From an uncultured Clostridia bacterium (GTDB lineage Bacteria > Bacillota > Clostridia > UBA1381): 64,000 nt of DNA. The notes beneath the pieces are model-generated. The model saw only the letters and a program-made list of their open reading frames with translations, was not told the DNA's origin and did not search any database. Location: assembly GCA_947624485.1 (NCBI GenBank), contig CANQKM010000002.1:124001-188000 (forward strand). The letters are read 5' to 3'. Made by a program: the position numbers and the translations under genes. Shown one piece after another: positions 1 to 64,000 of this stretch (positions within the stretch are counted from its first letter, which is position 1; each line of letters starts with the position of its first letter).

Positions 1-1137
1 ATACATACCTTCCTCGGCGGCGACATAAACAAGGCGGGCGCGATGCTTTTTGATAACAATCCGCTCTCGATGATTTGCTCGATGATATGCAACCACGAGA
101 AGCAGTGCCAGGGACACTGCGTGCTGAACCACAAGGGCGCGCCGGTGCATATTTCGAGTATTGAAAACTACATATCGGACAACTATTTCGACAAGCTCAA
201 ATTCCCCGAGATAGAGAAAAACGGGATGCGCGTCGGCATAATCGGCTCAGGCCCCGCCGGGATAACGATAGCGATGATACTCGCGCGGCGCGGCTACGAC
301 ATAACGGTGTTCGAGTCAAAGGAAAAAATAGGCGGCGTGCTTCAGTACGGCATACCGGAGTTCCGCCTGCCGAAAACGATACTCGCGCGCTACAAGCGCA
401 AAATGTGGGAAATGGGCATAAAAATACGCCCGAATACGTCAATAGGCACAACGATAAGCATTGACGACATGTTCCGCGACGGCTACAGCGCGATATTTAT
501 CGGCACAGGCGTATGGAGACCGAACACGCTCCACATAAAGGGCGAAACGCTCGGCAACGTGCATTACGCGATAAACTATCTCACAAATCCCGACGTGTAC
601 CGCCTCGGCGAGACGGTGAACATAATCGGCGCGGGCAACAGCGCAATGGACGTCGCGCGTACAGCACTTCGTCACGGAGCGCGCACGGTGCGCGTATTCT
701 CGAGAAGCGACCACCTTGCCGCAAGCGAGCGCGAGGTCGATTACGCGAAGATTGACGGCGTTGAATTTATCGTACACGTAGAGCCGGTGGAGATAGTGGA
801 CGAGGGCGCGATATTCGTTGAGCTTGAATGTGACGGCAAAGGCACGCTCACGCCGATAAAAGGCACGGAAAGCCTGTACGCCGCCGACAGCACGATAATC
901 GCGATAAGCCAAGGCCCGAAGGACAGAATAGTATCAACCACGTCGGGACTTGAAGTAAACGACAAGGGACTGCTTGTCACGAACACCTTCGGCGAAACGA
1001 CGCGCGACGGCATATTCGCGTCGGGCGACGTGGTGCGCGGTGCGAAAACGGTAGTCGAAGCCGCGGCGTACTCGAAACAGGTCGCCGACGCGATGGACAA
1101 ATACATGCAGGGACTTATGAAGGAAAGCGACCAGTAA
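1..1137 (+). CDS. GltD-like NAD(P)/FAD oxidoreductase, 5' truncated by window
   Basis: The reading frame is open from base 1, so the gene starts upstream of the window. The protein resembles the small subunit of glutamate synthase and related Fe-S flavoprotein reductases, which pass electrons from NAD(P)H through FAD. Visible features in order are a cysteine cluster (CSMICNHEKQCQGHC) typical of the N-terminal 4Fe-4S-binding region, an FAD-binding GSGPAG motif, the family signature YGIPEFRLPK, a second nucleotide-binding motif GAGNSAMDVA for NAD(P)H, and a C-terminal FAD-contact segment FASGDVVRGAKTVVEAA. The true partner and substrate cannot be told; homologues act as GltD, as NfnB-like subunits or as stand-alone reductases. 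It ends 23 bases before a strong bidirectional terminator shared with the convergent L,D-transpeptidase gene. Confidence 0.85.
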   Translation: MHTFLGGDINKAGAMLFDNNPLSMICSMICNHEKQCQGHCVLNHKGAPVHISSIENYISDNYFDKLKFPEIEKNGMRVGIIGSGPAGITIAMILARRGYDITVFESKEKIGGVLQYGIPEFRLPKTILARYKRKMWEMGIKIRPNTSIGTTISIDDMFRDGYSAIFIGTGVWRPNTLHIKGETLGNVHYAINYLTNPDVYRLGETVNIIGAGNSAMDVARTALRHGARTVRVFSRSDHLAASEREVDYAKIDGVEFIVHVEPVEIVDEGAIFVELECDGKGTLTPIKGTESLYAADSTIIAISQGPKDRIVSTTSGLEVNDKGLLVTNTFGETTRDGIFASGDVVRGAKTVVEAAAYSKQVADAMDKYMQGLMKESDQ

Positions 1138-1160
1138 TCCCCCAATTATACAGCATAACA

Positions 1161-1190
1161 AAAACAGCGTTCCGATCGGAACGCTGTTTT
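1161..1190. terminator. Bidirectional rho-independent terminator
   Basis: This is a perfect 30-base palindrome, AAAACAGCGTTCCGA and its complement, with an A-run on one side and a T-run on the other. It lies between two convergent genes and should stop transcription both ways. Confidence 0.9.
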
Positions 1191-1194
1191 CCTT

Positions 1195-2577
1195 CTATTC
1201 CGTTATATACACCCTCGTCCTGAACGGCACATTCGCGGCGATCCAGTTAATATCCGACGGGTGAAGTCTCACGCAGCCGTGCGAGATATTCACGCCGACG
1301 CGTCCGTCGTATTCGCCGCCGCCGTAATAGAGCAGCGTGGAATGGAGCGCGTAGCCGTTATAGAAACGCAGCACCGGGCCCACATAATACGTGCCGTAAT
1401 CCCACTGTGTACGCTCTATGATCTCAAACTGCCCCGTTATCGTCGGCGTATCCCACGCGCCGAGCGCGCACGGGTACTCCTTAACGAGCTTCCAGTTATA
1501 CTGCTGCCCCTCGTAAACCCTCACCTTATATTCATGCTTTGAAACCCAGATAAGATAATTCGTACGGCTTCCGATACCGTCGCGGTTCACGGGTATTCTG
1601 TTCATAAGCTCGCGGTAATACGGCGCCTCACCTATCAAAATATCCATAAACTCGCCGTAATCCGTAACCTCGAGCGGACACTCGAACGCCTCCGCCAAAT
1701 CCCTTACCGGCACAAACAGCGCCCCCTCGATATACACGGGCTTATGCGACGCATTTTTATCGCCGCCGGGGTACGCCATATACTCGTTATTCGCCCAGAA
1801 CACCGTCTTATGATCCTCGATCGACAGCGTAACACTGTCCCATTCGCCGTTATAGTCAACGTCAAGCCCCATAGCATCACCCACGGCTCTGACCGGCATC
1901 ATCGTAACGCCGTCAACTATTCTCGCGTGCGGCTCTATGTCGTTGTACCACTCGTCCGTAATATACATATGTATTTCTTTTTCATACTCCGGATTCGCGT
2001 CGAGCGACACGCCGTTACACTGCACATACTCGCCGTTTTCATCGAGGTAGCCGTACGTCTGAACCTCTATCGTATCGCCGGACTGCGCCTGCTGACCGTA
2101 ATACCATATCGACCTTAAACCGCTCACAAGCTTAACCTTGAATTTCTCGCCCATTCTGTACTGCGGCACGTCGAATACCATCTGCACCGCCGGCGTGTCC
2201 CAGCCGACATACCGCAGACACGAGCCGAGCAGCTTATCGTTCATATCGTAAAGCTCGATAACCGCGTTGTTTGAGATTATGTACTTGCGGTGCGTGACTG
2301 CCAGATTTATCACAAACTGTGTCGAAAGCTCCTTATCGGGAACAGCCTCTGTTTCGGGCAGCGCTGTGGGCGCCGCTGACGACTCCGGCGTCTCTGTCGG
2401 CTCTGCTGACGGTTCAACGGCCGGCGAAGCGGAAGGCACGGGCTGCGTACTTTCCGTTACCTGCGCGTTTTCGGGCGCGGGCGTGCTTTCCGGCACAGGA
2501 GTAGGTTCGGGCGCGGCGAACGCCAAAGACGATGTTAATGTGCAAAACGCGATAAACGCGGTAAGAAATTTTTTCAT
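1195..2577 (-). CDS. Secreted L,D-transpeptidase (YkuD) with stalk domain
   Basis: Predicted peptidoglycan cross-linking or surface-anchoring enzyme of 460 residues. The start is the ATG at 2577 behind a GGGGGAA ribosome site; longer frames upstream lack this. A signal peptide (MKKFLTAFIAF, cleavage near AFA-AP at about residue 21) is followed by a Pro/Glu/Thr/Ser-rich linker (22-80), a beta-rich region, a copper-amine-oxidase-N-like stalk domain (roughly 200-310, with MMPVRAVGDAMG and FVPVRDLAEAF motifs), and a C-terminal YkuD domain (roughly 330-460). The YkuD active site HGCVRLHPSDI carries the nucleophilic cysteine. The same stalk domain recurs in the PL11 lyase at 55.9-59.4 kb. Single gene with its own promoter, divergent from the chromate-transporter pair. 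Confidence 0.9.
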   Translation of the reverse strand: MKKFLTAFIAFCTLTSSLAFAAPEPTPVPESTPAPENAQVTESTQPVPSASPAVEPSAEPTETPESSAAPTALPETEAVPDKELSTQFVINLAVTHRKYIISNNAVIELYDMNDKLLGSCLRYVGWDTPAVQMVFDVPQYRMGEKFKVKLVSGLRSIWYYGQQAQSGDTIEVQTYGYLDENGEYVQCNGVSLDANPEYEKEIHMYITDEWYNDIEPHARIVDGVTMMPVRAVGDAMGLDVDYNGEWDSVTLSIEDHKTVFWANNEYMAYPGGDKNASHKPVYIEGALFVPVRDLAEAFECPLEVTDYGEFMDILIGEAPYYRELMNRIPVNRDGIGSRTNYLIWVSKHEYKVRVYEGQQYNWKLVKEYPCALGAWDTPTITGQFEIIERTQWDYGTYYVGPVLRFYNGYALHSTLLYYGGGEYDGRVGVNISHGCVRLHPSDINWIAANVPFRTRVYITE

Positions 2578-2611
2578 TATGCTGTTCCCCCGTAAATTTT
2601 TTGATATTATA

Positions 2612-2640
2612 ATAATAGCATATCCGTAAAACTTTTGCAA
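2612..2640 (-). promoter_or_regulatory. SigA-type promoter for the L,D-transpeptidase
   Basis: TTGCAA (2640-2635), 17 bases, TATTAT (2617-2612) on the minus strand, about 35 bases upstream of the ATG. Confidence 0.6.
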
Positions 2641-2661
2641 GATGAAAGATAAATTCCTTGA

Positions 2662-2690
2662 TTGACGTACGGCGGAAAATAATGTATACT
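2662..2690 (+). promoter_or_regulatory. SigA-type promoter for the chromate-transporter pair
   Basis: TTGACG (2662-2667), 17 bases, TATACT (2685-2690), 24 bases before the first ATG. Confidence 0.75.
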
Positions 2691-2713
2691 GATACAAAAG
2701 GGAGTGGGGGAGT

Positions 2714-3280
2714 ATGAAACGCGGAATCAAAACATATATAACGCTTTTTTTATCGACGCTGCGCATAAGCGCGTTCACATTCGGCGGCGGTTTTGTTATA
2801 ATACCGATGCTCAAACGTCAGTTCGTGGACGTGCTGCACTGGCTTGACGAGGACGAAATGCTCGACCTCGTTGCGATAGCGCAGTCAACGCCGGGCGCGA
2901 TAGCCGTAAATGCGTCGGTGCTTATAGGCTACCGTATAGCGGGAATCGCGGGCGCGGTAACGACCGCGATAGGCTCGGTGCTTCCGCCGCTCGTCATACT
3001 CGCCGTAATATCCATGTTCTACACGGCGTTCCGCGACAACACCGTTGTCGGGTATGTCTTAAAGGGTATGCAGGCGGGCGTGTGCGCGGTAATAATAGAC
3101 GTTGTGATAACGATGGCATGGAACGTGATAAAGGATAAGCGCGTGTTCCCGATATGCATTATGGCCGCGTCGTTTATCGCGGCGTTCGTGTTTGAGATAA
3201 ACGTAATGTATATCGTGATAGTCTGCGGACTTGTGGGCGTGACGTTCATGCGCCCGAAGAAGGGAGACGGCGCGCAATGA
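2714..3280 (+). CDS. Chromate-transporter family (CHR) short-chain protein, first of pair
   Basis: Membrane protein of 188 residues, one CHR domain. Short-chain CHR proteins occur as tandem pairs that together correspond to the fused ChrA; the family is annotated as chromate (or sulfate-like anion) transport, but the substrate here is unknown. The CHR signature FTFGGGFVIIPML lies at about residues 19-31, followed by a QSTPGAIAVNASVLIGYR segment and several hydrophobic helices. ATG at 2714 has a GGGAGTGGGGGAG ribosome site. It overlaps the next gene by four bases (ATGA), which suggests translational coupling and equal expression of the two halves. Confidence 0.88.
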   Translation: MKRGIKTYITLFLSTLRISAFTFGGGFVIIPMLKRQFVDVLHWLDEDEMLDLVAIAQSTPGAIAVNASVLIGYRIAGIAGAVTTAIGSVLPPLVILAVISMFYTAFRDNTVVGYVLKGMQAGVCAVIIDVVITMAWNVIKDKRVFPICIMAASFIAAFVFEINVMYIVIVCGLVGVTFMRPKKGDGAQ

Positions 3281-3831
3281 TTTATCTTCGGCTTTTTCTC
3301 TCGTTTTTCCAGATAGGACTGTTCAGCTTCGGCGGCGGCTATGCCGCGATGCCGCTTATACAGCACCAGCTTGTGACGCTGCACGGGTGGCTCAATATGA
3401 CCGAGTTTTCGGACATAATCACAATTTCGCAGATGACGCCCGGACCGATCGCCGTCAACGGCGCGACGTTCGCAGGAATACGCCTCGCAGGAATAGGCGG
3501 CGCGCTTGCCGCAACATTCGGCTGCATACTGCCCTCGACCGTCATAGCGATAATACTCGCGAAGCTGTATTACAAGTACCGCGGGCTGTCGTTTATGAAG
3601 GGCGTAATGAACGGTCTGCGCCCCGCCGTTGTGGCGATGATAGCGTCTGCCGGACTGTCGATACTTATGCTCGCGCTTTGGAACGGCGCGTTCGACATAA
3701 AAAGCACCGACCTTATCGCGGCGGGAATATTTTTAGCCGCGCTGGCAGTGCTTCGGATATTCAAAATTGACCAGATATGGGTAATGCTCGCCGCCGGCGT
3801 CCTCGGCGCGGTGCTGTACGCTCTCGTGTAA
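3277..3831 (+). CDS. Chromate-transporter family (CHR) short-chain protein, second of pair
   Basis: Second half of the CHR pair, 184 residues. It repeats the domain pattern of its neighbour: FSFGGGYAAMPLI near residues 13-25, QMTPGPIAVNGATFAG near 46-61, then alternating hydrophobic segments to the C-terminus. In characterised pairs the two proteins have opposite membrane topology and are both needed; that is family knowledge, not visible here. The start overlaps the stop of the first gene (ATGA at 3277). The gene is followed at once by two palindromic repeats. Confidence 0.88.
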   Translation: MIYLRLFLSFFQIGLFSFGGGYAAMPLIQHQLVTLHGWLNMTEFSDIITISQMTPGPIAVNGATFAGIRLAGIGGALAATFGCILPSTVIAIILAKLYYKYRGLSFMKGVMNGLRPAVVAMIASAGLSILMLALWNGAFDIKSTDLIAAGIFLAALAVLRIFKIDQIWVMLAAGVLGAVLYALV

Positions 3832-3860
3832 TAAGAGAGGTGCCGCCGCGCAGCAGCACC

Positions 3861-3924
3861 GTAGGGGCGGTCATCGGCCGCCCGACATGCACAATTAAAA
3901 CGGGCGGACACGGTTCGCCCCTAC
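3861..3924. repeat. Nested palindromic repeat, 64 nt
   Basis: Outer arms GTAGGGGCG (3861-3869) and CGCCCCTAC (3916-3924) enclose inner arms CCGCCCG (3878-3884) and CGGGCGG (3901-3907). It resembles the small dispersed GGGGCG-type palindromes common in Clostridia. No open reading frame of note. Confidence 0.65.
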
Positions 3925-3927
3925 GGG

Positions 3928-4040
3928 AGGCTCCCCTTGAGGGGAGCTGTCGCCGAAGGCGACTGAGAGGTGGTTTTAAAAATTTATTGCCACCTCTCCG
4001 TCATTTGCTGCGCAAATGCCACCTCCCCTCGAGGGGAGGC
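3928..4040. repeat. Palindromic dispersed repeat, copy 1 (113 nt)
   Basis: Several hairpins in series: CTCCCCTTGAGGGGAG, GTCGCCGAAGGCGAC, GAGAGGTGG paired with CCACCTCTC, an AAATG-type stem, and a terminal CTCCCCTCGAGGGGAG. A second copy with the same architecture is at 48838-48949. The whole folds back on itself and looks like a small non-autonomous element. Confidence 0.85.
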
Positions 4041-4103
4041 ATACGATGTGCGCCGCTCTACATATGACCCCTTCATAGAGGGGGGTCTGCTTACGCCCCG
4101 TAC

Positions 4104-4421
4104 TTACAGCACCGCATCGAGCGCGTCCTCGTAATCCTCGATAGGGTGCGCGCCTATTATTTTTTTACTCACCTTACCGTCCACGAAAATAATAACGGTC
4201 GGAATGGACACGACCGCGTTCATAGCCGCGATATCGCCGCACTCGTCGACATTCACCTTGCAGACCTTTACCCTGCCGTCGTACTCCTCGGCGATCTCCG
4301 ATATTACGGGGCCCACCATTCTGCACGGGCCGCACCACGGCGCCCAGAAATCCACGAGTACGGGCTTGTCCGCCTTCAATACCTCGCCGTCATATGTTGA
4401 GCTTGTAAGATTTATTTCCAT
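4104..4421 (-). CDS. trxA: Thioredoxin
   Basis: Cytoplasmic disulfide reductase of 105 residues, the usual length of the family. The active site WCGPC has its cysteines at residues 30 and 33, and the cis-proline loop reads SIPT. Start ATG at 4421 has a GGGAGGTAAAGGAA ribosome site. It is the last gene of a tight minus-strand group, 19 bases after the anchored protein at 4441-5079, and is followed by the palindromic repeat region. No thioredoxin reductase is in the window. Confidence 0.95.
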   Translation of the reverse strand: MEINLTSSTYDGEVLKADKPVLVDFWAPWCGPCRMVGPVISEIAEEYDGRVKVCKVNVDECGDIAAMNAVVSIPTVIIFVDGKVSKKIIGAHPIEDYEDALDAVL

Positions 4422-4440
4422 TTCCTTTACCTCCCGAAAT

Positions 4441-5079
4441 TTATCTGTAATCCGGTATGCTTGTAAATATTCTGTTCACAGAGCCGGAATTATATACGGT
4501 TCTTTCAACGTAGCCGCCGTCGGCTTTTGTGTACTGCGTAACGACCGTTCCCGCGCCGGACGAGGCGTAAACCGTCACAATAACGTCTCCGTTATCGCGC
4601 GTCGCCGCGTCGCAGTAGACCATTCCGTTTGAGACAAGCTGATCGTAGAGCGTGTAGAAGCCGCCCTCGCCGTCGTCGATCTCAACGACCCATTTCTGAC
4701 TGTCGTCCCACAAAAATCCTTCGCTGTCCTTTTCGGCTGACGTGTATACGGTGAGCGTTCCGCTGTTTTCGGGCAGCGCGCTGCCGGCTACTCTTGTCCA
4801 AATTCCCTCGCTTACAGCCGACGCGCCGAGCTTTGACACCGTTCTTTCGGCTGCGCCTTCAACGTCGTCGGGCGGCGCGGGCAGTTCGGGAGGAACATCC
4901 TCGGACGGAACGTCTCCGTCTGACGGGACTGCGGTCGGCACGGTGACGGATTGCTTCGGACTTGCCGTTTCAAGTCCTCCGTTCATTCTGTCGGAATACC
5001 TCCGTCCCACGTAAAATCCGCCTGCGGCAAGGACCACAGCAAGTATTACCGCTCCCGCGCCCTTGAAAAATCTTTTCAT
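4441..5079 (-). CDS. Membrane-anchored extracytoplasmic protein, unknown function
   Basis: Unrecognised protein of 212 residues. One hydrophobic segment at about residues 8-24 (GAVILAVVLAAGGFYVG) after a short basic N-terminus suggests a signal anchor; no lipobox cysteine is seen. Residues 35-75 are Pro/Ser/Asp-rich, a likely wall-spanning linker, and the rest is a small soluble domain with alternating hydrophobic residues and a single cysteine. It overlaps the gene upstream by four bases (ATGA) and sits 19 bases before thioredoxin, so all three are probably co-transcribed. The function cannot be assigned. Confidence 0.7.
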   Translation of the reverse strand: MKRFFKGAGAVILAVVLAAGGFYVGRRYSDRMNGGLETASPKQSVTVPTAVPSDGDVPSEDVPPELPAPPDDVEGAAERTVSKLGASAVSEGIWTRVAGSALPENSGTLTVYTSAEKDSEGFLWDDSQKWVVEIDDGEGGFYTLYDQLVSNGMVYCDAATRDNGDVIVTVYASSGAGTVVTQYTKADGGYVERTVYNSGSVNRIFTSIPDYR

Positions 5080-5726
5080 TCTGCTTCCTCCTCTGACTTT
5101 ATATCAACATATTTTTTATCGTTTTTTTTGATTTCACAGCCGGCGTTCGTGAGGTTTACCAGGCTTTCCGTCACGCGCTCCGTCTCGTTTACCGGCACGG
5201 AGATTACGAACGTGACGTTGTCGGCGTAAACCGTGTCGTCCAGAATGTAGCCGCGCGACATTATCTCGTGCTGCATTTTTCCGAGCAGCGTGTACGGAAC
5301 GGTCACCGACAGTATATCGCACAGCGCGCGGTTCACGATACGCGACTTTATAAGCCCCGCGCTTGCGGAGGCGCCGTAGGTATGCACAAGTCCGCCCGTA
5401 CCCAAAAGTGTGCCGCCGAAATAGCGCGTCACAACGACGATAACGTCCACAATGCCGCGCTTGCGTATCGCGTCAAGCACCGGCATACCCGCCGTACCCG
5501 AAGGCTCTCCGTCGTCGCTGTAGCGGTAGATGTTGTTTTCATCTATGACGTAAGCGTAAACATTGTGCGTCGCGTCGGGGTATTTTGATCGTATCTCGCT
5601 CAAAAATCCGAGCGCGTCCGTTTCATTGTCAACCGGCTTTACATTGGCTATGAATTTTGATTTCTTTTCCGTGAGCAGACTTTCCGTCCGCTCCGCGACC
5701 GTTTTATATATTTCCTTCTTCGACAT
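5076..5726 (-). CDS. YigZ/IMPACT family protein
   Basis: Member of the UPF0029/IMPACT family, 216 residues. The N-terminal IMPACT domain (about 1-125) shows the signatures SKFIANVKPV, YSDDGEPSGTAGMPVL and VVTRYFGGTLLGTGGL; a ferredoxin-like DUF1949 domain follows (about 135-205). Homologues include YigZ of E. coli and eukaryotic IMPACT, linked to translation or the GCN2 pathway, but the bacterial role is not settled. The start codon overlaps the hflX stop (TAATG) and the stop overlaps the next gene by four bases, so it is translationally coupled on both sides. Confidence 0.92.
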   Translation of the reverse strand: MSKKEIYKTVAERTESLLTEKKSKFIANVKPVDNETDALGFLSEIRSKYPDATHNVYAYVIDENNIYRYSDDGEPSGTAGMPVLDAIRKRGIVDVIVVVTRYFGGTLLGTGGLVHTYGASASAGLIKSRIVNRALCDILSVTVPYTLLGKMQHEIMSRGYILDDTVYADNVTFVISVPVNETERVTESLVNLTNAGCEIKKNDKKYVDIKSEEEAE

Positions 5727-6985
5727 TATACCAGGTATTTCTTTATCTTCACGTATGTTTCCGCGTCCACGCGAAGCTCCATAACCGTGCCTTTTTCGCC
5801 GTAGCTTTCGCTGTCGACCTTCTGCGTGTCGTGCAGCAGGTTTACGAGCGAACCCTCGCTGTACGGTATGCAGACCTTGACGCGGCGTTTCCTGCCCGGC
5901 GCGGTTTTTGCGATAGCGTCGATGAGCGTGTCGATCTGCTTGCCGTAGCGCGCGCTTATGTATACGCTCTTGTTGGCTCTGGGCGACGCCGACGCTTTAC
6001 CCATTGTGAGGTCGCACTTGTTGAACACCGCCACAACGGGCTTTTCGCCCGCGCCGATTTCCTCAAGAACCTGCTCGACCACCTTTACCTGATTGTCGGC
6101 TTCGGGGTTGGACGCGTCTATTACGTGCAGCAGCACGTCCGCGAGCGCGGCTTCCTCCAGCGTGGACTTAAAGGCTTCTATGAGGTGGTGGGGGAGCTTT
6201 CTGATAAAGCCTACGGTGTCTATAACGATTATCTGTCTGTTGTCGTCGAGCGTTATCGCGCGCGACGTGGGATCGAGCGTCGCGAACAGCTTGTCCTCGG
6301 CGAATACATTTGCGTCCGTGAGCGTGTTCAGAAGCGTCGATTTTCCCGCGTTGGTGTAGCCGACGAGTGCGGCTGTGATTACGCCGTCCTTTTTGCGGCG
6401 GCTCCTTAAAAGGTCGCGGTGCTTTTTAAGCTCCTCGATTTCCTCCTCGAGCGCGTTTATCCTGCGCTGTATGTGCCGCCTGTCCGTTTCGAGACGCGTT
6501 TCGCCGGGGCCTCTCGTACCGATACCCGCGCCGGTACGGCTCATTTCCGCGCCGAAGCCGCGGAGTCTCGGCAGACGGTACTTAAGCTGCGCAAGCTCCA
6601 CCTGGAGCTTACCCTCGCCGCTTTTCGCGCGCATCGCGAATATATCGAGTATCAGCATGGAACGGTCAAGCACCTTAACGCCGAGCATATCCGTTATGTT
6701 GCGCAGCTGCACCGGCGAAAGCTCGTCGTCGAACACGACAGTGTCGGCGTTAAGACTTATTACCGCCTCTTTAAGCTCCTCCAGCTTGCCCTCGCCCATA
6801 TACGTTCCGGCTTCGAGGTCGGCTTTGTTCTGTATCATTTCGCCGACTACCTCACCTCCGGCGGTCTCGACAAGCTCGCTCAGCTCTTTTATGCTCTCGC
6901 GCGTCGTGTCCATAAGAGCGTCGCGCAGATCGCGGTGTACGCCCGCGAGTATTACCCTTTCGCGCTTATCCGTCGTATTTTCCAT
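5726..6985 (-). CDS. hflX: Ribosome-associated GTPase HflX
   Basis: GTPase that binds the 50S subunit and rescues or splits stalled ribosomes, 419 residues. An N-terminal HflX domain (about 20-110) precedes a linker with the family motif SRTGAGIGTRGPGETRLE, a coiled segment, and the G domain with P-loop GYTNAGKST, the DTVGFI switch region and NKCD base-recognition motif. The ATG at 6985 is chosen because AAAAGGTGA ends five bases upstream; the in-frame GTG at 6994 lies inside that ribosome site. First gene of the group hflX, yigZ-type, anchored protein, trxA. Confidence 0.95.
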   Translation of the reverse strand: MENTTDKRERVILAGVHRDLRDALMDTTRESIKELSELVETAGGEVVGEMIQNKADLEAGTYMGEGKLEELKEAVISLNADTVVFDDELSPVQLRNITDMLGVKVLDRSMLILDIFAMRAKSGEGKLQVELAQLKYRLPRLRGFGAEMSRTGAGIGTRGPGETRLETDRRHIQRRINALEEEIEELKKHRDLLRSRRKKDGVITAALVGYTNAGKSTLLNTLTDANVFAEDKLFATLDPTSRAITLDDNRQIIVIDTVGFIRKLPHHLIEAFKSTLEEAALADVLLHVIDASNPEADNQVKVVEQVLEEIGAGEKPVVAVFNKCDLTMGKASASPRANKSVYISARYGKQIDTLIDAIAKTAPGRKRRVKVCIPYSEGSLVNLLHDTQKVDSESYGEKGTVMELRVDAETYVKIKKYLV

Positions 6986-7107
6986 GTATATCACCTTTTC
7001 GTATCAATAATTGTCCATCGTCCTAATTATACCAAATTTTTCACTCAAAGTATACCCTTTGGAGCAAAAATTCAAAATTTTTTAACAATTCGGTAAAAAT
7101 CAAAAAA

Positions 7108-7152
7108 TGTGTTTCCGCGCCTTCCCCCTACGGGGGAAGGCGCGGAAACACA
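7108..7152 (-). terminator. Strong terminator after the ymdB-type gene
   Basis: Arms of 21 bases (TGTGTTTCCGCGCCTTCCCCC and its complement) with a three-base loop TAC. On the minus strand the hairpin runs into TTTTTTGATTTTT, so it ends the rny-ymdB unit before hflX. Confidence 0.85.
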
Positions 7153-7226
7153 AAACTCAAAATAATATTATACTTCACAACCATTACGCCGAGAGGCTGT
7201 TATTTCGCATAGCTGACGCGGGACTG

Positions 7227-8024
7227 TTACTCCGAGTAAGACTTGTCTCTTATGAAAATTCTTTCAGTGCCGACGCACTTGCCGCTGCTCTCGTCGATAT
7301 CGAATATGCAGCCGCAGAACTGACCGCTGCCGGCTGCAAGGTCAAACTTCTGCGGCATACCGGTGCGGAAGCGCTCCACTATCGGCGTTATGCCCCTGCC
7401 GAGAATGGACAGGCTCACGCCGGTCATGCCGAGGTCGGTTATATATCCCGTGCCGCCGGGAAGTATCATCTCGTCAGCCGTCTGCACGTGCGTGTGCGTG
7501 CCGAAAACGGCGCTCACCTTGCCGTCGAGGAAAAATCCCATCGCGAGCTTTTCGCTCGTTGCCTCGGCGTGGAAGTCCACGATGATTATATTCGTTTTTT
7601 CCTTGAGCTTTGCGATCTCCTCCTCCGCCTTGTCGAACGGGGAGTCCTGCTGATATTCGAGGAACGTCCTGCCGATGAGGTTCACAACGCCGACCTTTAC
7701 GCCGTTTTTTGCGGTATACACAAGGCTGCCCTCGCCGGGACAGGCTTTGTTGTAATTGGCGGGGCGTATGACGTTGTCCTCCTTGCGCATGATAGCCGAA
7801 ATTTCCTTGCAGTCCCAGGTGTGGTTGCCCATGGTTATAACGTCCGCGCCGGCGCGGACAAGCTCGTTGTACGCCGAGCGCGCCATGCCTCTGCCGTGCG
7901 TGGCGTTCTCGCCGTTTACGATGCACATATCCACGCCTTTTTGGTATTTCATATCGTCAATGTACTTGAAGAGCATTTCGCGTCCCACGGCGCTCACAAC
8001 GTCTCCGACACATAATATTTTCAT
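7227..8024 (-). CDS. ymdB: YmdB-type metallophosphodiesterase
   Basis: Dimetal phosphodiesterase of 265 residues, TIGR00282/YmdB family. Bacillus YmdB hydrolyses 2',3'-cyclic nucleotides and affects biofilm and motility decisions; it also interacts genetically with RNase Y. Metal-ligand motifs are GDVVSAVGRE near the N-terminus, VNGENATHGRGM, MGNHTWDCKEI, DFHAEATSEK and GTHTHVQTADE. Length and motif order match the family. It lies 158 bases downstream of rny in the same orientation, the conserved rny-ymdB order of Firmicutes, with a hairpin and T-run between them. Confidence 0.93.
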   Translation of the reverse strand: MKILCVGDVVSAVGREMLFKYIDDMKYQKGVDMCIVNGENATHGRGMARSAYNELVRAGADVITMGNHTWDCKEISAIMRKEDNVIRPANYNKACPGEGSLVYTAKNGVKVGVVNLIGRTFLEYQQDSPFDKAEEEIAKLKEKTNIIIVDFHAEATSEKLAMGFFLDGKVSAVFGTHTHVQTADEMILPGGTGYITDLGMTGVSLSILGRGITPIVERFRTGMPQKFDLAAGSGQFCGCIFDIDESSGKCVGTERIFIRDKSYSE

Positions 8025-8054
8025 AGCGGCTGCCTTTCTGTCCGTAAATTACCG

Positions 8055-8165
8055 AAAAAAAAGGGAATATTACAGAACGGGTAGAAGCAAATCACAAGCG
8101 GCGCGTACAGTGCCTTTATCGCAATGTATCTCCTCCGATGTGGTTTACGCTCTGTAATAACCCCC
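8055..8165 (-). promoter_or_regulatory. Hairpin with U-run between rny and ymdB
   Basis: ATTACAGA (8069-8076) and TCTGTAAT (8151-8158) form a long-range stem extended by GGG/CCC pairs, and on the minus strand the 3' arm is followed by eight Ts (8062-8055). It looks like an attenuator or partial terminator, with about 30 bases left before the ymdB-type start. A GGAGGAG stretch inside the loop has no usable start codon next to it. Confidence 0.5.
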
Positions 8166-8182
8166 ATTTTTCTTTTTTTTGA

Positions 8183-9772
8183 TTACTTCGCGTAATCGAC
8201 GGCTCTTGTTTCGCGAATCAGACTGACTTTGATCTGACCGGGGTATTCAAGCTCCGTCTCGATGCGCTTTACGATGTCCTTCGCGACAAGGATCATGCCG
8301 TCGTCGTTTATGACTTCGGGCTTGATCATTATGCGCACCTCGCGTCCCGCCTGAATGGCGTACGACTTTTCAACGCCGTTGAAGCTGTCGGCGATTTCCT
8401 CAAGCTTCTCCAAGCGCTTGATGTAGGTTTCGAGATTTTCGCGTCTGGCTCCCGGACGCGCGGCGGATATTGCGTCGGCTGCCTGTATGAGCGAAGCGGC
8501 AATCGTCTTTGCCTCAACATCGCCGTGATGCGCCAGAATTGCGTGCACAACATCCTTGTTCTCACGGAACTTCTTCGCTATATCCGCGCCGATAGTTACG
8601 TGCGAGCCTTCAACCTCATGGTCAACCGCTTTGCCGATGTCGTGCAGTAAGCCCGCTCTCTTCGCGAGATTGACGTCGACTCCCAGTTCACCCGCCATAA
8701 CGCCCGCAAGGTGTGAAACCTCGATACTGTGCTTGAGGACGTTCTGACCGTAGCTTGTTCTGAATTTCAGCTTACCAAGCAGCTTAATAAGCTCCGGATG
8801 AAGTCCGTGTACGCCCGTCTCGAACGTGGCGTTCTCGCCCTCCTGCTTGATAATTGCTTCAACCTCCCTGCGCGACTTTTCGACCGTTTCCTCGATGCGC
8901 GCCGGATGAATACGTCCGTCGACGATGAGCTTATCGAGCGCGAGACGCGCGACCTCGCGCCTTATCGGATCGAAGCTGGACACTATGACCGCCTCCGGAG
9001 TGTCGTCGATGATAAAATCGACGCCGGTGAGCGTTTCAAGCGTTCTGATGTTGCGTCCCTCTCTGCCGATTATACGTCCCTTCATTTCGTCGTTGGGAAG
9101 GTTTACAACCGATACGGTTGTTTCGGCAACGTGATCCGCGGCAACCTTCTGTATCGAAAGCGCAACGATGTTCTTTGCGTTTCTTTCCGCGTTATCCTTT
9201 GCCTCCTGCTCAATTTCTTTAACCATGACGGCTGCTTCGTGTCTTGTCGTTTCCTCAATGTTCTTAAGCAAAAGCTCCTTGGCTTCCTCAGCCGTAAGAC
9301 CGGAAATCTTCTCGACAAGCGCCATCTGCTGTTCCCTAATTTCTGCTATTTCTGCTTCTTTGGCTTCAAGGTTCTTAATCTTTTGATTGTAAGATTGTTC
9401 CTTTCTCTCCAAATTGTCTGTCTTTTTGTCTAAATTTTCCTCTTTCTGAGCTATTCTGCGCTCCTGACGGCTAAGCTCGTTTCTGCGTTCCTTAACCTCC
9501 GCGTCGAACTGCGCGCGAAGCTTTTGGTTTTCCTCCTTCGCTTCGAGCATCATTTCGCGCTTTTTGGCGGAAGCGTTTTTCTCAGCTTCGGCAATTATAG
9601 ACTTTGCCTGTTCCTCGGCTGAGCCGAGGTGGGCTTCGGCGATTTTCTTTCTGTGCGCGACGCCTCGGTTAAACCCGATAACTGCCGCCGCAGCGCAGAG
9701 TATGACCGCCGCGATTATAACGATTATCAATGTAATGCTAATCGGTAACACCCCCTGAACTTTTTTCTCCAA
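8183..9772 (-). CDS. rny: Ribonuclease Y
   Basis: Membrane-bound endoribonuclease that initiates mRNA decay in Firmicutes; about 529 residues. An N-terminal transmembrane segment (about 10-33) precedes a long charged coiled coil (40-200), a KH RNA-binding domain ([15 protein letters not shown]), and an HD domain ([22 protein letters not shown]) holding the metal-binding catalytic residues. The start is uncertain: TTG at 9772 has AGG three bases upstream, and GTG at 9751 would give VLPISIT after a GGGGG run. Either leaves the domains intact. The gene follows a 200-base leader with strong secondary structure. Confidence 0.95.
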
Positions 9773-9778
9773 GACCTG

Positions 9779-9929
9779 CCAATGGGGGCTTTCTTAAAAT
9801 GACTGCTGCCTATGAAATACCGTCCAAGCCGACGAACCCGTATCGGCGCGTATGCAGGTAATAAGCGCCGCCGAGGCTACTGTAATCATACGGAGCAGCC
9901 CTTTAAGACGGCTCCATTTTAAGTATTGG
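9779..9929 (-). ncRNA. Structured RNA, probable 5' leader of rny
   Basis: Read on the minus strand, CCAAT-A-CTTAAAATG at the 5' end pairs with CATTTTAAG...ATTGG at the 3' end (9929-9915 with 9801-9779). Inside it, GGCTGCTCCGTATG (9900-9887) pairs with CATAGGCAGCAGTC (9814-9801), 12 of 14 positions counting one wobble. The apical part contains GGCGC/GCGCC and GCCGA/TCGGC stems. The 3' arm ends seven bases before the TTG start of rny. A promoter lies 64 bases upstream. It matches no riboswitch core that I recognise; a 6S-like stand-alone RNA is the main alternative. Confidence 0.5.
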
Positions 9930-9992
9930 GATTACATATCAAATTTCATATTTTACAGAAAACTTATATTTAAAGAATATTAAGCACATCAT

Positions 9993-10021
9993 ATTGTATA
10001 CCATTTTCGCCGATATGTCAA
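9993..10021 (-). promoter_or_regulatory. SigA-type promoter for rny and its leader
   Basis: TTGACA (10021-10016), 17 bases, TACAAT (9998-9993) on the minus strand. This predicts a leader of about 210 bases before rny. The rest of 10022-10200 is A/T-rich with no other feature seen. Confidence 0.7.
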
Positions 10022-10200
10022 GACGCGGAAAATAATTGTAATACAACGGTAAATTTTTCTGCGCCGGCAGCCGAAATGTGAAAATATACGGAAAAACAAA
10101 TATTTTATCAAAAAAAGCATAAAAAAATCGAAAAAAGACAAACTAATAATGTATCGTCAAAATGCACAAAAAATTAAAATAATTTTATTTATATATAGTC

Positions 10201-10250
10201 TTTACTGACTAAAAAAAATATGTTACAATGTATACCATAGATTGTATACT
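10201..10250 (+). promoter_or_regulatory. Two overlapping candidate promoters for the glg cluster
   Basis: TTTACT (10201) with TACAAT (10224-10229) at 17 bases, and TTACAA (10223) with TATACT (10245-10250) at 16 bases. Both point at glgB. Confidence 0.6.
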
Positions 10251-10296
10251 CTGATGAGTATGCCGGATAAAAATAATCAACAAAGGAGGGAGATAT

Positions 10297-12291
10297 ATGG
10301 CAGAAGAGATGACATGGGCGGGCATAAGCCGTTTTCAGGTTTATCTTTTCAATTCGGGAGAAAATTTCCAGTCGTATAAAATGCTCGGAGCGCATAAAAT
10401 AAAGCTTGACGGCAAGGAAGGCTGGCGGTTCGCCGTATGGGCGCCGCACGCGAAAAGCGTCCGGGTGGTCGGTGATTTCAACGGTTGGGACGGATGGGAC
10501 AAAAAGCTCGAGCCTATCGAAACAAGCGGCATCTGGTACGGTTTTTTCACCGATATAAAGGAGAACATGCTTTATAAGTATGCCATAGAAGCTCAAAACG
10601 GCGAGACGGTTTACAAAGCCGATCCGTTCGCCGTAAAATGTGAGTTGAGACCGGGAACGGCGTCGCTCACGAAGGATCTGGCAGGCTACAAGTGGGGCGA
10701 TAAAAAATGGCTCGCGGAACGCGAGAAGGAGTCGACGCTGCTTAAGCCGATAAATATCTACGAAATGCACGTAGGCTCGTGGAAGGTACACGAGGACGGC
10801 AGCCTGTATACTTATAAGGAGCTCGCGGACGAGCTTGTACCCTATGTTAAGGACATGGGTTACACACATATAGAAATCATGCCGGTAACGGAATACCCGT
10901 TCGACGGCTCGTGGGGCTATCAGGTAACGGGATATTTCTCCGCGACGACGCGCTACGGCGACTGCCACGAGCTGCAGTATTTCGTTGACAAGTGCCACAA
11001 GGCGGGAATAGGCGTTATCATGGACTGGGTTCCCGCGCACTTCCCGCGCGATGCTCACGGACTTCGTATGTTCGACGGTACGCCGACCTACGAGTACGCC
11101 GATCCGCGCATAGGCGAGCATAAGGACTGGGGTACGATGGTGTTCGACTACGAAAAGAGCGAAGTAATATCGTTCCTCATATCGTCGGCTTACTTCTGGG
11201 CGAAGGAGTACCACATGGACGGCATACGCGTTGACGCCGTTTCGTCCATGCTCTACCGCGACTATTCCAGAAACGACGGCGAGTGGGTGCCGAACAAGTA
11301 CGGCGGCAACGGAAACCTCGAGGCGGTCGATTTCCTTAGAAAATTAAACCGCATAATGGGTACGGAGTTCGCGAATTTCATGATGATCGCCGAGGAATCG
11401 ACGGCGTGGCCCATGGTTACCGCTCCGCCCGACAACGACGGACTGGGCTTCAACTACAAGTGGAATATGGGCTGGATGAACGACACGATAAGGTACATGT
11501 CCATGGATCCGTATTTCAGAAAGGACAACCACAGCCTTTTGACGTTCGTGATGATGTACGCCTACAGCGAAAACTTTATACTTCCGCTGTCGCACGACGA
11601 GGTCGTACACGGCAAGCATTCGCTTATCGACAAGATGTTCGGAAGCTATGACGAGAAGTTTGACGCGTACAGGGCGCTTCTCGGCTACTACATGACGATG
11701 CCGGGCAAGAAGCTGATGTTTATGGGCGGCGAGATAGGTCAGTTCCTCGAATGGCGTTATGACGACCAGCTTGAATGGAACGTCCTCGAAATAGAAAAGC
11801 ACAAAAAGCTGCATCAGTACGTCAAGGACATCAATCACTTCTACCTTGAAAACAAGGGCTTGTGGGAGAACGAGACAAGCTGGGACGGCTTTAGGTGGAT
11901 AAATGAGGCAGACAGCGAAAATTCCGTGCTTTCGTATATAAGACGCGGCAAAAATGTAAATGATAACGTCGTGGTGGTGGCAAACTTCACGCCGGTGTCG
12001 CGCCCGATTTATAAGATAGGCGTTCCGGTGGCGGGCAGCTACGAGGTGGTCGTGCATTCAAACGCCTCGAAGTACGGCGGCACGAGGCGTATTGCCAAAA
12101 AGACCTACAAGACCGTAAACGAGCCGTACAGCGATATGGGCTACACGCTTGTGGTCGAGGTTGACGGCAATTCGGTCATGATGCTGAAGAAAAAGCAGGA
12201 GACCGCGAAGAAAAAAGCTCCCGCGAAAAAGGCCCCGGCGAAAAAGAGCGCGGCAAAGAAAACAGAAACAAAGAAAAAGACAGAAATTTAA
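10297..12291 (+). CDS. glgB: 1,4-alpha-glucan branching enzyme with lysine-rich tail
   Basis: Makes alpha-1,6 branches in glycogen; 664 residues. An N-terminal CBM48-like domain (about 30-130, VWAPHAKSVRVVGDFNGW) precedes the GH13 barrel with INIYEMHVGSW, DWVPAHFP, the nucleophile in DGIRVDAV, the acid/base in MIAEEST and LSHDEVVHGK, then a beta domain. From about residue 627 the enzyme fold is over and the protein ends in a tail of KKKAPAKK/APAKKSAAKK repeats ending KKKTEI. Ordinary GlgB proteins lack this. The tail is close in composition to the C-terminus of histone H1 and is echoed in glgA. Start ATG has AAAGGAGGGAG. First gene of the glg operon; glgC follows after 19 bases. Confidence 0.95.
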   Translation: MAEEMTWAGISRFQVYLFNSGENFQSYKMLGAHKIKLDGKEGWRFAVWAPHAKSVRVVGDFNGWDGWDKKLEPIETSGIWYGFFTDIKENMLYKYAIEAQNGETVYKADPFAVKCELRPGTASLTKDLAGYKWGDKKWLAEREKESTLLKPINIYEMHVGSWKVHEDGSLYTYKELADELVPYVKDMGYTHIEIMPVTEYPFDGSWGYQVTGYFSATTRYGDCHELQYFVDKCHKAGIGVIMDWVPAHFPRDAHGLRMFDGTPTYEYADPRIGEHKDWGTMVFDYEKSEVISFLISSAYFWAKEYHMDGIRVDAVSSMLYRDYSRNDGEWVPNKYGGNGNLEAVDFLRKLNRIMGTEFANFMMIAEESTAWPMVTAPPDNDGLGFNYKWNMGWMNDTIRYMSMDPYFRKDNHSLLTFVMMYAYSENFILPLSHDEVVHGKHSLIDKMFGSYDEKFDAYRALLGYYMTMPGKKLMFMGGEIGQFLEWRYDDQLEWNVLEIEKHKKLHQYVKDINHFYLENKGLWENETSWDGFRWINEADSENSVLSYIRRGKNVNDNVVVVANFTPVSRPIYKIGVPVAGSYEVVVHSNASKYGGTRRIAKKTYKTVNEPYSDMGYTLVVEVDGNSVMMLKKKQETAKKKAPAKKAPAKKSAAKKTETKKKTEI

Positions 12292-12310
12292 TATATAGGA
12301 GATGATTTAA

Positions 12311-13516
12311 ATGGTATCAAAGGATTGCGTTGCAATGATACTTGCAGGCGGTCAGGGTTCAAGACTCGGCGCGCTGACGAAGAACGTCGCAAAGCCGGCT
12401 GTCCCGTTCGGCGGAAAGTACAGAATTATAGACTTCCCGCTTTCAAACTGTGTTCATTCCGGTATAGATACCGTCGGCGTGCTGACGCAGTATCAGCCGC
12501 TTGAACTTAACCGTTATATAGGTAACGGCAACCCGTGGGACCTCGACAGAAACCACGGCGGCGTGTATGTTCTGCCCCCGTACCAGAGCGCTAAGACAGA
12601 GGAGTGGTACAAGGGTACGGCGAACGCGATATATCAGAATCTGAGCTTCCTCGAGGGCTTTAATCCCGAAAACGTGCTTATTCTTTCGGGCGACCATATT
12701 TACAAGATGCACTACGGCGAAATGCTTAAGGCTCACAAGGAGTCGGGCGCGGCGGCTACGATTGCGGTTATGCCCGTGCCGTGGGAGGAGGCGAGCCGTT
12801 TCGGTATCATGAATGTGGACGATAACGGCGTTATAACGGAGTTTGAGGAAAAGCCCGCGAACCCGAAGAGTAATCTCGCTTCAATGGGTATATACATCTT
12901 CCGTTACGATATGCTCAAGAAGTACCTCGAGGACGACGAGAGAAATCCCGAATCGGCGAACGACTTCGGTAAGAATATTATCCCGACGATGCTCGCGGAC
13001 GGTGAAAAAATGGTGACGTATCGGTTCGAGGGTTACTGGAAGGACGTCGGTACTATCCACAGCCTGTGGGAGGCGAATATGGATCTTATCGACGATCCCC
13101 CGAAGTTTGACCTCGGCGACAGACGGTGGAGCATCTATTCGAGGAATATGGCGCTCGCGCCCCACTACGTAGGCGAACACGCGAAGATAACAAAGTCGAC
13201 AGTGACCGAAGGCTGCTACATTGACGGCGAGATCAACCACTCGGTAATATTCGGCGGTGTGGAGCTCGGCGAGGGCAGCGTTATAACCGACTCGGTCGTT
13301 ATGCCCGGCGCGAAAATCGGCAGGAATGTTATCATTGAAAGAACGGTTATCGGAAGTGAAGCCGTGATCGGCGACGGCGCGAAAATCGGCGTTGACAAAT
13401 CGGACGATAACAAGTACGCATCCAAATTATGTACCAATGACCTTGTGCTTATCGAGGGCGGCGCGAACGTGAGCGTCGGCGAGAATATCTACAAGGGCAG
13501 TATGGTAGAAGCCTAA
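12311..13516 (+). CDS. glgC: Glucose-1-phosphate adenylyltransferase (catalytic)
   Basis: Makes ADP-glucose from glucose 1-phosphate and ATP, the committed step of glycogen synthesis; 401 residues. The nucleotidyltransferase domain shows [12 protein letters not shown], the [16 protein letters not shown] segment, GDHIYKMHY and [11 protein letters not shown]; the C-terminal part is a left-handed beta-helix with hexapeptide repeats (for example [14 protein letters not shown]). All catalytic motifs are intact. It is 19 bases after glgB and 18 before glgD, with an AGGAGATG ribosome site. In Firmicutes GlgC forms a hetero-oligomer with GlgD that is more active than GlgC alone. Confidence 0.96.
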
Positions 13517-13534
13517 AGAAAGGGGACAGAGCCA

Positions 13535-14653
13535 ATGAGACGAGAAACAATGGGTATTATTCTGACGAATAACGACAGAATACCTCCTATAACCGATATA
13601 AGAGCAAACAGCGCGCTCCCCGTTGCGGGACGTTACAGAATAATCGACTTCGTGCTTTCCAATATGGCAAATGCCGGTATTACAAATATCGGCGTTGCCA
13701 CGGAGTCGAACTACTCATCACTTATGGACCACATCAGAAGCGGCAGCCCGTGGGATCTTGACAGAAAGAACTGGGGACTTAACATTCTCCCGCCGAGCCT
13801 TGAAAAAATGACGTACGGCGCGATAAAGGGCAACATCGATATGCTCGCAGGTATTCAGGACTTCATACAGAGAAGTCCGCAGACGTACGTTATACTGTCG
13901 CTCGGCAACAACATCTACAATATCGATTTCGAGGACGTGATCGAGAGGCACATCGAGAGCCAGGCGGACGTTACGACGATATACACCGACATGACGGGCG
14001 CGGACGAGAGAGAGCTGTCGCGCTTCACGATGCTGGAGCTTAACGACGACAAGCGCGTGGTTGACATAGAGGTTCAGCCGTATTATCCCAAGACAAGCAC
14101 CGCCGGCATGGACGTGTACGTTATGGAAAAGGCGCTGCTCGAAAGTATAATAGACGAGTGCAGCGCGCGCGGCGACAGCGATTTCGTGAAGGACGCGCTT
14201 GTAAAGAAAATCGACGGCTTACATATCTACGGCTACGAGTTCAAGGGCTACACCGAAAAGCTCGATTCCCTGAAGGCTTACTACAGAACGAATATGGACT
14301 TTCTGAAAAAAGAAGTCCGCGACGAGCTTTTCAACCCCGCGAGACCTATCTACACAAAGACGAAGGATCAGTCGCCGACGAAGTACGGCGCGGAAGCCGA
14401 CGTGAAAAACAGCTTTGTGTCGGACGGCTGCGTTATAGAGGGAACGGTTATAAACAGCGTTCTGTCGCGCGGCGTTAAGGTCATGAAGGGCGCGGTCGTG
14501 AAAAACTCGATCATAATGCAGGACAGCGTTATCGAGGAAAACGTGGAGCTTAGCCATGTTGTGTTCGATAAGGAGGTATGCGTGACGAAGGGCAGAAAGC
14601 TCATCGGTCAGGAATCGTACCCCCTGTGCATTGCAAAGGGAACGCAAATATAA
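13535..14653 (+). CDS. glgD: GlgD, non-catalytic ADP-glucose pyrophosphorylase subunit
   Basis: Paralogue of GlgC, 372 residues. It keeps the overall fold (LPVAGRYRIIDFVLSNM, a C-terminal beta-helix with VIEGTVINSVLSRGV) but has GIILTNNDRIPPI in place of the GGxGxRL nucleotide loop, the expected change for a GlgD regulatory subunit. It is therefore not a decayed glgC. In studied Firmicutes GlgD raises GlgC activity. Start ATG has GAAAGGGGACAG. It ends the first transcription block: a hairpin and a new promoter follow before glgA. Confidence 0.93.
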   Translation: MRRETMGIILTNNDRIPPITDIRANSALPVAGRYRIIDFVLSNMANAGITNIGVATESNYSSLMDHIRSGSPWDLDRKNWGLNILPPSLEKMTYGAIKGNIDMLAGIQDFIQRSPQTYVILSLGNNIYNIDFEDVIERHIESQADVTTIYTDMTGADERELSRFTMLELNDDKRVVDIEVQPYYPKTSTAGMDVYVMEKALLESIIDECSARGDSDFVKDALVKKIDGLHIYGYEFKGYTEKLDSLKAYYRTNMDFLKKEVRDELFNPARPIYTKTKDQSPTKYGAEADVKNSFVSDGCVIEGTVINSVLSRGVKVMKGAVVKNSIIMQDSVIEENVELSHVVFDKEVCVTKGRKLIGQESYPLCIAKGTQI

Positions 14654-14667
14654 GCAATTTACATAAT

Positions 14668-14696
14668 AGGACTGCCTCATATATAGGGGCAGCCCT
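14668..14696 (+). terminator. Hairpin after glgD
   Basis: AGGACTGCCTC and GGGGCAGCCCT pair around a short A/T loop and are followed by a loose T-rich stretch (GTTACGTTTTT). It may only attenuate read-through into glgA. Confidence 0.6.
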
Positions 14697-14737
14697 GTTA
14701 CGTTTTTGTATAATTTTACGATATTTTCACACAAGAC

Positions 14738-14767
14738 TTGACAAAATGAACACTTAGATAGTATAAT
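14738..14767 (+). promoter_or_regulatory. SigA-type promoter for glgA-glgP
   Basis: TTGACA (14738-14743), 18 bases, TATAAT (14762-14767), both hexamers consensus. A leader of about 90 bases with small inverted repeats follows. Confidence 0.8.
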
Positions 14768-14861
14768 TATAAGGTCTATGCTCTGTTTGAACGAGCGAAC
14801 CGAACGGTTTGAGCGGAAAAACGCGGCACAGATGCTTCTTTAGTGAAAGGAGTTTTTAACA

Positions 14862-16592
14862 ATGAATGTATTATTCGCAACATCAGAATGCGCGCCCTTT
14901 GTGAAAACGGGCGGCTTGGGCGACGTGGCAGGCTCGCTCCCCGCGGTTCTGAGACAAAAGGGAGTTGACGCGAGAGTTATCCTGCCCTTGTACAAGTGCA
15001 TACCGCAGGAGTACAAGGACAAGATGCGCTACATCGACCACATCTATATCAATATCGGCTGGAGAAGTCAGTATGCGGGCGTGTTTGAGCTTGAGCATGA
15101 CGGCTGTATCTACTATTTTGTGGATAACAAGTTCTATTTCAACGGCGACAAGCCCTACGACTATATCCACCTCGACTGCGAGAAGTTTATCTTCTTCTCG
15201 AAGGCGGTGCTGTCGCTTCTGCCGACGATCGGTTTCAGACCTGACGTGATAAACTGCAACGACTGGCAGACAGGCCCGATACCGGTGTTCCTCGACACGT
15301 TCCAGGATAATCCGTTCTTCCAAGGCATAAAGACGGTTATGACGATACATAACCTCAAATTCCAGGGACGCTGGGATTTCAAGGCTATAAAGGACGTAAT
15401 GGGCATAAGCGATTACTACTTCACCTCGGATAAGCTCGAGTTCTACCGTGACGCGAACCTCCTGAAGGGCGGCATGGTATACGCGAACAAGATTTCGACA
15501 GTAAGCGAAACGTACGCGGGCGAAATCCAGAGCGAGGAGTACGGCGAAGGTCTGCACAATCTTCTCCGCGCGAGAAGCGGCGACCTTATCGGCATAGTAA
15601 ACGGCATATCCTATACGGACTGGGATCCTGCGAAGGATAAGATGATTTACAAGAATTACACCGCGAGAACAGTCCACAAGAACAAGGTCGAGAACAAGAA
15701 AAAGCTTCAGGAGGAACTCGGACTTCCGGTAGATCCGGGTAAGATGATGATAGGCGTTGTTTCGCGCCTTACCGACCAGAAGGGCTTTGACCTTGTGGCG
15801 TACAAGATGGAGCAGCTCTGCGAGGGCGGCGCGCAGGTAGTCGTTCTCGGAACGGGCGACGAAAAATACGAAAATCTGTTCAGACATTACGCGTGGAAGT
15901 ATCCCGACCGTTTCTCGGCGCAGATCTACTTCTCGAACGAAATGTCGCACAAGATCTACGCGGCGTCCGACGCGTTCCTTATGCCGTCGCGGTTCGAGCC
16001 GTGCGGACTGTCGCAGCTTATAAGCCTTCGTTACGGCACGGTGCCTATCGTGCGCGAGACGGGCGGCTTAAAGGATACGGTGCAGCCGTACAACGAGTAC
16101 ACGGGCGAGGGTACGGGCTTCTCGTTCGCGAACTACAACGCGGACGAGATGATGAACATTATCTGGTACGCGATGCAGATCTACTACGACAGAAAAGACG
16201 AGTGGAACAATATTGTCGATAACGGCATGGCTATGGACTACTCGTGGAACGTTTCCGCTGACAAGTACATCAATATGTACCGCGGTTTGACGGGTATCTA
16301 CGATGAACCCACTCCCGAACCGGCAAAGAAAAAAGCGCCGGCAAAGAAAACGACCGCTAAGAAAAAGACGTCCGATTTCGATAAAAACATCAAGGCGGAC
16401 GCCGACGAAGCCACGGAAAAGGCGGTTAAATCCCGCAAAGAGCCGGAAATAGTCAAGGTGGAAAATCCGTTCGGCGAGGAAAAGCCGGCCAAGAAAACAG
16501 CGGCTAAGAAAACAACCGCGAAAAAATCAACAGAAAAGAAAACAACGGCAAAGAAAACAACGGCAAAGAAAACAGGAAAAACAAAGAAATAA
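14862..16592 (+). CDS. glgA: Glycogen synthase with lysine-rich tail
   Basis: GT5 glycogen synthase that extends alpha-1,4-glucan from ADP-glucose; 576 residues, about 100 longer than usual. The N-terminal Rossmann domain begins with ATSECAPFVKTGGLGDV (ADP-glucose-binding KTGGLGD); the second domain has VSRLTDQKGFDL and the EPCGLSQL retaining-GT signature near residue 385. The enzyme fold ends near residue 478. The tail that follows has a KKKAPAKKTTAKKK block, an acidic/mixed segment (DFDKNIKADADEATE through NPFGEEKP) and a second KKTAAKKTTAKKS-type block to the end. It resembles the GlgB tail. Start ATG follows GAAAGGAG. glgP follows after 19 bases. Confidence 0.95.
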   Translation: MNVLFATSECAPFVKTGGLGDVAGSLPAVLRQKGVDARVILPLYKCIPQEYKDKMRYIDHIYINIGWRSQYAGVFELEHDGCIYYFVDNKFYFNGDKPYDYIHLDCEKFIFFSKAVLSLLPTIGFRPDVINCNDWQTGPIPVFLDTFQDNPFFQGIKTVMTIHNLKFQGRWDFKAIKDVMGISDYYFTSDKLEFYRDANLLKGGMVYANKISTVSETYAGEIQSEEYGEGLHNLLRARSGDLIGIVNGISYTDWDPAKDKMIYKNYTARTVHKNKVENKKKLQEELGLPVDPGKMMIGVVSRLTDQKGFDLVAYKMEQLCEGGAQVVVLGTGDEKYENLFRHYAWKYPDRFSAQIYFSNEMSHKIYAASDAFLMPSRFEPCGLSQLISLRYGTVPIVRETGGLKDTVQPYNEYTGEGTGFSFANYNADEMMNIIWYAMQIYYDRKDEWNNIVDNGMAMDYSWNVSADKYINMYRGLTGIYDEPTPEPAKKKAPAKKTTAKKKTSDFDKNIKADADEATEKAVKSRKEPEIVKVENPFGEEKPAKKTAAKKTTAKKSTEKKTTAKKTTAKKTGKTKK

Positions 16593-16611
16593 GTAAAAGG
16601 GGTTTTATAAT

Positions 16612-19083
16612 ATGGCACAGGCTAAAACATCAAAGCTCACCGCTTCCGAGGAAGCGCTGAAGAACGAAATTATAGGCAAGGTAAGAAGGCACTTCGGAAA
16701 GGGCATGGAGGACGCTACTCCGCACATGATTTACACCGCGTGCGCTCTCACCGTGCGCGATCAGATCATGGAGCAGTGGTCGAAGTCGCACAAGGTGGTA
16801 AGAGAAAAGGGTTCAAAAAAGCTCTATTATCTTTCCTTTGAGTTCCTCATGGGCAGACTTCTAAGCACAAATATTTTGAACCTGATGCAGACAAAGGTAT
16901 ATCAGAACGTGCTTGCCGACCTCGGCTACACGTTTAACGAGATTGCCGAAATGGAAAACGACGCCGGTCTCGGCAACGGCGGTCTCGGCAGACTTGCGGC
17001 GTGCTTTATAGATTCGCTCACAACGCTCGACCTGCCGGCTTACGGCTGCTCGATCCGTTACGAGCATGGTCTGTTCCGTCAGAAGATAGTCGAGGGCTAT
17101 CAGACGGAGCTTCCCGATTCGTGGCTTGAAAACGGCAACGCGTGGGAAATAGCGCGTCCCGAGGAGGCCGTAAAGGTACACTTCGGCGGCAGCGTCGAGA
17201 CGGTATGGAACGACGGTAAGGCTGAAATCAAGTACCATAACGCGAGAACGGTTCTCGCCGTTCCGTACGATGTTCCGCTCGTGGGCTACAACTCGAAAAT
17301 CGTAAACAAGCTGAGGCTTTGGGGCGCGACCGTTCCGAACGATTACGACTTCGTAAACTACAACCAGGACACCTTTAACCGCGTAATGGAAGCGAAGGCT
17401 ATAGCGCGCAGGATTTCGGGCATTCTTTACCCCGACGACACGACCGACGAGGGTAAGAGACTTCGTTTGAGTCAGCAGTATTTCCTCGTATCGGCAACGC
17501 TGCAGTGGATTTTGAGAGAGTTTGAGGAAAGAAACGGCGAAAACTGGGCGAAGCTCCCCGACAAGGTCGTAATTCACATAAACGACACTCACCCGACGCT
17601 TGCGATACCCGAAATGATGCGCCTTCTCATGGACGAGAAGGGACTCGGCTGGGACGAGGCGTGGGAGATAGTGACGCACGTGTTCGCGTACACGAACCAC
17701 ACCGTAATGAGCGAGGCTCTCGAAAAGTGGAACGAGAATATGTTCCGCTCGCTTATGCCGAGAATATACGAGATAGTTGCCGAAATCAACCGCCGTCTTA
17801 TGGAAAAGCTCCGCGCGGTGTACGGCGACGACCAGGGTAAGCTCGACTGGATGGCTGTTATAGCGAACGGTCAGGTCAACATGGCGAACCTCTGTCTCGC
17901 AAGCTGCTTCGCCGTAAACGGCGTGTCGCAGCTTCACACGCAGATACTTAAGGACGATATTTTCCATGATTATTACGTGCTCGATCCGGATCGTTTCCAC
18001 GCGATAACGAACGGTATCACGTTCAGAAGATGGATAGCCAACTGTAACCCCGCTCTTACAAAGCTTATCGACTCAAAGATAGGCAAGGGCTGGCTCAAGG
18101 ACGCGGATAAGCTCGCGGAGCTTGCGAAGTACGCGAAGGATAAGGACTTCCAGAAGAAGTTTGACAAGATCAAGCGCGATAACAAGGCCGCGCTCGCTGA
18201 GTATATCAGGGAGCATAACGGCGTTGAGGTAAATCCCGATTCGATTTTCGACGTGCAGTGCAAGAGACTTCACGAGTACAAGCGCCAGATGATGAACGTG
18301 CTTCACATAATCGCGGAGTACAACAAGCTGCTTGAGGATCCCAAGTACTTAAAGAACTTCTATCCCAAGACGTATATATTCGGCGCGAAGGCTGCGCCGG
18401 GCTACGTGAGAGCGAAGAATATTATAAAGCTCATCAACTCGATCGCCGATATAATCAATAACGACAAGCGTATCGAGGATAAGATAAAGGTAGTGTTTAT
18501 CGAGAATTACGGCGTTTCGATAGCGGAGAAAATCGTTACCGCCGCCGATGTGTCGGAGCAGATCTCGACCGCCGGTAAGGAGGCGTCGGGTACGGGCTGT
18601 ATGAAGTTTATGCTTAACGGCGCGCTTACCATAGGCACGCTCGACGGCGCGAACGTCGAAATGGCTGAAAAGGTGGGTAAGGATAACATCTACATCTTCG
18701 GTCTTAAGGACGACGAGGTTGCGGCGAGACTTAAGTACCCCGGCAGCGACGAGGTAAAGCATATTTACTCCACAAACGCGTCGCTTCGCCGCGCGCTCGA
18801 GATGCTCATAGACGGCAGCATTATCCCGGGCAACACGACGATATTCAGCGATTTGTACAACACGCTGCTGTTCGGCGATTACGGCTACCCCGATACGTAC
18901 ATGGTGCTGCGCGACTTCGAGGATTACATGAAAACGCAGGAGATAATCTCGGAGGACTACAAGAACAGAGAAAAGTGGCTGGAAATGGCTATAATGAATA
19001 CGGCTATGTCGGGCTTCTTCTCCAGCGACCGTACCATTAAGGAATACAACGACCAAATCTGGCACTTAAAGCCGATAAAGTAA
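16612..19083 (+). CDS. glgP: Glycogen/maltodextrin phosphorylase
   Basis: GT35 phosphorylase, 823 residues, releases glucose 1-phosphate from alpha-1,4-glucan ends. Visible motifs include YYLSFEFLMGR, the glycine-rich NDAGLGNGGLGRLAACF, the VHINDTHPTLAIPE segment and the pyridoxal-phosphate site EASGTGCMKFMLNG, where the lysine binds the cofactor. Length and motif order are normal and there is no lysine tail, in contrast to GlgB and GlgA. It shares the glgA promoter and ends at a strong terminator, so synthesis and mobilisation of the polymer are co-expressed. Confidence 0.96.
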   Translation: MAQAKTSKLTASEEALKNEIIGKVRRHFGKGMEDATPHMIYTACALTVRDQIMEQWSKSHKVVREKGSKKLYYLSFEFLMGRLLSTNILNLMQTKVYQNVLADLGYTFNEIAEMENDAGLGNGGLGRLAACFIDSLTTLDLPAYGCSIRYEHGLFRQKIVEGYQTELPDSWLENGNAWEIARPEEAVKVHFGGSVETVWNDGKAEIKYHNARTVLAVPYDVPLVGYNSKIVNKLRLWGATVPNDYDFVNYNQDTFNRVMEAKAIARRISGILYPDDTTDEGKRLRLSQQYFLVSATLQWILREFEERNGENWAKLPDKVVIHINDTHPTLAIPEMMRLLMDEKGLGWDEAWEIVTHVFAYTNHTVMSEALEKWNENMFRSLMPRIYEIVAEINRRLMEKLRAVYGDDQGKLDWMAVIANGQVNMANLCLASCFAVNGVSQLHTQILKDDIFHDYYVLDPDRFHAITNGITFRRWIANCNPALTKLIDSKIGKGWLKDADKLAELAKYAKDKDFQKKFDKIKRDNKAALAEYIREHNGVEVNPDSIFDVQCKRLHEYKRQMMNVLHIIAEYNKLLEDPKYLKNFYPKTYIFGAKAAPGYVRAKNIIKLINSIADIINNDKRIEDKIKVVFIENYGVSIAEKIVTAADVSEQISTAGKEASGTGCMKFMLNGALTIGTLDGANVEMAEKVGKDNIYIFGLKDDEVAARLKYPGSDEVKHIYSTNASLRRALEMLIDGSIIPGNTTIFSDLYNTLLFGDYGYPDTYMVLRDFEDYMKTQEIISEDYKNREKWLEMAIMNTAMSGFFSSDRTIKEYNDQIWHLKPIK

Positions 19084-19090
19084 TTTAATC

Positions 19091-19121
19091 TTTTTAACCC
19101 CCTCGAAAGAGGGGGTTAAAA
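19091..19121 (+). terminator. Terminator after glgP
   Basis: TTAACCCCCTC and GAGGGGGTTAA with loop GAAA, flanked by T and A runs. Confidence 0.85.
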
Positions 19122-19155
19122 TGTGTAAGGTGATTATTTCCCGTAGGAGGATTTT

Positions 19156-21084
19156 ATGAATATAGAGCATAATTCGCGTGAAAAATTCTACCGCCGTCCG
19201 TTCGGCGCGGTTACGTGCGGTACGGAGATACGTCTGCGTCTCGCGGTACACGGCGCGGGCATACCGTCGGCGGTAAGGCTTGTCTACAAGGAGGACGGCA
19301 AAGAGGAACGCCGCGCCGATATGTCGTACGCGTTCGATATAAACGGTAACTGCATATACACAATAAAGCTGAATATGCCCGAGAAGGCGGGGCTTATATG
19401 GTACTATTTCGAGCTTCAGACCGACAACGGTATGGTGTATTACGGAAATAACTGCCGTCAGCTCGGCGGTAAGGGTGAAATGAGCTTTGAAAAGCCCGCG
19501 AACTCGTATCAGATAACGGTTTACAACGAGGATTACAAGACGCCCGAATGGTTCAAGACGGGTATCGCGTACCAGATTTTCCCCGACCGCTTCTATAACG
19601 GCAACGAGGATGGCTCGTTCCTCGGCAGCCGCACCGATATAATAAAGCGTGAGTGGGGAGAGCAGCCGTATTACAAGGCTGAACAGTTCGGCGGTGAGTA
19701 CCTTGCGAACGACTTCTACGGCGGCAATCTGAAGGGTATTATTAAAAAGCTGCCGTATCTGAGCGATTTGGGTATTTCGGTCATATATCTGAACCCGATT
19801 TTCAGGGCGTACTCCAACCACAAATACGATACGGGCAATTATGAGGAAATAGATCCGATGTTCGGCGACGAGGAGACGTTTAAGGAATTGTGCGATGAGG
19901 CGAAAAAGCTCGGCATACGCGTAATTCTTGACGGCGTGTTCAACCATACCGGCTCGGACAGCAAATACTTTAACAAAAAAGGCACGTATGACAGCGTGGG
20001 CGCGTTCCAGTCGCAGGATTCGCCGTATTACACGTGGTACCGCTTCATGGACTGGCCCAACGTGTACGAGTCGTGGTGGGGCATGACGACGCTTCCGCAG
20101 GTGGAGGAACACAGCGAGGAGCTTAGAAAATACCTTCTGTCCGACAAAAATTCAATCGTGAAAAAGTGGATAAGAAACGGCGCGTCGGGCTGGAGACTTG
20201 ACGTTGTGGACGAACTGCCCGGCTTTTTCGTGAAGGAGCTGCGCAGGGAGATAAAGAGCGTGGACGAGGACGCCGTTATAATCGGCGAGGTGTGGGAGGA
20301 CGCGTCCCACAAGAGCGCGTACGGCGAGAGACGCGAGTATTTCCTCGGCGGCGAGCTTGACGGCGTAATGAACTACCCCATGCGTAACGCGCTTATAGAC
20401 GCGTCGCTCGGCAGGATAGACGCGGCAGGTCTCGACGAAAGGCTTATGAGTCTTAAGGAAAACTATCCCGCGCCCGCGTATTATTCGCTGCTTAACATGG
20501 TGACGAGCCATGACGTTGAAAGAATTATGACGCTTATGGGCGACGCGCCGTCGAAACACGACGTGGATAAGGAATATCAGGCGCATTTTAAGCTTGACGG
20601 TTACGCGCTGGAGCTTGCGCGCGAAAGGGCGACGCTCGTTCTCGGCTTGCAGATGACGCTTCCGGGCGTGCCGTGCATTTTCTACGGCGACGAGATAGGT
20701 ATGCAGGGCTACGGCGATCCGTTCTGCCGAGCCACGTTTCCGTGGGACGGCATAGACGAGATCGATCCCGACGGACTTGTGCGGACACGCTACAAGAACA
20801 TGATAACGCTGCGCAACATGTCGAAGGCGTTTTCGATAGGCGAGTTTGAAAGCGTATACACTATCGGCAGCGTTTACGCATTTTTGAGACGGTACGAGGA
20901 CGAGAGCTTTCTCGTAATCGTAAATTTCGGAGCAGGTACGGAAAAGGTGAGAGTCGATGTCGCGCGTCACGGCATACGGAAAATCGTCGGCATAACGCTT
21001 GACGCGGAAACCACCGAGTCGAACGACGGTATTTTCTATATAGAAATACCGAGACACTTCCTGAAGGTGTTTAAAACGGAATAG
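19156..21084 (+). CDS. GH13 alpha-glycosidase (neopullulanase/cyclomaltodextrinase-like)
   Basis: Cytoplasmic alpha-glucan hydrolase, 642 residues, no signal peptide. An N-terminal beta domain (about 1-125, CBM34-like) is followed by a GH13 barrel from GIAYQIFPDRFYNG, with DGVFNHTG, the nucleophile in GWRLDVVDE, the acid/base in IIGEVWED and the VTSHDVER motif, then a C-terminal beta domain. The order matches neopullulanase, maltogenic amylase and cyclomaltodextrinase; the sequence does not separate these. It lies downstream of the glg cluster with its own ribosome site (GTAGGAGG) after the glgP terminator. It probably trims dextrins left by glycogen phosphorylase or imported maltodextrins. 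Confidence 0.9.
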   Translation: MNIEHNSREKFYRRPFGAVTCGTEIRLRLAVHGAGIPSAVRLVYKEDGKEERRADMSYAFDINGNCIYTIKLNMPEKAGLIWYYFELQTDNGMVYYGNNCRQLGGKGEMSFEKPANSYQITVYNEDYKTPEWFKTGIAYQIFPDRFYNGNEDGSFLGSRTDIIKREWGEQPYYKAEQFGGEYLANDFYGGNLKGIIKKLPYLSDLGISVIYLNPIFRAYSNHKYDTGNYEEIDPMFGDEETFKELCDEAKKLGIRVILDGVFNHTGSDSKYFNKKGTYDSVGAFQSQDSPYYTWYRFMDWPNVYESWWGMTTLPQVEEHSEELRKYLLSDKNSIVKKWIRNGASGWRLDVVDELPGFFVKELRREIKSVDEDAVIIGEVWEDASHKSAYGERREYFLGGELDGVMNYPMRNALIDASLGRIDAAGLDERLMSLKENYPAPAYYSLLNMVTSHDVERIMTLMGDAPSKHDVDKEYQAHFKLDGYALELARERATLVLGLQMTLPGVPCIFYGDEIGMQGYGDPFCRATFPWDGIDEIDPDGLVRTRYKNMITLRNMSKAFSIGEFESVYTIGSVYAFLRRYEDESFLVIVNFGAGTEKVRVDVARHGIRKIVGITLDAETTESNDGIFYIEIPRHFLKVFKTE

Positions 21085-21103
21085 CGCAGGACAGTCTGCT
21101 TAT

Positions 21104-21129
21104 GCCCCTTCGTATGACGAGGGGGTTTT
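21104..21129 (+). terminator. Terminator after GH13 gene
   Basis: CCCCTTCG and CGAGGGG pair around TATGA, then GTTTTG. Confidence 0.75.
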
Positions 21130-21216
21130 GCTTTGCGCTTCGGCTGCGCGGGCGGTTACGGAACATGACAAAATCCGATTTACTTCCGCTCAGTTCGGTG
21201 AAAATCGTAAAATTTA

Positions 21217-21245
21217 TTGACATTAAAGCGCGCACACCGTATAAT
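21217..21245 (+). promoter_or_regulatory. Consensus promoter for GH78 rhamnosidase
   Basis: TTGACA (21217-21222), 17 bases, TATAAT (21240-21245). A perfect consensus promoter for a single catabolic gene. Confidence 0.88.
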
Positions 21246-21282
21246 AAAGGGGATTGAAATTAACAAAAGCGGGGAAAAGCAG

Positions 21283-24192
21283 ATGAACACAGAGACAACA
21301 TACCTTGACGGCGCGAAATGGATAGGCTCGCCGAAAACCACGTCCAATACCGACTGGGTGGACGCGTACGCGGTGACCGCCGATTTCGAGATAATAAGCT
21401 CGCAGTCGGCGCATATTGCCGTAGCCGCGCGCAACAAGGATTTTTATGTGCATATAGAGATAAACGAGAAATTTGCCGCGGTGTCGGAGGTCTATGACGG
21501 CGTTAAAAGTCTGTGCGGCAAATATTACATGAGCGGCGTGCTTGCGGAAAAGAACCGCGTCCGCATCGAGGTAAACAGGACGCTTATCACGCTGATTTTG
21601 AACGGTGAGACGATCATTAACGGCGAGGACATAATGCCGCGCGACCGCCCGAACAAGCCGCGCAAGGCGCACATGATGTGCTTCGGACTGCCGCAGCGCG
21701 AGGGCGAGGTACATTACGGCTGCATAAAGCTCGAAAACACGTACAACGGAGAGGTGTACCGCGAAAGCTCGTTTGCCGATGATACGGACGTGCTTTCGCA
21801 GCTCGGAACGGTAAAGGACGGCTGCCTTGTCGTAAAGGAGGAGTTCAATCTCATAAACCCCGTGCCGCCGGTGACGGTGAAAAAGGAGTTTACGCCGCGC
21901 GGCGCGGTAAAAAGCGCGTATCTTTACGCCACCGCGCGCGGTTTTTACGACGCGTACATAAACGGTGAGCGCGTGAATGACACGTTCTATAACCCCGGCT
22001 TTACCGATTACCGCAAGCGCATTTATTATCAGACGTACGACGTTACGGATATGATAAGGGACGGCGTGAACACCGTCGGCGCGACCGTCGCGAAGGGCTA
22101 TTACTCCGGCTTTGTCGGCTACAGCGGAGCGATGGTGTACGGCAGGCAGAACACGTTTTTGGGCGCACTCGCGGTCGAGTACGAGGACGGTACGCGCGAC
22201 GTGATAAAGACCGATGAAACGTGGCTTTTTACCGACCGCGGCGCGGTCATTGACGCCGACTACCAGCAGGGCGAAATGTACGACGCGCGGTACGAGCTTG
22301 ACATTAACGGGGACAGTAAAGTCTGGACGGGGTGCGGCGCGTACGAGTACCCGAAGTACGCCGTTCCGACTAACGGCACGCTCGAAAACGAGCCGTTTGA
22401 GCTTGACTCGGAGCCGTCGGGCGGCGCGGTGCGGGAGAGGACGCTCAAACCGACGGGTGAGGCGTATGAAAATCCCGAAGGTCATTTCGTTCTTGATCTC
22501 GGTCAGAACATGGTCGGCACGGTGCGCGTCGTGATGAACGGCAGGCGCGGCAGGTGCATAAAGCTGCGCTACGGCGAGATGTGCTACAGTGACGGCAGAA
22601 TTTACAACGAAAATTACCGCAACGCCGCCAACATTGACATGTATACGATGAAGGGCGGCAGAGAGGTGTTTGTGCCGTCGTTCACTCTGCACGGCTTCCG
22701 GTACATAGAGGTAAGCGGGTGCGGCGAGCAGCTTACGCGCGAGGATTTCGACGATATGATAGTGAGCGTCGAGGGCGTTGTCATAACGAATACGACCGAG
22801 GTGACAGGCTCGTTTGAATGTTCAAATCCCGATATAAACAAGCTTTACGAAAATATCCTGTGGGGGCAGCGCGGCAACTCCGTCATGACGTTTACCGACT
22901 GCCCGCAGCGCAACGAGCGTATGGGCTGGACGGGAGACGTGCAGGTGTTTGCGAAAACCGCCGCGTACAACATGAACATAAAATCGTTTATGGAGAAGTG
23001 GCTCACCGATCTGCGCGACAGTCAGCTTATGTATAACCGCGGCGGCGCTGTTCCCGATACCGCTCCCTTGGGCGGCGACAACCGTCCAAACGGCGGCTGT
23101 GACGGCTGGGGCGACGCGGCTGTGATTGTGCCGTGGGAAATGTATAAGGCGTATGGGGACAGTAAATTTCTGTCGGACAATTACGGCATGATGAAAAAGT
23201 GGGTTGATTATCAGCAGCTGAGTGAAAACCAAACTGACTTTATACAGCGCCGTCAAAGGCGCGGCGACCACCTCGCGCCCGACGTTACAACGCCGATAAT
23301 TCTTTCGGCTACCGCCTACGCGGCGAACAGCGCGAATATTTTATCGCGCGCGGCTGATGTTTTGGGGTACGCGGACGACGCGGAAAAGTACCGCGCGCTT
23401 TTTGAGAATATCAAGGCGGCGTTTCAGAGAGAATGGGTAGGCGAGGACGGTCAAATTTTATATGTCCCCGAAAGCGGGGACACTAAAAATGACAGAGACC
23501 TTGAATTAAACGGGGACACTAAAACTCGCAATAATGGGGACACTAAAGCTGACTGTGGGGACACTAAAGTCAACGCGAGTCAGACGGCGTACGCGCTGGC
23601 GATAGATTTTGACCTTTTGGACGGTGTGAAGGAGGGTACGCGCGAAGGGTTCAGAAAGGCGCTCTCCGATTGGGACAACAGGCTGTCGGTGGGATTTCTG
23701 GGGATTTCGCACCTTTTGAGCGCGCTCGTGAAAGCGGGTATGACTGATAGGGCGTTCGCGCTTTTGGAAAGCACGGAGTACCCCGGCTGGCTCTACAGCG
23801 TCCGCAACGGCGCGACAACCGTCTGGGAGCGGTGGAACAGTTACATTGCGGAAACGGACACCTTCGGCGATTTTAATATGAATTCGTTCAACCACTACGC
23901 CTACGGCTCGGTGGGTGAGTGGCTTTATTCCGATATTCTCGGCATAAATACGTCGGAGGAAAAGGGTGAGACGGGGTATAAAAAGATCATACTGCGTCCG
24001 ACGCGCGGCGGTTCGCTCACGTACGCGAGGGGCAGTCTGAAAACGCAATACGGCGTTATTAAGTCGGAGTGGAGCGTCGAGGGAGACAGGTTCAGGTACC
24101 GCTGCTCCGTTCCCGAAAACACGACGGCTTGGCTGTATCTCGAGGGTAAAAAAATCTCCCTCGAATCGGGAGAATATGAATTTGAAATATAG
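21283..24192 (+). CDS. GH78 alpha-L-rhamnosidase with in-frame repeat insertion
   Basis: Removes terminal alpha-L-rhamnose from pectin or glycosides; 969 residues, no signal peptide, so it should act in the cytoplasm on imported oligosaccharides. The ATG at 21283 follows GGGGAAAAG; upstream frame lies in the promoter. N-terminal beta-sandwich regions (KKEFTPRGAVKSAYLYATARG, VTDMIRDGVNTVGATV) lead into the (alpha/alpha)6 catalytic domain with DCPQRNERMGWTGD, CDGWGDAAVIVPWEMY and the C-terminal NSFNHYAYGSVGEWLY and GVIKSEW motifs. Residues about 731-763 are an inserted linker of GDTK motifs encoded by four GGGGACACTAAA repeats, absent from the family pattern I know. It ends at a terminator shared with hisA. 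Confidence 0.93.
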   Translation: MNTETTYLDGAKWIGSPKTTSNTDWVDAYAVTADFEIISSQSAHIAVAARNKDFYVHIEINEKFAAVSEVYDGVKSLCGKYYMSGVLAEKNRVRIEVNRTLITLILNGETIINGEDIMPRDRPNKPRKAHMMCFGLPQREGEVHYGCIKLENTYNGEVYRESSFADDTDVLSQLGTVKDGCLVVKEEFNLINPVPPVTVKKEFTPRGAVKSAYLYATARGFYDAYINGERVNDTFYNPGFTDYRKRIYYQTYDVTDMIRDGVNTVGATVAKGYYSGFVGYSGAMVYGRQNTFLGALAVEYEDGTRDVIKTDETWLFTDRGAVIDADYQQGEMYDARYELDINGDSKVWTGCGAYEYPKYAVPTNGTLENEPFELDSEPSGGAVRERTLKPTGEAYENPEGHFVLDLGQNMVGTVRVVMNGRRGRCIKLRYGEMCYSDGRIYNENYRNAANIDMYTMKGGREVFVPSFTLHGFRYIEVSGCGEQLTREDFDDMIVSVEGVVITNTTEVTGSFECSNPDINKLYENILWGQRGNSVMTFTDCPQRNERMGWTGDVQVFAKTAAYNMNIKSFMEKWLTDLRDSQLMYNRGGAVPDTAPLGGDNRPNGGCDGWGDAAVIVPWEMYKAYGDSKFLSDNYGMMKKWVDYQQLSENQTDFIQRRQRRGDHLAPDVTTPIILSATAYAANSANILSRAADVLGYADDAEKYRALFENIKAAFQREWVGEDGQILYVPESGDTKNDRDLELNGDTKTRNNGDTKADCGDTKVNASQTAYALAIDFDLLDGVKEGTREGFRKALSDWDNRLSVGFLGISHLLSALVKAGMTDRAFALLESTEYPGWLYSVRNGATTVWERWNSYIAETDTFGDFNMNSFNHYAYGSVGEWLYSDILGINTSEEKGETGYKKIILRPTRGGSLTYARGSLKTQYGVIKSEWSVEGDRFRYRCSVPENTTAWLYLEGKKISLESGEYEFEI
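23476..23568 (+). repeat. Four in-frame GGGGACACTAAA repeats inside the GH78 gene
   Basis: Copies start at 23476, 23512, 23536 and 23557. Spacings of 36, 24 and 21 bases are all multiples of three, so each reads Gly-Asp-Thr-Lys. Two near copies, GGGGACAGTAAA (Gly-Asp-Ser-Lys), lie in the same phase at 22309 and 23155. The identical 12-mer recurs at 55784-55849. Confidence 0.9.
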
Positions 24193-24220
24193 AAAAACGG
24201 GTTCGTATGAACCCGTTTTT
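24193..24220. terminator. Bidirectional terminator between GH78 and hisA
   Basis: AAAAACGGGTTCGTATGAACCCGTTTTT forms a near-perfect hairpin with T-runs on both strands, between two convergent genes. Confidence 0.9.
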
Positions 24221-24224
24221 AGAT

Positions 24225-24938
24225 TTATTTAAGCGTTCTGACTGCTTCGGCGAGGTCTACGCGTCCCGTGTACAGCGCCTTGCCGACTATCACGCCCTCG
24301 ACGCCGGTGTCCTTGAGCGAGAGTATATCATCGAGCGAGCCGACGCCGCCGGACGCTATAATGTCGGCGTTTACCGCCGCAGCCATTTCGCGCATCGCCG
24401 CGACGTTCGGTCCGGAGAGCGTGCCGTCGGTCGCGATGTCGGTGTAGACGATCGTTTTTATGCCGAGCGATACCATTTTTTTCGCGAATTCAACGGCGGT
24501 AAAGTTGCTCGTTTTTTCCCAGCCCTCGACCGCGACCATGCCGTCCTTCGCGTCAATTCCGATCACGATTTTGTTACCGTATTTGTCCGCGGCTCTTTTT
24601 ACAAACTCGCTGTCGCTTACGGCTTTTGTGCCGATTATGACGCGGCTTATGCCGCAGGCGAGCTTGGCTTCTATGTCCTCCATGGTGCGTATGCCGCCGC
24701 CCGTCTGCACCGGTACGCTCACGCTTTCGCATATTTCACGTATTTTGTCGGCGTTCACGCCGTGACCTTTCAGCGCGCCGTCGAGGTCTACGACGTGTAT
24801 GTATTCGCCGCCCTGCGCTTCCCATTTTTTCGCCATTTCGGCGGGGCTGTCGCCGTAAACCGTCACATCGTCGAACCGTCCCTTGTACAGCCTCACGCAC
24901 TTTCCGTCTTTAATGTCTATCGCGGGGTATATTCTCAT
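24225..24938 (-). CDS. hisA: HisA, ProFAR isomerase
   Basis: Converts ProFAR to PRFAR, the fourth step of histidine synthesis; a (beta/alpha)8 barrel of 237 residues. The N-terminal [15 protein letters not shown] holds the first catalytic aspartate, [11 protein letters not shown] the second region, and [12 protein letters not shown] a phosphate-binding loop. Length is normal. It overlaps hisG by four bases (ATGA) and is the last gene of the hisZ-hisG-hisA unit. The other his genes are not in the window. Confidence 0.95.
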
Positions 24939-25573
24939 GCGTTTATCCTCTCCTTAAACTTTTCTACAATATCCATGATACGTTCGCGTTCCATTTTCAT
25001 GCTGACCTTGTTCACGACGAAGCGGGCGCTCAAGGGAACGATGTCCTCCAAAACTTCGAGACCGTTTTCCTTAAGCGTTTTGCCCGTTTCCACGATGTCT
25101 ACGATAACGTCGCTCAGTCCCACGAGCGGCGCAAGCTCGACCGAGCCGTTAAGTTTAATAAGCTCAATCGTCTGTCCGCAGTCCTCCTGAAAATATTTCG
25201 CCGCGATGTGCGGGTATTTGGACGCGACACGCAGATTGGGCATGGAGTGCAGCTTGCCTTTTAACTCAACCGGTCCGCACACCGCCATTTTGCACTTGCC
25301 GAAGCCCAAATCGACCATTTCGTACAGATTCCTGCTGTCCTCAAGGAGCGTGTCCTTGCCGACAATACCGATGTCAGCCGCGCCGTACTCGACATAAGTC
25401 GCAACGTCGGTGGCTTTGACGAGAATAAATTTTATCTTGTTTTTCTCGTCGGTAAAAATCAGCTTTCTCGTTTTTTCCTTCATTTCGGAGCAGTCCATGC
25501 CTATGGAAATGAACATCTCCATTGCAAGCTCCGCCAATCTGCCCTTCGCGAGGGCAACCGTTAAATATCTCAC
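24935..25573 (-). CDS. hisG: HisG, short-form ATP phosphoribosyltransferase
   Basis: First enzyme of histidine synthesis. At 212 residues it is the short form without the C-terminal regulatory domain, which needs HisZ for activity and feedback inhibition; hisZ is directly upstream, two bases away. Motifs are [16 protein letters not shown] at the N-terminus, [12 protein letters not shown] and the PRPP-binding region [16 protein letters not shown]. Stop overlaps hisA by four bases. Confidence 0.95.
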
Positions 25574-25575
25574 TG

Positions 25576-26565
25576 CTATATCTCCTTACTTGTTATTACC
25601 GACATCAGCCTGTTTACGCCTATTGCAGCGCCGACCGCGCCGCGCGGCGCGCCGAACTGTCCCATAAGATTGTCGTACCTGCCGCCCGCGCATATCGGGA
25701 ACGCCACGCCGTGCGTGTAGCACTTGAAAATAGAGCCGGTGTAGTAGTTTATGCTTTCGAGCATGCCGAGGTCTATCGAGACGTACTTTTCGTATCCCTT
25801 TTCGCAGAGAATATCGTAAATCCGCTTTATATTGTCGAGCGCGAGCTTTGACGCTTCGTTCAGACCGTCAACGTACGCCTTTTCGAGCACCTCTCCGCCG
25901 CCGAACAGGTATGGGAGGTCAATCATCAGCTTTTTAACTCCGTCCTCGATGTGGAGCTTGTCGGTTATAGCCTTAATGCCGACGCTGTCCTTTGAGTCGA
26001 TGCGCTCTCGGAGCCGCTCCGTTTCATCCTCGTCGAGACACGCCTGCTCCTTTAGACCGTTGAAAAACGCTATCTGACCAATTTCCATTGAAAAATCGTT
26101 TATGCCGACCGCCTTTACTGCGTCCATGGCGGCGGCTATGACCTCTGCGTCGGCTTCGGGCGAGTACGAGCCTATAAGCTCGATACCGCTCTGCGTAAAC
26201 TCGCGCTGACGCGCGCCCTGTGTCTGCTCCACGCGGAACACGCTGCCGCAGTACATGTAACGCTGCGGGTACGGCTTGTCCGACATTTTCGTTGAAGCCA
26301 TGCGCGCTATCGAGGTCGTGAAGTCGGGGCGCAGCACAAGTATGCGTCCCTGTTCGTCAAAGAATTTAAACATATTTTCCTGCGAAAGCTGACCGCCCGC
26401 GCCGGCGTAGCAGTCGTAATACTCGAACGTCGGCGTTTGTACCTCGCCGTAGCCCTTCGCGGCGAACGCGGCTTTGATTTTGCTTTCGATACCGTTCTTT
26501 ACCGCGCATTCGTCCGCGAGTATATCGTTTACGCCGTTGGGCGTATGTAATTTCCAGTTAGACAT
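25576..26565 (-). CDS. hisZ: HisZ, ATP phosphoribosyltransferase regulatory subunit
   Basis: Catalytically inactive paralogue of histidyl-tRNA synthetase, 329 residues, that activates short-form HisG and carries histidine feedback. It has class II synthetase motifs ([16 protein letters not shown]-type [20 protein letters not shown]) but is too short for a real synthetase and lacks the C-terminal anticodon domain; its pairing with short HisG supports the call. Start ATG is behind GAAAGGATTA. First gene of its operon, with a consensus promoter flanked by an inverted repeat. Confidence 0.93.
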
Positions 26566-26591
26566 AAAAATAATCCTTTCGTAACTTTACC

Positions 26592-26653
26592 ATGCTAAAG
26601 CGCTAAAGCCTATTATACACATGATAACCTTGTTTGTCAAGGGTATTTTAGCA
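26592..26653 (-). promoter_or_regulatory. Consensus promoter of hisZGA with flanking inverted repeat
   Basis: On the minus strand TTGACA (26640-26635), 17 bases, TATAAT (26617-26612). ATGCTAAA upstream of the -35 (26653-26646) is repeated inverted as TTTAGCAT (26599-26592) after the -10, and a CTTTAGCGCTTTAGC direct repeat sits at the start of the transcript. A repressor site is possible; no T-box core is present. Confidence 0.8.
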
Positions 26654-26684
26654 TAAATTTTCCGTCCGCGCAACCGTTTCTAAA

Positions 26685-26736
26685 TAAAAAACGGGACTGC
26701 TCCGTTAAAACACGCGTTTAACGAAACAGCTCCCGT
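26685..26736 (-). terminator. Terminator after mazF
   Basis: On the minus strand ACGGGAGCTG...CGTTAAA pairs with TTTTAACG...CAGTCCCGT and runs into TTTTTTATTT. Confidence 0.8.
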
Positions 26737-26772
26737 CAGCTTAAAGCTATGTAGACGCCGCTACACTTGTAT

Positions 26773-27123
26773 TCATATTCCTATAAGCCCGAAGCTTATC
26801 TGCAGCGCGTCGTTCACGCTGCCCATTACGCTGCCGTCCAGATAGCCTATTTTCTCGCGTAATCTTCTCTTGTCAATAGTTCTTATCTGCTCCAGTAATA
26901 TAACAGAATCCTTGTTAAGTCCGTATTCCCGTGCTGTAAGCTCTATATGAGTGGGCATTTTAGCCTTGTTGATACGGCTCGTAATCGCCGCGGCGATCAC
27001 GGTGGGAGAGTATTTGTTGCCGACGTCGTTCTGAATTATGAGCACCGGACGTACGCCGCCCTGCTCGCTGCCGACAACCGGACTTAAATCGGCATAATAA
27101 ATGTCTCCTCGTTTCACAATCAC
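26773..27123 (-). CDS. mazF: MazF/EndoA-type mRNA interferase
   Basis: Sequence-specific endoribonuclease toxin of the PemK/MazF fold; 116 residues, exactly the usual size of Firmicute EndoA/NdoA. The sequence [21 protein letters not shown] at the N-terminus and RPVLIIQND are highly conserved. The GTG at 27123 is preferred because GGAG lies eight bases upstream and it gives the standard MIVKRGD start; a longer TTG-started form would overlap the antitoxin. The antitoxin gene ends 13 bases upstream, and alr precedes that, the conserved Firmicute order. Confidence 0.92.
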
Positions 27124-27136
27124 TTTAATCACTCCG

Positions 27137-27292
27137 TCAGTTTTCAAGTTTTTCCTCGGCGGCGGACAGCGCCTCGTTATCGGCCGTTACACATTCCTCG
27201 GCGATCTCGAGGTTTATATCCGCCATATCCTTATAACCCTTTTCGAGAAGCCTTAAAAGCTCCTGCTTTTCCTTGTTTTTTATCTGTGACAA
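27137..27292 (-). CDS. MazE-like antitoxin, 51 aa
   Basis: Small gene too short for most gene callers. TTG at 27292 lies ten bases after a GGGGG ribosome site and gives [13 protein letters not shown] at the N-terminus; the rest has [15 protein letters not shown] and ends AEEKLEN. The last part, with its acidic amphipathic segment, matches the C-terminal toxin-binding region of Firmicute EndoAI-type antitoxins. The N-terminal DNA-binding ribbon-helix-helix usual in EndoAI seems reduced or missing, so autoregulation may be weak. It sits between alr and mazF, which is where the antitoxin is expected. Confidence 0.8.
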
Positions 27293-27351
27293 AGCAACCA
27301 AGCCCCCTTAAACCTTTTCACCGTTTTAGTGTAACCCGGCATATGCCGCGG

Positions 27352-28509
27352 TCACATAAGGTAGTTCAGCACCTTCACCGCCTTTCCGTTTTTCGTGTAA
27401 ATTCTCGGAATACGCTTGCCGATTACGCACGCTACCTCGTAGTTAATCGTGTCGAGCCATTTCGCAAGGTCGTCGATCGTGACGCCCTCACGTCCGAATA
27501 TGATCACCTCGTCACCTCTGTCTGTATTATTTACATTTGTGACGTCAATCATACATTGATCCATGCAAATTCTTCCGATAATCGGCACTTTTACGCCGTT
27601 TACAATCATCTTGCCCTCTTTGGCGAGCCGCCTTAGATATCCGTCGGCGTAGCCTATCGGCACGGTGGCGATTTTTGTTACGCCGTTCGTGATATACTCC
27701 CTGCCGTAGCTTACGCCTCTGCCAGCCTCGACCTCCTTCACGTGAGTTATCGTCGATTTGAGCGTCATGGCGGGGATAAGGTCGAGACGCGATTTGTCGA
27801 CCTCGTCCGACGGGTACATGCCGTACAGTATAATGCCGGGGCGCACCATGTCGAGGTGCATTTCGGGGTACATCATAATGCCCGCGCTGTTGCAGATGTG
27901 CTTTATGGGAATGTTCAGCCCCTTGCTTTCGAGCCTTTGGCATACATCCATAAAGCGGTCAAACTGCAGGTGCGTGTAAGACGCGTCATACTCGTCCGAC
28001 GCGGCGAAGTGCGAAAAAATACCCTCGATCTCTATATACGGAAGGCGCGAGATTTTTATTATCTCGTCGGCTATTTCCTCGTTGTCGTCACCGGCAAGGT
28101 AACCTATGCGGCTCATGCCGGTGTCGATTTTGATATGGATCTTCGTCACCTTTTCCTTACGCTCCGCCTCGTACGAAAGAGCCTTCGCGAACTCGTAGGT
28201 GAACACGCTGGGGGTGATGTCGAAGTTTATGAGATCATCGATGCTGTCATTACCGCTCGCACCGAGAATAAGAATGGGAACGGTCACGCCGCGGCTGCGC
28301 AGCTGCTTGCCCTCCTGAAGCACGGCGACCGCGAGTCTGTCCGCGCCGTTTTCGAGCAGGGTGCGCGTGACCTCCAAAAATCCGTGTCCGTACGCGTCGG
28401 CTTTAACGACCGCCATGATCTGCGACGATGGATTTGTGATTTTTCTTATTTCTCTCATATTATGGGCGATAGCGTCCAAATCGACCTCAGCCCATGTTCT
28501 TTTGTCCAT
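27352..28509 (-). CDS. alr: Alanine racemase
   Basis: Pyridoxal-phosphate enzyme making D-alanine for peptidoglycan; 385 residues, normal length. The cofactor lysine is K36 in VVKADAYGHG; IDTGMSRIGY, CNSAGI and GRGVSYGREY (catalytic tyrosine region) and GRICMDQCMIDV follow. Its order downstream of nnr and upstream of mazEF is a conserved Firmicute arrangement, and all lie on the same strand with gaps of about 50-60 bases. Confidence 0.96.
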   Translation of the reverse strand: MDKRTWAEVDLDAIAHNMREIRKITNPSSQIMAVVKADAYGHGFLEVTRTLLENGADRLAVAVLQEGKQLRSRGVTVPILILGASGNDSIDDLINFDITPSVFTYEFAKALSYEAERKEKVTKIHIKIDTGMSRIGYLAGDDNEEIADEIIKISRLPYIEIEGIFSHFAASDEYDASYTHLQFDRFMDVCQRLESKGLNIPIKHICNSAGIMMYPEMHLDMVRPGIILYGMYPSDEVDKSRLDLIPAMTLKSTITHVKEVEAGRGVSYGREYITNGVTKIATVPIGYADGYLRRLAKEGKMIVNGVKVPIIGRICMDQCMIDVTNVNNTDRGDEVIIFGREGVTIDDLAKWLDTINYEVACVIGKRIPRIYTKNGKAVKVLNYLM

Positions 28510-28559
28510 ATCAAAAAGCCGTCCTTTCGGTGCTTGTATCTATTTTAGCACAACACAAT

Positions 28560-30104
28560 TCAATTTTCCACAAGTAATATTTTCAAAGCGTCGGAAATAT
28601 TTTCCATGACTTTTGTTGCCGTAACGCTTTCAATTCCATATTTTTCCATTGCAATATCGCCCGCGAAGCCGTGAACGTAAACGGCGATCGCGGCGGCTGT
28701 CGTTTCGTTTATGCCGCGCGCCGCGAGCGAGGCGGTGATTCCGGCAAGCACGTCGCCCGTGCCGCCGGTCGCGAGACCTGAGTTGCCTGTAATACTAATA
28801 TATTGTTCGCCGTCGGGAGCTGTTACAACGGTGTGGTGGCCTTTGAGTATGACCGTCGCGCCGTACTCCTCCGCGAATTCGCGTGAAACGGTGAGCCGGT
28901 TTTCTTCTATGTAATCCTTGTCGAGACCGGTGAGCCGCGCCATTTCGACGGCGTGAGGGGTGAAGATGAGAGGACACTGGCAGTCCTTTACCGCGTCCAT
29001 TTCCTCGGCTGCCGCGTTTATGCCGTCCGCGTCTATTATGACGGGTATGCTTGAATTTTTTAACACCTCGCAAAGCACGATTCGCGCGTCGCGGCTGCGT
29101 CCGAGACCGGGGCCTATGAGAACCGCGTCGGCTTTTCCCATGTATTCGAGTATTTTTTTGACGGCGGTGCTTGAAATGTGACCGCCAATGCTGTCAAGCG
29201 GAAGCGTCATAACCTCGGTCGTCTTGCTTTCCATAGCCGCGCTTATGCAGTCGGGAAGCGCGAGCGTGACAAGTCCGCTTCCCGCTTCGACAGCCGACCG
29301 TGACGACAGGTAAGCCGCGCCCGACATCCCCTCGCTGCCCGCTATCACAAGCAGCTTGCCGTAGTCGCCCTTCTGGGAGTTGTTTTCGCGTTTCGGGAAA
29401 TTCTTCCTCACAAATTCATTGTCCGTGACGGTAGCGGCGGTATTACATTCCTCGATAATATAATCGGGTATGGATATATCCGCGACGACCGTTTCGCCTA
29501 TGTAATCGGCGGCGGGGAACAGGAGCATACCGATTTTGTACGCCGCGAACGTGACGGTCTTGTGCGCGTTCACGCATATGCCGCACACCTCGCCGCTGTC
29601 GCTGTTAATGCCGCTCGGAACATCGACCGACAGCGTGTAGGAGCTGTTTTCGTTTATCTCGTTTATCACGTCATAGCTTATGCCCGTGACCGAGCCGCGT
29701 ATGCCCGTGCCGTATATCGCGTCAACGATGATGTCGTTCGCGCGGATGATGTATTTCAGGTTGTCCGTGTCGGATATTACGTCGGTGTTGACAGCGTCGA
29801 TTTTATTTATGACGTCGAAATTTATTTTTGCGTCGCCGGAAAACTCGCTGCCGCACACGAGAAAAACGGACACGTCCGCGCCCTCGGCGTACAGGTGGCG
29901 CGCTATCGCGAAGCCGTCGCCGCCGTTGTTGCCCTTGCCGCAGAAAATCGCGGCGCGCTTTCCTTTAAGGCAGCCGAAATCCTTTTTAAGCTCGTTCACG
30001 CACGCTATCGCGGCGTTTTCCATAAGCACGATGCTCGGAACGCCGCCCTTTTCAGTAGCGGCGCGGTCTATATCGCGCATCTCCTGCGCGTAGCACGCTT
30101 TCAT
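28560..30104 (-). CDS. nnr: Bifunctional NAD(P)H-hydrate epimerase/dehydratase
   Basis: Repairs hydrated NAD(P)H; 514 residues. The N-terminal epimerase half (NnrE/YjeF_N, about 1-215) has FCGKGNNGGDGFAIARHL; the C-terminal ADP-dependent dehydratase half (NnrD, 225-510) has AGSEGMSGAAYL, GPGLGRS and GNSGLATGGTGDVLAG, an ATP/ADP-binding ribokinase-like site. ATG at 30104 is chosen because GGGGTGA lies just upstream; an in-frame start nine bases earlier overlaps that site. It follows the membrane protein gene by 21 bases. Confidence 0.95.
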   Translation of the reverse strand: MKACYAQEMRDIDRAATEKGGVPSIVLMENAAIACVNELKKDFGCLKGKRAAIFCGKGNNGGDGFAIARHLYAEGADVSVFLVCGSEFSGDAKINFDVINKIDAVNTDVISDTDNLKYIIRANDIIVDAIYGTGIRGSVTGISYDVINEINENSSYTLSVDVPSGINSDSGEVCGICVNAHKTVTFAAYKIGMLLFPAADYIGETVVADISIPDYIIEECNTAATVTDNEFVRKNFPKRENNSQKGDYGKLLVIAGSEGMSGAAYLSSRSAVEAGSGLVTLALPDCISAAMESKTTEVMTLPLDSIGGHISSTAVKKILEYMGKADAVLIGPGLGRSRDARIVLCEVLKNSSIPVIIDADGINAAAEEMDAVKDCQCPLIFTPHAVEMARLTGLDKDYIEENRLTVSREFAEEYGATVILKGHHTVVTAPDGEQYISITGNSGLATGGTGDVLAGITASLAARGINETTAAAIAVYVHGFAGDIAMEKYGIESVTATKVMENISDALKILLVEN

Positions 30105-30125
30105 AAAAATCACCCCGTATACGGC

Positions 30126-30686
30126 TTATTCAGCCGCGAAAATATTTCTCGGATTGTATCTTTTCGCCATTTCAATCATTTTGCCCGTAGGCTGGAACAG
30201 AACTCTTACGCGCGAGTTATTTTCGGTGTAGTCGACAAAATACACGTTTCCCATAGCCGGATTGCCTATCGCGTTATATACCTTGTCGGGCGTGACGTTC
30301 TTGTAGTCGGAGTTGTGCATATTGTCGTCGACGGGCGCGCATATCGCAATGTCCTTGAAGTCAAAGCTCACAAACGGCTTGCGTCCCTTTTTCGCAAGCA
30401 CCTTGTCTATGTCGAGCGCGCTGTTTGTGAGAATGTACTCGTATTCGATGTTGAGCATGTTGTTTACGAGGTACGCGCCGTACCACGCGCCGAGAATAAG
30501 CAGCGGCCCGAACGTGAACACCATCTGTCTCATAGCGGGGCTTACCACCATGCCGAAAACAAGCATGAGATAGAGCAGGATAAGCGTCAGAACCGACGCG
30601 CCCGCAATAAGCGCGACCTTCGCGGCTATCTGCCTGCCCGTGGGCTTGCGTTTTATAAGATATTCCAAATAAACATCGTCCATCAT
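30126..30686 (-). CDS. Two-TM membrane protein, probably DUF6106 family
   Basis: Protein of 186 residues with two adjacent hydrophobic helices (about 22-47 and 57-77) and a C-terminal cytoplasmic domain of about 105 residues containing NIEYEYILTNSALDID, which suggests a PH-like or bPH-type fold but is not proof. It resembles an uncharacterised Clostridia family (DUF6106 from memory). It starts four bases after rdgB and is 21 bases before nnr, so it is expressed with the nucleotide-repair genes. No function can be given. Confidence 0.75.
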   Translation of the reverse strand: MMDDVYLEYLIKRKPTGRQIAAKVALIAGASVLTLILLYLMLVFGMVVSPAMRQMVFTFGPLLILGAWYGAYLVNNMLNIEYEYILTNSALDIDKVLAKKGRKPFVSFDFKDIAICAPVDDNMHNSDYKNVTPDKVYNAIGNPAMGNVYFVDYTENNSRVRVLFQPTGKMIEMAKRYNPRNIFAAE

Positions 30687-30690
30687 AGTC

Positions 30691-31278
30691 TTATACCTCC
30701 GTACCTTTGAGTTTGCCGTAAAGATTTTTAAGCGCTCTGCCTCTGTGGCTCACGCTGTTTTTTTCGTCGTCGCTGCTTTCGGCGAACGTCTTTTTAAGCT
30801 CCGTCGAGTAAAATACGGGATCGTAGCCGAAGCCGTTTTCTCCGTGAGGCGTGTGCGTTATGCGTCCCCTGACCTCGCCGTGAGCCGTGATCTCCCTTCC
30901 GTCTGCCGATATATACGCGACGCATGTCACAAAGCGCGCGTTCCTGTTTTCGCTGCCGCCTATTTCGGAAAGAAGCTTGTTTATTTTGTCGCTGTCGCTC
31001 GCGCCGTCGCCGGCGTAGCGCGCGCTTCTCACTCCGGGCGCGCCGCCGAGACAATCGACGCAAAGACCGCTGTCGTCCGCAAGCACGGGGTAGTCGCTCA
31101 CCATGCGCACCGCCCTTGCCTTAATGAGCGCGTTAGCCTCGAATGTCTGTCCCGTTTCCTCGACGTCAACGTCTATGCCGACGTCCTCCTGCGGCACTAT
31201 TTCTATGCCGAGAGGGGACAGTATCTCGTTCATTTCGCGCAGCTTGCCTTTGTTTTTTGTGGCTGCTATTACCTTCAT
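30691..31278 (-). CDS. rdgB: XTP/dITP diphosphatase (RdgB/HAM1)
   Basis: House-cleaning pyrophosphatase that removes ITP, dITP and XTP; 195 residues. ATG at 31278 gives MKVIAATKNKGKLREM; an ATG six bases upstream is too close to the GGGAG site. Motifs LADDSGLCVDCLGGAPGVRSAR, GENGFGYDPVFY and SVSHRGRAL are all present. It begins a group of rdgB, membrane protein, nnr, alr, mazE, mazF. Confidence 0.95.
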   Translation of the reverse strand: MKVIAATKNKGKLREMNEILSPLGIEIVPQEDVGIDVDVEETGQTFEANALIKARAVRMVSDYPVLADDSGLCVDCLGGAPGVRSARYAGDGASDSDKINKLLSEIGGSENRNARFVTCVAYISADGREITAHGEVRGRITHTPHGENGFGYDPVFYSTELKKTFAESSDDEKNSVSHRGRALKNLYGKLKGTEV

Positions 31279-31379
31279 ACACATTTTCTCCCAAATGAAT
31301 TTTATACATATTTAATTTTACTACAGACGGTAAATTTTTGCAAGAGGAAAGTGCCGAAACGTATTGCCGAAGCTCGGCG

Positions 31380-33791
31380 TTACTCGTATCCGAAAAATTC
31401 GTTCGCGTAACGCACGGACGAGAGCGCGTCGGGGCAGTACTTGTCCGCGCCTATCATGTCGGCGTACTCCTGCGTCAGAACAGCGCCGCCCACCCATATT
31501 TTAGCGTCAAGCCCCGCCTCGCGCACGGCTTTTATCGTTTCCTCCATGCTCACGACCGTAGTTGTCATGAGCGCCGACAGTCCGCAAAGGTGAATGTCGT
31601 GCTTTTTCAATGCTTCAACAACCGTTTCGGGCGGCACGTCCTTTCCGAGGTCATAGACCTCGTAGCCGTAATTTTCCAGAAGCACCTTTACTATATTTTT
31701 GCCGATGTCGTGAATGTCGCCCTTTACCGTCGCGACGGCTATTTTGCCGCGGCTTTCGCGTTTTTCGCCGCTTTTGGCGAGGTGTTCCTTTATAGCCTCG
31801 AACGACGACGCGACCGTTTCGGCGCTCATCATAAGCTGCGGCAGGAACATTGCGCCGCGTTCAAATTCGCGTCCGACGACGTTCAGAGCCTCGACAAGCA
31901 CGCCGCTCACAAGCTCCATAGGCTCGGTCGTTTCAAGCTGCTTTACCGTTTCGCCGTACGCCGCGTCCTTGAGTCCCTTTACTATTATGTCAAAAAGCGG
32001 ATTTACGTTTTCCGTCTTTTCCTCCGTTTTGTTTTCGCGCGTCACCGTCGTTTCCGATTTTGTTCCGGCGTACGCCGCGACGTAATCCGCGCAGTCGCGG
32101 TCGCGGCACGAGAGCGCCATGTACGCGCGGTACGTGTTCATCATCGCGTCGGCGCACGGGTTTATTATGCACGCGTCAAGCCCCGAGTGGAGCGCGAGCG
32201 CGAAGAATGTGCCGTTTACGATCTCGCGGCGCGGAAGCCCGAACGATATGTTCGACACGCCGAGAGTGGTGCAGAGTCCGAGTTCGTTTTTGATTTTCGC
32301 GAGCGCCTTGATCGTTTCCGCAGATTCGCGCTGCTGCGCCGATATGGTGAGCGTCAGCGCGTCCATTACGAGGTCTTTCGGCTTTATGCCGTACTCCGCC
32401 GCGCGTGAGCGTATTTTTTTCGCGATTTCCACGCGCTCGTCGGCTGTCGGCGGTATGCCGTTTTCGTCAAGGCACAGTCCGACAAGCACGCCGCCGTACT
32501 TTTTCACAATCGGCATGATCGCTCTTATACTTTCCTCTTTGCCGTTCACGGAGTTTACCATCGGCTTGCCGTTGTAAATCCTGAGGGCGCGCTCGACCGT
32601 CGCGGGATCGGAGCTGTCTATCTGCAGCGGCAGGTTTACCGCCGCGCTTATCGCTTTAACGGCGCGCTCCATCATCGCGCATTCGTCTATTTCGGGCAGT
32701 CCGACGTTCACGTCGAGTATGTGCGCGCCCGCGCCGTGCTGCGCGAACGCCTCGCCGAGAATGTAGTTAATATCGCCGCTGCGCAGCGCTTCCTTAAACC
32801 TTTTCTTGCCCGTCGGGTTTATTCTCTCGCCGACGATTTTCGGCGAATCACCGAGTACGACGGTCTTTGAGTATGACGCGACGACGGTTATGTTCTTTTC
32901 CTCCACGATTGGCTTATACGAGCCGCACCGCTCGACAAGACGGCGTATATGCTCCGGTGTTGTGCCGCAGCAGCCGCCCAGCACCGAAGCGCCGAGCTTT
33001 GCGATTCTTTCACTTTGAAGCGCAAATTCCTCCGGCGTTACCTTGTACACCGTTTCGCCGTTTTCTATCTGCGGCAGTCCTGCGTTCGGCTGCGCCATTA
33101 TGGGTATCGACGATACGGCTGCAAGCTCCTCCATCATCTCGCCTATCTGTTCGGGACCGAGACCGCAGTTTATACCCACGCAGTCAACGCCCAAGCCCTC
33201 CATGATCGCCGACATGACCTTTACGTCGCCGCCGGTGAGCGTCTTATAGCTCTCGTCGAACGTCATCGTGCAGAATACGGGGAGAGACGTGTTTTCCTTT
33301 ACCGCCAGCACAGCCGCCTTTGCTTCGAGCGTGTCGGACATTGTTTCGATTATCACCAGATCCGCGCCGCATTTTTCGGCTGTCTTGGCGATTGCGGCGA
33401 ACGCCGCGCAGCAGTCGTCGAACGACAAATCGCCGAGCGGCTCCAAAAGAGAGCCGCACGGCCCCATGTCGAACGCGACAAAACGCGGCTTGTCCTCCGA
33501 CCGGTAACGGCTCACGGCTTTTTTCGCGCAGCCTATTGCAGCCGCGATTATAACGTCAATGCCCGCGTCCGTTTCGAGCTTTAACGGGTTCGCGCCGAAC
33601 GTGTTTGTCGTTATAATGTCCGCGCCCGCGTCGAGGTATTCGGAATGTATTTTTTCTATAAGTTCGGGGTTTGTCAGATTGAGCATTTCGGGGATTTCAC
33701 CCGCGCCCATGCCGCTTTTCTGCAGCATTGTACCCATGCCGCCGTCGAAAAACAGCAGCTTTTTACCGAGCAGTTCTCTTATGTTCGCCAT
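31380..33791 (-). CDS. metH: Cobalamin-dependent methionine synthase, no activation domain
   Basis: Transfers methyl from methyltetrahydrofolate to homocysteine through cobalamin; 803 residues. In order: homocysteine-binding domain with GINCGLGPEQ and the zinc cysteines in GGCCGTTPEH, pterin-binding domain starting GERINPTGKKRFKEAL, helical cap domain, and B12-binding Rossmann domain with the DIHDIGKN histidine that ligates cobalt. The C-terminal AdoMet-binding reactivation domain of E. coli MetH (a further 400 residues) is missing, common in Clostridia, so a separate reactivation factor is expected. It is 14 bases downstream of metF. Confidence 0.95.
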   Translation of the reverse strand: MANIRELLGKKLLFFDGGMGTMLQKSGMGAGEIPEMLNLTNPELIEKIHSEYLDAGADIITTNTFGANPLKLETDAGIDVIIAAAIGCAKKAVSRYRSEDKPRFVAFDMGPCGSLLEPLGDLSFDDCCAAFAAIAKTAEKCGADLVIIETMSDTLEAKAAVLAVKENTSLPVFCTMTFDESYKTLTGGDVKVMSAIMEGLGVDCVGINCGLGPEQIGEMMEELAAVSSIPIMAQPNAGLPQIENGETVYKVTPEEFALQSERIAKLGASVLGGCCGTTPEHIRRLVERCGSYKPIVEEKNITVVASYSKTVVLGDSPKIVGERINPTGKKRFKEALRSGDINYILGEAFAQHGAGAHILDVNVGLPEIDECAMMERAVKAISAAVNLPLQIDSSDPATVERALRIYNGKPMVNSVNGKEESIRAIMPIVKKYGGVLVGLCLDENGIPPTADERVEIAKKIRSRAAEYGIKPKDLVMDALTLTISAQQRESAETIKALAKIKNELGLCTTLGVSNISFGLPRREIVNGTFFALALHSGLDACIINPCADAMMNTYRAYMALSCRDRDCADYVAAYAGTKSETTVTRENKTEEKTENVNPLFDIIVKGLKDAAYGETVKQLETTEPMELVSGVLVEALNVVGREFERGAMFLPQLMMSAETVASSFEAIKEHLAKSGEKRESRGKIAVATVKGDIHDIGKNIVKVLLENYGYEVYDLGKDVPPETVVEALKKHDIHLCGLSALMTTTVVSMEETIKAVREAGLDAKIWVGGAVLTQEYADMIGADKYCPDALSSVRYANEFFGYE

Positions 33792-33805
33792 ACGCGTTAC
33801 TCCCT

Positions 33806-34672
33806 TCAGAACAGGCTGCTGACAACCGTGACGATCTTTTCTGCGGTTTCGGGCTTGTTCATCGTGTATATGTGTATGCCGTCGGCGTCGTTTGACAGAA
33901 GATCTATTATCTGCTCCACCGCGTACGCGATGCCTGCCTGTTTAAGCGCGTCGGGGTTGTCCTGGTACTTCGAGATTATCCTCAAAAACTTCGCCGGCAT
34001 CGACGAGCCGCCCGACAAAATTGCCATGCGCTGTATCTGGCTTGCACTCGTGAGCGGCATAATGCCCGGATTTATCGGCACGTTTATGCCCTTTTTGACG
34101 CATTTGTCGCGGAATGCGTAGAATTTGTCGTTGTCAAAAAACATCTGCGTTACGAGGAAGTCCGCGCCCGCGTCGACCTTGATTTTGAGGTTGTCAATGT
34201 CGGCGTCGAGACTGTCGGAGTCGGGGTGTCCTTCGGGGTAGCACGCTCCGCCGACGCAGAAGCCGCCGTAGTCTTTTATTTCCTCTATAAGCTCCGACGC
34301 GTACTTGTAGCCGGGGAAAAGCTGACCGTAATAGTCCTTCGGCTTGTCGCCGCGCAGCGCGAGAATGTTGTCTATACCGAGTGCGCGGTACTCGTTAAGG
34401 CGCTCCTTTACCGCCTCTCTCGTGTTCGCGACGCAGGTGAGGTGCGCGAGCGACGGGACGGATAGCGTGTCCTTGAGGTACGACGCGATTTTGGCGGTGC
34501 TTTTGCTGCCCGCGCCGCCTGCGCCGTAAGTGACGCTCATGTAGTCGATAGGCAGATTCGACATCCTGTCCACCGCGCCGAGTACCGCGTCAAGTCCGCT
34601 GTCCTGCTTCGGCGGAAATACCTCGAACGACAGCACCGGCTTTTTCTTTTTGAATATATCCTTTATAAACAT
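33806..34672 (-). CDS. metF: 5,10-Methylenetetrahydrofolate reductase
   Basis: Makes the 5-methyltetrahydrofolate that MetH uses; 288 residues, a flavin-dependent barrel. FEVFPPKQDSGLD at the N-terminus, MSVTYGAGGAGS and ALRGDKPKDY are typical, with the QMFFDNDKFYAFRD flavin-site segment. The two genes are 14 bases apart and share one promoter. No MetV-like partner is next to it. Confidence 0.95.
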   Translation of the reverse strand: MFIKDIFKKKKPVLSFEVFPPKQDSGLDAVLGAVDRMSNLPIDYMSVTYGAGGAGSKSTAKIASYLKDTLSVPSLAHLTCVANTREAVKERLNEYRALGIDNILALRGDKPKDYYGQLFPGYKYASELIEEIKDYGGFCVGGACYPEGHPDSDSLDADIDNLKIKVDAGADFLVTQMFFDNDKFYAFRDKCVKKGINVPINPGIMPLTSASQIQRMAILSGGSSMPAKFLRIISKYQDNPDALKQAGIAYAVEQIIDLLSNDADGIHIYTMNKPETAEKIVTVVSSLF

Positions 34673-34708
34673 TTCGTATGCTCCCTTGCTTAATGGTTGT
34701 GTACTGCC

Positions 34709-34737
34709 ATTTTACCATAATTTGCGGACAATAACAA
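34709..34737 (-). promoter_or_regulatory. Promoter for metF-metH
   Basis: Minus strand TTGTTA (34737-34732), 17 bases, TAAAAT (34714-34709). No SAM riboswitch or T-box is seen in the short leader. Confidence 0.6.
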
Positions 34738-34767
34738 GTGTAAAGCCGATTTTTGTTAAAATAAACG

Positions 34768-34796
34768 TTGCAAATATCGGATAATTATGGTATAAT
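34768..34796 (+). promoter_or_regulatory. Promoter for the small two-gene operon at 34940
   Basis: TTGCAA (34768-34773), 17 bases, TATAAT (34791-34796). Divergent from metF. Confidence 0.75.
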
Positions 34797-34804
34797 AACC
34801 TCAC

Positions 34805-34912
34805 GGCGTTACCAAAGGCAAAGCCTTTGACGCCTGAGAGAGCATTGCATCATATTTTGCGTGCCACGCTGCGGCACCGACTGCTGCGCAGTCTGCAAAT
34901 TTATGATGTAAT
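34805..34912 (+). other. Folded leader or palindromic element upstream of the 34-aa gene
   Basis: A first hairpin GGCGT-CAAAGGC/GCCTTTG-ACGCC (34805-34834) is followed by a three-way-junction pattern: outer stem ATTGCATCATA (34844-34854) with TATGATGTAAT (34902-34912), enclosing GTGCC/GGCAC (34861-34877) and GACTGC/GCAGTC (34879-34893). It fills the leader between promoter and ribosome site. It could be a regulatory RNA or a mobile palindrome that landed in the leader. Confidence 0.55.
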
Positions 34913-34939
34913 ATATGCGGAATTTATGTTTAGGAGGAA

Positions 34940-35044
34940 ATGGAAACGGCTTGTTTTTTGGTACCTGCCGCAGAAGCGGTAATCACGACCGCCGTTAAAA
35001 AGGGCGCGGAGCGGAGCAAGCCTGTAGAAGGAGGTAACGCGTAA
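34940..35044 (+). CDS. 34-residue protein coupled to a membrane protein
   Basis: ATG at 34940 directly follows TAGGAGGAA, an ideal ribosome site. The product begins METACFLVPAAEAVITTAV and ends in a basic/charged stretch; the first 20 residues are hydrophobic enough for a membrane helix. Its TAA overlaps the next ATG (TAATG at 35042-35046). I recall similar short proteins with VPAAEAIITT in Clostridia, always of unknown role, but this is memory, not a search. Its position suggests it works with the 103-residue membrane protein. Confidence 0.75.
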   Translation: METACFLVPAAEAVITTAVKKGAERSKPVEGGNA

Positions 35045-35355
35045 TGACGCTTCTTTTAACCGTTATTGCTGCAATAACTGCGACGGTAGTCTGGTACGTA
35101 AGACCACAGAGCAAAATGAAAATAGGCACGCTCTGTCTGATGTACTGGGGCGCGTCACTGATGTGGCTCGTGGACGCGGTTGTAGAATATATCGATGCCG
35201 GAGCGGAGTATTTCACGCCCGCGGCGGCGGATATGCTGAACGATGCGTTTCTCGGACTGTCGGTAATCGTGCTGGGCATGGTTATATGGCTTGCCGTGCT
35301 GCTCATAAAAGATCCCGAGGGCAGAGTTAAGGCTGTGCTTAAGGGTAAAAACTGA
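35044..35355 (+). CDS. Small membrane protein, 103 aa
   Basis: Unrecognised integral membrane protein with three hydrophobic segments at about residues 2-19, 28-46 and 65-88, and a basic C-terminus (RVKAVLKGKN). The start overlaps the stop of the 34-residue gene, indicating translational coupling, and the ribosome site AAGGAGG lies inside the upstream gene. A hairpin terminator follows. No function assigned. Confidence 0.75.
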   Translation: MTLLLTVIAAITATVVWYVRPQSKMKIGTLCLMYWGASLMWLVDAVVEYIDAGAEYFTPAAADMLNDAFLGLSVIVLGMVIWLAVLLIKDPEGRVKAVLKGKN

Positions 35356-35360
35356 TACAT

Positions 35361-35397
35361 AAAGCGGTTTGACACAGCGCAAGCCGCTTTAATTTTT
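35361..35397 (+). terminator. Terminator before galU
   Basis: AAAGCGGTTTG and CAAGCCGCTTT pair (one G-U), followed by AATTTTT. galU starts 17 bases later without a clear promoter of its own, so read-through is likely. Confidence 0.7.
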
Positions 35398-35413
35398 AAC
35401 GGAGGTAGACAAG

Positions 35414-36286
35414 ATGAAGGTCAGAAAGGCTGTAATACCGGCGGCGGGGTTCGGCACGCGTTTCCTTCCGGCGACAAAGGCTGTTCCGAAGGAAATGCTC
35501 CCGATAGTGGACAAGCCGACGATACAGTACATCGTTGAGGAGGCGGCTGCTGCCGGGATCGAGGATCTGCTCATAATAACCTCGCGCGGCAAGGACGCAA
35601 TTGTGAACCATTTCGACCGCGCGCACGAGCTTGAAAGCGTTCTCATGCGCGACGGCAAGGACGAGCTTTTGTCGCTTGCGCGAGGCGTGACGGACAAGAT
35701 AAATGTGCATTTTGTACGTCAGCGCGAGCAGAAGGGCTTGGGCCACGCGATACTGTGCGCGAAAAGCTTTGTCGGAAACGAGCCGTTCGCGGTACTGCTC
35801 GGCGACGACGTGGTAGTGTCGGAAAAGCCGTGTATCGGTCAGCTTATTGACGAGTACAAAAAAACGGGCGCGACCGTTCTCGGTGTGCAGAGAGTGGGCG
35901 CGGACGATGTGTCGAAGTACGGTATCGTGGACTGTGACAGCGTAGGCGGCAGACTGTACCGCGTAAAGGGCATGGTCGAAAAACCCGCGAAGGAGGACGC
36001 GCCGTCGGATATAGCGGTGCTGGGCAGGTACGTGATAACGCCCGCGATATTCGAGTGCATAGAAAAAACGCCCAAGGGCGCGGGCGGCGAGATACAGCTT
36101 ACCGACGCGCTTGTGTCGCTTGTGGAAAGCGAGGAAATGTACGCGTACGACTTCGAGGGTAAGCGCTACGATATAGGAAACAAGCAGGGATTTTTGTCCG
36201 CGACGGTTGATTTCGCGCTTGCGCGCGATGATTTAAAGGACGAATTTGCGGCATTTTTGAGGAAAACGGTTGAAAATTTAAGCTGA
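35414..36286 (+). CDS. galU: UTP-glucose-1-phosphate uridylyltransferase
   Basis: Makes UDP-glucose for wall polymers and galactose use; 290 residues. The N-terminal signature AVIPAAGFGTRFLPATKAVPKEMLP, the PTIQYIVEEA segment, the LGDDVV metal site and the VEKPAKEDAP loop are intact. ATG at 35414 is behind AACGGAGGTAGAC. The same substrate, glucose 1-phosphate, is produced by GlgP and used by GlgC, so galU draws on the same pool. Confidence 0.95.
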   Translation: MKVRKAVIPAAGFGTRFLPATKAVPKEMLPIVDKPTIQYIVEEAAAAGIEDLLIITSRGKDAIVNHFDRAHELESVLMRDGKDELLSLARGVTDKINVHFVRQREQKGLGHAILCAKSFVGNEPFAVLLGDDVVVSEKPCIGQLIDEYKKTGATVLGVQRVGADDVSKYGIVDCDSVGGRLYRVKGMVEKPAKEDAPSDIAVLGRYVITPAIFECIEKTPKGAGGEIQLTDALVSLVESEEMYAYDFEGKRYDIGNKQGFLSATVDFALARDDLKDEFAAFLRKTVENLS

Positions 36287-36310
36287 AACGGAATTTATGC
36301 GCGTTGACGG

Positions 36311-36336
36311 GGCGGATCATGTCCGCTTCGTTTTTT
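36311..36336 (+). terminator. Weak terminator after galU
   Basis: GCGGA and TCCGC around TCATG, then CTTCGTTTTTT. Short stem, good T-run. Confidence 0.45.
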
Positions 36337-36363
36337 ATTTCCTGAAATTTCCGAATATTTCGG

Positions 36364-36392
36364 TTTACATAATGCGGAAAATGTGTTATACT
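36364..36392 (+). promoter_or_regulatory. Promoter for the SLH glycosidase
   Basis: TTTACA (36364-36369), 17 bases, TATACT (36387-36392). Confidence 0.7.
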
Positions 36393-36422
36393 ATAAATGC
36401 TGTGTATAGAGGAGGTAATGAA

Positions 36423-38720
36423 TTGAAAAAGAATATAACAGCTTTGGTATCGGTCATAATTGCTGCTGCGCAGCTTACGGCGGGCGCGGAGGTGCTTGGC
36501 ACGCCCGGCGGCGGTTGGACGACGTACATGGGAGCCGATACATATTTTTACAATACCGAATTTTATTCGGACAGTGTCGGCGCACAGAATGAATATTACG
36601 TTGAATACACCCCGAACAGCGAGGCTGTACCCGTTGTGGTGAACGGCTACACGATATGGGGAACGCGCACGATAAAGCAGGCGGAGCAGTATATGGAGGA
36701 TAACGGTCTGCGTCCGCTCGCCGGTATAAACGCCGATTATTTTTCGTTCAAGACCGGCATACCGATGGGGTACACAATTATTGACGGCGAGATCGTTTCA
36801 AAGGAACTCGGCGGTCAGGACGCGGTCGGCTTCCGCGCCGACGGTACGGGCTTTATCGGCTGGCTCGACATTGCTACGTCCGTGTCGCGTACCGACGGCG
36901 AAAAGGTCGAAATTCAGTATATAAACAAGTGGTGCCAGCCGGGATTTGATCCTATCTATCTTCTTACGGACAAATTCGGCGGCTCGTCGAGAACGTCGTC
37001 GGAGTGCATATTTGTGATTTGTACGCCGACGTCGGGCGCGCTGCGCGTTGACGAAAGCATGGTCGTGACGGTCGACGACGTTTTCATCTACAACGGCGCG
37101 ATCGAGATCCCCGACGGTAAATTCGCGCTCGTAATGGATACGAGCGGCGCGGCGGAGTGTTACGATTTTCTGAGCCGCTGTTATGTGGGTGAGGAGCTTA
37201 TAATATCGAACGAGTCGCTCGGCGACGACGGACTGTGGCAGGAGGCTATGAACGCCGTAAGCTCGGTCGGCGGCAGGCTTGTAAAGGACGGCGAGGTGCA
37301 GAGCGGCTTTGAGGCCGGCGCTGCGCCGCGTACGGCTGTGGGAATAAAGGAAAACGGAAATATCATATTCTACACGCTCGACGGCAGGCAGCCGGGACAC
37401 AGCTACGGCGCGCAGCTTGCAACGCTTGCCGCGCGTATGAAGGAGCTTGGCTGCGTCGACGCGATAAACCTCGACGGCGGCGGCTCGACCGTCATTTCGG
37501 CGCATTTCCCCGGCGAGGACGAGAGCAAGGTCGTAAACTCGCCGTCCGACGGCTATCTTCGGAGCGTGGCGAATTACCTGTTTTTAAGGGACAACCGCGA
37601 AAACACGAATATCCCTTGGATAGTGAATCTGCGTGACGCGGGCAACACGAATTATCTGTCGGGCATGAGCAGTAAGATCGAGATAGAAAGCATGTACGAT
37701 ACGGGCAATTACAGAATGCCGGAGCCGTACGATATAGATTTCCGCGCCGAAACCGACACCGGCAGCTATATTGACGACGACGGTTATATAATTTTTAACG
37801 GCAGCGGCATTGTGAATATTGTAATGAGCGGTGAGGACGGCGACGTTGCGAGCGTTGTTTACACCACCTACGAAACGCCGGAGGAAATAAAGATATACAA
37901 CGAGGCGGACTGGCGCGAAATAGACGAGATCAACGCTTCGCCGTCGGACGAGATGCAGCTTGCGCTTTCTGCCGCGTCGTACGTGAACGGTATCGAGCTT
38001 CACTCGAACAACAACCTTTACACGTGGGAGGTCGAGGGTGATATTGGCACGGTAACGAAGGACGGAATATTCACGCTTGCGGACACGAGCGACGCGGAGG
38101 GTAATATAATCGTGAGCGTCGGCGGTGCGGAGAAGAAAATTCCGGTGCATATTTCGGATAATGTGAGCGCGTTCGCCGATACGGAGACGCACTGGGCGAG
38201 AGCGATTATAGATGAAATGGCAAAAACGGGAATTATAAACGGTATGGAGGAGGACGGCGTTACGGTCTTTAAGCCTGAAAATAATATAACGCGCGCGGAG
38301 TTTGCGGCAATGATAGTGCGGTATATGGGTATTGACCTTGAAGATTACGCCGGCGGCAGCCTTGACTTTGCCGACAGTTCGGATATACCGCCCTGGGCGC
38401 AGAGCGCGGTAAAAGCGGCGTACGCCGAAGGGTATATTCTCGGCAGAACGGGTGAAAACGGTACGGAGTTTGCGCCGAATGATAATGTGACGCGCGCCGA
38501 GGCTATGACGATCCTCGGCAGAGTGCTGCCCGACGATACGCCGTATCTCGATAACGTAAGCTTTACCGACGGCGCGGATATACCCGATTGGGCGCAGGAG
38601 GGTATAAAGAAGCTGTATACGCTCGGCGTGGTGAACGGTTACGAGGACGGCTCGATATTGCCGCTCGATAATATGACTCGCGCCGAAGCCGCCGCGATGA
38701 TGTATAAATTGAGTGAGTAA
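36423..38720 (+). CDS. Surface phosphodiester glycosidase with three SLH repeats
   Basis: Secreted, cell-wall-bound protein of 765 residues. TTG at 36423 lies seven bases after GGAGG and begins a signal peptide (MKKNITALVSVII, cleavage near TAGA-EV). The NAGPA/phosphodiester glycosidase domain (about 60-400) has GINADYFSF, IDGEIVSKE, TAVGIKENGNIIF and the INLDGGGSTVIS motif; the family hydrolyses glycosyl phosphodiesters such as wall or teichoic-acid linkages, substrate unknown here. A beta-rich middle region follows, then three SLH repeats from about residue 575 (VFKPENNITRAEFAA, EFAPNDNVTRAEAM and SILPLDNMTRAEAA), which bind pyruvylated wall polymer. Its natural terminator is split by a 10-kb insertion. 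Confidence 0.88.
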   Translation: MKKNITALVSVIIAAAQLTAGAEVLGTPGGGWTTYMGADTYFYNTEFYSDSVGAQNEYYVEYTPNSEAVPVVVNGYTIWGTRTIKQAEQYMEDNGLRPLAGINADYFSFKTGIPMGYTIIDGEIVSKELGGQDAVGFRADGTGFIGWLDIATSVSRTDGEKVEIQYINKWCQPGFDPIYLLTDKFGGSSRTSSECIFVICTPTSGALRVDESMVVTVDDVFIYNGAIEIPDGKFALVMDTSGAAECYDFLSRCYVGEELIISNESLGDDGLWQEAMNAVSSVGGRLVKDGEVQSGFEAGAAPRTAVGIKENGNIIFYTLDGRQPGHSYGAQLATLAARMKELGCVDAINLDGGGSTVISAHFPGEDESKVVNSPSDGYLRSVANYLFLRDNRENTNIPWIVNLRDAGNTNYLSGMSSKIEIESMYDTGNYRMPEPYDIDFRAETDTGSYIDDDGYIIFNGSGIVNIVMSGEDGDVASVVYTTYETPEEIKIYNEADWREIDEINASPSDEMQLALSAASYVNGIELHSNNNLYTWEVEGDIGTVTKDGIFTLADTSDAEGNIIVSVGGAEKKIPVHISDNVSAFADTETHWARAIIDEMAKTGIINGMEEDGVTVFKPENNITRAEFAAMIVRYMGIDLEDYAGGSLDFADSSDIPPWAQSAVKAAYAEGYILGRTGENGTEFAPNDNVTRAEAMTILGRVLPDDTPYLDNVSFTDGADIPDWAQEGIKKLYTLGVVNGYEDGSILPLDNMTRAEAAAMMYKLSE

Positions 38721-38723
38721 ATG

Positions 38724-38735
38724 AAAATCCCCGCC
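38724..38735 (+). terminator. Left half of a terminator split by the mobile element
   Basis: AAAATCCCCGCC just after the SLH glycosidase stop is the exact complement of GGCGGGGATTTT at 48701-48712, beyond the element. Joined through AAAGGAA they form a 12-pair stem, 7-base loop and T-run. Confidence 0.8.
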
Positions 38736-38739
38736 AAAG

Positions 38740-38761
38740 GACGGCGTGAAATAAAACAGTA
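38740..38761 (+). repeat. Left terminal inverted repeat of the element
   Basis: Pairs with 48676-48697 in inverse orientation, 18/22 identical, starting at the GA dinucleotide. Confidence 0.85.
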
Positions 38762-38789
38762 AGGTATGTTTTTGCGGGGTAAGGTCGTA

Positions 38790-40500
<1,711 letters not shown>

Positions 40501-40541
40501 CTTCCCGACAGTCTGCCAAACAGGATTGTATATTCAGTATA

Positions 40542-40721
40542 TCACATTTCATTCTGTTTGTCACCGCCTTTTTCGGGATTTTCAGCCATCAATTTCAACA
40601 ATTTTGACGGTAAGGATCTGTGTCCGGCGTACACGCCGCTGAAACGGTAGGTAGTGTTGCCGCTTTCAAAGGTAAGCGTTATCTGCGGAAGCTCCGCAGA
40701 TAACAGGTTTTTAACTTTCAT
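40542..40721 (-). CDS. 59-aa element protein
   Basis: ATG at 40721 overlaps the stop of the 67-residue gene (ATGA). The product starts MKVKNLLSAELPQITLTF and contains SGVYAGHRSLPSKLLKLM; it ends GDKQNEM. I do not recognise a domain, but small proteins between relaxase and recombinase genes are common in this element class, and the coupling supports a real gene. Confidence 0.6.
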   Translation of the reverse strand: MKVKNLLSAELPQITLTFESGNTTYRFSGVYAGHRSLPSKLLKLMAENPEKGGDKQNEM

Positions 40722-40921
40722 ATTGCACCGTCCCTTTCCTTTAGTGATGTCAGTAGATTTTTTAGTTCGCTGATTGGAATATTTGCCTCGTTTACGGCGT
40801 TTATGATTTCCTCATTTTCAAGCTGTGTTTTCTTTGTTTCAAGAGCCTTTATTTCCACTTGGAGCTTTTTCACTCGCGCTGTTTTGTAATTTATCTTGTC
40901 TGTAATTGTTTGAATATCCAT
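40718..40921 (-). CDS. 67-aa coiled-coil element protein
   Basis: Short protein with a predicted coiled coil over residues 10-45 (heptad-like KINYKTARVKKLQVEIKALE). It starts 11 bases after the relaxase stop with an AAAGGAGG ribosome site and overlaps the next gene by four bases. Likely a conserved accessory protein of the mobilization unit; function unknown. Confidence 0.7.
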   Translation of the reverse strand: MDIQTITDKINYKTARVKKLQVEIKALETKKTQLENEEIINAVNEANIPISELKNLLTSLKERDGAI

Positions 40922-40932
40922 AATAGCCTCCT

Positions 40933-42399
40933 TTACAATTCGGGATCGTTATGCCCTTTGTGATGTTGTGTTTGTTCGGTTTCCCTGTCAGCACGCTCTC
41001 TGTATTCGGCAAGTTTTTTGAGAATGCTCGGCTTTTTCTTTGACGTTTCCCGCTCCGGCTTTATGTTAAGGAACATATCCACATTTTTCTTTAACACCGC
41101 TATTTCGTCGTATTCTTCTTTAATATCCTTGTGCAGAGCCGATAGCTTGGAAATATCCGTCAGAAGCCGCTGCTTTTCCGCTTCGATTAGCTTCGCGCTC
41201 GGCAGCTTGTTATCCTCTGTTAAGTGCGGTTTTAGCTCGTTCGTCAGTCTTTGGAACAGGTCTATTTCTTGCTTATGATTAGAATAGAAGCCGTTTTTCA
41301 TCAGCGGATTTTTCTTTGTGTATTCCTCATAAATTGGTTTCAGGTTTCGATACATATTCAGCTTTTTTGTCAAGGCGTCAAGCTCGGCTATTCGTTTTTT
41401 ATCCGATTTGATTTTATCTGCCGTTTCCTTTAACTTCTTTGATTTCTCCGATACCCGCTTTGATAAATCATCGTAATCCGCAATACCTTTCTCGTGTATG
41501 ACGATAAGTGTTTTTGCGATCAACTGTAAATTGTGGATTTTCGCCCACTGCTCATAGCCTTTGGATTGTTGACATTTCACATTGTGTTCGATGTCAATGA
41601 GCAGGTCAACGGTTTTGGGCTTATATGTTCCCTTGATACGAAGCTCGATATTTTCTTTCTTATATGCTCTGCCTATGGTGTCGGTTTTGGTAAATCGCTT
41701 GTTGTCCGTATCACGAAACCACAGAAACTCGTCCTCGCGGACAATATATTTTTTATCGCGCATCCGCCGCAGAAAATCCTCGTAATCAACCGCGAAAAGG
41801 ATACACTCGTCAATCGCTTTTTTGATTTTGTACTTATTTGAGATATACGTTTTCTTTTGTTCATAGCTCCGTTTCCGTCCGCTCGGCTTGACAACATTTA
41901 GTCCGTACTCGGCGCATATTTTATCGTTTGTTTCCCGTATGCGGTAGTAAGATTTCTTGTCGGAACGATAACGCTTATGGTCTTTGAAGCTGACAGCATT
42001 AAATATGATGTGATTGTGATAATGGTCTTTGTCTGTATGCGTACAAATCACATATTCATATTTCCCGCCCAAAACCTCGTCGGCGAATTTCTTTCCTATT
42101 TCGTGGCATTGTTCCGCTGTGACCTCGTTCGGCTTGAATGATTGGATAAGGTGATACGCCTGATTTTCGCCGCCGCCCTTTGCCGATTGCGCGGTCAGTT
42201 CAAATTCAAGCTCCGCTGTTTCATATGCACAGCCGAAGGTGGCGATATATTTTCCGCCCTCGGTTTTGCACTCGTTTCCGATATATGTTATTGACTTGCC
42301 GAGAGTGTGTTTGATACGTTCAGCACGTTTGCTTCGCAAACGCCGACCTGCGGTCGTCCGCCCTTCTTGGCGGTGCGCATGTATTTCAGTAATTGCCAT
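40933..42399 (-). CDS. mobA: MobA/VirD2-type relaxase
   Basis: Nicks the element at its oriT and leads transfer; 488 residues. The histidine triad motif HTDKDHYHNHIIFNAV (about residues 122-137) binds the metal, and the early part has TAEQCHEIGKKFADEV and the conserved ATFGCAYETAELEF. The C-terminal half is charged and coiled. ATG at 42399 gives MAITEIHAH, a normal relaxase start, but the first 37 codons overlap mobC in another frame, and a 20-residue basic stretch sits between the MAITEIH and KHTLGKSITYI segments. Confidence 0.9.
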   Translation of the reverse strand: MAITEIHAHRQEGRTTAGRRLRSKRAERIKHTLGKSITYIGNECKTEGGKYIATFGCAYETAELEFELTAQSAKGGGENQAYHLIQSFKPNEVTAEQCHEIGKKFADEVLGGKYEYVICTHTDKDHYHNHIIFNAVSFKDHKRYRSDKKSYYRIRETNDKICAEYGLNVVKPSGRKRSYEQKKTYISNKYKIKKAIDECILFAVDYEDFLRRMRDKKYIVREDEFLWFRDTDNKRFTKTDTIGRAYKKENIELRIKGTYKPKTVDLLIDIEHNVKCQQSKGYEQWAKIHNLQLIAKTLIVIHEKGIADYDDLSKRVSEKSKKLKETADKIKSDKKRIAELDALTKKLNMYRNLKPIYEEYTKKNPLMKNGFYSNHKQEIDLFQRLTNELKPHLTEDNKLPSAKLIEAEKQRLLTDISKLSALHKDIKEEYDEIAVLKKNVDMFLNIKPERETSKKKPSILKKLAEYRERADRETEQTQHHKGHNDPEL

Positions 42400-42686
42400 A
42401 TCTCGTCCACCTTCGTTTTGATAGCCTCAACGTCTTGTTTCATAATTCCATAGGTATTGGCATTCCGTGTGATTTGGTTGATATTATTTCCGATAGCGTT
42501 CATCTCTTTGACAGCCGCTTTCAAGTCGGAAGTATCAACATTTACCAAAAACCCGTCAATAGCCATTTTCCGCAGATACGCACCTCGATTAGTCACATTA
42601 GCCAGTCGAACGCGCTTGTCTATCTGTTCCAATTCTTTCTCATCAACATAAAATTTTACTTGAATATCCCGCCTGCGTTTATTCAA
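42288..42686 (-). CDS. mobC: MobC-like relaxosome protein
   Basis: Accessory DNA-binding protein for the relaxase, 132 residues. Ribbon-helix-helix-like N-terminus (IQVKFYVDEKELEQIDKRV, TNRGAYLRKMAIDG) and the MobC core LKAAVKEMNAIGNNINQITRNAN are diagnostic. Its last 37 codons overlap the relaxase start. Ribosome site AAGGAGGCG. It heads the mobilization operon, downstream of a near-consensus promoter and a cluster of inverted repeats that may be oriT. Confidence 0.9.
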   Translation of the reverse strand: MNKRRRDIQVKFYVDEKELEQIDKRVRLANVTNRGAYLRKMAIDGFLVNVDTSDLKAAVKEMNAIGNNINQITRNANTYGIMKQDVEAIKTKVDEIWQLLKYMRTAKKGGRPQVGVCEANVLNVSNTLSASQ

Positions 42687-42732
42687 AAACTTCGCCTCCT
42701 TTCATAGCGGCAGGAAACTTTTTTGCAAAATC

Positions 42733-42800
42733 CCGCAAGGGATTTTGAAACGCTTTCGGTACTTTGAGTACCATAGTGTTATGCTTGCTAAAAAAGTTTC
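42733..42800. other. Candidate oriT of the element
   Basis: AAAATCCC-GCAA-GGGATTTT (42735-42754 region) is an exact eight-pair inverted repeat, followed by GGTAC-TTTGA-GTACC and ATAGTGTTATGCTTGC, all in the leader of mobC. Position and inverted repeat plus nick-like sequence fit an oriT; the nick site is not proven. Confidence 0.5.
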
Positions 42801-42883
42801 CACCTATTATTAGTATTATCAATACGCCGTTTTTCTCTTTTTTACCTGCAATCAGAGAATATCTGTATCACTAGTACATATTT

Positions 42884-42911
42884 ATTATATCACGAATTAA
42901 AAATATGTCAA
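42884..42911 (-). promoter_or_regulatory. Promoter of the mobilization operon
   Basis: Minus strand TTGACA (42911-42906), 16 bases, TATAAT (42889-42884). Confidence 0.75.
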
Positions 42912-42940
42912 TAGTTTTTTGAAAAAATATATTTGTGTAC

Positions 42941-42969
42941 TTGAAATTCATAAATATATGTGATATACT
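42941..42969 (+). promoter_or_regulatory. Promoter of the XRE regulator
   Basis: TTGAAA (42941-42946), 17 bases, TATACT (42964-42969). It lies back to back with the mob promoter, so one regulator could control both. Confidence 0.7.
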
Positions 42970-42989
42970 GTATATGAGGTGAAGTAGAG

Positions 42990-43553
42990 ATGAATAACGA
43001 AGAAATGACAATAGGGCAGCGCGTAAGAAAGGCGAGGAAAGAAAAAGGGTATAACCAGACGAAGCTTGCGAACGCTCTTGGTAAATCGCTGCGTACAATC
43101 CAAAAGTACGAAAACGGCGAGATAGAAATTTCAATCAGTATGCTGAACGAGCTTGCGAAGGCTCTTGACACGACAACAACTTATCTGCTCGGTTACAAAA
43201 CCGAAACGGTGAAACCGCAGATAACCACATTTGCCGATGTTGCGGTAATGCTGTTTGAGCTTGAAAAGGTCGCGGGACTGAAATTTGATATTGACGTAAA
43301 GCGTCCGCCGCGAGATGATAGGTGGGAGTGCTCCATCACGTTTGACGGAAAAGCAAAAACCGACCTTAACGCCGATATGTGTCTGTTCCTTGAGGACTGG
43401 GAAGGCGCAAGGGAGAATTGCTCACCAGAGCAGTACGCGGATTGGAAGGATAAGACGCTTGCGTATTATTCGAGATTGGCGGTCGCGGAACAGGCAAACG
43501 AGGCGGACGATAATGCTATAAAAGTAAAAATCGTTCCGACAGAGAATATCTAA
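42990..43553 (+). CDS. XRE-family regulator of the element
   Basis: DNA-binding regulator, 187 residues. The helix-turn-helix (about 8-62) reads IGQRVRKARKEKGYNQTKLA, SLRTIQKYENGEIEIS, ALDTTTTYLLGY. The C-terminal 120 residues (FADVAVMLFELEKVAGLKFDID onward) are a separate domain of unknown ligand. Divergent from the mob operon and 87 bases before the two-component genes. It is likely the switch for element mobility, by position. Confidence 0.88.
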   Translation: MNNEEMTIGQRVRKARKEKGYNQTKLANALGKSLRTIQKYENGEIEISISMLNELAKALDTTTTYLLGYKTETVKPQITTFADVAVMLFELEKVAGLKFDIDVKRPPRDDRWECSITFDGKAKTDLNADMCLFLEDWEGARENCSPEQYADWKDKTLAYYSRLAVAEQANEADDNAIKVKIVPTENI

Positions 43554-43581
43554 ACTTTTTCTAAACTTTCTCGCCGCCGCG

Positions 43582-43610
43582 TTGACATCTCTGTTTCGTG
43601 AATGTATAAT
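43582..43610 (+). promoter_or_regulatory. Consensus promoter of the two-component operon
   Basis: TTGACA (43582-43587), 17 bases, TATAAT (43605-43610). Confidence 0.85.
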
Positions 43611-43640
43611 TTAATAAATAACTTATACGGAGAAGGTACG

Positions 43641-44318
43641 ATGAAAAAAATATTATTGGTCGAAGATGATTTAAGCCTTATAAACGGACTGTCGTTTGCG
43701 ATAAAAAAGCAGGGCTACGATTTAGACACAGCGCGGACGAAATGCGAAGCCATCGCAGTTTTCGCGGACGGGAAATATGACTTGGTTATTTTGGACGTAT
43801 CGCTCCCCGACGGCAGCGGATTTGACATTTGCAGAAAAATTCGTGAAGCGTCTAAAGTGCCGATTATATTTCTCACCGCCGCGGACGAGGAAACGGATAT
43901 TATAATGGGACTTGACATCGGCGGTGACGACTATATCACAAAGCCGTTTAAGCTGTCGGTGCTGATGTCGCGGATAAATGCGATACTTCGCAGGAGCAAC
44001 GGCTTTAAGAACGATGCGGAGCTTAACTCAAACGGAATAACGGTAAAGCTGTTAAAGGGCGAGGTTTATAAAAACGGCGAACGGATTGATTTGACGGCGG
44101 GCGAATATAGGCTGCTTTGTATGTTTATGGAAAATCCCGATATTGTTCTTTCGTCCGAGCAGATACTCGGAAGGCTGTGGGACTGCGACGAAAAATTTGT
44201 TGATAACAACACGCTCACTGTGTATATTCGCCGCTTGCGGACAAAAATAGAGGATGAACCGAGTGAGCCGAAAATGATTGTTACCGTTCGCGGTATGGGA
44301 TATAAATGGAGCGTGTAA
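43641..44318 (+). CDS. OmpR/PhoB-type response regulator
   Basis: Transcription factor of 225 residues. ATG at 43641 follows GGAGAAGG. Receiver domain 1-115 with the acidic pocket ED at residues 8-9, phospho-acceptor D52 in VILDVSLPDG, and KPF at the end; winged-helix domain 130-225 with LTAGEYRLLCMF and VDNNTLTVYIRRLRTKI. It is followed after one base by the kinase gene and then by an ABC pair, an arrangement typical of peptide-antibiotic sensing and resistance modules. Confidence 0.95.
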   Translation: MKKILLVEDDLSLINGLSFAIKKQGYDLDTARTKCEAIAVFADGKYDLVILDVSLPDGSGFDICRKIREASKVPIIFLTAADEETDIIMGLDIGGDDYITKPFKLSVLMSRINAILRRSNGFKNDAELNSNGITVKLLKGEVYKNGERIDLTAGEYRLLCMFMENPDIVLSSEQILGRLWDCDEKFVDNNTLTVYIRRLRTKIEDEPSEPKMIVTVRGMGYKWSV

Positions 44319-44319
44319 T

Positions 44320-45354
44320 ATGAAAATATTTACAAACAGAAAAATCAAATCCCTTTTTGCGGTAATACTGCTTTGCGTTTTTGTTTTCGCGCTCGTTTCC
44401 GCGCTTTTGATGATTTTCGACGTTAAGAACGCGGCGGCGTATATTTTTGCTGCCGCTTTTGCTGCGTTTGCGGCGGTGCTGATAAGCATATACATATATT
44501 TCCGCAATCAGAACAAAACCATAGAAGCCGCTGAGGAACAGATTACGGATTATATTTCCGGCAACAGGGACGCGCGTATCGAATGTGACGATGAGGGCGA
44601 GCTTAACAAGCTGTTTCACAAGATCAATTCGCTCGCTTCCGTGCTGAACGCTCACGCGGAAAACGAGGCGCAGTCAAAGGAATTTTTGAAGAACACCATA
44701 TCGGACATTTCGCATCAGCTGAAAACACCTCTCGCGGCGCTTAACATCTATAACGGCATTATGCAGGACGAAGCGGAAAATCCCGAAATAAAGGAATTTA
44801 CCGAGCTTACAGAACAGGAGCTTGACCGTATTGAAACGCTTGTGCAAAATCTTTTGAAAATAACAAAGCTCGACGCGGGAACGATACGGATCGAGAAAAA
44901 AGAGGAAAATGTGTCGGAGATGATGAACGACATAAAAAATCATTTTCTGTTCCGCGCAAGGCAGGAGGGAAAGCAAATCAGCTTATCGGGAAACAGCACG
45001 GTTACTTTGATGTGCGACAAGGGCTGGCTCATACAGGCGATTGAAAATATCGTAAAAAACGCGCTCGACCATACGGAGCAAGGCGAGCAAATAAATATCG
45101 AGTGGAACAGCCTTCCGTCCGTTTTGCAAATCACTGTAAAGGATAACGGCAGCGGTATTCACCCGGAGGATATACACCACATTTTCAAACGCTTTTACCG
45201 CAGCCGTTTCTCAAAGGACACGCAGGGTATCGGTTTGGGGCTTCCGCTTGCGAAAGCGATTATCGAAGCGCATAACGGCAGTATTGAGGTTGACAGCGAA
45301 ATCGGCAAGGGAACAGTATTTATTATAAATTTTTTAATTCCTACAAAATTGTAG
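44320..45354 (+). CDS. Intramembrane-sensing-type histidine kinase
   Basis: Sensor kinase of 344 residues. Two transmembrane helices (about 10-32 and 38-62) are separated by only a few residues (DVKNAA), so there is no extracellular sensor domain, as in kinases that sense through a partner transporter. A HAMP-like linker follows, then the DHp helix with H132 in ISHQLKTPLAAL and the ATPase domain with IVKNALDHT (N box), DNGSGIHPED (G1), F box and QGIGLGLPLAKAI (G2). ATG at 44320 is directly after the regulator stop. Confidence 0.93.
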   Translation: MKIFTNRKIKSLFAVILLCVFVFALVSALLMIFDVKNAAAYIFAAAFAAFAAVLISIYIYFRNQNKTIEAAEEQITDYISGNRDARIECDDEGELNKLFHKINSLASVLNAHAENEAQSKEFLKNTISDISHQLKTPLAALNIYNGIMQDEAENPEIKEFTELTEQELDRIETLVQNLLKITKLDAGTIRIEKKEENVSEMMNDIKNHFLFRARQEGKQISLSGNSTVTLMCDKGWLIQAIENIVKNALDHTEQGEQINIEWNSLPSVLQITVKDNGSGIHPEDIHHIFKRFYRSRFSKDTQGIGLGLPLAKAIIEAHNGSIEVDSEIGKGTVFIINFLIPTKL

Positions 45355-45390
45355 GCTAAAATTCATCTCTCAGTAGGATTTCGGTGTTAT

Positions 45391-45415
45391 TCTGTTATTA
45401 TACAATAACAGAAAG
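45391..45415 (+). promoter_or_regulatory. Palindrome before the ABC genes
   Basis: TTCTGTTATTATACAATAACAGAA: arms TTCTGTTAT and ATAACAGAA. It lies between the kinase stop and the ATPase start, overlapping a possible TATTAT -10. A binding site for the neighbouring response regulator is a reasonable inference. Confidence 0.5.
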
Positions 45416-45426
45416 AGGTGTTTTAT

Positions 45427-46110
45427 ATGAACTTATTGGAGGTACGATCCATTTCAAAAACCTACGGCAGCGGCGAAGCGGCGGTCGAAGCGCTCAAAAA
45501 CGTCAGCTTCACTGTACCGAAGGGCGAGTTTGTCGCTGTAGTAGGCGAGTCGGGCAGCGGAAAATCAACGCTCTTAAATATGATAGGCGCGCTCGACACT
45601 CCGACGAGCGGCAAGGTTTTCATAGACGGAAAAGACACATTCGCGATGAAGGAGAAAAATCTGACGATTTTCCGCCGCAGAAATATCGGTTTTATTTTTC
45701 AGTCGTTTAATCTCATTCCCGAACTAACGGTAGAGCAAAATATAATATTCCCTGTCCTGCTCGACTATCAAAAGCCGGACAAGCGTTATTTGGAGGAACT
45801 GTTGACGGTGCTCAATTTGCAGGACCGCCGTAATTATTTGCCGAGCCAGTTATCGGGCGGACAGCAGCAGCGTGTGGCAATCGGGCGCGCACTTATCACG
45901 CGCCCCGCACTGATACTCGCCGACGAGCCGACGGGAAACTTGGACACGCAAAACAGCAGCGAGGTCATTTCGCTATTAAAGGAAGCGTCCAAAAAATACG
46001 AGCAGACGATCATAATGATCACGCATAACCGCGCCATCTCCGCATCTGCTGACCGAGTGCTTCAGGTATCTGACGGAGTGCTGACCGACTTCGGGAGGTG
46101 CAGAGAATGA
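45427..46110 (+). CDS. ABC transporter ATPase (MacB/Bce-like)
   Basis: ATP-binding subunit, 227 residues. Walker A GESGSGKST, signature LSGGQQQRVAIGRAL, Walker B LILADEPTGNLD and switch histidine ITHNR are all present. The family drives FtsX-type permeases (lipoprotein release, peptide-antibiotic protection) rather than classic substrate pumping. ATG at 45427 is preferred; the GTG at 45418 lies inside the AGAGGTG ribosome site. Its stop overlaps the permease start (ATGA). Confidence 0.95.
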   Translation: MNLLEVRSISKTYGSGEAAVEALKNVSFTVPKGEFVAVVGESGSGKSTLLNMIGALDTPTSGKVFIDGKDTFAMKEKNLTIFRRRNIGFIFQSFNLIPELTVEQNIIFPVLLDYQKPDKRYLEELLTVLNLQDRRNYLPSQLSGGQQQRVAIGRALITRPALILADEPTGNLDTQNSSEVISLLKEASKKYEQTIIMITHNRAISASADRVLQVSDGVLTDFGRCRE

Positions 46111-48440
46111 AACGCGAAATGAAAAGCTATCTCGATTTAATTCCTATTTCCGCGCGGGTAAAGAAAAAACAGAATAAAATGACGATTATATGTATCGTCC
46201 TCGCCGTTTTTCTGGTGACAGCCGTGTTTTCAATGGCGGATATGGGAGCACGCGCCGAAAAAGCGAATATGATTGCCAAACACGGAAATTGGCATATAAA
46301 ACTGCACAATGTAGACGAGAACACTGCAAGAAGTATTTGCGGGGCGCGGAATGTTGCCGCTTCATCTTGGTATGATGCGGTAAACTATAAAATAGACAAA
46401 GATTATTATATAGACGGCAAAAAAACGGCGCTTGTAGGAACTGACGAGGATTACGTTACTGATATTCTGACCGCTGAATTTGAGGGGGACTTTCCCAAAA
46501 GCGCGGGTGAGGTTGTGCTTACCAAAAACGCCCATGATCTTCTCGGTATAGACATAGGTGAAACCGTTACGATCAATACTCCCGCCGGAGATATAAATTA
46601 CACCGTGTCGGGTATCAAATATGACGAGTCTGCCGTATTCTATGACGCATTTGTTGCCTTTATGAGCAGAGAAGGCTTTGAACGAATATGCGGTATTGTG
46701 GGTACAGAGGATTCTTATCCCGAATATTATATTCAATTTAAGCCGCATACGAATATCCAAAGGACTATTGCGGACATAAAAGACACGTATGGTATTACGG
46801 ACGACAATATTTCGGAAAACACGGGAGTTTTGGGTATAGATGGCTTCAGCAGTAATTCCTATCTTGTGAGTCTGTACGGTATTGCGGCGTTTTTGTTCTT
46901 CCTTGTACTGATTGCCGGTGTGCTTATGATTTCAAGCAGTATGAATAGCAACGTATCGGAGCGGACAAAGTTTTTCGGTATGCTGCGCTGCACGGGCGCA
47001 AGCAAAAAACAAATCGTGCGATTTGTTCGTATGGAGGCTTTGAATTGGTGCAAAACGGCTGTTCCGTTGGGAGTGGTAACTGCGGTTGCCGCCACTTGGG
47101 GAATCTGCGCTCTTATGCGATTTGTAATCGGTGGTGAATTTGCGAATATTCCGCTTTTCGCTGTCAGCGCAGTCGGTATCATCTGCGGTGTTTTGGTAGG
47201 AATTATAACTGTTCTTATCGCGGCACAGTCCCCGGCGAAACGCGCGGCAAAGGTATCACCGGCTGCGGCGGTATCAGGAAATGCGTATAATGTAAGGAAT
47301 ATCCGTCATAAAGTGCGTATGCGTTTCGGAAAGATTGAAGCATCACTCGGAATTAATCATGCGATAGCGTCAAAGAAAAATCTTACACTTATGACGCTTT
47401 CGTTTGCGGTCAGCATTGTTATGTTTCTTTGCTTTTCTTCATTTCTCGGTTTTGTCAAACACGCCTTGCCGTCGCTTCGCGGCTACACGCCCGATGTATC
47501 AATTGTGAGTGCAAACGGCGAATGCTCGATAGAAAGAGGGTTATTTAGCGAGCTTTACGGACGCGACGGAATAAAAGACGTTTATGGCACAAGTTTTGCT
47601 TTGCATACACCCGTTATATCCGACAGAACCGATGAAGTAGACCTCATTTCATACGATATGTATATGATGACTTGGTCAGAAAACAATGCTTTGATTAACG
47701 GGGATTTATCGAAGATTTTGGGAGACAGCAACTATGCTTATACCATTCATAACAAAACAAGCACGCTGAGAAAAGGTGATAAAATACAGATAAACGGTGA
47801 GGAAATTGAAATTGCGGGAGAACTTTCAACAGGCTTATGGTCGGACGGCAAAGCCACCGTTGTATGTTCGGAGGAAACATTTAAGCGATTAACAGGAAAA
47901 AGCGACTATACCACGTTGTCTGTTAAACTGTCAAAGGACGCGACCGAAAATGACATAGCGTTTATTCGCAGTCTTGCGGGGAATCATTCCTTTGCAGATT
48001 ACAGAGAGAGCAACCGACAAAACAGAGGCACATATTGGCTATTCAATATTTTAGTGTATGGATTTTTAGCTATTATAGCGCTAATTGCTGTATTTAACAT
48101 AATGAATTGTATCTCCATGAGCGTGTCGGCAAAGCTAAAGCAATACGGTGCAATGCGCGCAATAGGCATGGACAGCGGCCAGTTTACGAAGATGATAACG
48201 GCAGAAACAATCACCTATGCTGCGCTTGGCTGTCTTATTGGGATTGCCGCCGGTCTGCCGCTTAACAGACAGTTATTTGAAACATTGGTTACATCGCACT
48301 TTGGCGTTCCGTGGACATTTCCTGTTTTCCAGGTTATTATAATACTGATTTTGATTGCCGTTGCTTCCGCCGCTGCGGTATATGCTCCGTCGAGGAGAAT
48401 TAAAAATATGGCGGTAGTAGAGGTGATTGCAAATGAATAA
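46107..48440 (+). CDS. FtsX-like ABC permease with two large external domains
   Basis: Permease of 777 residues. One helix near residues 25-47, an external domain of about 195 residues (60-255), three helices with the FtsX pattern (VLMISSSMNSNVSERTKFFG, LRCTGASKKQIVRFVRMEAL), a cytoplasmic link, a helix near 430, a second external domain (455-640), and three final helices with MRAIGMDSGQFTKMI. This duplicated-FtsX layout (about eight helices) differs from the ten-helix BceB type. With the adjacent sensor pair it probably counters an antimicrobial peptide. The DNA from 46 to 48.4 kb is more A/T-rich than its host flanks. It ends the element cargo. Confidence 0.9.
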   Translation: MKREMKSYLDLIPISARVKKKQNKMTIICIVLAVFLVTAVFSMADMGARAEKANMIAKHGNWHIKLHNVDENTARSICGARNVAASSWYDAVNYKIDKDYYIDGKKTALVGTDEDYVTDILTAEFEGDFPKSAGEVVLTKNAHDLLGIDIGETVTINTPAGDINYTVSGIKYDESAVFYDAFVAFMSREGFERICGIVGTEDSYPEYYIQFKPHTNIQRTIADIKDTYGITDDNISENTGVLGIDGFSSNSYLVSLYGIAAFLFFLVLIAGVLMISSSMNSNVSERTKFFGMLRCTGASKKQIVRFVRMEALNWCKTAVPLGVVTAVAATWGICALMRFVIGGEFANIPLFAVSAVGIICGVLVGIITVLIAAQSPAKRAAKVSPAAAVSGNAYNVRNIRHKVRMRFGKIEASLGINHAIASKKNLTLMTLSFAVSIVMFLCFSSFLGFVKHALPSLRGYTPDVSIVSANGECSIERGLFSELYGRDGIKDVYGTSFALHTPVISDRTDEVDLISYDMYMMTWSENNALINGDLSKILGDSNYAYTIHNKTSTLRKGDKIQINGEEIEIAGELSTGLWSDGKATVVCSEETFKRLTGKSDYTTLSVKLSKDATENDIAFIRSLAGNHSFADYRESNRQNRGTYWLFNILVYGFLAIIALIAVFNIMNCISMSVSAKLKQYGAMRAIGMDSGQFTKMITAETITYAALGCLIGIAAGLPLNRQLFETLVTSHFGVPWTFPVFQVIIILILIAVASAAAVYAPSRRIKNMAVVEVIANE

Positions 48441-48595
48441 TTAAGGGGCGTAGAAAGTTTTAACCTCATTTTTGAGGTTGGAAGTATAAACATAAGGGGT
48501 ATGGCGATTTTAGCGTTTTTGTCATTAAAAATCAAGTGTTTATACGGGTTTCAGCGTTCTAAATATCTTATAAATGGGGACATATATATGTATCA

Positions 48596-48634
48596 AAAAG
48601 GCATATCGCTTGAATGAATTGCGATATGCCTTTT
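48596..48634 (+). terminator. Terminator near the right end of the element
   Basis: AAAAGGCATATCGC and GCGATATGCCTTTT pair over an 11-base loop. Confidence 0.85.
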
Positions 48635-48675
48635 CTTGCACCCTGTTCAACAGCCTGTCATAAAATTATTGATTA

Positions 48676-48697
48676 TACTGTCTTATGTCATGCCATC
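48676..48697 (-). repeat. Right terminal inverted repeat of the element
   Basis: Inverse of 38740-38761 with four mismatches; directly followed by the second GA. Confidence 0.85.
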
Positions 48698-48700
48698 GAA

Positions 48701-48713
48701 GGCGGGGATTTTT
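48701..48713 (+). terminator. Right half of the split host terminator
   Basis: GGCGGGGATTTTT, complement of 38724-38735. Confidence 0.8.
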
Positions 48714-48748
48714 GTATGAAAAAGTACGAAAGGCCCCCTTGTCAAAGT

Positions 48749-48809
48749 GAACAACACGCTCTGCGTGCTGTAGGCGTGTTGCATAGCAACAAACGCCGTA
48801 GCAAAGGGA
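48749..48809 (+). repeat. Dispersed palindromic repeat, copy B
   Basis: TGAACAACACGC-TC-TGCGTGCTGTAG, GTTGC-ATA-GCAAC and AAACGCCGTAG, homologous to 40500-40441. Confidence 0.8.
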
Positions 48810-48837
48810 GGCATACGAAATGCGGCACATATCGCAA

Positions 48838-48949
48838 GGCTCCCCTTGAGGGGAGCTGTCGCCGAAGGCGACTGAGAGGTGGTTCACGAAAAAATTATTG
48901 CCACCTCTCCGTCATCGCTTCGCGATGCCACCTCCCCTCAAGGGGAGGC
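48838..48949. repeat. Palindromic dispersed repeat, copy 2 (112 nt)
   Basis: Same serial hairpins as 3928-4040, with changes in loops and compensating changes in one stem (TCATCGC-TTC-GCGATG versus the AAATG stem). Confidence 0.85.
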
Positions 48950-48975
48950 TCACGTAGTGCAGCGTATTTCGCCAT

Positions 48976-50658
48976 TTATTTCTTCAATAATTCTTCAAAT
49001 TCCTCGGGCGGGAGGGGTTTTGAGAAATAATATCCCTGAATTATCTCGCAGCCGAGGTTTTTAAGCAGCCTGCACTGCTCCTCCTCCTCGACGCCCTCGG
49101 CGACGATCGGCACGGACAAAAACGATGCAATCTCCTTTATAAGCTCCACAAGCCGCAGAGCCTTTTCGTCCTTGTGCATATTACGCACAAAAATCATATC
49201 GAGCTTTAACACGTCTATAGGCAGTTCCGTAAGCATATTGAGCGACGAGTAACCGCTGCCGAAATCGTCCATTTCTATCTTAAATCCCGCGTCCCTTAAA
49301 CCGTTTATGACCTCGATTATCTGTCCCGCGTCCTCGGAATACGCCGACTCCGTTATCTCAAGCAGCAAGTCGTCGGTCGTAAGGCCGTTATCGTCGAGTA
49401 TTTTAAGCAGCTTCGACTTTATTTCGGGATCGTACATGTCTATTCTCGACACGTTTACCGACACCGGCACGGTTTTGCCGTATTTATCCTTCCATTCCTT
49501 AATGCGTGCGCCGGCTTCCCGCCACACGTAGCAGTCGAGGTGCGACACGAGACCGTTCGTTTCAAAAAGCGGTATAAAGTCGCCCGGGCTTATCATGCCG
49601 AGTTCCGGGTGGTTCCAGCGTATAAGCGCCTCCGCGCTGCAGAGGTACGGCTCGTCGCCTGTAATGTTGTACTTCGGCTGGAAATACACCTTGAAGTCCT
49701 TGTTTTCGAGTGACGACGCCATATCGTTTATGAGCCGCTCGAAGTACACGTCCTTTGAGTTTTGCGCCTCGTCGTACAATGCGACGCGCGTCGTGTAATT
49801 GCCGCGGAGCGTGTTGCAGACGCTTGTCGCCTTGTCGAAACGCTGCTCTATCGTCAGCGTCTTGTCGGCGTTCGGGTAAACGCCCATGCGCAGCCTTACG
49901 CGCGGATTTACCGACATGTCCGACAGCACCGAGCATATTTTGTCCATAAGCTCGTCGTAATCGGTTCTGTGCGGACAGTATATCATGAACGTGTCAGCCT
50001 CGGCGCGGCACGCGATACCCTTTGAATTTTCCAGTATGTTGTCGATTCCCTGTGCGATAGCTTTTAAGATTTTATCGCCGAAATCCCTGCCGTAAAGCTC
50101 GTTTACGAGGTGGAAGCGGTCGGAGTTTATCACGATAGCGTCGTTTTCACGCTCGGGGTGGTAACGTTCCTCAAGCTGCGCGTATTCAAAGAAGAAGTCC
50201 TTTGTGAACAGTCCAGTAAGCTCGTCCTGCGCGGCGGAGCGTATAATAAATCTGCCCTCATTAAGCTCTATGATACGCGAAATGCGCGCCAGTATGACCT
50301 CGGGCATGTTGTAGGGCTTTTTGATAAAGTCAGCCGCGCCCATACGCAGACTTTTTACCTCAGCCGTTTCCTCCGACGTAAGCACGACGACGGGTATCTG
50401 CGAAAGCTCCGGCTCGGATTTGAGTATTCCCAAAAGCTCGAAGCCGTCCATTTCCGGCATTATGAGGTCGAGCAGCACGAGCGACAAAAGCTTTTTGTTT
50501 TCCTTTATTATTTCGAGAGCCTGCGCGCCGTTTTCCGCGTAAAGCACGTCGTAGCTGTCCTTCAGCATAAAACCGAGCAGCTCTCGGTTTATCATCTCGT
50601 CGTCGACTATGAGGACGACTCTTTTAAGTTCCGTGTTGTAATTGTATTTAGACGCCAT
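48976..50658 (-). CDS. Response regulator with degenerate GGDEF and intact EAL domain
   Basis: Cyclic-di-GMP signalling protein of 560 residues. REC domain (about 14-130) with phospho-acceptor aspartate in LVLLDLIMPEMDG; a GGDEF-fold domain (about 160-295) whose signature is RAEADTF instead of GGDEF, so it should not synthesise c-di-GMP; and an EAL domain (305-555) with AEALIRW, NVSRIDM, ITESAYS, DDFGSGYSS, KLDMIF and EGVE, all the residues expected of an active phosphodiesterase. ATG at 50658 has GGAAGG upstream. Phosphorylation of REC would control the EAL output; the cognate kinase is not adjacent. Confidence 0.92.
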   Translation of the reverse strand: MASKYNYNTELKRVVLIVDDEMINRELLGFMLKDSYDVLYAENGAQALEIIKENKKLLSLVLLDLIMPEMDGFELLGILKSEPELSQIPVVVLTSEETAEVKSLRMGAADFIKKPYNMPEVILARISRIIELNEGRFIIRSAAQDELTGLFTKDFFFEYAQLEERYHPERENDAIVINSDRFHLVNELYGRDFGDKILKAIAQGIDNILENSKGIACRAEADTFMIYCPHRTDYDELMDKICSVLSDMSVNPRVRLRMGVYPNADKTLTIEQRFDKATSVCNTLRGNYTTRVALYDEAQNSKDVYFERLINDMASSLENKDFKVYFQPKYNITGDEPYLCSAEALIRWNHPELGMISPGDFIPLFETNGLVSHLDCYVWREAGARIKEWKDKYGKTVPVSVNVSRIDMYDPEIKSKLLKILDDNGLTTDDLLLEITESAYSEDAGQIIEVINGLRDAGFKIEMDDFGSGYSSLNMLTELPIDVLKLDMIFVRNMHKDEKALRLVELIKEIASFLSVPIVAEGVEEEEQCRLLKNLGCEIIQGYYFSKPLPPEEFEELLKK

Positions 50659-50695
50659 TTTTATACCTTCCGTTATTGCATAATATATATATACT

Positions 50696-50724
50696 ATTAT
50701 AGTGTTAAATAAAATTTGTGTCAA
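50696..50724 (-). promoter_or_regulatory. Consensus promoter of the REC-EAL gene
   Basis: Minus strand TTGACA (50724-50719), 17 bases, TATAAT (50701-50696). Confidence 0.85.
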
Positions 50725-50756
50725 GGCGCATTATGTAAAATTTATATAAAATTATG

Positions 50757-50785
50757 TTGACAAACGGAAATGAGCGTGGTATAAT
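50757..50785 (+). promoter_or_regulatory. Consensus promoter of the metal-export operon
   Basis: TTGACA (50757-50762), 17 bases, TATAAT (50780-50785), perfect in both hexamers and spacing. Confidence 0.9.
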
Positions 50786-50796
50786 CAAATCAACAA

Positions 50797-50820
50797 GTGA
50801 ACAAATGAGCAGATGTTCAC
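50797..50820 (+). promoter_or_regulatory. ArsR/SmtB-type operator
   Basis: GTGAACA, ten bases, TGTTCAC: a perfect seven-pair inverted repeat just downstream of the -10. The TGAACA core resembles SmtB/CadC/CzrA operators. A repressor bound here would block the strong promoter until metal arrives. Confidence 0.75.
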
Positions 50821-50846
50821 ATATAATACGGTGGGAGGTAAGCAAG

Positions 50847-51065
50847 ATGAAAAAAAGCTACAAAATCGAGGTTGACTGCGCGAACTGCGCCAATAAAATG
50901 GAGGAAGCCGCGAACAAAACGGACGGCGTGAAAAACGCGGTCGTGAATTTTATGACGCTTAAAATGAACGTCGAGTTTGAGGACGGCGCGGACGAAAACA
51001 AGGTGATGAAGGCTGTGCTGAAAAGCTGCCGCAGGGTGGAGAGCGACTGCGAGATTTATTTTTGA
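50847..51065 (+). CDS. Heavy-metal-associated (HMA) domain protein
   Basis: Single ferredoxin-like metal-binding domain, 72 residues, with C11 and C14 in the motif DCANCANKM. ATG at 50847 follows GGTGGGAGG. Such stand-alone HMA proteins act as metal chaperones for P1B ATPases, and the ATPase is encoded 19 bases downstream; that ATPase has no HMA domain of its own, so this protein probably replaces it. The last residues (CRRVESDCEIYF) carry further cysteines. Confidence 0.9.
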   Translation: MKKSYKIEVDCANCANKMEEAANKTDGVKNAVVNFMTLKMNVEFEDGADENKVMKAVLKSCRRVESDCEIYF

Positions 51066-51084
51066 GCCGAAGGGGGCGGTAAAT

Positions 51085-52953
51085 GTGACACGGAAACAGA
51101 AAAGGAATTTTGCCCGAATAATCGCGTCGGCGGCGCTGCTCGTCGTGTGTGCGGCTGTGGATAAATATATGGATCTGCCGCGGCGGGCGCTTATACTTAT
51201 TTACGCTCTGCCGTACCTCACGGCGGGCTATGATGTACTTATAAAATCGTTTAAGGGCATAATACACGGTCAGGTGTTCGACGAAAACTTCCTTATGGCT
51301 GTCGCGACGATCGGCGCGTTCGTGCTGGGCGAGTACCCCGAGGCGGCGTCGGTAATGATTTTTTACCAAACCGGTGAGATGTTCCAGTCGGTCGCGGTCG
51401 GAAAGAGCCGACGCAGCATAAGCGAGCTTATGGACATACGTCCCGATTACGCGAACGTGGAGCGTGACGGCTCTCTGGTGCAGGTGGATCCGAACGAGGT
51501 GGAAATCGGTACGGAGATAGTCGTAAAGCCGGGTGAGAAAATACCGATCGACGGCGTTATAACCGAGGGACACACAACTCTCGACGCGTCCGCGCTGACG
51601 GGCGAAAGTATGCCGGTTGAAGCAGGGGAGGGCAGCGCGGTACAGAGCGGCTGCATAAACTCCACCGGACTTATAAAGCTGCGCACGACAAAGGCGTTCG
51701 GCGAGTCGACGGCTTCCAAAATACTGGAGCTTGTGGAAAACAGCGGCGCGAAAAAGTCGCGCTCGGAAAACTTTATTACGAAATTTGCGCGTTATTATAC
51801 GCCTATCGTGTGCGCGCTCGCGCTCGCGCTTGCCGTTATAGTGCCGCTCGCAAGCATGGCTCTCGGCATGAACGCCGATTGGAGCAAATGGATCATGCGC
51901 GCGCTGATATTCCTTGTAATAAGCTGCCCGTGCGCACTTGTGATAAGCATACCGCTGAGCTTTTTCGCGTGTATAGGCGGCGCGGGTACGAAGGGCGTGC
52001 TGATAAAAGGCTCGACATATATCGAAACGCTCTCAAAGGTCGACGCGGTGGTGTTCGACAAGACGGGTACGGTCACAAAGGGCGTGTTCGAGGTCGCGGG
52101 CGTGCATCATAATGTAATGGAAGAGGAAAAGCTGCTCGAGTACGCCGCGCTCGCGGAAAGCAGCTCGAACCACCCGATAGCGAAAAGCGTAGCGAAAATC
52201 CTCGGCGACAGCGCCGATAAATCGCGCGTTACGGAGGTTGAGGAATTGAGCGGCCGGGGCGTGCGCGCCGTAATAGACGGCAAAATCGTGGCGGTCGGCA
52301 ACGACAGGCTCATGGAAAAGCTCGGCATAGAATACAAGCCGTGCCACAAGGCGGGAACGGTTCTGCATGTCGCGGTGGACGGCAGCTACGAGGGACATAT
52401 ACTCATTTCCGATATTGTGAAGCCGCAGGCGAAGCGCGCCGTTGCGGAGCTTCACGAGTGCGGCGTAAACCAAACGGTAATGCTCACAGGCGACAACGCG
52501 AAAACGGCTGAATACGTCGCAAACGAAATTGGTGTGAGCAGGGTTTACTCACACCTCATGCCGGAGGATAAGGTGGAAAAGGTCGAGGAGCTTCTTGCCG
52601 AGCAAAAGAAGGGCGCGGCTCTCGCGTTCGCCGGCGACGGCTTGAACGACGCGCCGGTACTGTCACGCGCGGACGTGGGTATCGCCATGGGCGCGCTCGG
52701 CTCGGACGCTGCGATCGAGGCGGCTGACGTGGTGCTTATGGACGACGATCCGCTTAAAATCCCGCTCGCGATACGGATATCCAAAAAATGTATGCGCATA
52801 GTGTACGAGAATATCGTCTTTGCGATAGGCGTGAAATTCGCGTTCCTGCTTTTGGGCGCGGTAGGCGTTGCGAATATGTGGTTCGCGATATTCGCCGACG
52901 TGGGCGTGATGATTATAGCGGTGTTAAACGCGATACGTATGCTCCGCGTGTAG
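51085..52953 (+). CDS. P1B-type Zn/Cd/Pb-exporting ATPase
   Basis: Metal efflux pump, 622 residues. GTG at 51085 follows AGGGGGCGG. Features in order: two N-terminal helices, the actuator loop with TGES, the membrane metal site CPC at residues 281-283, the phosphorylated D325 in DKTGT, HP motif in SSNHPIAKS, GDGLNDAPVL, and a last helix with DVGVMIIAVLNAIRM. The CPC motif plus the aspartate of the last helix place it with CadA/ZntA pumps for divalent soft metals rather than copper. It lacks an N-terminal HMA domain, supplied by the gene before it. Confidence 0.93.
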   Translation: MTRKQKRNFARIIASAALLVVCAAVDKYMDLPRRALILIYALPYLTAGYDVLIKSFKGIIHGQVFDENFLMAVATIGAFVLGEYPEAASVMIFYQTGEMFQSVAVGKSRRSISELMDIRPDYANVERDGSLVQVDPNEVEIGTEIVVKPGEKIPIDGVITEGHTTLDASALTGESMPVEAGEGSAVQSGCINSTGLIKLRTTKAFGESTASKILELVENSGAKKSRSENFITKFARYYTPIVCALALALAVIVPLASMALGMNADWSKWIMRALIFLVISCPCALVISIPLSFFACIGGAGTKGVLIKGSTYIETLSKVDAVVFDKTGTVTKGVFEVAGVHHNVMEEEKLLEYAALAESSSNHPIAKSVAKILGDSADKSRVTEVEELSGRGVRAVIDGKIVAVGNDRLMEKLGIEYKPCHKAGTVLHVAVDGSYEGHILISDIVKPQAKRAVAELHECGVNQTVMLTGDNAKTAEYVANEIGVSRVYSHLMPEDKVEKVEELLAEQKKGAALAFAGDGLNDAPVLSRADVGIAMGALGSDAAIEAADVVLMDDDPLKIPLAIRISKKCMRIVYENIVFAIGVKFAFLLLGAVGVANMWFAIFADVGVMIIAVLNAIRMLRV

Positions 52954-52964
52954 GTTAGGATTAA

Positions 52965-52995
52965 AACGGACTGCTTGGGGCAGTCCGTTATTTTT
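52965..52995 (+). terminator. Terminator after the metal ATPase
   Basis: AACGGACTGC and GCAGTCCGTT around TTGGG, then ATTTTT. Confidence 0.85.
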
Positions 52996-53095
52996 GTGCA
53001 TTTTGCCTTCTAAATACTATATTTCACAAATATTGTGTAAATATAATTATAAAAAATAAATTATGGATAAATATTAAAATTATTGCAGAAAACCA

Positions 53096-53124
53096 TTGAC
53101 AATTCACGCCATATGAATTATAAT
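53096..53124 (+). promoter_or_regulatory. Consensus promoter of the acyl-CoA-ligase operon
   Basis: TTGACA (53096-53101), 17 bases, TATAAT (53119-53124). Confidence 0.88.
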
Positions 53125-53155
53125 CCAAGTATATTTAATTTAGGAGGTAGGTTGC

Positions 53156-55003
53156 ATGGCAACAGAAACAAAAAGAGAGCGTTTCGAGAGAATATCGGAG
53201 GCGCGCCGTGAAAAGGTGCTTGACGCGGTAAGGCTGCTCGAAAACTGCTCGAACAAATCAAATTACGATTACAAGCCCGACGAGATAGAGAGCATATTCG
53301 CCGACATAGAGGAAGCGCTTGCCGAGGCGAAGTCAAAGTTTACCGGCAGCGAGAAGCAGCTCGGAATAAAGACGTTTATAAAGGGTTTCCAGGAGGAATA
53401 CACGTGGCTTGCCGGTTTTATGCGCAACGTTGACCGTTTCGCCGACAAGGAAGCTCTTGTGAACCCGTCGTCAGATCAAAGCTGGACGTACAGGGAGCTT
53501 AACGCCGAGGCAAACAAATTCGCCGGCGCGACTCTTAACGCCGGGCTGAAAAAGGGCGACGTTGTGATGTTCCAGCTTCTCAACTGCCCCGAATTTGTGT
53601 TCGCGTACCTTGCGTGCCACAAGACGGGAACGGTAAGCTGTCCGATAAATTTCCGTTTAAGCTCGGGCGAAATCGCCGTGACGATAGAGGACAGTAAGCC
53701 GAAGGTGTTCATATACGAAGCGATGAACAGCGAGGTCGTTGAGAAGGCGCTTAAAATATCGAAGTACAAGCCGGAAACGGTTATTATGGTCGATTCAAGC
53801 AAAGCTGAGCCGATAGACGGCGCGGTGACGTATTCCGAATTTGTGAAGGACGCAAGTACGGAAAATCCGCAGCTTTCATGGAAGCTCTCGACCTACGACG
53901 AAACATCGCGCCTTTACACGTCAGGCACGACCGGCAGACCGAAGGGCGTGTGCCTCACGAGTATTAACGAGGTTTTGAGCGCCCATGACGTAATGATACA
54001 TTTTCCGCTGTCGAGCGACGACAAGACGATGAACACAACTCCGTGGTTTCACCGCGGCGGACTTCACTCCGGCGGCGTAACGCCGACGCTCTACGCGGGC
54101 GGAACGGTCGTAATACTTAAAAAATTCGACGCGGTTGAGACGCTTAAGCGCATAGAAAAGTTAAAGCTTACATTTATAATCGGCGTGCCGAACGTGCTGG
54201 AGCTTTTGACGGACGCGCAGATTAAAAACAACTTCGACCTTTCGAGCCTGAACGGCATAGTAACGATGGGCGCGCCGCTTGAAAGAGCAGCTTGTATGCG
54301 TTATCAGGAGGTGCTTACGCCGAGAATATTCAACGGCTACGGCACTACCGAAACGTTCTGGAACACGTTCCTGCGCCCGACGGAGCTTCCCGATATGGCC
54401 GGTACGGCGGGCAGATCGTGTACCGACGACGACGTTCGCGTCGTAAAGGTGTTCGACGACCGCAACGCTATGCCAGACGAGCTTGCCGACATGGACGGAA
54501 GAGAGGTCGGCGAGGTTATTATAAAATCGTACGCAAAGGGTTCTTACTTCTATTACAGAAACGACGAGGAAAGCGAGAGGAAGTTCAGCAACGGCTTCAT
54601 GTACACCGGCGACCTCGGCACATGGGACAAGAACCGTTTTGTGAGCATCGTCGGCAGAAAGGACGACATGATCATATCGGGCGGTGAGAACATATACCCC
54701 GTGCAGGTCGAGGAGGCGTTAAACACTCATCCGAAGGTTGTTGACTGTATCGTTACCGCCGTTCCCGACAAGACGCGCGGCGAGATCGTGACGGCGTACG
54801 TCGTGAGAGCGGACGAGTCGCTGACTGTCGGCGAGCTTGAGCAGTTCTGCAAGAACAGCCCGATGATAGCGAATTACAAGCGTCCGCGCTACTATCGCTT
54901 TGTGTCCGAAATTCCGCTGAACGCGACGGGTAAAAAGCTCCATTACAAGATGAAGGAAATCGCCCGCGACGATTTGAGAAACGGACTGCTGGTGAGAGTA
55001 TAA
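53156..55003 (+). CDS. AMP-forming acyl-CoA synthetase/ligase
   Basis: Adenylating enzyme of the ANL superfamily, 615 residues, that activates a carboxylic acid with ATP and then usually CoA. P-loop-like YTSGTTGRPKGVCLT, GYGTTE, YTGDLG and the C-terminal lysine in NATGKKLHYK are all present. The first 80 residues are an extra helical region not usual in the family. The substrate cannot be read; the coupled amidohydrolase (TAATG overlap) suggests a ring-containing or hydroxylated acid. Start ATG follows TAGGAGGTAGG. Confidence 0.88.
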   Translation: MATETKRERFERISEARREKVLDAVRLLENCSNKSNYDYKPDEIESIFADIEEALAEAKSKFTGSEKQLGIKTFIKGFQEEYTWLAGFMRNVDRFADKEALVNPSSDQSWTYRELNAEANKFAGATLNAGLKKGDVVMFQLLNCPEFVFAYLACHKTGTVSCPINFRLSSGEIAVTIEDSKPKVFIYEAMNSEVVEKALKISKYKPETVIMVDSSKAEPIDGAVTYSEFVKDASTENPQLSWKLSTYDETSRLYTSGTTGRPKGVCLTSINEVLSAHDVMIHFPLSSDDKTMNTTPWFHRGGLHSGGVTPTLYAGGTVVILKKFDAVETLKRIEKLKLTFIIGVPNVLELLTDAQIKNNFDLSSLNGIVTMGAPLERAACMRYQEVLTPRIFNGYGTTETFWNTFLRPTELPDMAGTAGRSCTDDDVRVVKVFDDRNAMPDELADMDGREVGEVIIKSYAKGSYFYYRNDEESERKFSNGFMYTGDLGTWDKNRFVSIVGRKDDMIISGGENIYPVQVEEALNTHPKVVDCIVTAVPDKTRGEIVTAYVVRADESLTVGELEQFCKNSPMIANYKRPRYYRFVSEIPLNATGKKLHYKMKEIARDDLRNGLLVRV

Positions 55004-55794
55004 TGAAAATCATAGACTTCCACACGCATATCTATCCCGATAAGCTCGCGGTGCGGGGAAGTCAGAGCGTATGCGATTTTTACGGGCTTGACTACCACAA
55101 CACGGGCAGCGCGGACGTGCTGCTTTACGAGGGCAAAAAAGCGGGCATATCCGAATTTGTGCTGCTGCCCGTGGCGGTGAAGGCTGAACACGTGAAAAGC
55201 ATAAACGACTTTACCGCCCGCGAGGTTGGGGAACATGAGGAATTTTACGGCTTCGGAACGGTTCACGCGGAAATGGACAACATGGCGGAGGAGGTCGAGC
55301 GAATATTCTCCCTCGGTTTAAGGGGCGTGAAAATACACCCCGACACGCAGCGTTTTGGCATAGACGACGAGCGTCTTTATCCGATGTATGACGCTGTGCG
55401 CGGTAAAGCTCCCGTCGTCATACACTGCGGCGATCCGAGGTACGACTATTCCGATCCCGAAAGGCTTAGGCGCGTGCTTGACCTGTTTCCCGACCTGTGC
55501 GTGGTCGGAGCGCATCTGGGCGGCTGGTCGATGTTTGACAGGGCGTTCGGGTATCTGAAGGACACAAGCTGCTATTTCGATTTTTCAAGCTGTATGATGT
55601 TCATAGGCGCGGACGAGACGCTCAGATATATACGAGGCTACGGCGCAGACAGGATTGTTTTCGGAACGGATTTTCCGCTGTGGAATATGCCCGGTGAGGT
55701 TGGAGCGTTTATATCTCTCGACCTCACGGACGATGAGAGGGAAAAGATAGCGTACAAAAACGCCGAAAAGCTTCTCGGACTTCGGGGACACTAA
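55003..55794 (+). CDS. Amidohydrolase family metal-dependent hydrolase
   Basis: TIM-barrel enzyme of the amidohydrolase-2/ACMSD-like family (COG2159), 263 residues. DFHTHIYP gives the metal HxH pair, IHCGDPR and GAHLGGW further histidines, and FGTDFPLW the catalytic aspartate. These enzymes decarboxylate or hydrolyse small acids. Translation is coupled to the ligase gene. The last three codons, GGA CAC TAA, are the GGGGACACTAAA repeat, so the present C-terminus was set by repeat insertion. Confidence 0.88.
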   Translation: MKIIDFHTHIYPDKLAVRGSQSVCDFYGLDYHNTGSADVLLYEGKKAGISEFVLLPVAVKAEHVKSINDFTAREVGEHEEFYGFGTVHAEMDNMAEEVERIFSLGLRGVKIHPDTQRFGIDDERLYPMYDAVRGKAPVVIHCGDPRYDYSDPERLRRVLDLFPDLCVVGAHLGGWSMFDRAFGYLKDTSCYFDFSSCMMFIGADETLRYIRGYGADRIVFGTDFPLWNMPGEVGAFISLDLTDDEREKIAYKNAEKLLGLRGH

Positions 55795-55855
55795 AGTTAA
55801 AAGGGGACACTAAAAAACGGGGACACTAAAGTTTAACTTTAGTGTCCCCGTTTTG
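55784..55855 (+). repeat. GGGGACACTAAA cluster forming a terminator palindrome
   Basis: Direct copies start at 55784, 55803 and 55819; an inverted copy (TTTAGTGTCCCC) lies at 55838-55849. The last two form AACGGGGACACTAAAGTT/AACTTTAGTGTCCCCGTT with a T-run, working as a terminator for the amidohydrolase gene and, on the other strand, the PL11 gene. Confidence 0.9.
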
Positions 55856-55868
55856 CATATTGTTTTTA

Positions 55869-58800
55869 TTACTGAACACCCAGAGCCGCGAATTCCGTAA
55901 TCTCGCAGGGCTCGTCGTCGAGCAGCTGGAGCTTAACGGAGTTCGTGTACTTCGGCACGGGGAAGATAAACGTCTGCGCGTCGGTGCTGCCGTCGCTTAC
56001 GGAGTCTATAACGACCTCCCAGCCGTCGCGGTTCGCCATATCCTTAACGTCCTCCTCGGGTATGTCGTAGCGCGTCGATACTCTGAACGGGTGCTTTTTG
56101 CCGTCCGCGAATTTCACGATTACAGCGCTTATGGGCCACTTGTCGGTTTTCATCATAATGATGCCCTTGCCGCTTGACTTCCACGCTGTGCCGTAATCGA
56201 AATCACACGCCAGCTTTCCGTCGCCCTCGCTCGCGTACACCTCAAGGGCGGTCGACTGCGTTCCGGTCATTTTTTCGCCGTTCGTGTACACCTTGCCGCT
56301 TGCCGGCTGCGCCGCCTTCGCGCTCTTAATCGTTTCGAGAGCCGCCTTGTCGTCGATCACCGTTTCAACGTCGCTTACGGTGATAACGCCCGTTTCGCCG
56401 TACCACTCGACCTTTTTGTTTAATGCTTCCGATACGGCTCTTAAAGGAACAAACGTTCTGTCGCTCGTAATCTCCGGCGCCGCGTCCATTGTCTTTGCCG
56501 CGCCGTCAACGGTGTAATCGGTGCTGCCTATCGTCATTACAACGGTCGCCTCGGGACTTTGAACCGTTACCTGCCGCGCGTCAGCGTCCCACGTCACATA
56601 CGCGCCGAACGCCTCCGATATAAAGCGCATGGGAACCATCGTTCTGCCGTTTACGATGTACGGCGCAAGTTCGTTGTTGCCGCCGTCGATGTAGTACGGC
56701 GCGCCGTTAATCAGAGCCTTCGGCTCGTCCGCGGCAAGCTCCGTAACGTCGCCCTCGTAAAGGTCGGAGATGTTCCACTCCTTTTTCGCAAGGTCGGGGT
56801 TCGTTATTTTGTTACCGCTCTCGTCAACCGTGTAAATCTGCGGAACGGGGATAGTTTTCGTGTCGTAGCCGAGGCAGTAGTCAACGTGCGTCGGCTGGTT
56901 GTAGCCCACGTTCTGAACGGCTACAGCGTCGCGGTACTGATTATCCGACATGAGCGTCGGCAGCTTGTAGCTTGTCGGGATCGTCGTCGTGTAAATGCGA
57001 AGCTCCGAGTTGTCGAGCGTCGGGTAGATCACTTCCTCGCGCCAGTCGCCGAGAATATCAGCCGTAAGCGTCGGGTTCGACTTCGCGGAGTTGTTCGAGT
57101 GGCACTCCGTAGCCGAGAATATTTCCTCAACCTTATACGTGTACGGGTTGTATTTTGAAATGTTTACGCCGTCGAGGACTTCGCGTCCGAGGTCGCCGTC
57201 CCACCACGCGAAGAAGTTCGCGGGTATGCTGTAGTTGTCGGTTATAAGGCTGCCGTCCGACGCGATAAGCAAGCCTATCGACGACCAGCTTTCCGCGCCC
57301 TCGTGCGTCGGATCGATGTCGTCGCTGCCGCCGCGTCCCACGTCGAGGCTTGTTTTCGGCGACGACCACAAAATCTCGCCCGTGCGCGCGTCCTTCATCT
57401 GGTGACCGTACTTGCCGCTTTCGTGAACCGAGAAGATTTCAAGTCCGGGGCGCGACGGAACGAGGTCGCCCATGTGCTGCGCGTCGCCGTGCGCCAAATC
57501 AACGTTTGAATAGAGCGGCTCGCCGTTGTCGTCATACGTTGTTGAGCCGTATATAATTTCGTCCTTGCCGTCGTAGTCAACGTCGCCGACGCAGAGCGAG
57601 TGATTGCCCTTGCCGCGGTAGGGGAGGGATTCCTCCTTGGTCATAAAGTCGGTGTCGAAAATCCAGTCGTTTACTATTTTATTGTCAACCATCGAGTACG
57701 CCGCGAGAACGGTCTTGTCGTAATAGCCTCTCGCGAACATCATCGACGGAGTGTCGCCGTTTTCGTAGAACACGCACGCGTTGTAGCGCTCGGAGCGGTT
57801 GCCCCAGTCGTCGCCCCATGAGCTTACGTCCCACTTAACGCCGTCGCGCTCGCCCGTTGTCTGCGGGTAGTAATCCGTCGTGTCGATGACCGCGCCCGTC
57901 TCGCCGTCAAATACGGTGAGGTAGAGCGGACCGTCGAGGTTTTTGCCGATGTCGTTGCGCCAGTCCTTTTTCGGATCGCCTATAACCGTGCCGTCGCCGG
58001 CTACCGTGCCGTCGGCTGTACGCATTGCGACCTCGGCTTTGCCGTCGTTGTTGAAGTCGGCGCAGAGGAACTGCGTGTCGTGCGCGCCGCTGCGGACGTT
58101 AATGCCCAAATCAATTCTCCAAAGCTTTGTTCCGTCGAGCTTGTACGCGTCAAAAAGCGTGTTGCCCGTCGCGCCGGATTGCGAGCTGTCGCGCGAGTTG
58201 GACGAATCCCATTTGAGGATTATTTCAAGCTCGCCGTCACCGTCGAGGTCGGCGGTTGACGCGTCGTTCGCGATATAGAAATATTCCTCCTCGGTTTCGG
58301 GGTTGATCCTCACCTTGCCGCCGGCGGGAACATCGAGCTTAAAGCCGATATAGTCCTTGTCGAGCAGCTTGACTTCCTTGCACTTTTCGCCCTCAGCGCC
58401 GTTTATTACGGGCGCTACCGAATAAGCGTCGCCCGCCTTCGCGTCGTAGTCGATATAATTCGTTTTGTTCATCGGCTCGTCGTTAAGCTTTGTTCCATTT
58501 TTATAAAGATTATATCTCGTGTCCGCGCTTTCCGTTCCGAGCCAGCGCCACGAGATAAAGCCGTATGTCTCGGCAGAAACCGCGACAAGACCTCTGTCGA
58601 GAGTTTCCATTTTGCGCTGCATGTCGGGACGCGCGTCGATAAGCTTCTGCGTCTCGCTGCCGTCCGACACGCCGGTGTGAATCGTCAGCGGCTCGGGATC
58701 GGGCGGTACGTCGCCGATTTCGGTGTAATCGCCGTCGGCAGTGTCGTTTAAAAGTTCCTCGCCGTCAGCCGTTACAACGATGTTGTCAACATACGCGTAA

Positions 58801-59441
58801 ACGCCGGGATCCGTTACATACGGCGTATAGCCGATACGCGTCACGGGCGCTTTCGCGTCGGAGTAGGCGTAATCCTTGCCGTCGGCTTCGATGTACTTTT
58901 CGCCGTCCTTATAGATTGTGAATTTTTTATTCTTCCATTCGAGCTTAAAGTTGTGCCACTCGTTCTTTATTGACACGTACTCGCCGCCCTCGGTAAACTT
59001 TTTCTCGTCGTTTATAAGTCCCTCGGTTATGGACGTCGAGCCGCTGTCGGGGAAGAAGTAAATTCCCGTCATGCTGCCCTTGCCGAACACATCGGTCGTT
59101 CCTGTGTAGAACGCGTAGCGGAAGCCCTGCGACATTCCGTACCAGTCAAACGAAACGCTCCAGTCGTCCTTCATTGTATACTTGCCGCTTTTCTGCTCGT
59201 AGAGGCAGTCCGACGGAAGCTCGATATACGGGTTCACGCCCTTTTGAGCGTCGTCGCCTCTGTTTGTCGAAAAGCCGTCAAATGCGAACACATTACCCTT
59301 GTCCGCGCCGGTCGGATCGGCTGTAACGGTAAGGCTTCCCTTACCGCCGTAAATGCCCAAACCGCCGTCCGCCGCGGCAGCGGGTACGGCAAGGCTCGCC
59401 GCCATACCGACTATAACGGCTAAACTGATTAAACGCTTCAT
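55869..59441 (-). CDS. PL11 rhamnogalacturonan lyase with stalk and C-terminal binding domain
   Basis: Secreted pectinase of 1190 residues. Signal peptide (cleavage near AAA-DG at about 24); an N-terminal lectin-like jelly roll (about 28-240); a PL11 catalytic region (about 265-905) with ISWRWLGTE, the calcium-binding DLDGDGELEI and DFNNDGKAEV repeats, SGAHDTQF and MRTADGT, a beta-propeller that cleaves the rhamnogalacturonan-I backbone; a stalk domain pair (925-1045, MVPMRFISEAFG, FVPLRAVSEALN); and a C-terminal discoidin-like domain (1060-1190). The GH78 rhamnosidase at 21.3 kb would finish released oligosaccharides inside the cell. Confidence 0.92.
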   Translation of the reverse strand: MKRLISLAVIVGMAASLAVPAAAADGGLGIYGGKGSLTVTADPTGADKGNVFAFDGFSTNRGDDAQKGVNPYIELPSDCLYEQKSGKYTMKDDWSVSFDWYGMSQGFRYAFYTGTTDVFGKGSMTGIYFFPDSGSTSITEGLINDEKKFTEGGEYVSIKNEWHNFKLEWKNKKFTIYKDGEKYIEADGKDYAYSDAKAPVTRIGYTPYVTDPGVYAYVDNIVVTADGEELLNDTADGDYTEIGDVPPDPEPLTIHTGVSDGSETQKLIDARPDMQRKMETLDRGLVAVSAETYGFISWRWLGTESADTRYNLYKNGTKLNDEPMNKTNYIDYDAKAGDAYSVAPVINGAEGEKCKEVKLLDKDYIGFKLDVPAGGKVRINPETEEEYFYIANDASTADLDGDGELEIILKWDSSNSRDSSQSGATGNTLFDAYKLDGTKLWRIDLGINVRSGAHDTQFLCADFNNDGKAEVAMRTADGTVAGDGTVIGDPKKDWRNDIGKNLDGPLYLTVFDGETGAVIDTTDYYPQTTGERDGVKWDVSSWGDDWGNRSERYNACVFYENGDTPSMMFARGYYDKTVLAAYSMVDNKIVNDWIFDTDFMTKEESLPYRGKGNHSLCVGDVDYDGKDEIIYGSTTYDDNGEPLYSNVDLAHGDAQHMGDLVPSRPGLEIFSVHESGKYGHQMKDARTGEILWSSPKTSLDVGRGGSDDIDPTHEGAESWSSIGLLIASDGSLITDNYSIPANFFAWWDGDLGREVLDGVNISKYNPYTYKVEEIFSATECHSNNSAKSNPTLTADILGDWREEVIYPTLDNSELRIYTTTIPTSYKLPTLMSDNQYRDAVAVQNVGYNQPTHVDYCLGYDTKTIPVPQIYTVDESGNKITNPDLAKKEWNISDLYEGDVTELAADEPKALINGAPYYIDGGNNELAPYIVNGRTMVPMRFISEAFGAYVTWDADARQVTVQSPEATVVMTIGSTDYTVDGAAKTMDAAPEITSDRTFVPLRAVSEALNKKVEWYGETGVITVSDVETVIDDKAALETIKSAKAAQPASGKVYTNGEKMTGTQSTALEVYASEGDGKLACDFDYGTAWKSSGKGIIMMKTDKWPISAVIVKFADGKKHPFRVSTRYDIPEEDVKDMANRDGWEVVIDSVSDGSTDAQTFIFPVPKYTNSVKLQLLDDEPCEITEFAALGVQ

Positions 59442-59499
59442 AAATAGTCCCCCTTCATTTTTCGTTTATGCGAATTTCTTATGCTCGGTTTTGCTGATC

Positions 59500-59518
59500 A
59501 GAGCCGCTGCGCGGCTCT
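59500..59518 (-). other. Hairpin in the PL11 leader
   Basis: AGAGCCGC-TGC-GCGGCTCT in the transcribed leader, too far from the start to be the ribosome site. It may stabilise the long mRNA. Confidence 0.5.
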
Positions 59519-59532
59519 TTCCTTATATGTAA

Positions 59533-59561
59533 AATATAACATGTATTTACCTGCCTGTCAA
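59533..59561 (-). promoter_or_regulatory. Promoter of the PL11 gene
   Basis: Minus strand TTGACA (59561-59556), 17 bases, TATATT (59538-59533). Confidence 0.8.
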
Positions 59562-59594
59562 GTAAAAAAGGCGGCGGCAAAAGACGCAAAAAAT

Positions 59595-59619
59595 ATACGG
59601 TCGGACGCGCCGGCCGTAT
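59595..59619 (-). terminator. Terminator after the acetyltransferase
   Basis: ATACGGTCGG and CCGGCCGTAT pair, with a T-run on the minus strand. Confidence 0.7.
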
Positions 59620-59631
59620 ACGTAAAAAGCG

Positions 59632-60198
59632 TTATTCGATTTTCTTTATAACCCGTGCCGGAACGCCGCCGACAACGGTGTCAGCGTCAACGTCCCTTGT
59701 CACGACTGCGCCGGCCGCGACAACGGCGTTATCGCCTATTGTGACGCCGGGGAGAATCGTTGCGTTCGAGCCTATCCAGACGTTTTTGCCGATTGTGACG
59801 GGTGCGGGAATGTTGTCGTGCCGTTTTTCGGGCGTTAAACCGTGATTTATCGTCGCGATAACGACGCTGTGACCGATAAGCGTTCCGTCGCCGATTGTTA
59901 TTCCGCCCCAGTCCTGAAAGCGGCAGCCCGAGTTTATAAACACGTTTTTGCCGAGCGTTATATTAAGTCCGCAGTCCGTGTAAAACGGCGGGAAAAGCCC
60001 GAAGCTCTCGTGAACCTCTTTACCCGTAAGTTCAGAAAAAATCTCCCGAAGCTCCGTCGGCTCGTGGTACGAGCCGTTGAGCTGCGCCGTTATTTTTAAT
60101 GCGCGCTGACTTAATCCGTGCATCATCATGTGCATATCCGAACCCGCGGCCGCGACCGTGCCGCTTCTCATTTTTTGTAAAAATTCCTGTGTCGTCAT
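59632..60198 (-). CDS. Hexapeptide-repeat sugar O-acetyltransferase (Maa/LacA-like)
   Basis: Acetyl-CoA-dependent transferase of 188 residues. N-terminal helical MAC domain (about 1-60) and a left-handed beta-helix with hexapeptides (FINSGCRFQDWG, KNVWIGSNATILPGVTIGDNAVVAAGAVV). The catalytic histidine is in ATINHGLTPEKRH. Acceptor sugar unknown. It lies 29 bases after the DUF362 gene and may be co-transcribed with it. Confidence 0.9.
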   Translation of the reverse strand: MTTQEFLQKMRSGTVAAAGSDMHMMMHGLSQRALKITAQLNGSYHEPTELREIFSELTGKEVHESFGLFPPFYTDCGLNITLGKNVFINSGCRFQDWGGITIGDGTLIGHSVVIATINHGLTPEKRHDNIPAPVTIGKNVWIGSNATILPGVTIGDNAVVAAGAVVTRDVDADTVVGGVPARVIKKIE

Positions 60199-60227
60199 AA
60201 TATCTCTCCGTTATCTTTTGTTATCCG

Positions 60228-62117
60228 TTATTCGGCAAGCGAGAATACAGCCGTAATATCGCCGCTGCCGAGAGCTTCCTCCCAACCCGTTAAATCGTCG
60301 ATGTGACCGAGCTTTGTGTAGCTCCATGAGTTTGAGCCGTAAAACATGACAATCTGGTTGCCGTTGTAAAGTACGATGTCGCCTGCGTCCGTAGTCATTT
60401 GGCTGTTGCTCGCGGTAAGGTTTCTGCCGAGAGAACCCACCTTTTCAAATCCCGAATAATCGCTCATCTCAATCGTAACGGGCGATTCCTTCATCATCTC
60501 GATAAACTCGTTGACCGCCGCGTTGTCCTCAAGCGTGGCGGTAAATACCGCGTCTCCTATCCGCACATTCATTTTTACATCCTCCTCCGTATCGGTTTTT
60601 GTGACGTTGATCGGCTCGAGCGTGTTCATGTCCCACAAAAACGTCTTTACGCGTACGGTGCCGGACGTATCGGGCGCGGTTATTACGCCGTTTTCGGGCT
60701 TATACATTTTGCAGCCGACAAGCCTTCCGCTCCCGTTGTATTCGGCAATAATCAGCCTCGCGCTGTCATCGACACCCGAAATTGTCACCGTTTCGCCGTC
60801 TGTTGTATACTCTGCCGTTGCATTTTTGGTAACGGACTGCTCCGCCATGACAAGCTCTATTCCCTCATCCTTGCCGAGATTTCGGCTGTACTGCTTATCC
60901 GTAGGGTTGTTCCAATGCTCGTGCACGCCCAAGTTGGTAACGGTTTTTCCGAAGCTGTCTGTATAAACCGTGCCGGACGGCGCGTTTTTAACAAGTCCCG
61001 CTTCATGCAGATAATTCTCGTTCGACATATCGCGCGCGGCATAATTATTATCCGTAACGGCAGGCTCGTTGATGATGAAATCCGCGCCCACCGAATCGAT
61101 CGCGACCGGATCCTGCGACATGAATACACTTGACGTGAAATCTCCTTTAAACGGCTCCTGCCGCCATTTTGAATTGTTGATCGTAATTGACGCGCCCTCT
61201 GACGGTGCGCATATGATAGCATCGAGCATATATAAAACCGTCTTACCGCCGAGATGCTTGTTCGCCATTAAATCCACGAGCGGACTGTAAATTCCCATTT
61301 CGCTGCGCGTCAGCCATTGGTGCAGATTAGCGCCCTCAGGCGGGCGCATCGCGTTTCCGTTTATGAACGAACCGAAGTGATTTTTGCCGCACAGCGTGAT
61401 CCCGTAGCTGTGTCCCTTTAAATTCGCGAGGTTGATCATATATTTCGCCTCGGTAACGCAGGTCGGAAGATAATTCACCGCGCCGCTGAACTCATGCGAC
61501 CACACGATCGGCGCGCTTTCATCGGCGACTCCGTTATCGCGGTTTACAAACTTCACGCCGCTCAAAATTCCCTCGGTACACATTTTTTCCATATAATCGG
61601 GGAACAGACGCGACACGTCGTAGACCGTAATATCCGACGGCTTGACTCCCGCGTCCTCGACGAGCGAAGTCAAAAGCGCCTTTAACAGCACCGGATTTGT
61701 ATAGCTCATGCTCGTTTCGCCGGAGGTGTCGTTATCCATTACCGCTGAACCGTTTATATTGGCTTTTATCGCTATCTTTTCGCCCGTCTTATAGCCGCCG
61801 CTTTCGCCGTTTCGTTTGTTGCGGTTTTCAAAAAGCGCCCTCCAGCCGTCAGCCGCCGTCGAAGCGCCGCCGAGCGCTGCGACGGAATCGGAAACCATAT
61901 TCCGCATAACGTCCTCGTTAAAATTATCCGGCTCCCACCAGTAGCCGTTTCCGTCCCAGTCAACGGAATCCGGCTCATACGCCCATACAACACGCCCGGG
62001 CATAGCGCCCACGCCCTCGCCGTAAGGCTCGTGAGAGGGGAAACCGTCCGCCGCGCAGGCGGTGACGCTTACAAGGCACGCAATCATAATAAATATTACC
62101 GCGGCAATCTTTTTCAT
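60228..62117 (-). CDS. DUF362 lipoprotein fused to a cyclophilin-like domain
   Basis: Exported protein of 629 residues. ATG at 62117 follows GGAGGAA; the signal sequence ends in a VTAC lipobox-like motif, so it is probably a lipoprotein. DUF362 domain about 70-430 (KIAIKANINGSAV, MINLANLKGHSYGITLCGKNHFG, FMSQDPVAIDSVGADFI), then a middle beta region, and a C-terminal cyclophilin-like domain (PF18050 type, about 515-629: VRIGDAVFTATLEDNAAV, GDIVLYNGNQIVMFYG). DUF362 proteins have no settled function; many are linked to reduced substrates. It is divergent from a LysR regulator that may control it. Confidence 0.82.
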   Translation of the reverse strand: MKKIAAVIFIMIACLVSVTACAADGFPSHEPYGEGVGAMPGRVVWAYEPDSVDWDGNGYWWEPDNFNEDVMRNMVSDSVAALGGASTAADGWRALFENRNKRNGESGGYKTGEKIAIKANINGSAVMDNDTSGETSMSYTNPVLLKALLTSLVEDAGVKPSDITVYDVSRLFPDYMEKMCTEGILSGVKFVNRDNGVADESAPIVWSHEFSGAVNYLPTCVTEAKYMINLANLKGHSYGITLCGKNHFGSFINGNAMRPPEGANLHQWLTRSEMGIYSPLVDLMANKHLGGKTVLYMLDAIICAPSEGASITINNSKWRQEPFKGDFTSSVFMSQDPVAIDSVGADFIINEPAVTDNNYAARDMSNENYLHEAGLVKNAPSGTVYTDSFGKTVTNLGVHEHWNNPTDKQYSRNLGKDEGIELVMAEQSVTKNATAEYTTDGETVTISGVDDSARLIIAEYNGSGRLVGCKMYKPENGVITAPDTSGTVRVKTFLWDMNTLEPINVTKTDTEEDVKMNVRIGDAVFTATLEDNAAVNEFIEMMKESPVTIEMSDYSGFEKVGSLGRNLTASNSQMTTDAGDIVLYNGNQIVMFYGSNSWSYTKLGHIDDLTGWEEALGSGDITAVFSLAE

Positions 62118-62147
62118 AGCCGATTCCTCCCTGTCTATATTTATTCT

Positions 62148-62176
62148 ATTATATAACGGCAACATAAAAATATCAA
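62148..62176 (-). promoter_or_regulatory. Promoter of the DUF362 gene
   Basis: Minus strand TTGATA (62176-62171), 17 bases, TATAAT (62153-62148). Confidence 0.7.
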
Positions 62177-62203
62177 ATACTTATATTGAATACAGCAATA
62201 TGC

Positions 62204-62233
62204 TTGACAGGCATAATAGCAGGGAAGTATAAT
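62204..62233 (+). promoter_or_regulatory. Promoter of the LysR gene
   Basis: TTGACA (62204-62209), 18 bases, TATAAT (62228-62233), back to back with the DUF362 promoter. Confidence 0.8.
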
Positions 62234-62254
62234 ATAAAAAAGGAAGTGATTATT

Positions 62255-63136
62255 ATGGAAATCCGAGTATTGAAATATTTTCTCGCGGTGGCGCGTAAAC
62301 TGAGCATTTCATCCGCCGCCGCCGATTTGCACATAACGCAGCCGACGCTGTCAAGGCAGATCATGGATTTGGAAAAGGAGCTTGGCGCGCAGCTGATTGT
62401 GCGCAGCAGTAAACGGCTAAGTCTCACGCCCGACGGTATGAGGCTGAAAAAGCGCGCCGAGGAAATAATAAGCCTTGCCGACAAGACGGCGGCTGAATTT
62501 TCGTCCGGCGTGAGCCATGTCGGCGGCGACGTTTACATCGGCGGCGGCGAGACGGACGCTATGCGTATGCTTGTGCGTATCGCGGCGCAGCTGCACGATG
62601 AACACAGCGACATTCACTTTCATATTTTCAGCGGCGACCGCGACGATATTACCGACAAGCTCGACAAGGGAATATTCGATTTCGGCGTTTTTGTTGAGCC
62701 TGCCGACGTGAGCAAATACGAGTATATACGGCTTCCCGCGGTTGATAAGTGGGGGATTCTGATGCGCGCGGACAGTCCGCTTGCCGATAAAGAATATATC
62801 GAACCAGAGGATTTGCGTGATTTGCCGCTTATCGTGTCGCGCCAGTCGCTCACGAGCCGCGACATACCGAAATGGCTCGGACGTGATTTCGATGACCTCA
62901 ACGTCGTCGCGACGTACAACCTGCTCTACAACGCGTCGCTCATGGCTGACGAAAGGCTTGGGTACGTGCTGTGTCTCGACAAAATAATCCGCACGAATGA
63001 GGAAAAGACGCTCACCTTCAGACCATTAAAGTCCGACATGGAGGTGCATCTCGATATTGTGTGGAAGAAGCATCAGGTGTTTTCAAAGGCGGCGGAGCTG
63101 TTTCTGCAAAGGCTTAGGGAAAAATACGAGAAATAA
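62255..63136 (+). CDS. LysR-family transcriptional regulator
   Basis: Regulator of 293 residues. N-terminal winged helix (1-60: MEIRVLKYFLAVARKLSISSAA, HITQPTLSRQIMDLEKELG), then an effector-binding periplasmic-binding-like domain. ATG at 62255 follows AAGGAAGTG. Divergent from the DUF362/acetyltransferase pair, the usual place of a LysR target. Effector unknown. It ends at a terminator. Confidence 0.95.
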   Translation: MEIRVLKYFLAVARKLSISSAAADLHITQPTLSRQIMDLEKELGAQLIVRSSKRLSLTPDGMRLKKRAEEIISLADKTAAEFSSGVSHVGGDVYIGGGETDAMRMLVRIAAQLHDEHSDIHFHIFSGDRDDITDKLDKGIFDFGVFVEPADVSKYEYIRLPAVDKWGILMRADSPLADKEYIEPEDLRDLPLIVSRQSLTSRDIPKWLGRDFDDLNVVATYNLLYNASLMADERLGYVLCLDKIIRTNEEKTLTFRPLKSDMEVHLDIVWKKHQVFSKAAELFLQRLREKYEK

Positions 63137-63163
63137 AAACGGAGAGGTATATCCTCTCCGTTT
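63137..63163 (+). terminator. Terminator after the LysR gene
   Basis: AAACGGAGAGG and CCTCTCCGTTT around TATAT. Confidence 0.8.
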
Positions 63164-63208
63164 CACTTTACAGGAACAGCAGTAAACTCAGCTTTTATAT
63201 TTAATCCG

Positions 63209-63406
63209 TCATCTGTTTTTAATCAATCCGCTTCTGCTTAGCTTGTCGATTTCATCCTCGTTCAAGTCCTCGATCGGGACGACAAGGCGCGACACGTATT
63301 TTTCGTTCCAAGTCGTACCCTTAAATTCCTTTTGGTAACAGACATATTCGGGCAGCTTTATAATTTCCGGCCGGAGGTGCTGCTTATCGTCCATTCTCAG
63401 TTTCAT
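63209..63406 (-). CDS. Doubtful 65-aa protein
   Basis: An open frame on the minus strand (MKLRMDDKQHLRPEIIKLPE from 63406) with no ribosome site and no recognised domain. It overlaps the SLH remnant on the other strand. Listed for completeness; it may be a fragment of a lost gene or chance. Confidence 0.25.
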   Translation of the reverse strand: MKLRMDDKQHLRPEIIKLPEYVCYQKEFKGTTWNEKYVSRLVVPIEDLNEDEIDKLSRSGLIKNR

Positions 63407-63548
63407 TTGGGCGGCTGAAAGCGTGATGTTCTGCACAATGAAGGGCATAATGGTGGGACGCGTCAGCGGAGAGTTCGATCCGAAAGCGAATATTACCCGC
63501 GCCGAAGGCGCAGCCGTGTTTGAACGGTATTTGAATATGACAAGGTAA
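63402..63548 (+). pseudogene. SLH-domain remnant
   Basis: The plus-strand frame reads FIWAAESVMFCTMKGIMVG, then VSGEFDPKANITRAEGAA and a stop after NMTR: the core of one SLH repeat including the ITRAE motif. There is no start, signal peptide or rest of the protein, so it is the tail of a decayed SLH protein. A strong terminator follows at 63555. Confidence 0.75.
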
Positions 63549-63554
63549 AAACTG

Positions 63555-63588
63555 AAAAGGCGCTGTCCCCATGGGGACAGCGCCTTTT
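63555..63588. terminator. Perfect palindromic terminator after the SLH remnant
   Basis: AAAAGGCGCTGTCCCCA and its complement form a perfect 34-base palindrome. It keeps the position of the terminator of the lost gene. Confidence 0.85.
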
Positions 63589-63668
63589 ATGTCTCGATTT
63601 TTCAAATATGATGTAATTAAGCTGCTATTTGCTATCCTGCCGCATTTCAGCGCCGTTACAATACTATG

Positions 63669-63698
63669 TTGACTTAATATTTATTGCTATGGTATAAT
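63669..63698 (+). promoter_or_regulatory. Promoter of the last gene
   Basis: TTGACT (63669-63674), 18 bases, TATAAT (63693-63698). Confidence 0.75.
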
Positions 63699-63752
63699 TA
63701 AAATAATATTTGTATATTTACCATAAAGGTAGTTGCAATTGGGAGTGTTTAT

Positions 63753-64000
63753 ATGAAACTTACAGATTTTATTTTTACGTTTAGAGATGAATGCAATATA
63801 TCATCTAAGACGGCTATTTGTCGTGTAAGGCTGTTTGCAAATAAGCAAAGTGAAATATATGCTGTAATATCCGAGCTTGATGAGAATCCATCCGTATCGG
63901 TAACAAATGCAATAGAGACAATTCATTCTCAGCTTGTGAAAGAAAAAAAGATTCCGTATGAATCGAAAATTATAGAGCATTACCCTAAATCCTCTTTAGG
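63753..64000 (+). CDS. Unrecognised protein, 3' truncated by window
   Basis: ATG at 63753 follows GGGAGTG and has its own promoter. The first 82 residues (MKLTDFIFTFRDECNIS ... IIEHYPKSSL) show no motif that I recognise. Codon choice is more A/T-rich than in most of the window, which may mean recent acquisition. The frame runs off the end. Confidence 0.7.
   Translation, partial: MKLTDFIFTFRDECNISSKTAICRVRLFANKQSEIYAVISELDENPSVSVTNAIETIHSQLVKEKKIPYESKIIEHYPKSSL

Follow-up and report, generated by a model that had tools for sequence, protein, structure and literature searches.

A sharp 12-base DNA word, dispersed through genes and gene ends of an uncultured Clostridia bacterium, is conserved beyond protein need

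Why does a gene for a GH78 alpha-L-rhamnosidase hold four exact copies of one 12-mer, GGGGACACTAAA, in a single linker of its protein? The gene is located at 21283..24192 (+ strand) of the window, i.e. the whole 64,000-nucleotide stretch of DNA analysed here, which corresponds to contig C2:124001-188000 of a 2.72-Mb assembly. A preliminary description of this DNA had answered with a mobile repeat of the REP type, which a REP-associated transposase (RAYT) would move and the protein would tolerate as an insert. Here, the word was followed from this gene to the whole genome and to its relatives. The genome statistics consist of pattern counts and of selected sequence stretches; the genomes are MAGs of varying completeness, and gene calls are ORF-based.

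Results

The linker of the GH78 protein

The carrier ORF showed matches to PF08531, PF05592, PF17389 and PF17390. The four exact copies were found on the + strand at 23476..23487, 23512..23523, 23536..23547 and 23557..23568, with spacings of 36, 24 and 21 bases, and all of them are read in codon phase 0 as GDTK. Two variant copies, GGGGACAGTAAA, at 22309..22320 and 23155..23166 on the same strand, share the phase of the exact copies and encode GDSK; both sets had been correctly described beforehand. The first variant (LDINGDSKVW) is identical in four of four close congeners. The second occupies the native YGDxK position of GH78, and at this site an exact GGGGACACTAAA is present in G008 and in G037, a genome of another genus.

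By alignment with 22 orthologues and with solved structures, the linker was placed at residues 726-765 (23458..23577, + strand), inside the 6-hairpin domain (PF17389, residues 508-884). This agrees with its earlier assignment to the catalytic region of the enzyme, while its length, previously put at about 30 residues, had to be corrected to 40 (from DGQI to SQTAYA), compared with about 3 in the solved structure 3w5m. The alignment with the orthologues showed that the linker is native and length-variable across the family. Exact copies 2 and 4 are kept in four congeners. Copy 1 is kept in G011 and G010 and is one base off (GGGGGCACTAAA) in G008, and copy 3 is present in G011, displaced in G008 and absent from G010. 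Within the clade of this genome, three or four copies occur in the linker and their arrangement differs between orthologues that are 91-97% identical; in G037, seven copies, two of them variants, are distributed along the gene. Read from these sequences, the linker is a native variable loop that has been colonised by copies of the motif.

Abundance and range of the word

The exact GGGGACACTAAA was counted 151 times in the 2.72-Mb genome, compared with 0 for the reversed control, and the 12-mer is indeed a genome-wide repeat, as had been suspected from the window. When one mismatch was allowed, the count was only 189 (control: 7), a rise of 25% over the exact count, which indicates that the word is sharp. 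In the window, 11 matches with up to two mismatches were observed where 3.1 were expected, and 0 of 100 shuffles reached this number. In 400 kb of contig C1, GGGGACACTAAA was by far the most enriched 12-mer, with 15 copies where an order-5 Markov model predicts 0.01. At 154 of the 167 GGGACACTAAA sites, the word is followed by A or G as its 13th base; the extended form of the word is GGGGACACTAAAR, and GGGGACAGTAAA is tolerated.

All 15 congeners carry the word, in 8-143 copies, and 0-53 copies were counted in the sister genera. Outside the family, which is one of uncultured gut Clostridia, it falls to chance level and is virtually absent (sample of 391 genomes of the class). At L141, in a close relative, six copies are spaced like those in HypE/HypD of this genome. 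No rival enriched 12-mer, which would represent another 'dialect', was found in motif-free relatives (200 kb of G017 and 182 kb of genus g15). In IMG/VR, the 14-base extended word was detected in 61 contigs, whose hosts are not known, with one match per contig; as the viral contigs gave single matches only, a motif-dense phage or virus was rejected as the source of the word. In G009, two of the nine copies lie in phage head-tail-like genes (L448, G009:C25:65500-67500), one of them in VDTGTLKNSI, and are a possible exception to the presumed absence of the word from phage DNA.

Strand, reading frame and clustering

About 130 copies were classified by means of ORF calls and a codon-usage score, with about 20 copies on small contigs left unplaced. 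Coding copies amount to 60 in 26 genes, 56 in sense and 4 in antisense orientation. Stops interrupt the word in two of its six reading frames; the copies observed use the other four (in sense orientation GDTK and GTLK/N, in antisense FSVP and LVSP). Antisense coding use concerns TrpC, TrpA, cobD and cbiP, TrpA being concerned in two genera and cobD and cbiP in genus g4; inside genus g1 alone, the conservation of antisense copies does not reach significance (10 codons per pair, P about 0.1). At L432 (G037:C1:29821-29949), four copies in antisense orientation are read in frame as four FSVP motifs in the linker of a CbiA/CobB-type protein, an arrangement that mirrors the GDTK linker of GH78.

The 70 intergenic copies form 23 clusters, 15 of which include an inverted pair. 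Among these pairs, 13 are located between convergent genes, and a 2-bp spacer, found in 13 of the 15, results in a palindrome of 26 bp. Additional intergenic copies are found on one side only and are co-oriented. At L077:3290-3335, L101:2128, L105:2384 and L137:1841, copies abut a start codon (GGGGACACTAAA-ATG), and their G run could act as a ribosome-binding site.

The copies are strongly clumped, since 96 of them occupy 31 five-kb bins where 85 were expected. Their density is bimodal, with 1-2.5 copies per kb in carrier genes and operons and zero in most of the genome. U32, GH78, trp, altronate dehydratase, the FGGY kinases and the cob operon are carriers in several genera, with motif positions that are mostly different. 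For the cobalamin operon, about 20 copies (variants included) were counted here, the situation is similar in genus g4, and four or five positions are in common. In the cobalamin operons of two genera (L137, L138, L428, L429), about one motif per kb occurs throughout, and the positions mostly differ. In G037, mutL and mfd contain five copies each (L430, L431; G037:C63 and C149). For the DNA uptake sequences (DUS) of the Neisseriaceae, an enrichment in genome maintenance genes has also been reported.

The intergenic array at 55784-55849

The palindrome noticed at 55784-55849 was confirmed to be made from the same 12-mer, of which three copies are direct and one is inverted. The first direct copy (55784..55795, +) contains the stop codon (55792-55794) of ORF 55003-55794, and the second (55803..55814, +) is located between convergent genes. 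The last two copies form the left arm (55819..55830, +) and the inverted right arm (55838..55849, -) of a perfectly complementary 20-nt inverted repeat. The corresponding hairpin, predicted at 55814..55854 (no strand assigned; -30.3 kcal/mol, z -8.8), scores as terminator-like and is flanked by the convergent genes 55003-55794 (+) and 55869-59441 (-). The word is used on either strand and, between convergent genes, also makes up terminator-like palindromes.

Replacement of native sequence at coding sites

Eight carrier genes, picked for carrying the motif in this genome (HydF, HypE, HypD, TrpC, TrpF, TrpA, U32 peptidase and GH78), were aligned with their orthologues in as many as 22 genomes. 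The motif is length-neutral at 20 of the 27 coding sites, where at least half of the motif-free homologues align without a gap. HydF provides an example of the motif in place of native sequence (GCGCATACTCTTAAT versus TCGGGGACACTAAAA). The LVSP of TrpA is encoded by CTTGTATCACCG in a non-carrier and by TTAGTGTCCCCG in carriers, and the GDTK of HypE by GGAGACACTAAG in a non-carrier and by GGGGACACTAAA in carriers. Changes of length were observed only in variable loops, namely the GH78 linker, a U32 loop and HypD, in which an in-frame gain of 18 bp brings a second copy. True in-frame gains of length are confined to these loops, and the 20 length-neutral sites contradict the idea of the 12-mer as an insert.

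Furthermore, sites common to different genera are identical at 12 of 12 bases, and the identity of their flanks is about 60% right up to the motif edge. The copying of longer patches between genera was rejected, as the flanks remain flat near this value. With replacements that are mostly length-neutral and with a sharing between genera confined to the 12 bases, the spread of a REP-like mobile repeat, as initially suggested, was not supported.

Selection on the DNA letters

Between this genome and four congeners, 318 codons lying wholly within motifs were compared. Of these, 311 are identical, and not a single synonymous change was found, whereas the same codons outside the motifs of these genes predicted 122.8; since the congeners share ancestry, these expected changes do not represent independent events. 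When single congener pairs were considered and GH78 was excluded, every pair showed 0 synonymous changes versus 25-28 expected. Four of the seven changes in motif codons are C8G, which gives GGGGACAGTAAA. At column 211 of the TrpA alignment, GGGGACAATAAA is conserved in five of five congeners of genus g1, and position 8 of the motif may accept more bases than C and G. Similar results were obtained in another genus: every motif codon of the G018 cobalamin region recurs unchanged in G033 (44 of 44; 22.7 expected), and in the reverse comparison, from G033 to G018, identity was found for 48 of 58 (29.9 expected).

The preliminary description took a linker conserved with unrelated codons as the sign that the protein sequence and not the DNA is selected. 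Such a linker was not seen, and on this point the description was right. The opposite was observed for TrpA (LVSP) and HypE (GDTK), where relatives encode the same peptide by unrelated codons and carriers converge on the exact 12-mer. Motif codons free of synonymous change, together with 12 identical bases set in flanks of about 60% identity, indicate that selection acts on the DNA and not on the peptide. In the genes tested, it is well supported that GGGGACACTAAA is a DNA-level signal maintained by selection.

Transposases, ComEC and gene trees

Y1_Tnp domains (PF01797) were searched in this genome and in 60 related genomes. The 12-mer does not lie beside either Y1 transposase of this genome, and inverted 12-mers flanking the RAYT-like ORF or the IS200-type tnpA were not found. 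The latter (L031, G000:C5:150656-151012; 161 aa) has no 12-mer in the surrounding 3.3 kb. The RAYT-like ORF (L106:2287-2826, G000:C11:6786-7325; 179 aa, MPNHVHM motif) contains two in-frame copies of a separate repeat, GGGACGTCGAGGGCGCCGTCCC (protein GTSRAPS), with which it looks like a classical REP/RAYT pair, distinct from the 12-mer. The presence of Y1_Tnp matches did not follow the abundance of the motif: seven relatives with 27-59 copies have no match, and the motif-free G017 and G021 have several. RAYT was rejected as the agent, as no link was found in this genome and the 60 related ones. In addition, a GTAG/CGTC tag beside an imperfect palindrome of 20-40 bp was not found in the motif flanks, the unit being an asymmetric 12-13-mer.

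The ComEC channel is present in 65 of 70 genomes of the family and does not separate motif-rich from motif-free genomes; being nearly universal, it was rejected as a discriminating gene. In gene trees of five congeners, HypD, TrpC and TrpF conflict with comEC, and TrpA agrees with it. As the internodes are short, this conflict hints at recombination at most.

Discussion

By comparison with known systems, GGGGACACTAAA would belong with the dispersed DNA words that are under selection; it is DUS-like in several respects, and membership of the DUS can at most be inferred. The DUS of the Neisseriaceae (ATGCCGTCTGAA and its dialects; PMC3630211, PMC2397512) are likewise sharp 10-12-mers, restricted to a family, with intragenic copies and with inverted pairs that form terminators (PMC2397512, PMC3630211, PMC2346458, PMC5031613). 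Allowing one mismatch increases the count of kingDUS by 21% (PMC3630211), compared with 25% for GGGGACACTAAA. New copies where relatives have unrelated sequence and an orientation bias in coding sequence are also shared with DUS (PMC2346458). As for DUS and for uptake signal sequences (USS), intragenic copies of GGGGACACTAAA are conserved past protein need (0 versus 122.8 synonymous changes, with a second genus in agreement), and its inverted pairs at gene ends are putative terminators. However, GGGGACACTAAA is unrelated to DUS in sequence, its host is Gram-positive, and its role as a label is presumptive. It has 8-151 copies per genome versus roughly 900-5900 for DUS, and it is strongly clumped in particular genes instead of being spread over most of the genome. 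The USS of the Pasteurellaceae (AAGTGCGGT; PMC1626085, PMC5031613) is also a short word dispersed over coding and intergenic DNA, with inverted pairs acting as terminators, but GGGGACACTAAA differs from it in sequence and has far fewer copies, and its role in uptake is putative.

Other repeats are less similar. HIP1 of cyanobacteria (GCGATCGC; PMC4390886) is a short word over-represented in many genomes of one lineage; it is far more frequent, and it is a palindrome tied to orphan methyltransferases (PMC4390886), whereas GGGGACACTAAA is asymmetric. The REP/REPIN and RAYT systems (PMC2817692, PMC3733652) resemble it by more than 100 copies per genome, by inverted pairs, by sites between convergent genes and by a few intragenic copies. 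In contrast to them, GGGGACACTAAA has neither a flanking RAYT nor the GTAG/CGTC tag, its selection is base-perfect, and about half of its copies are coding, as length-neutral replacements.

The palindromic elements of Rickettsia place a repeat-derived peptide in otherwise ordinary proteins as longer in-frame inserts. The unit of GGGGACACTAAA is 12 bp, and most of its sites are without an insert.

By analogy with DUS and USS, we tentatively propose that GGGGACACTAAA is an uptake or transfer label. For sequence-specific uptake, a review lists two families, both Gram-negative, the Pasteurellaceae and the Neisseriaceae (PMC5031613); with the same reserve, the word might be the first such label in a Gram-positive host and the third independently evolved tag system. 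A candidate DNA receptor, presumably a component of a competence pilus, would prefer DNA that contains the word; through homologous recombination between relatives, alleles in which the word is exact would then gain an advantage and be kept. Copies would accumulate and be locally amplified in permissive protein loops, those in which GDTK, GTLK, FSVP or LVSP is tolerated. The low copy number and the clumping speak against the label, and its receptor is only presumed, which keeps the proposal a guarded one.

The main rival to the uptake label is a chromosomal protein with sequence specificity, be it a nucleoid organiser, a silencer or a regulator. It would bind groups of 2-6 sites within or close to particular operons, with positions that turn over and target genes that persist. 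The constraint at the DNA level and the clumping agree with such a protein, as does the fact that the cob operon, trp, U32, GH78 and altronate dehydratase are carriers across genera with differing positions; the recurrence of the same carrier genes with shifted positions fits a local function or a local amplification as well. We nevertheless consider this explanation rather unlikely, because the carriers have diverse functions (rhamnosidase, trp, hydrogenase maturation, cobalamin, MutL, Mfd, kinases) and the sites occur throughout coding sequence and at gene ends, without promoter specificity.

A signal in RNA, with GGGGACACUAAA as an mRNA word recognised by an RNA-binding protein or active at ribosome-binding sites or 3' ends, appears improbable. 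It would account for the excess of sense over antisense coding copies (56 versus 4), for the co-orientation of the extra intergenic copies with the neighbouring gene and for the several copies immediately 5' of a start codon. On the other hand, part of the strand bias can be explained by GDTK and GTLK being more loop-friendly than FSVP and LVSP. Moreover, antisense copies are kept (TrpC, TrpA in two genera, cobD and cbiP in g4), a small sample that nonetheless points to DNA and not to RNA, and the CbiA linker of G037 contains an antisense array of four FSVP.

An import of the carrier genes from an unsampled lineage with a motif-dense genome would explain the bimodal density, yet it is most improbable. 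The carriers diverge among congeners like the non-carrier comEC (identical-codon fraction of 0.73-0.90 versus 0.74-0.84) and their codon usage is host-like (r 0.96), which indicates that they were not imported recently; on the same divergence, a recent transfer of carriers from one congener to another was rejected. No motif-dense donor was found among 391 genomes of the class and 70 of the family, and the decay expected after import is absent.

Finally, the REP-like mobile repeat of the preliminary description, although in keeping with the many copies, the inverted pairs downstream of genes, the RAYT-like gene and the in-frame gains in HypD and the GH78 linker, can hardly be upheld in view of the lack of insertion at most sites, the unflanked transposase ORFs, of which the RAYT-like one holds another repeat, the motif-rich relatives devoid of Y1_Tnp, and a selection on standing copies that is unexpected for scars of transposition.

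In the literature searched, no genome-wide DNA word that overrides codons was found described for Gram-positive gut bacteria. The 11- or 12-mer occurs there in four papers, in some orientation, but, as judged by titles, never as a bacterial genomic repeat. A genome-wide word that overrides the choice of codons is rare. For annotation, the strings GDTK, GTLK, FSVP and LVSP in carrier proteins should be regarded with caution, as they are imposed by the DNA and not by protein function. If GGGGACACTAAA is a chromosome-binding site, it implies a protein, organising or regulatory, that has yet to be described. Should it be an uptake tag, it would make sequence-directed gene exchange testable in an anaerobic gut community, and would provide a third case in which to ask why bacteria label their own DNA.
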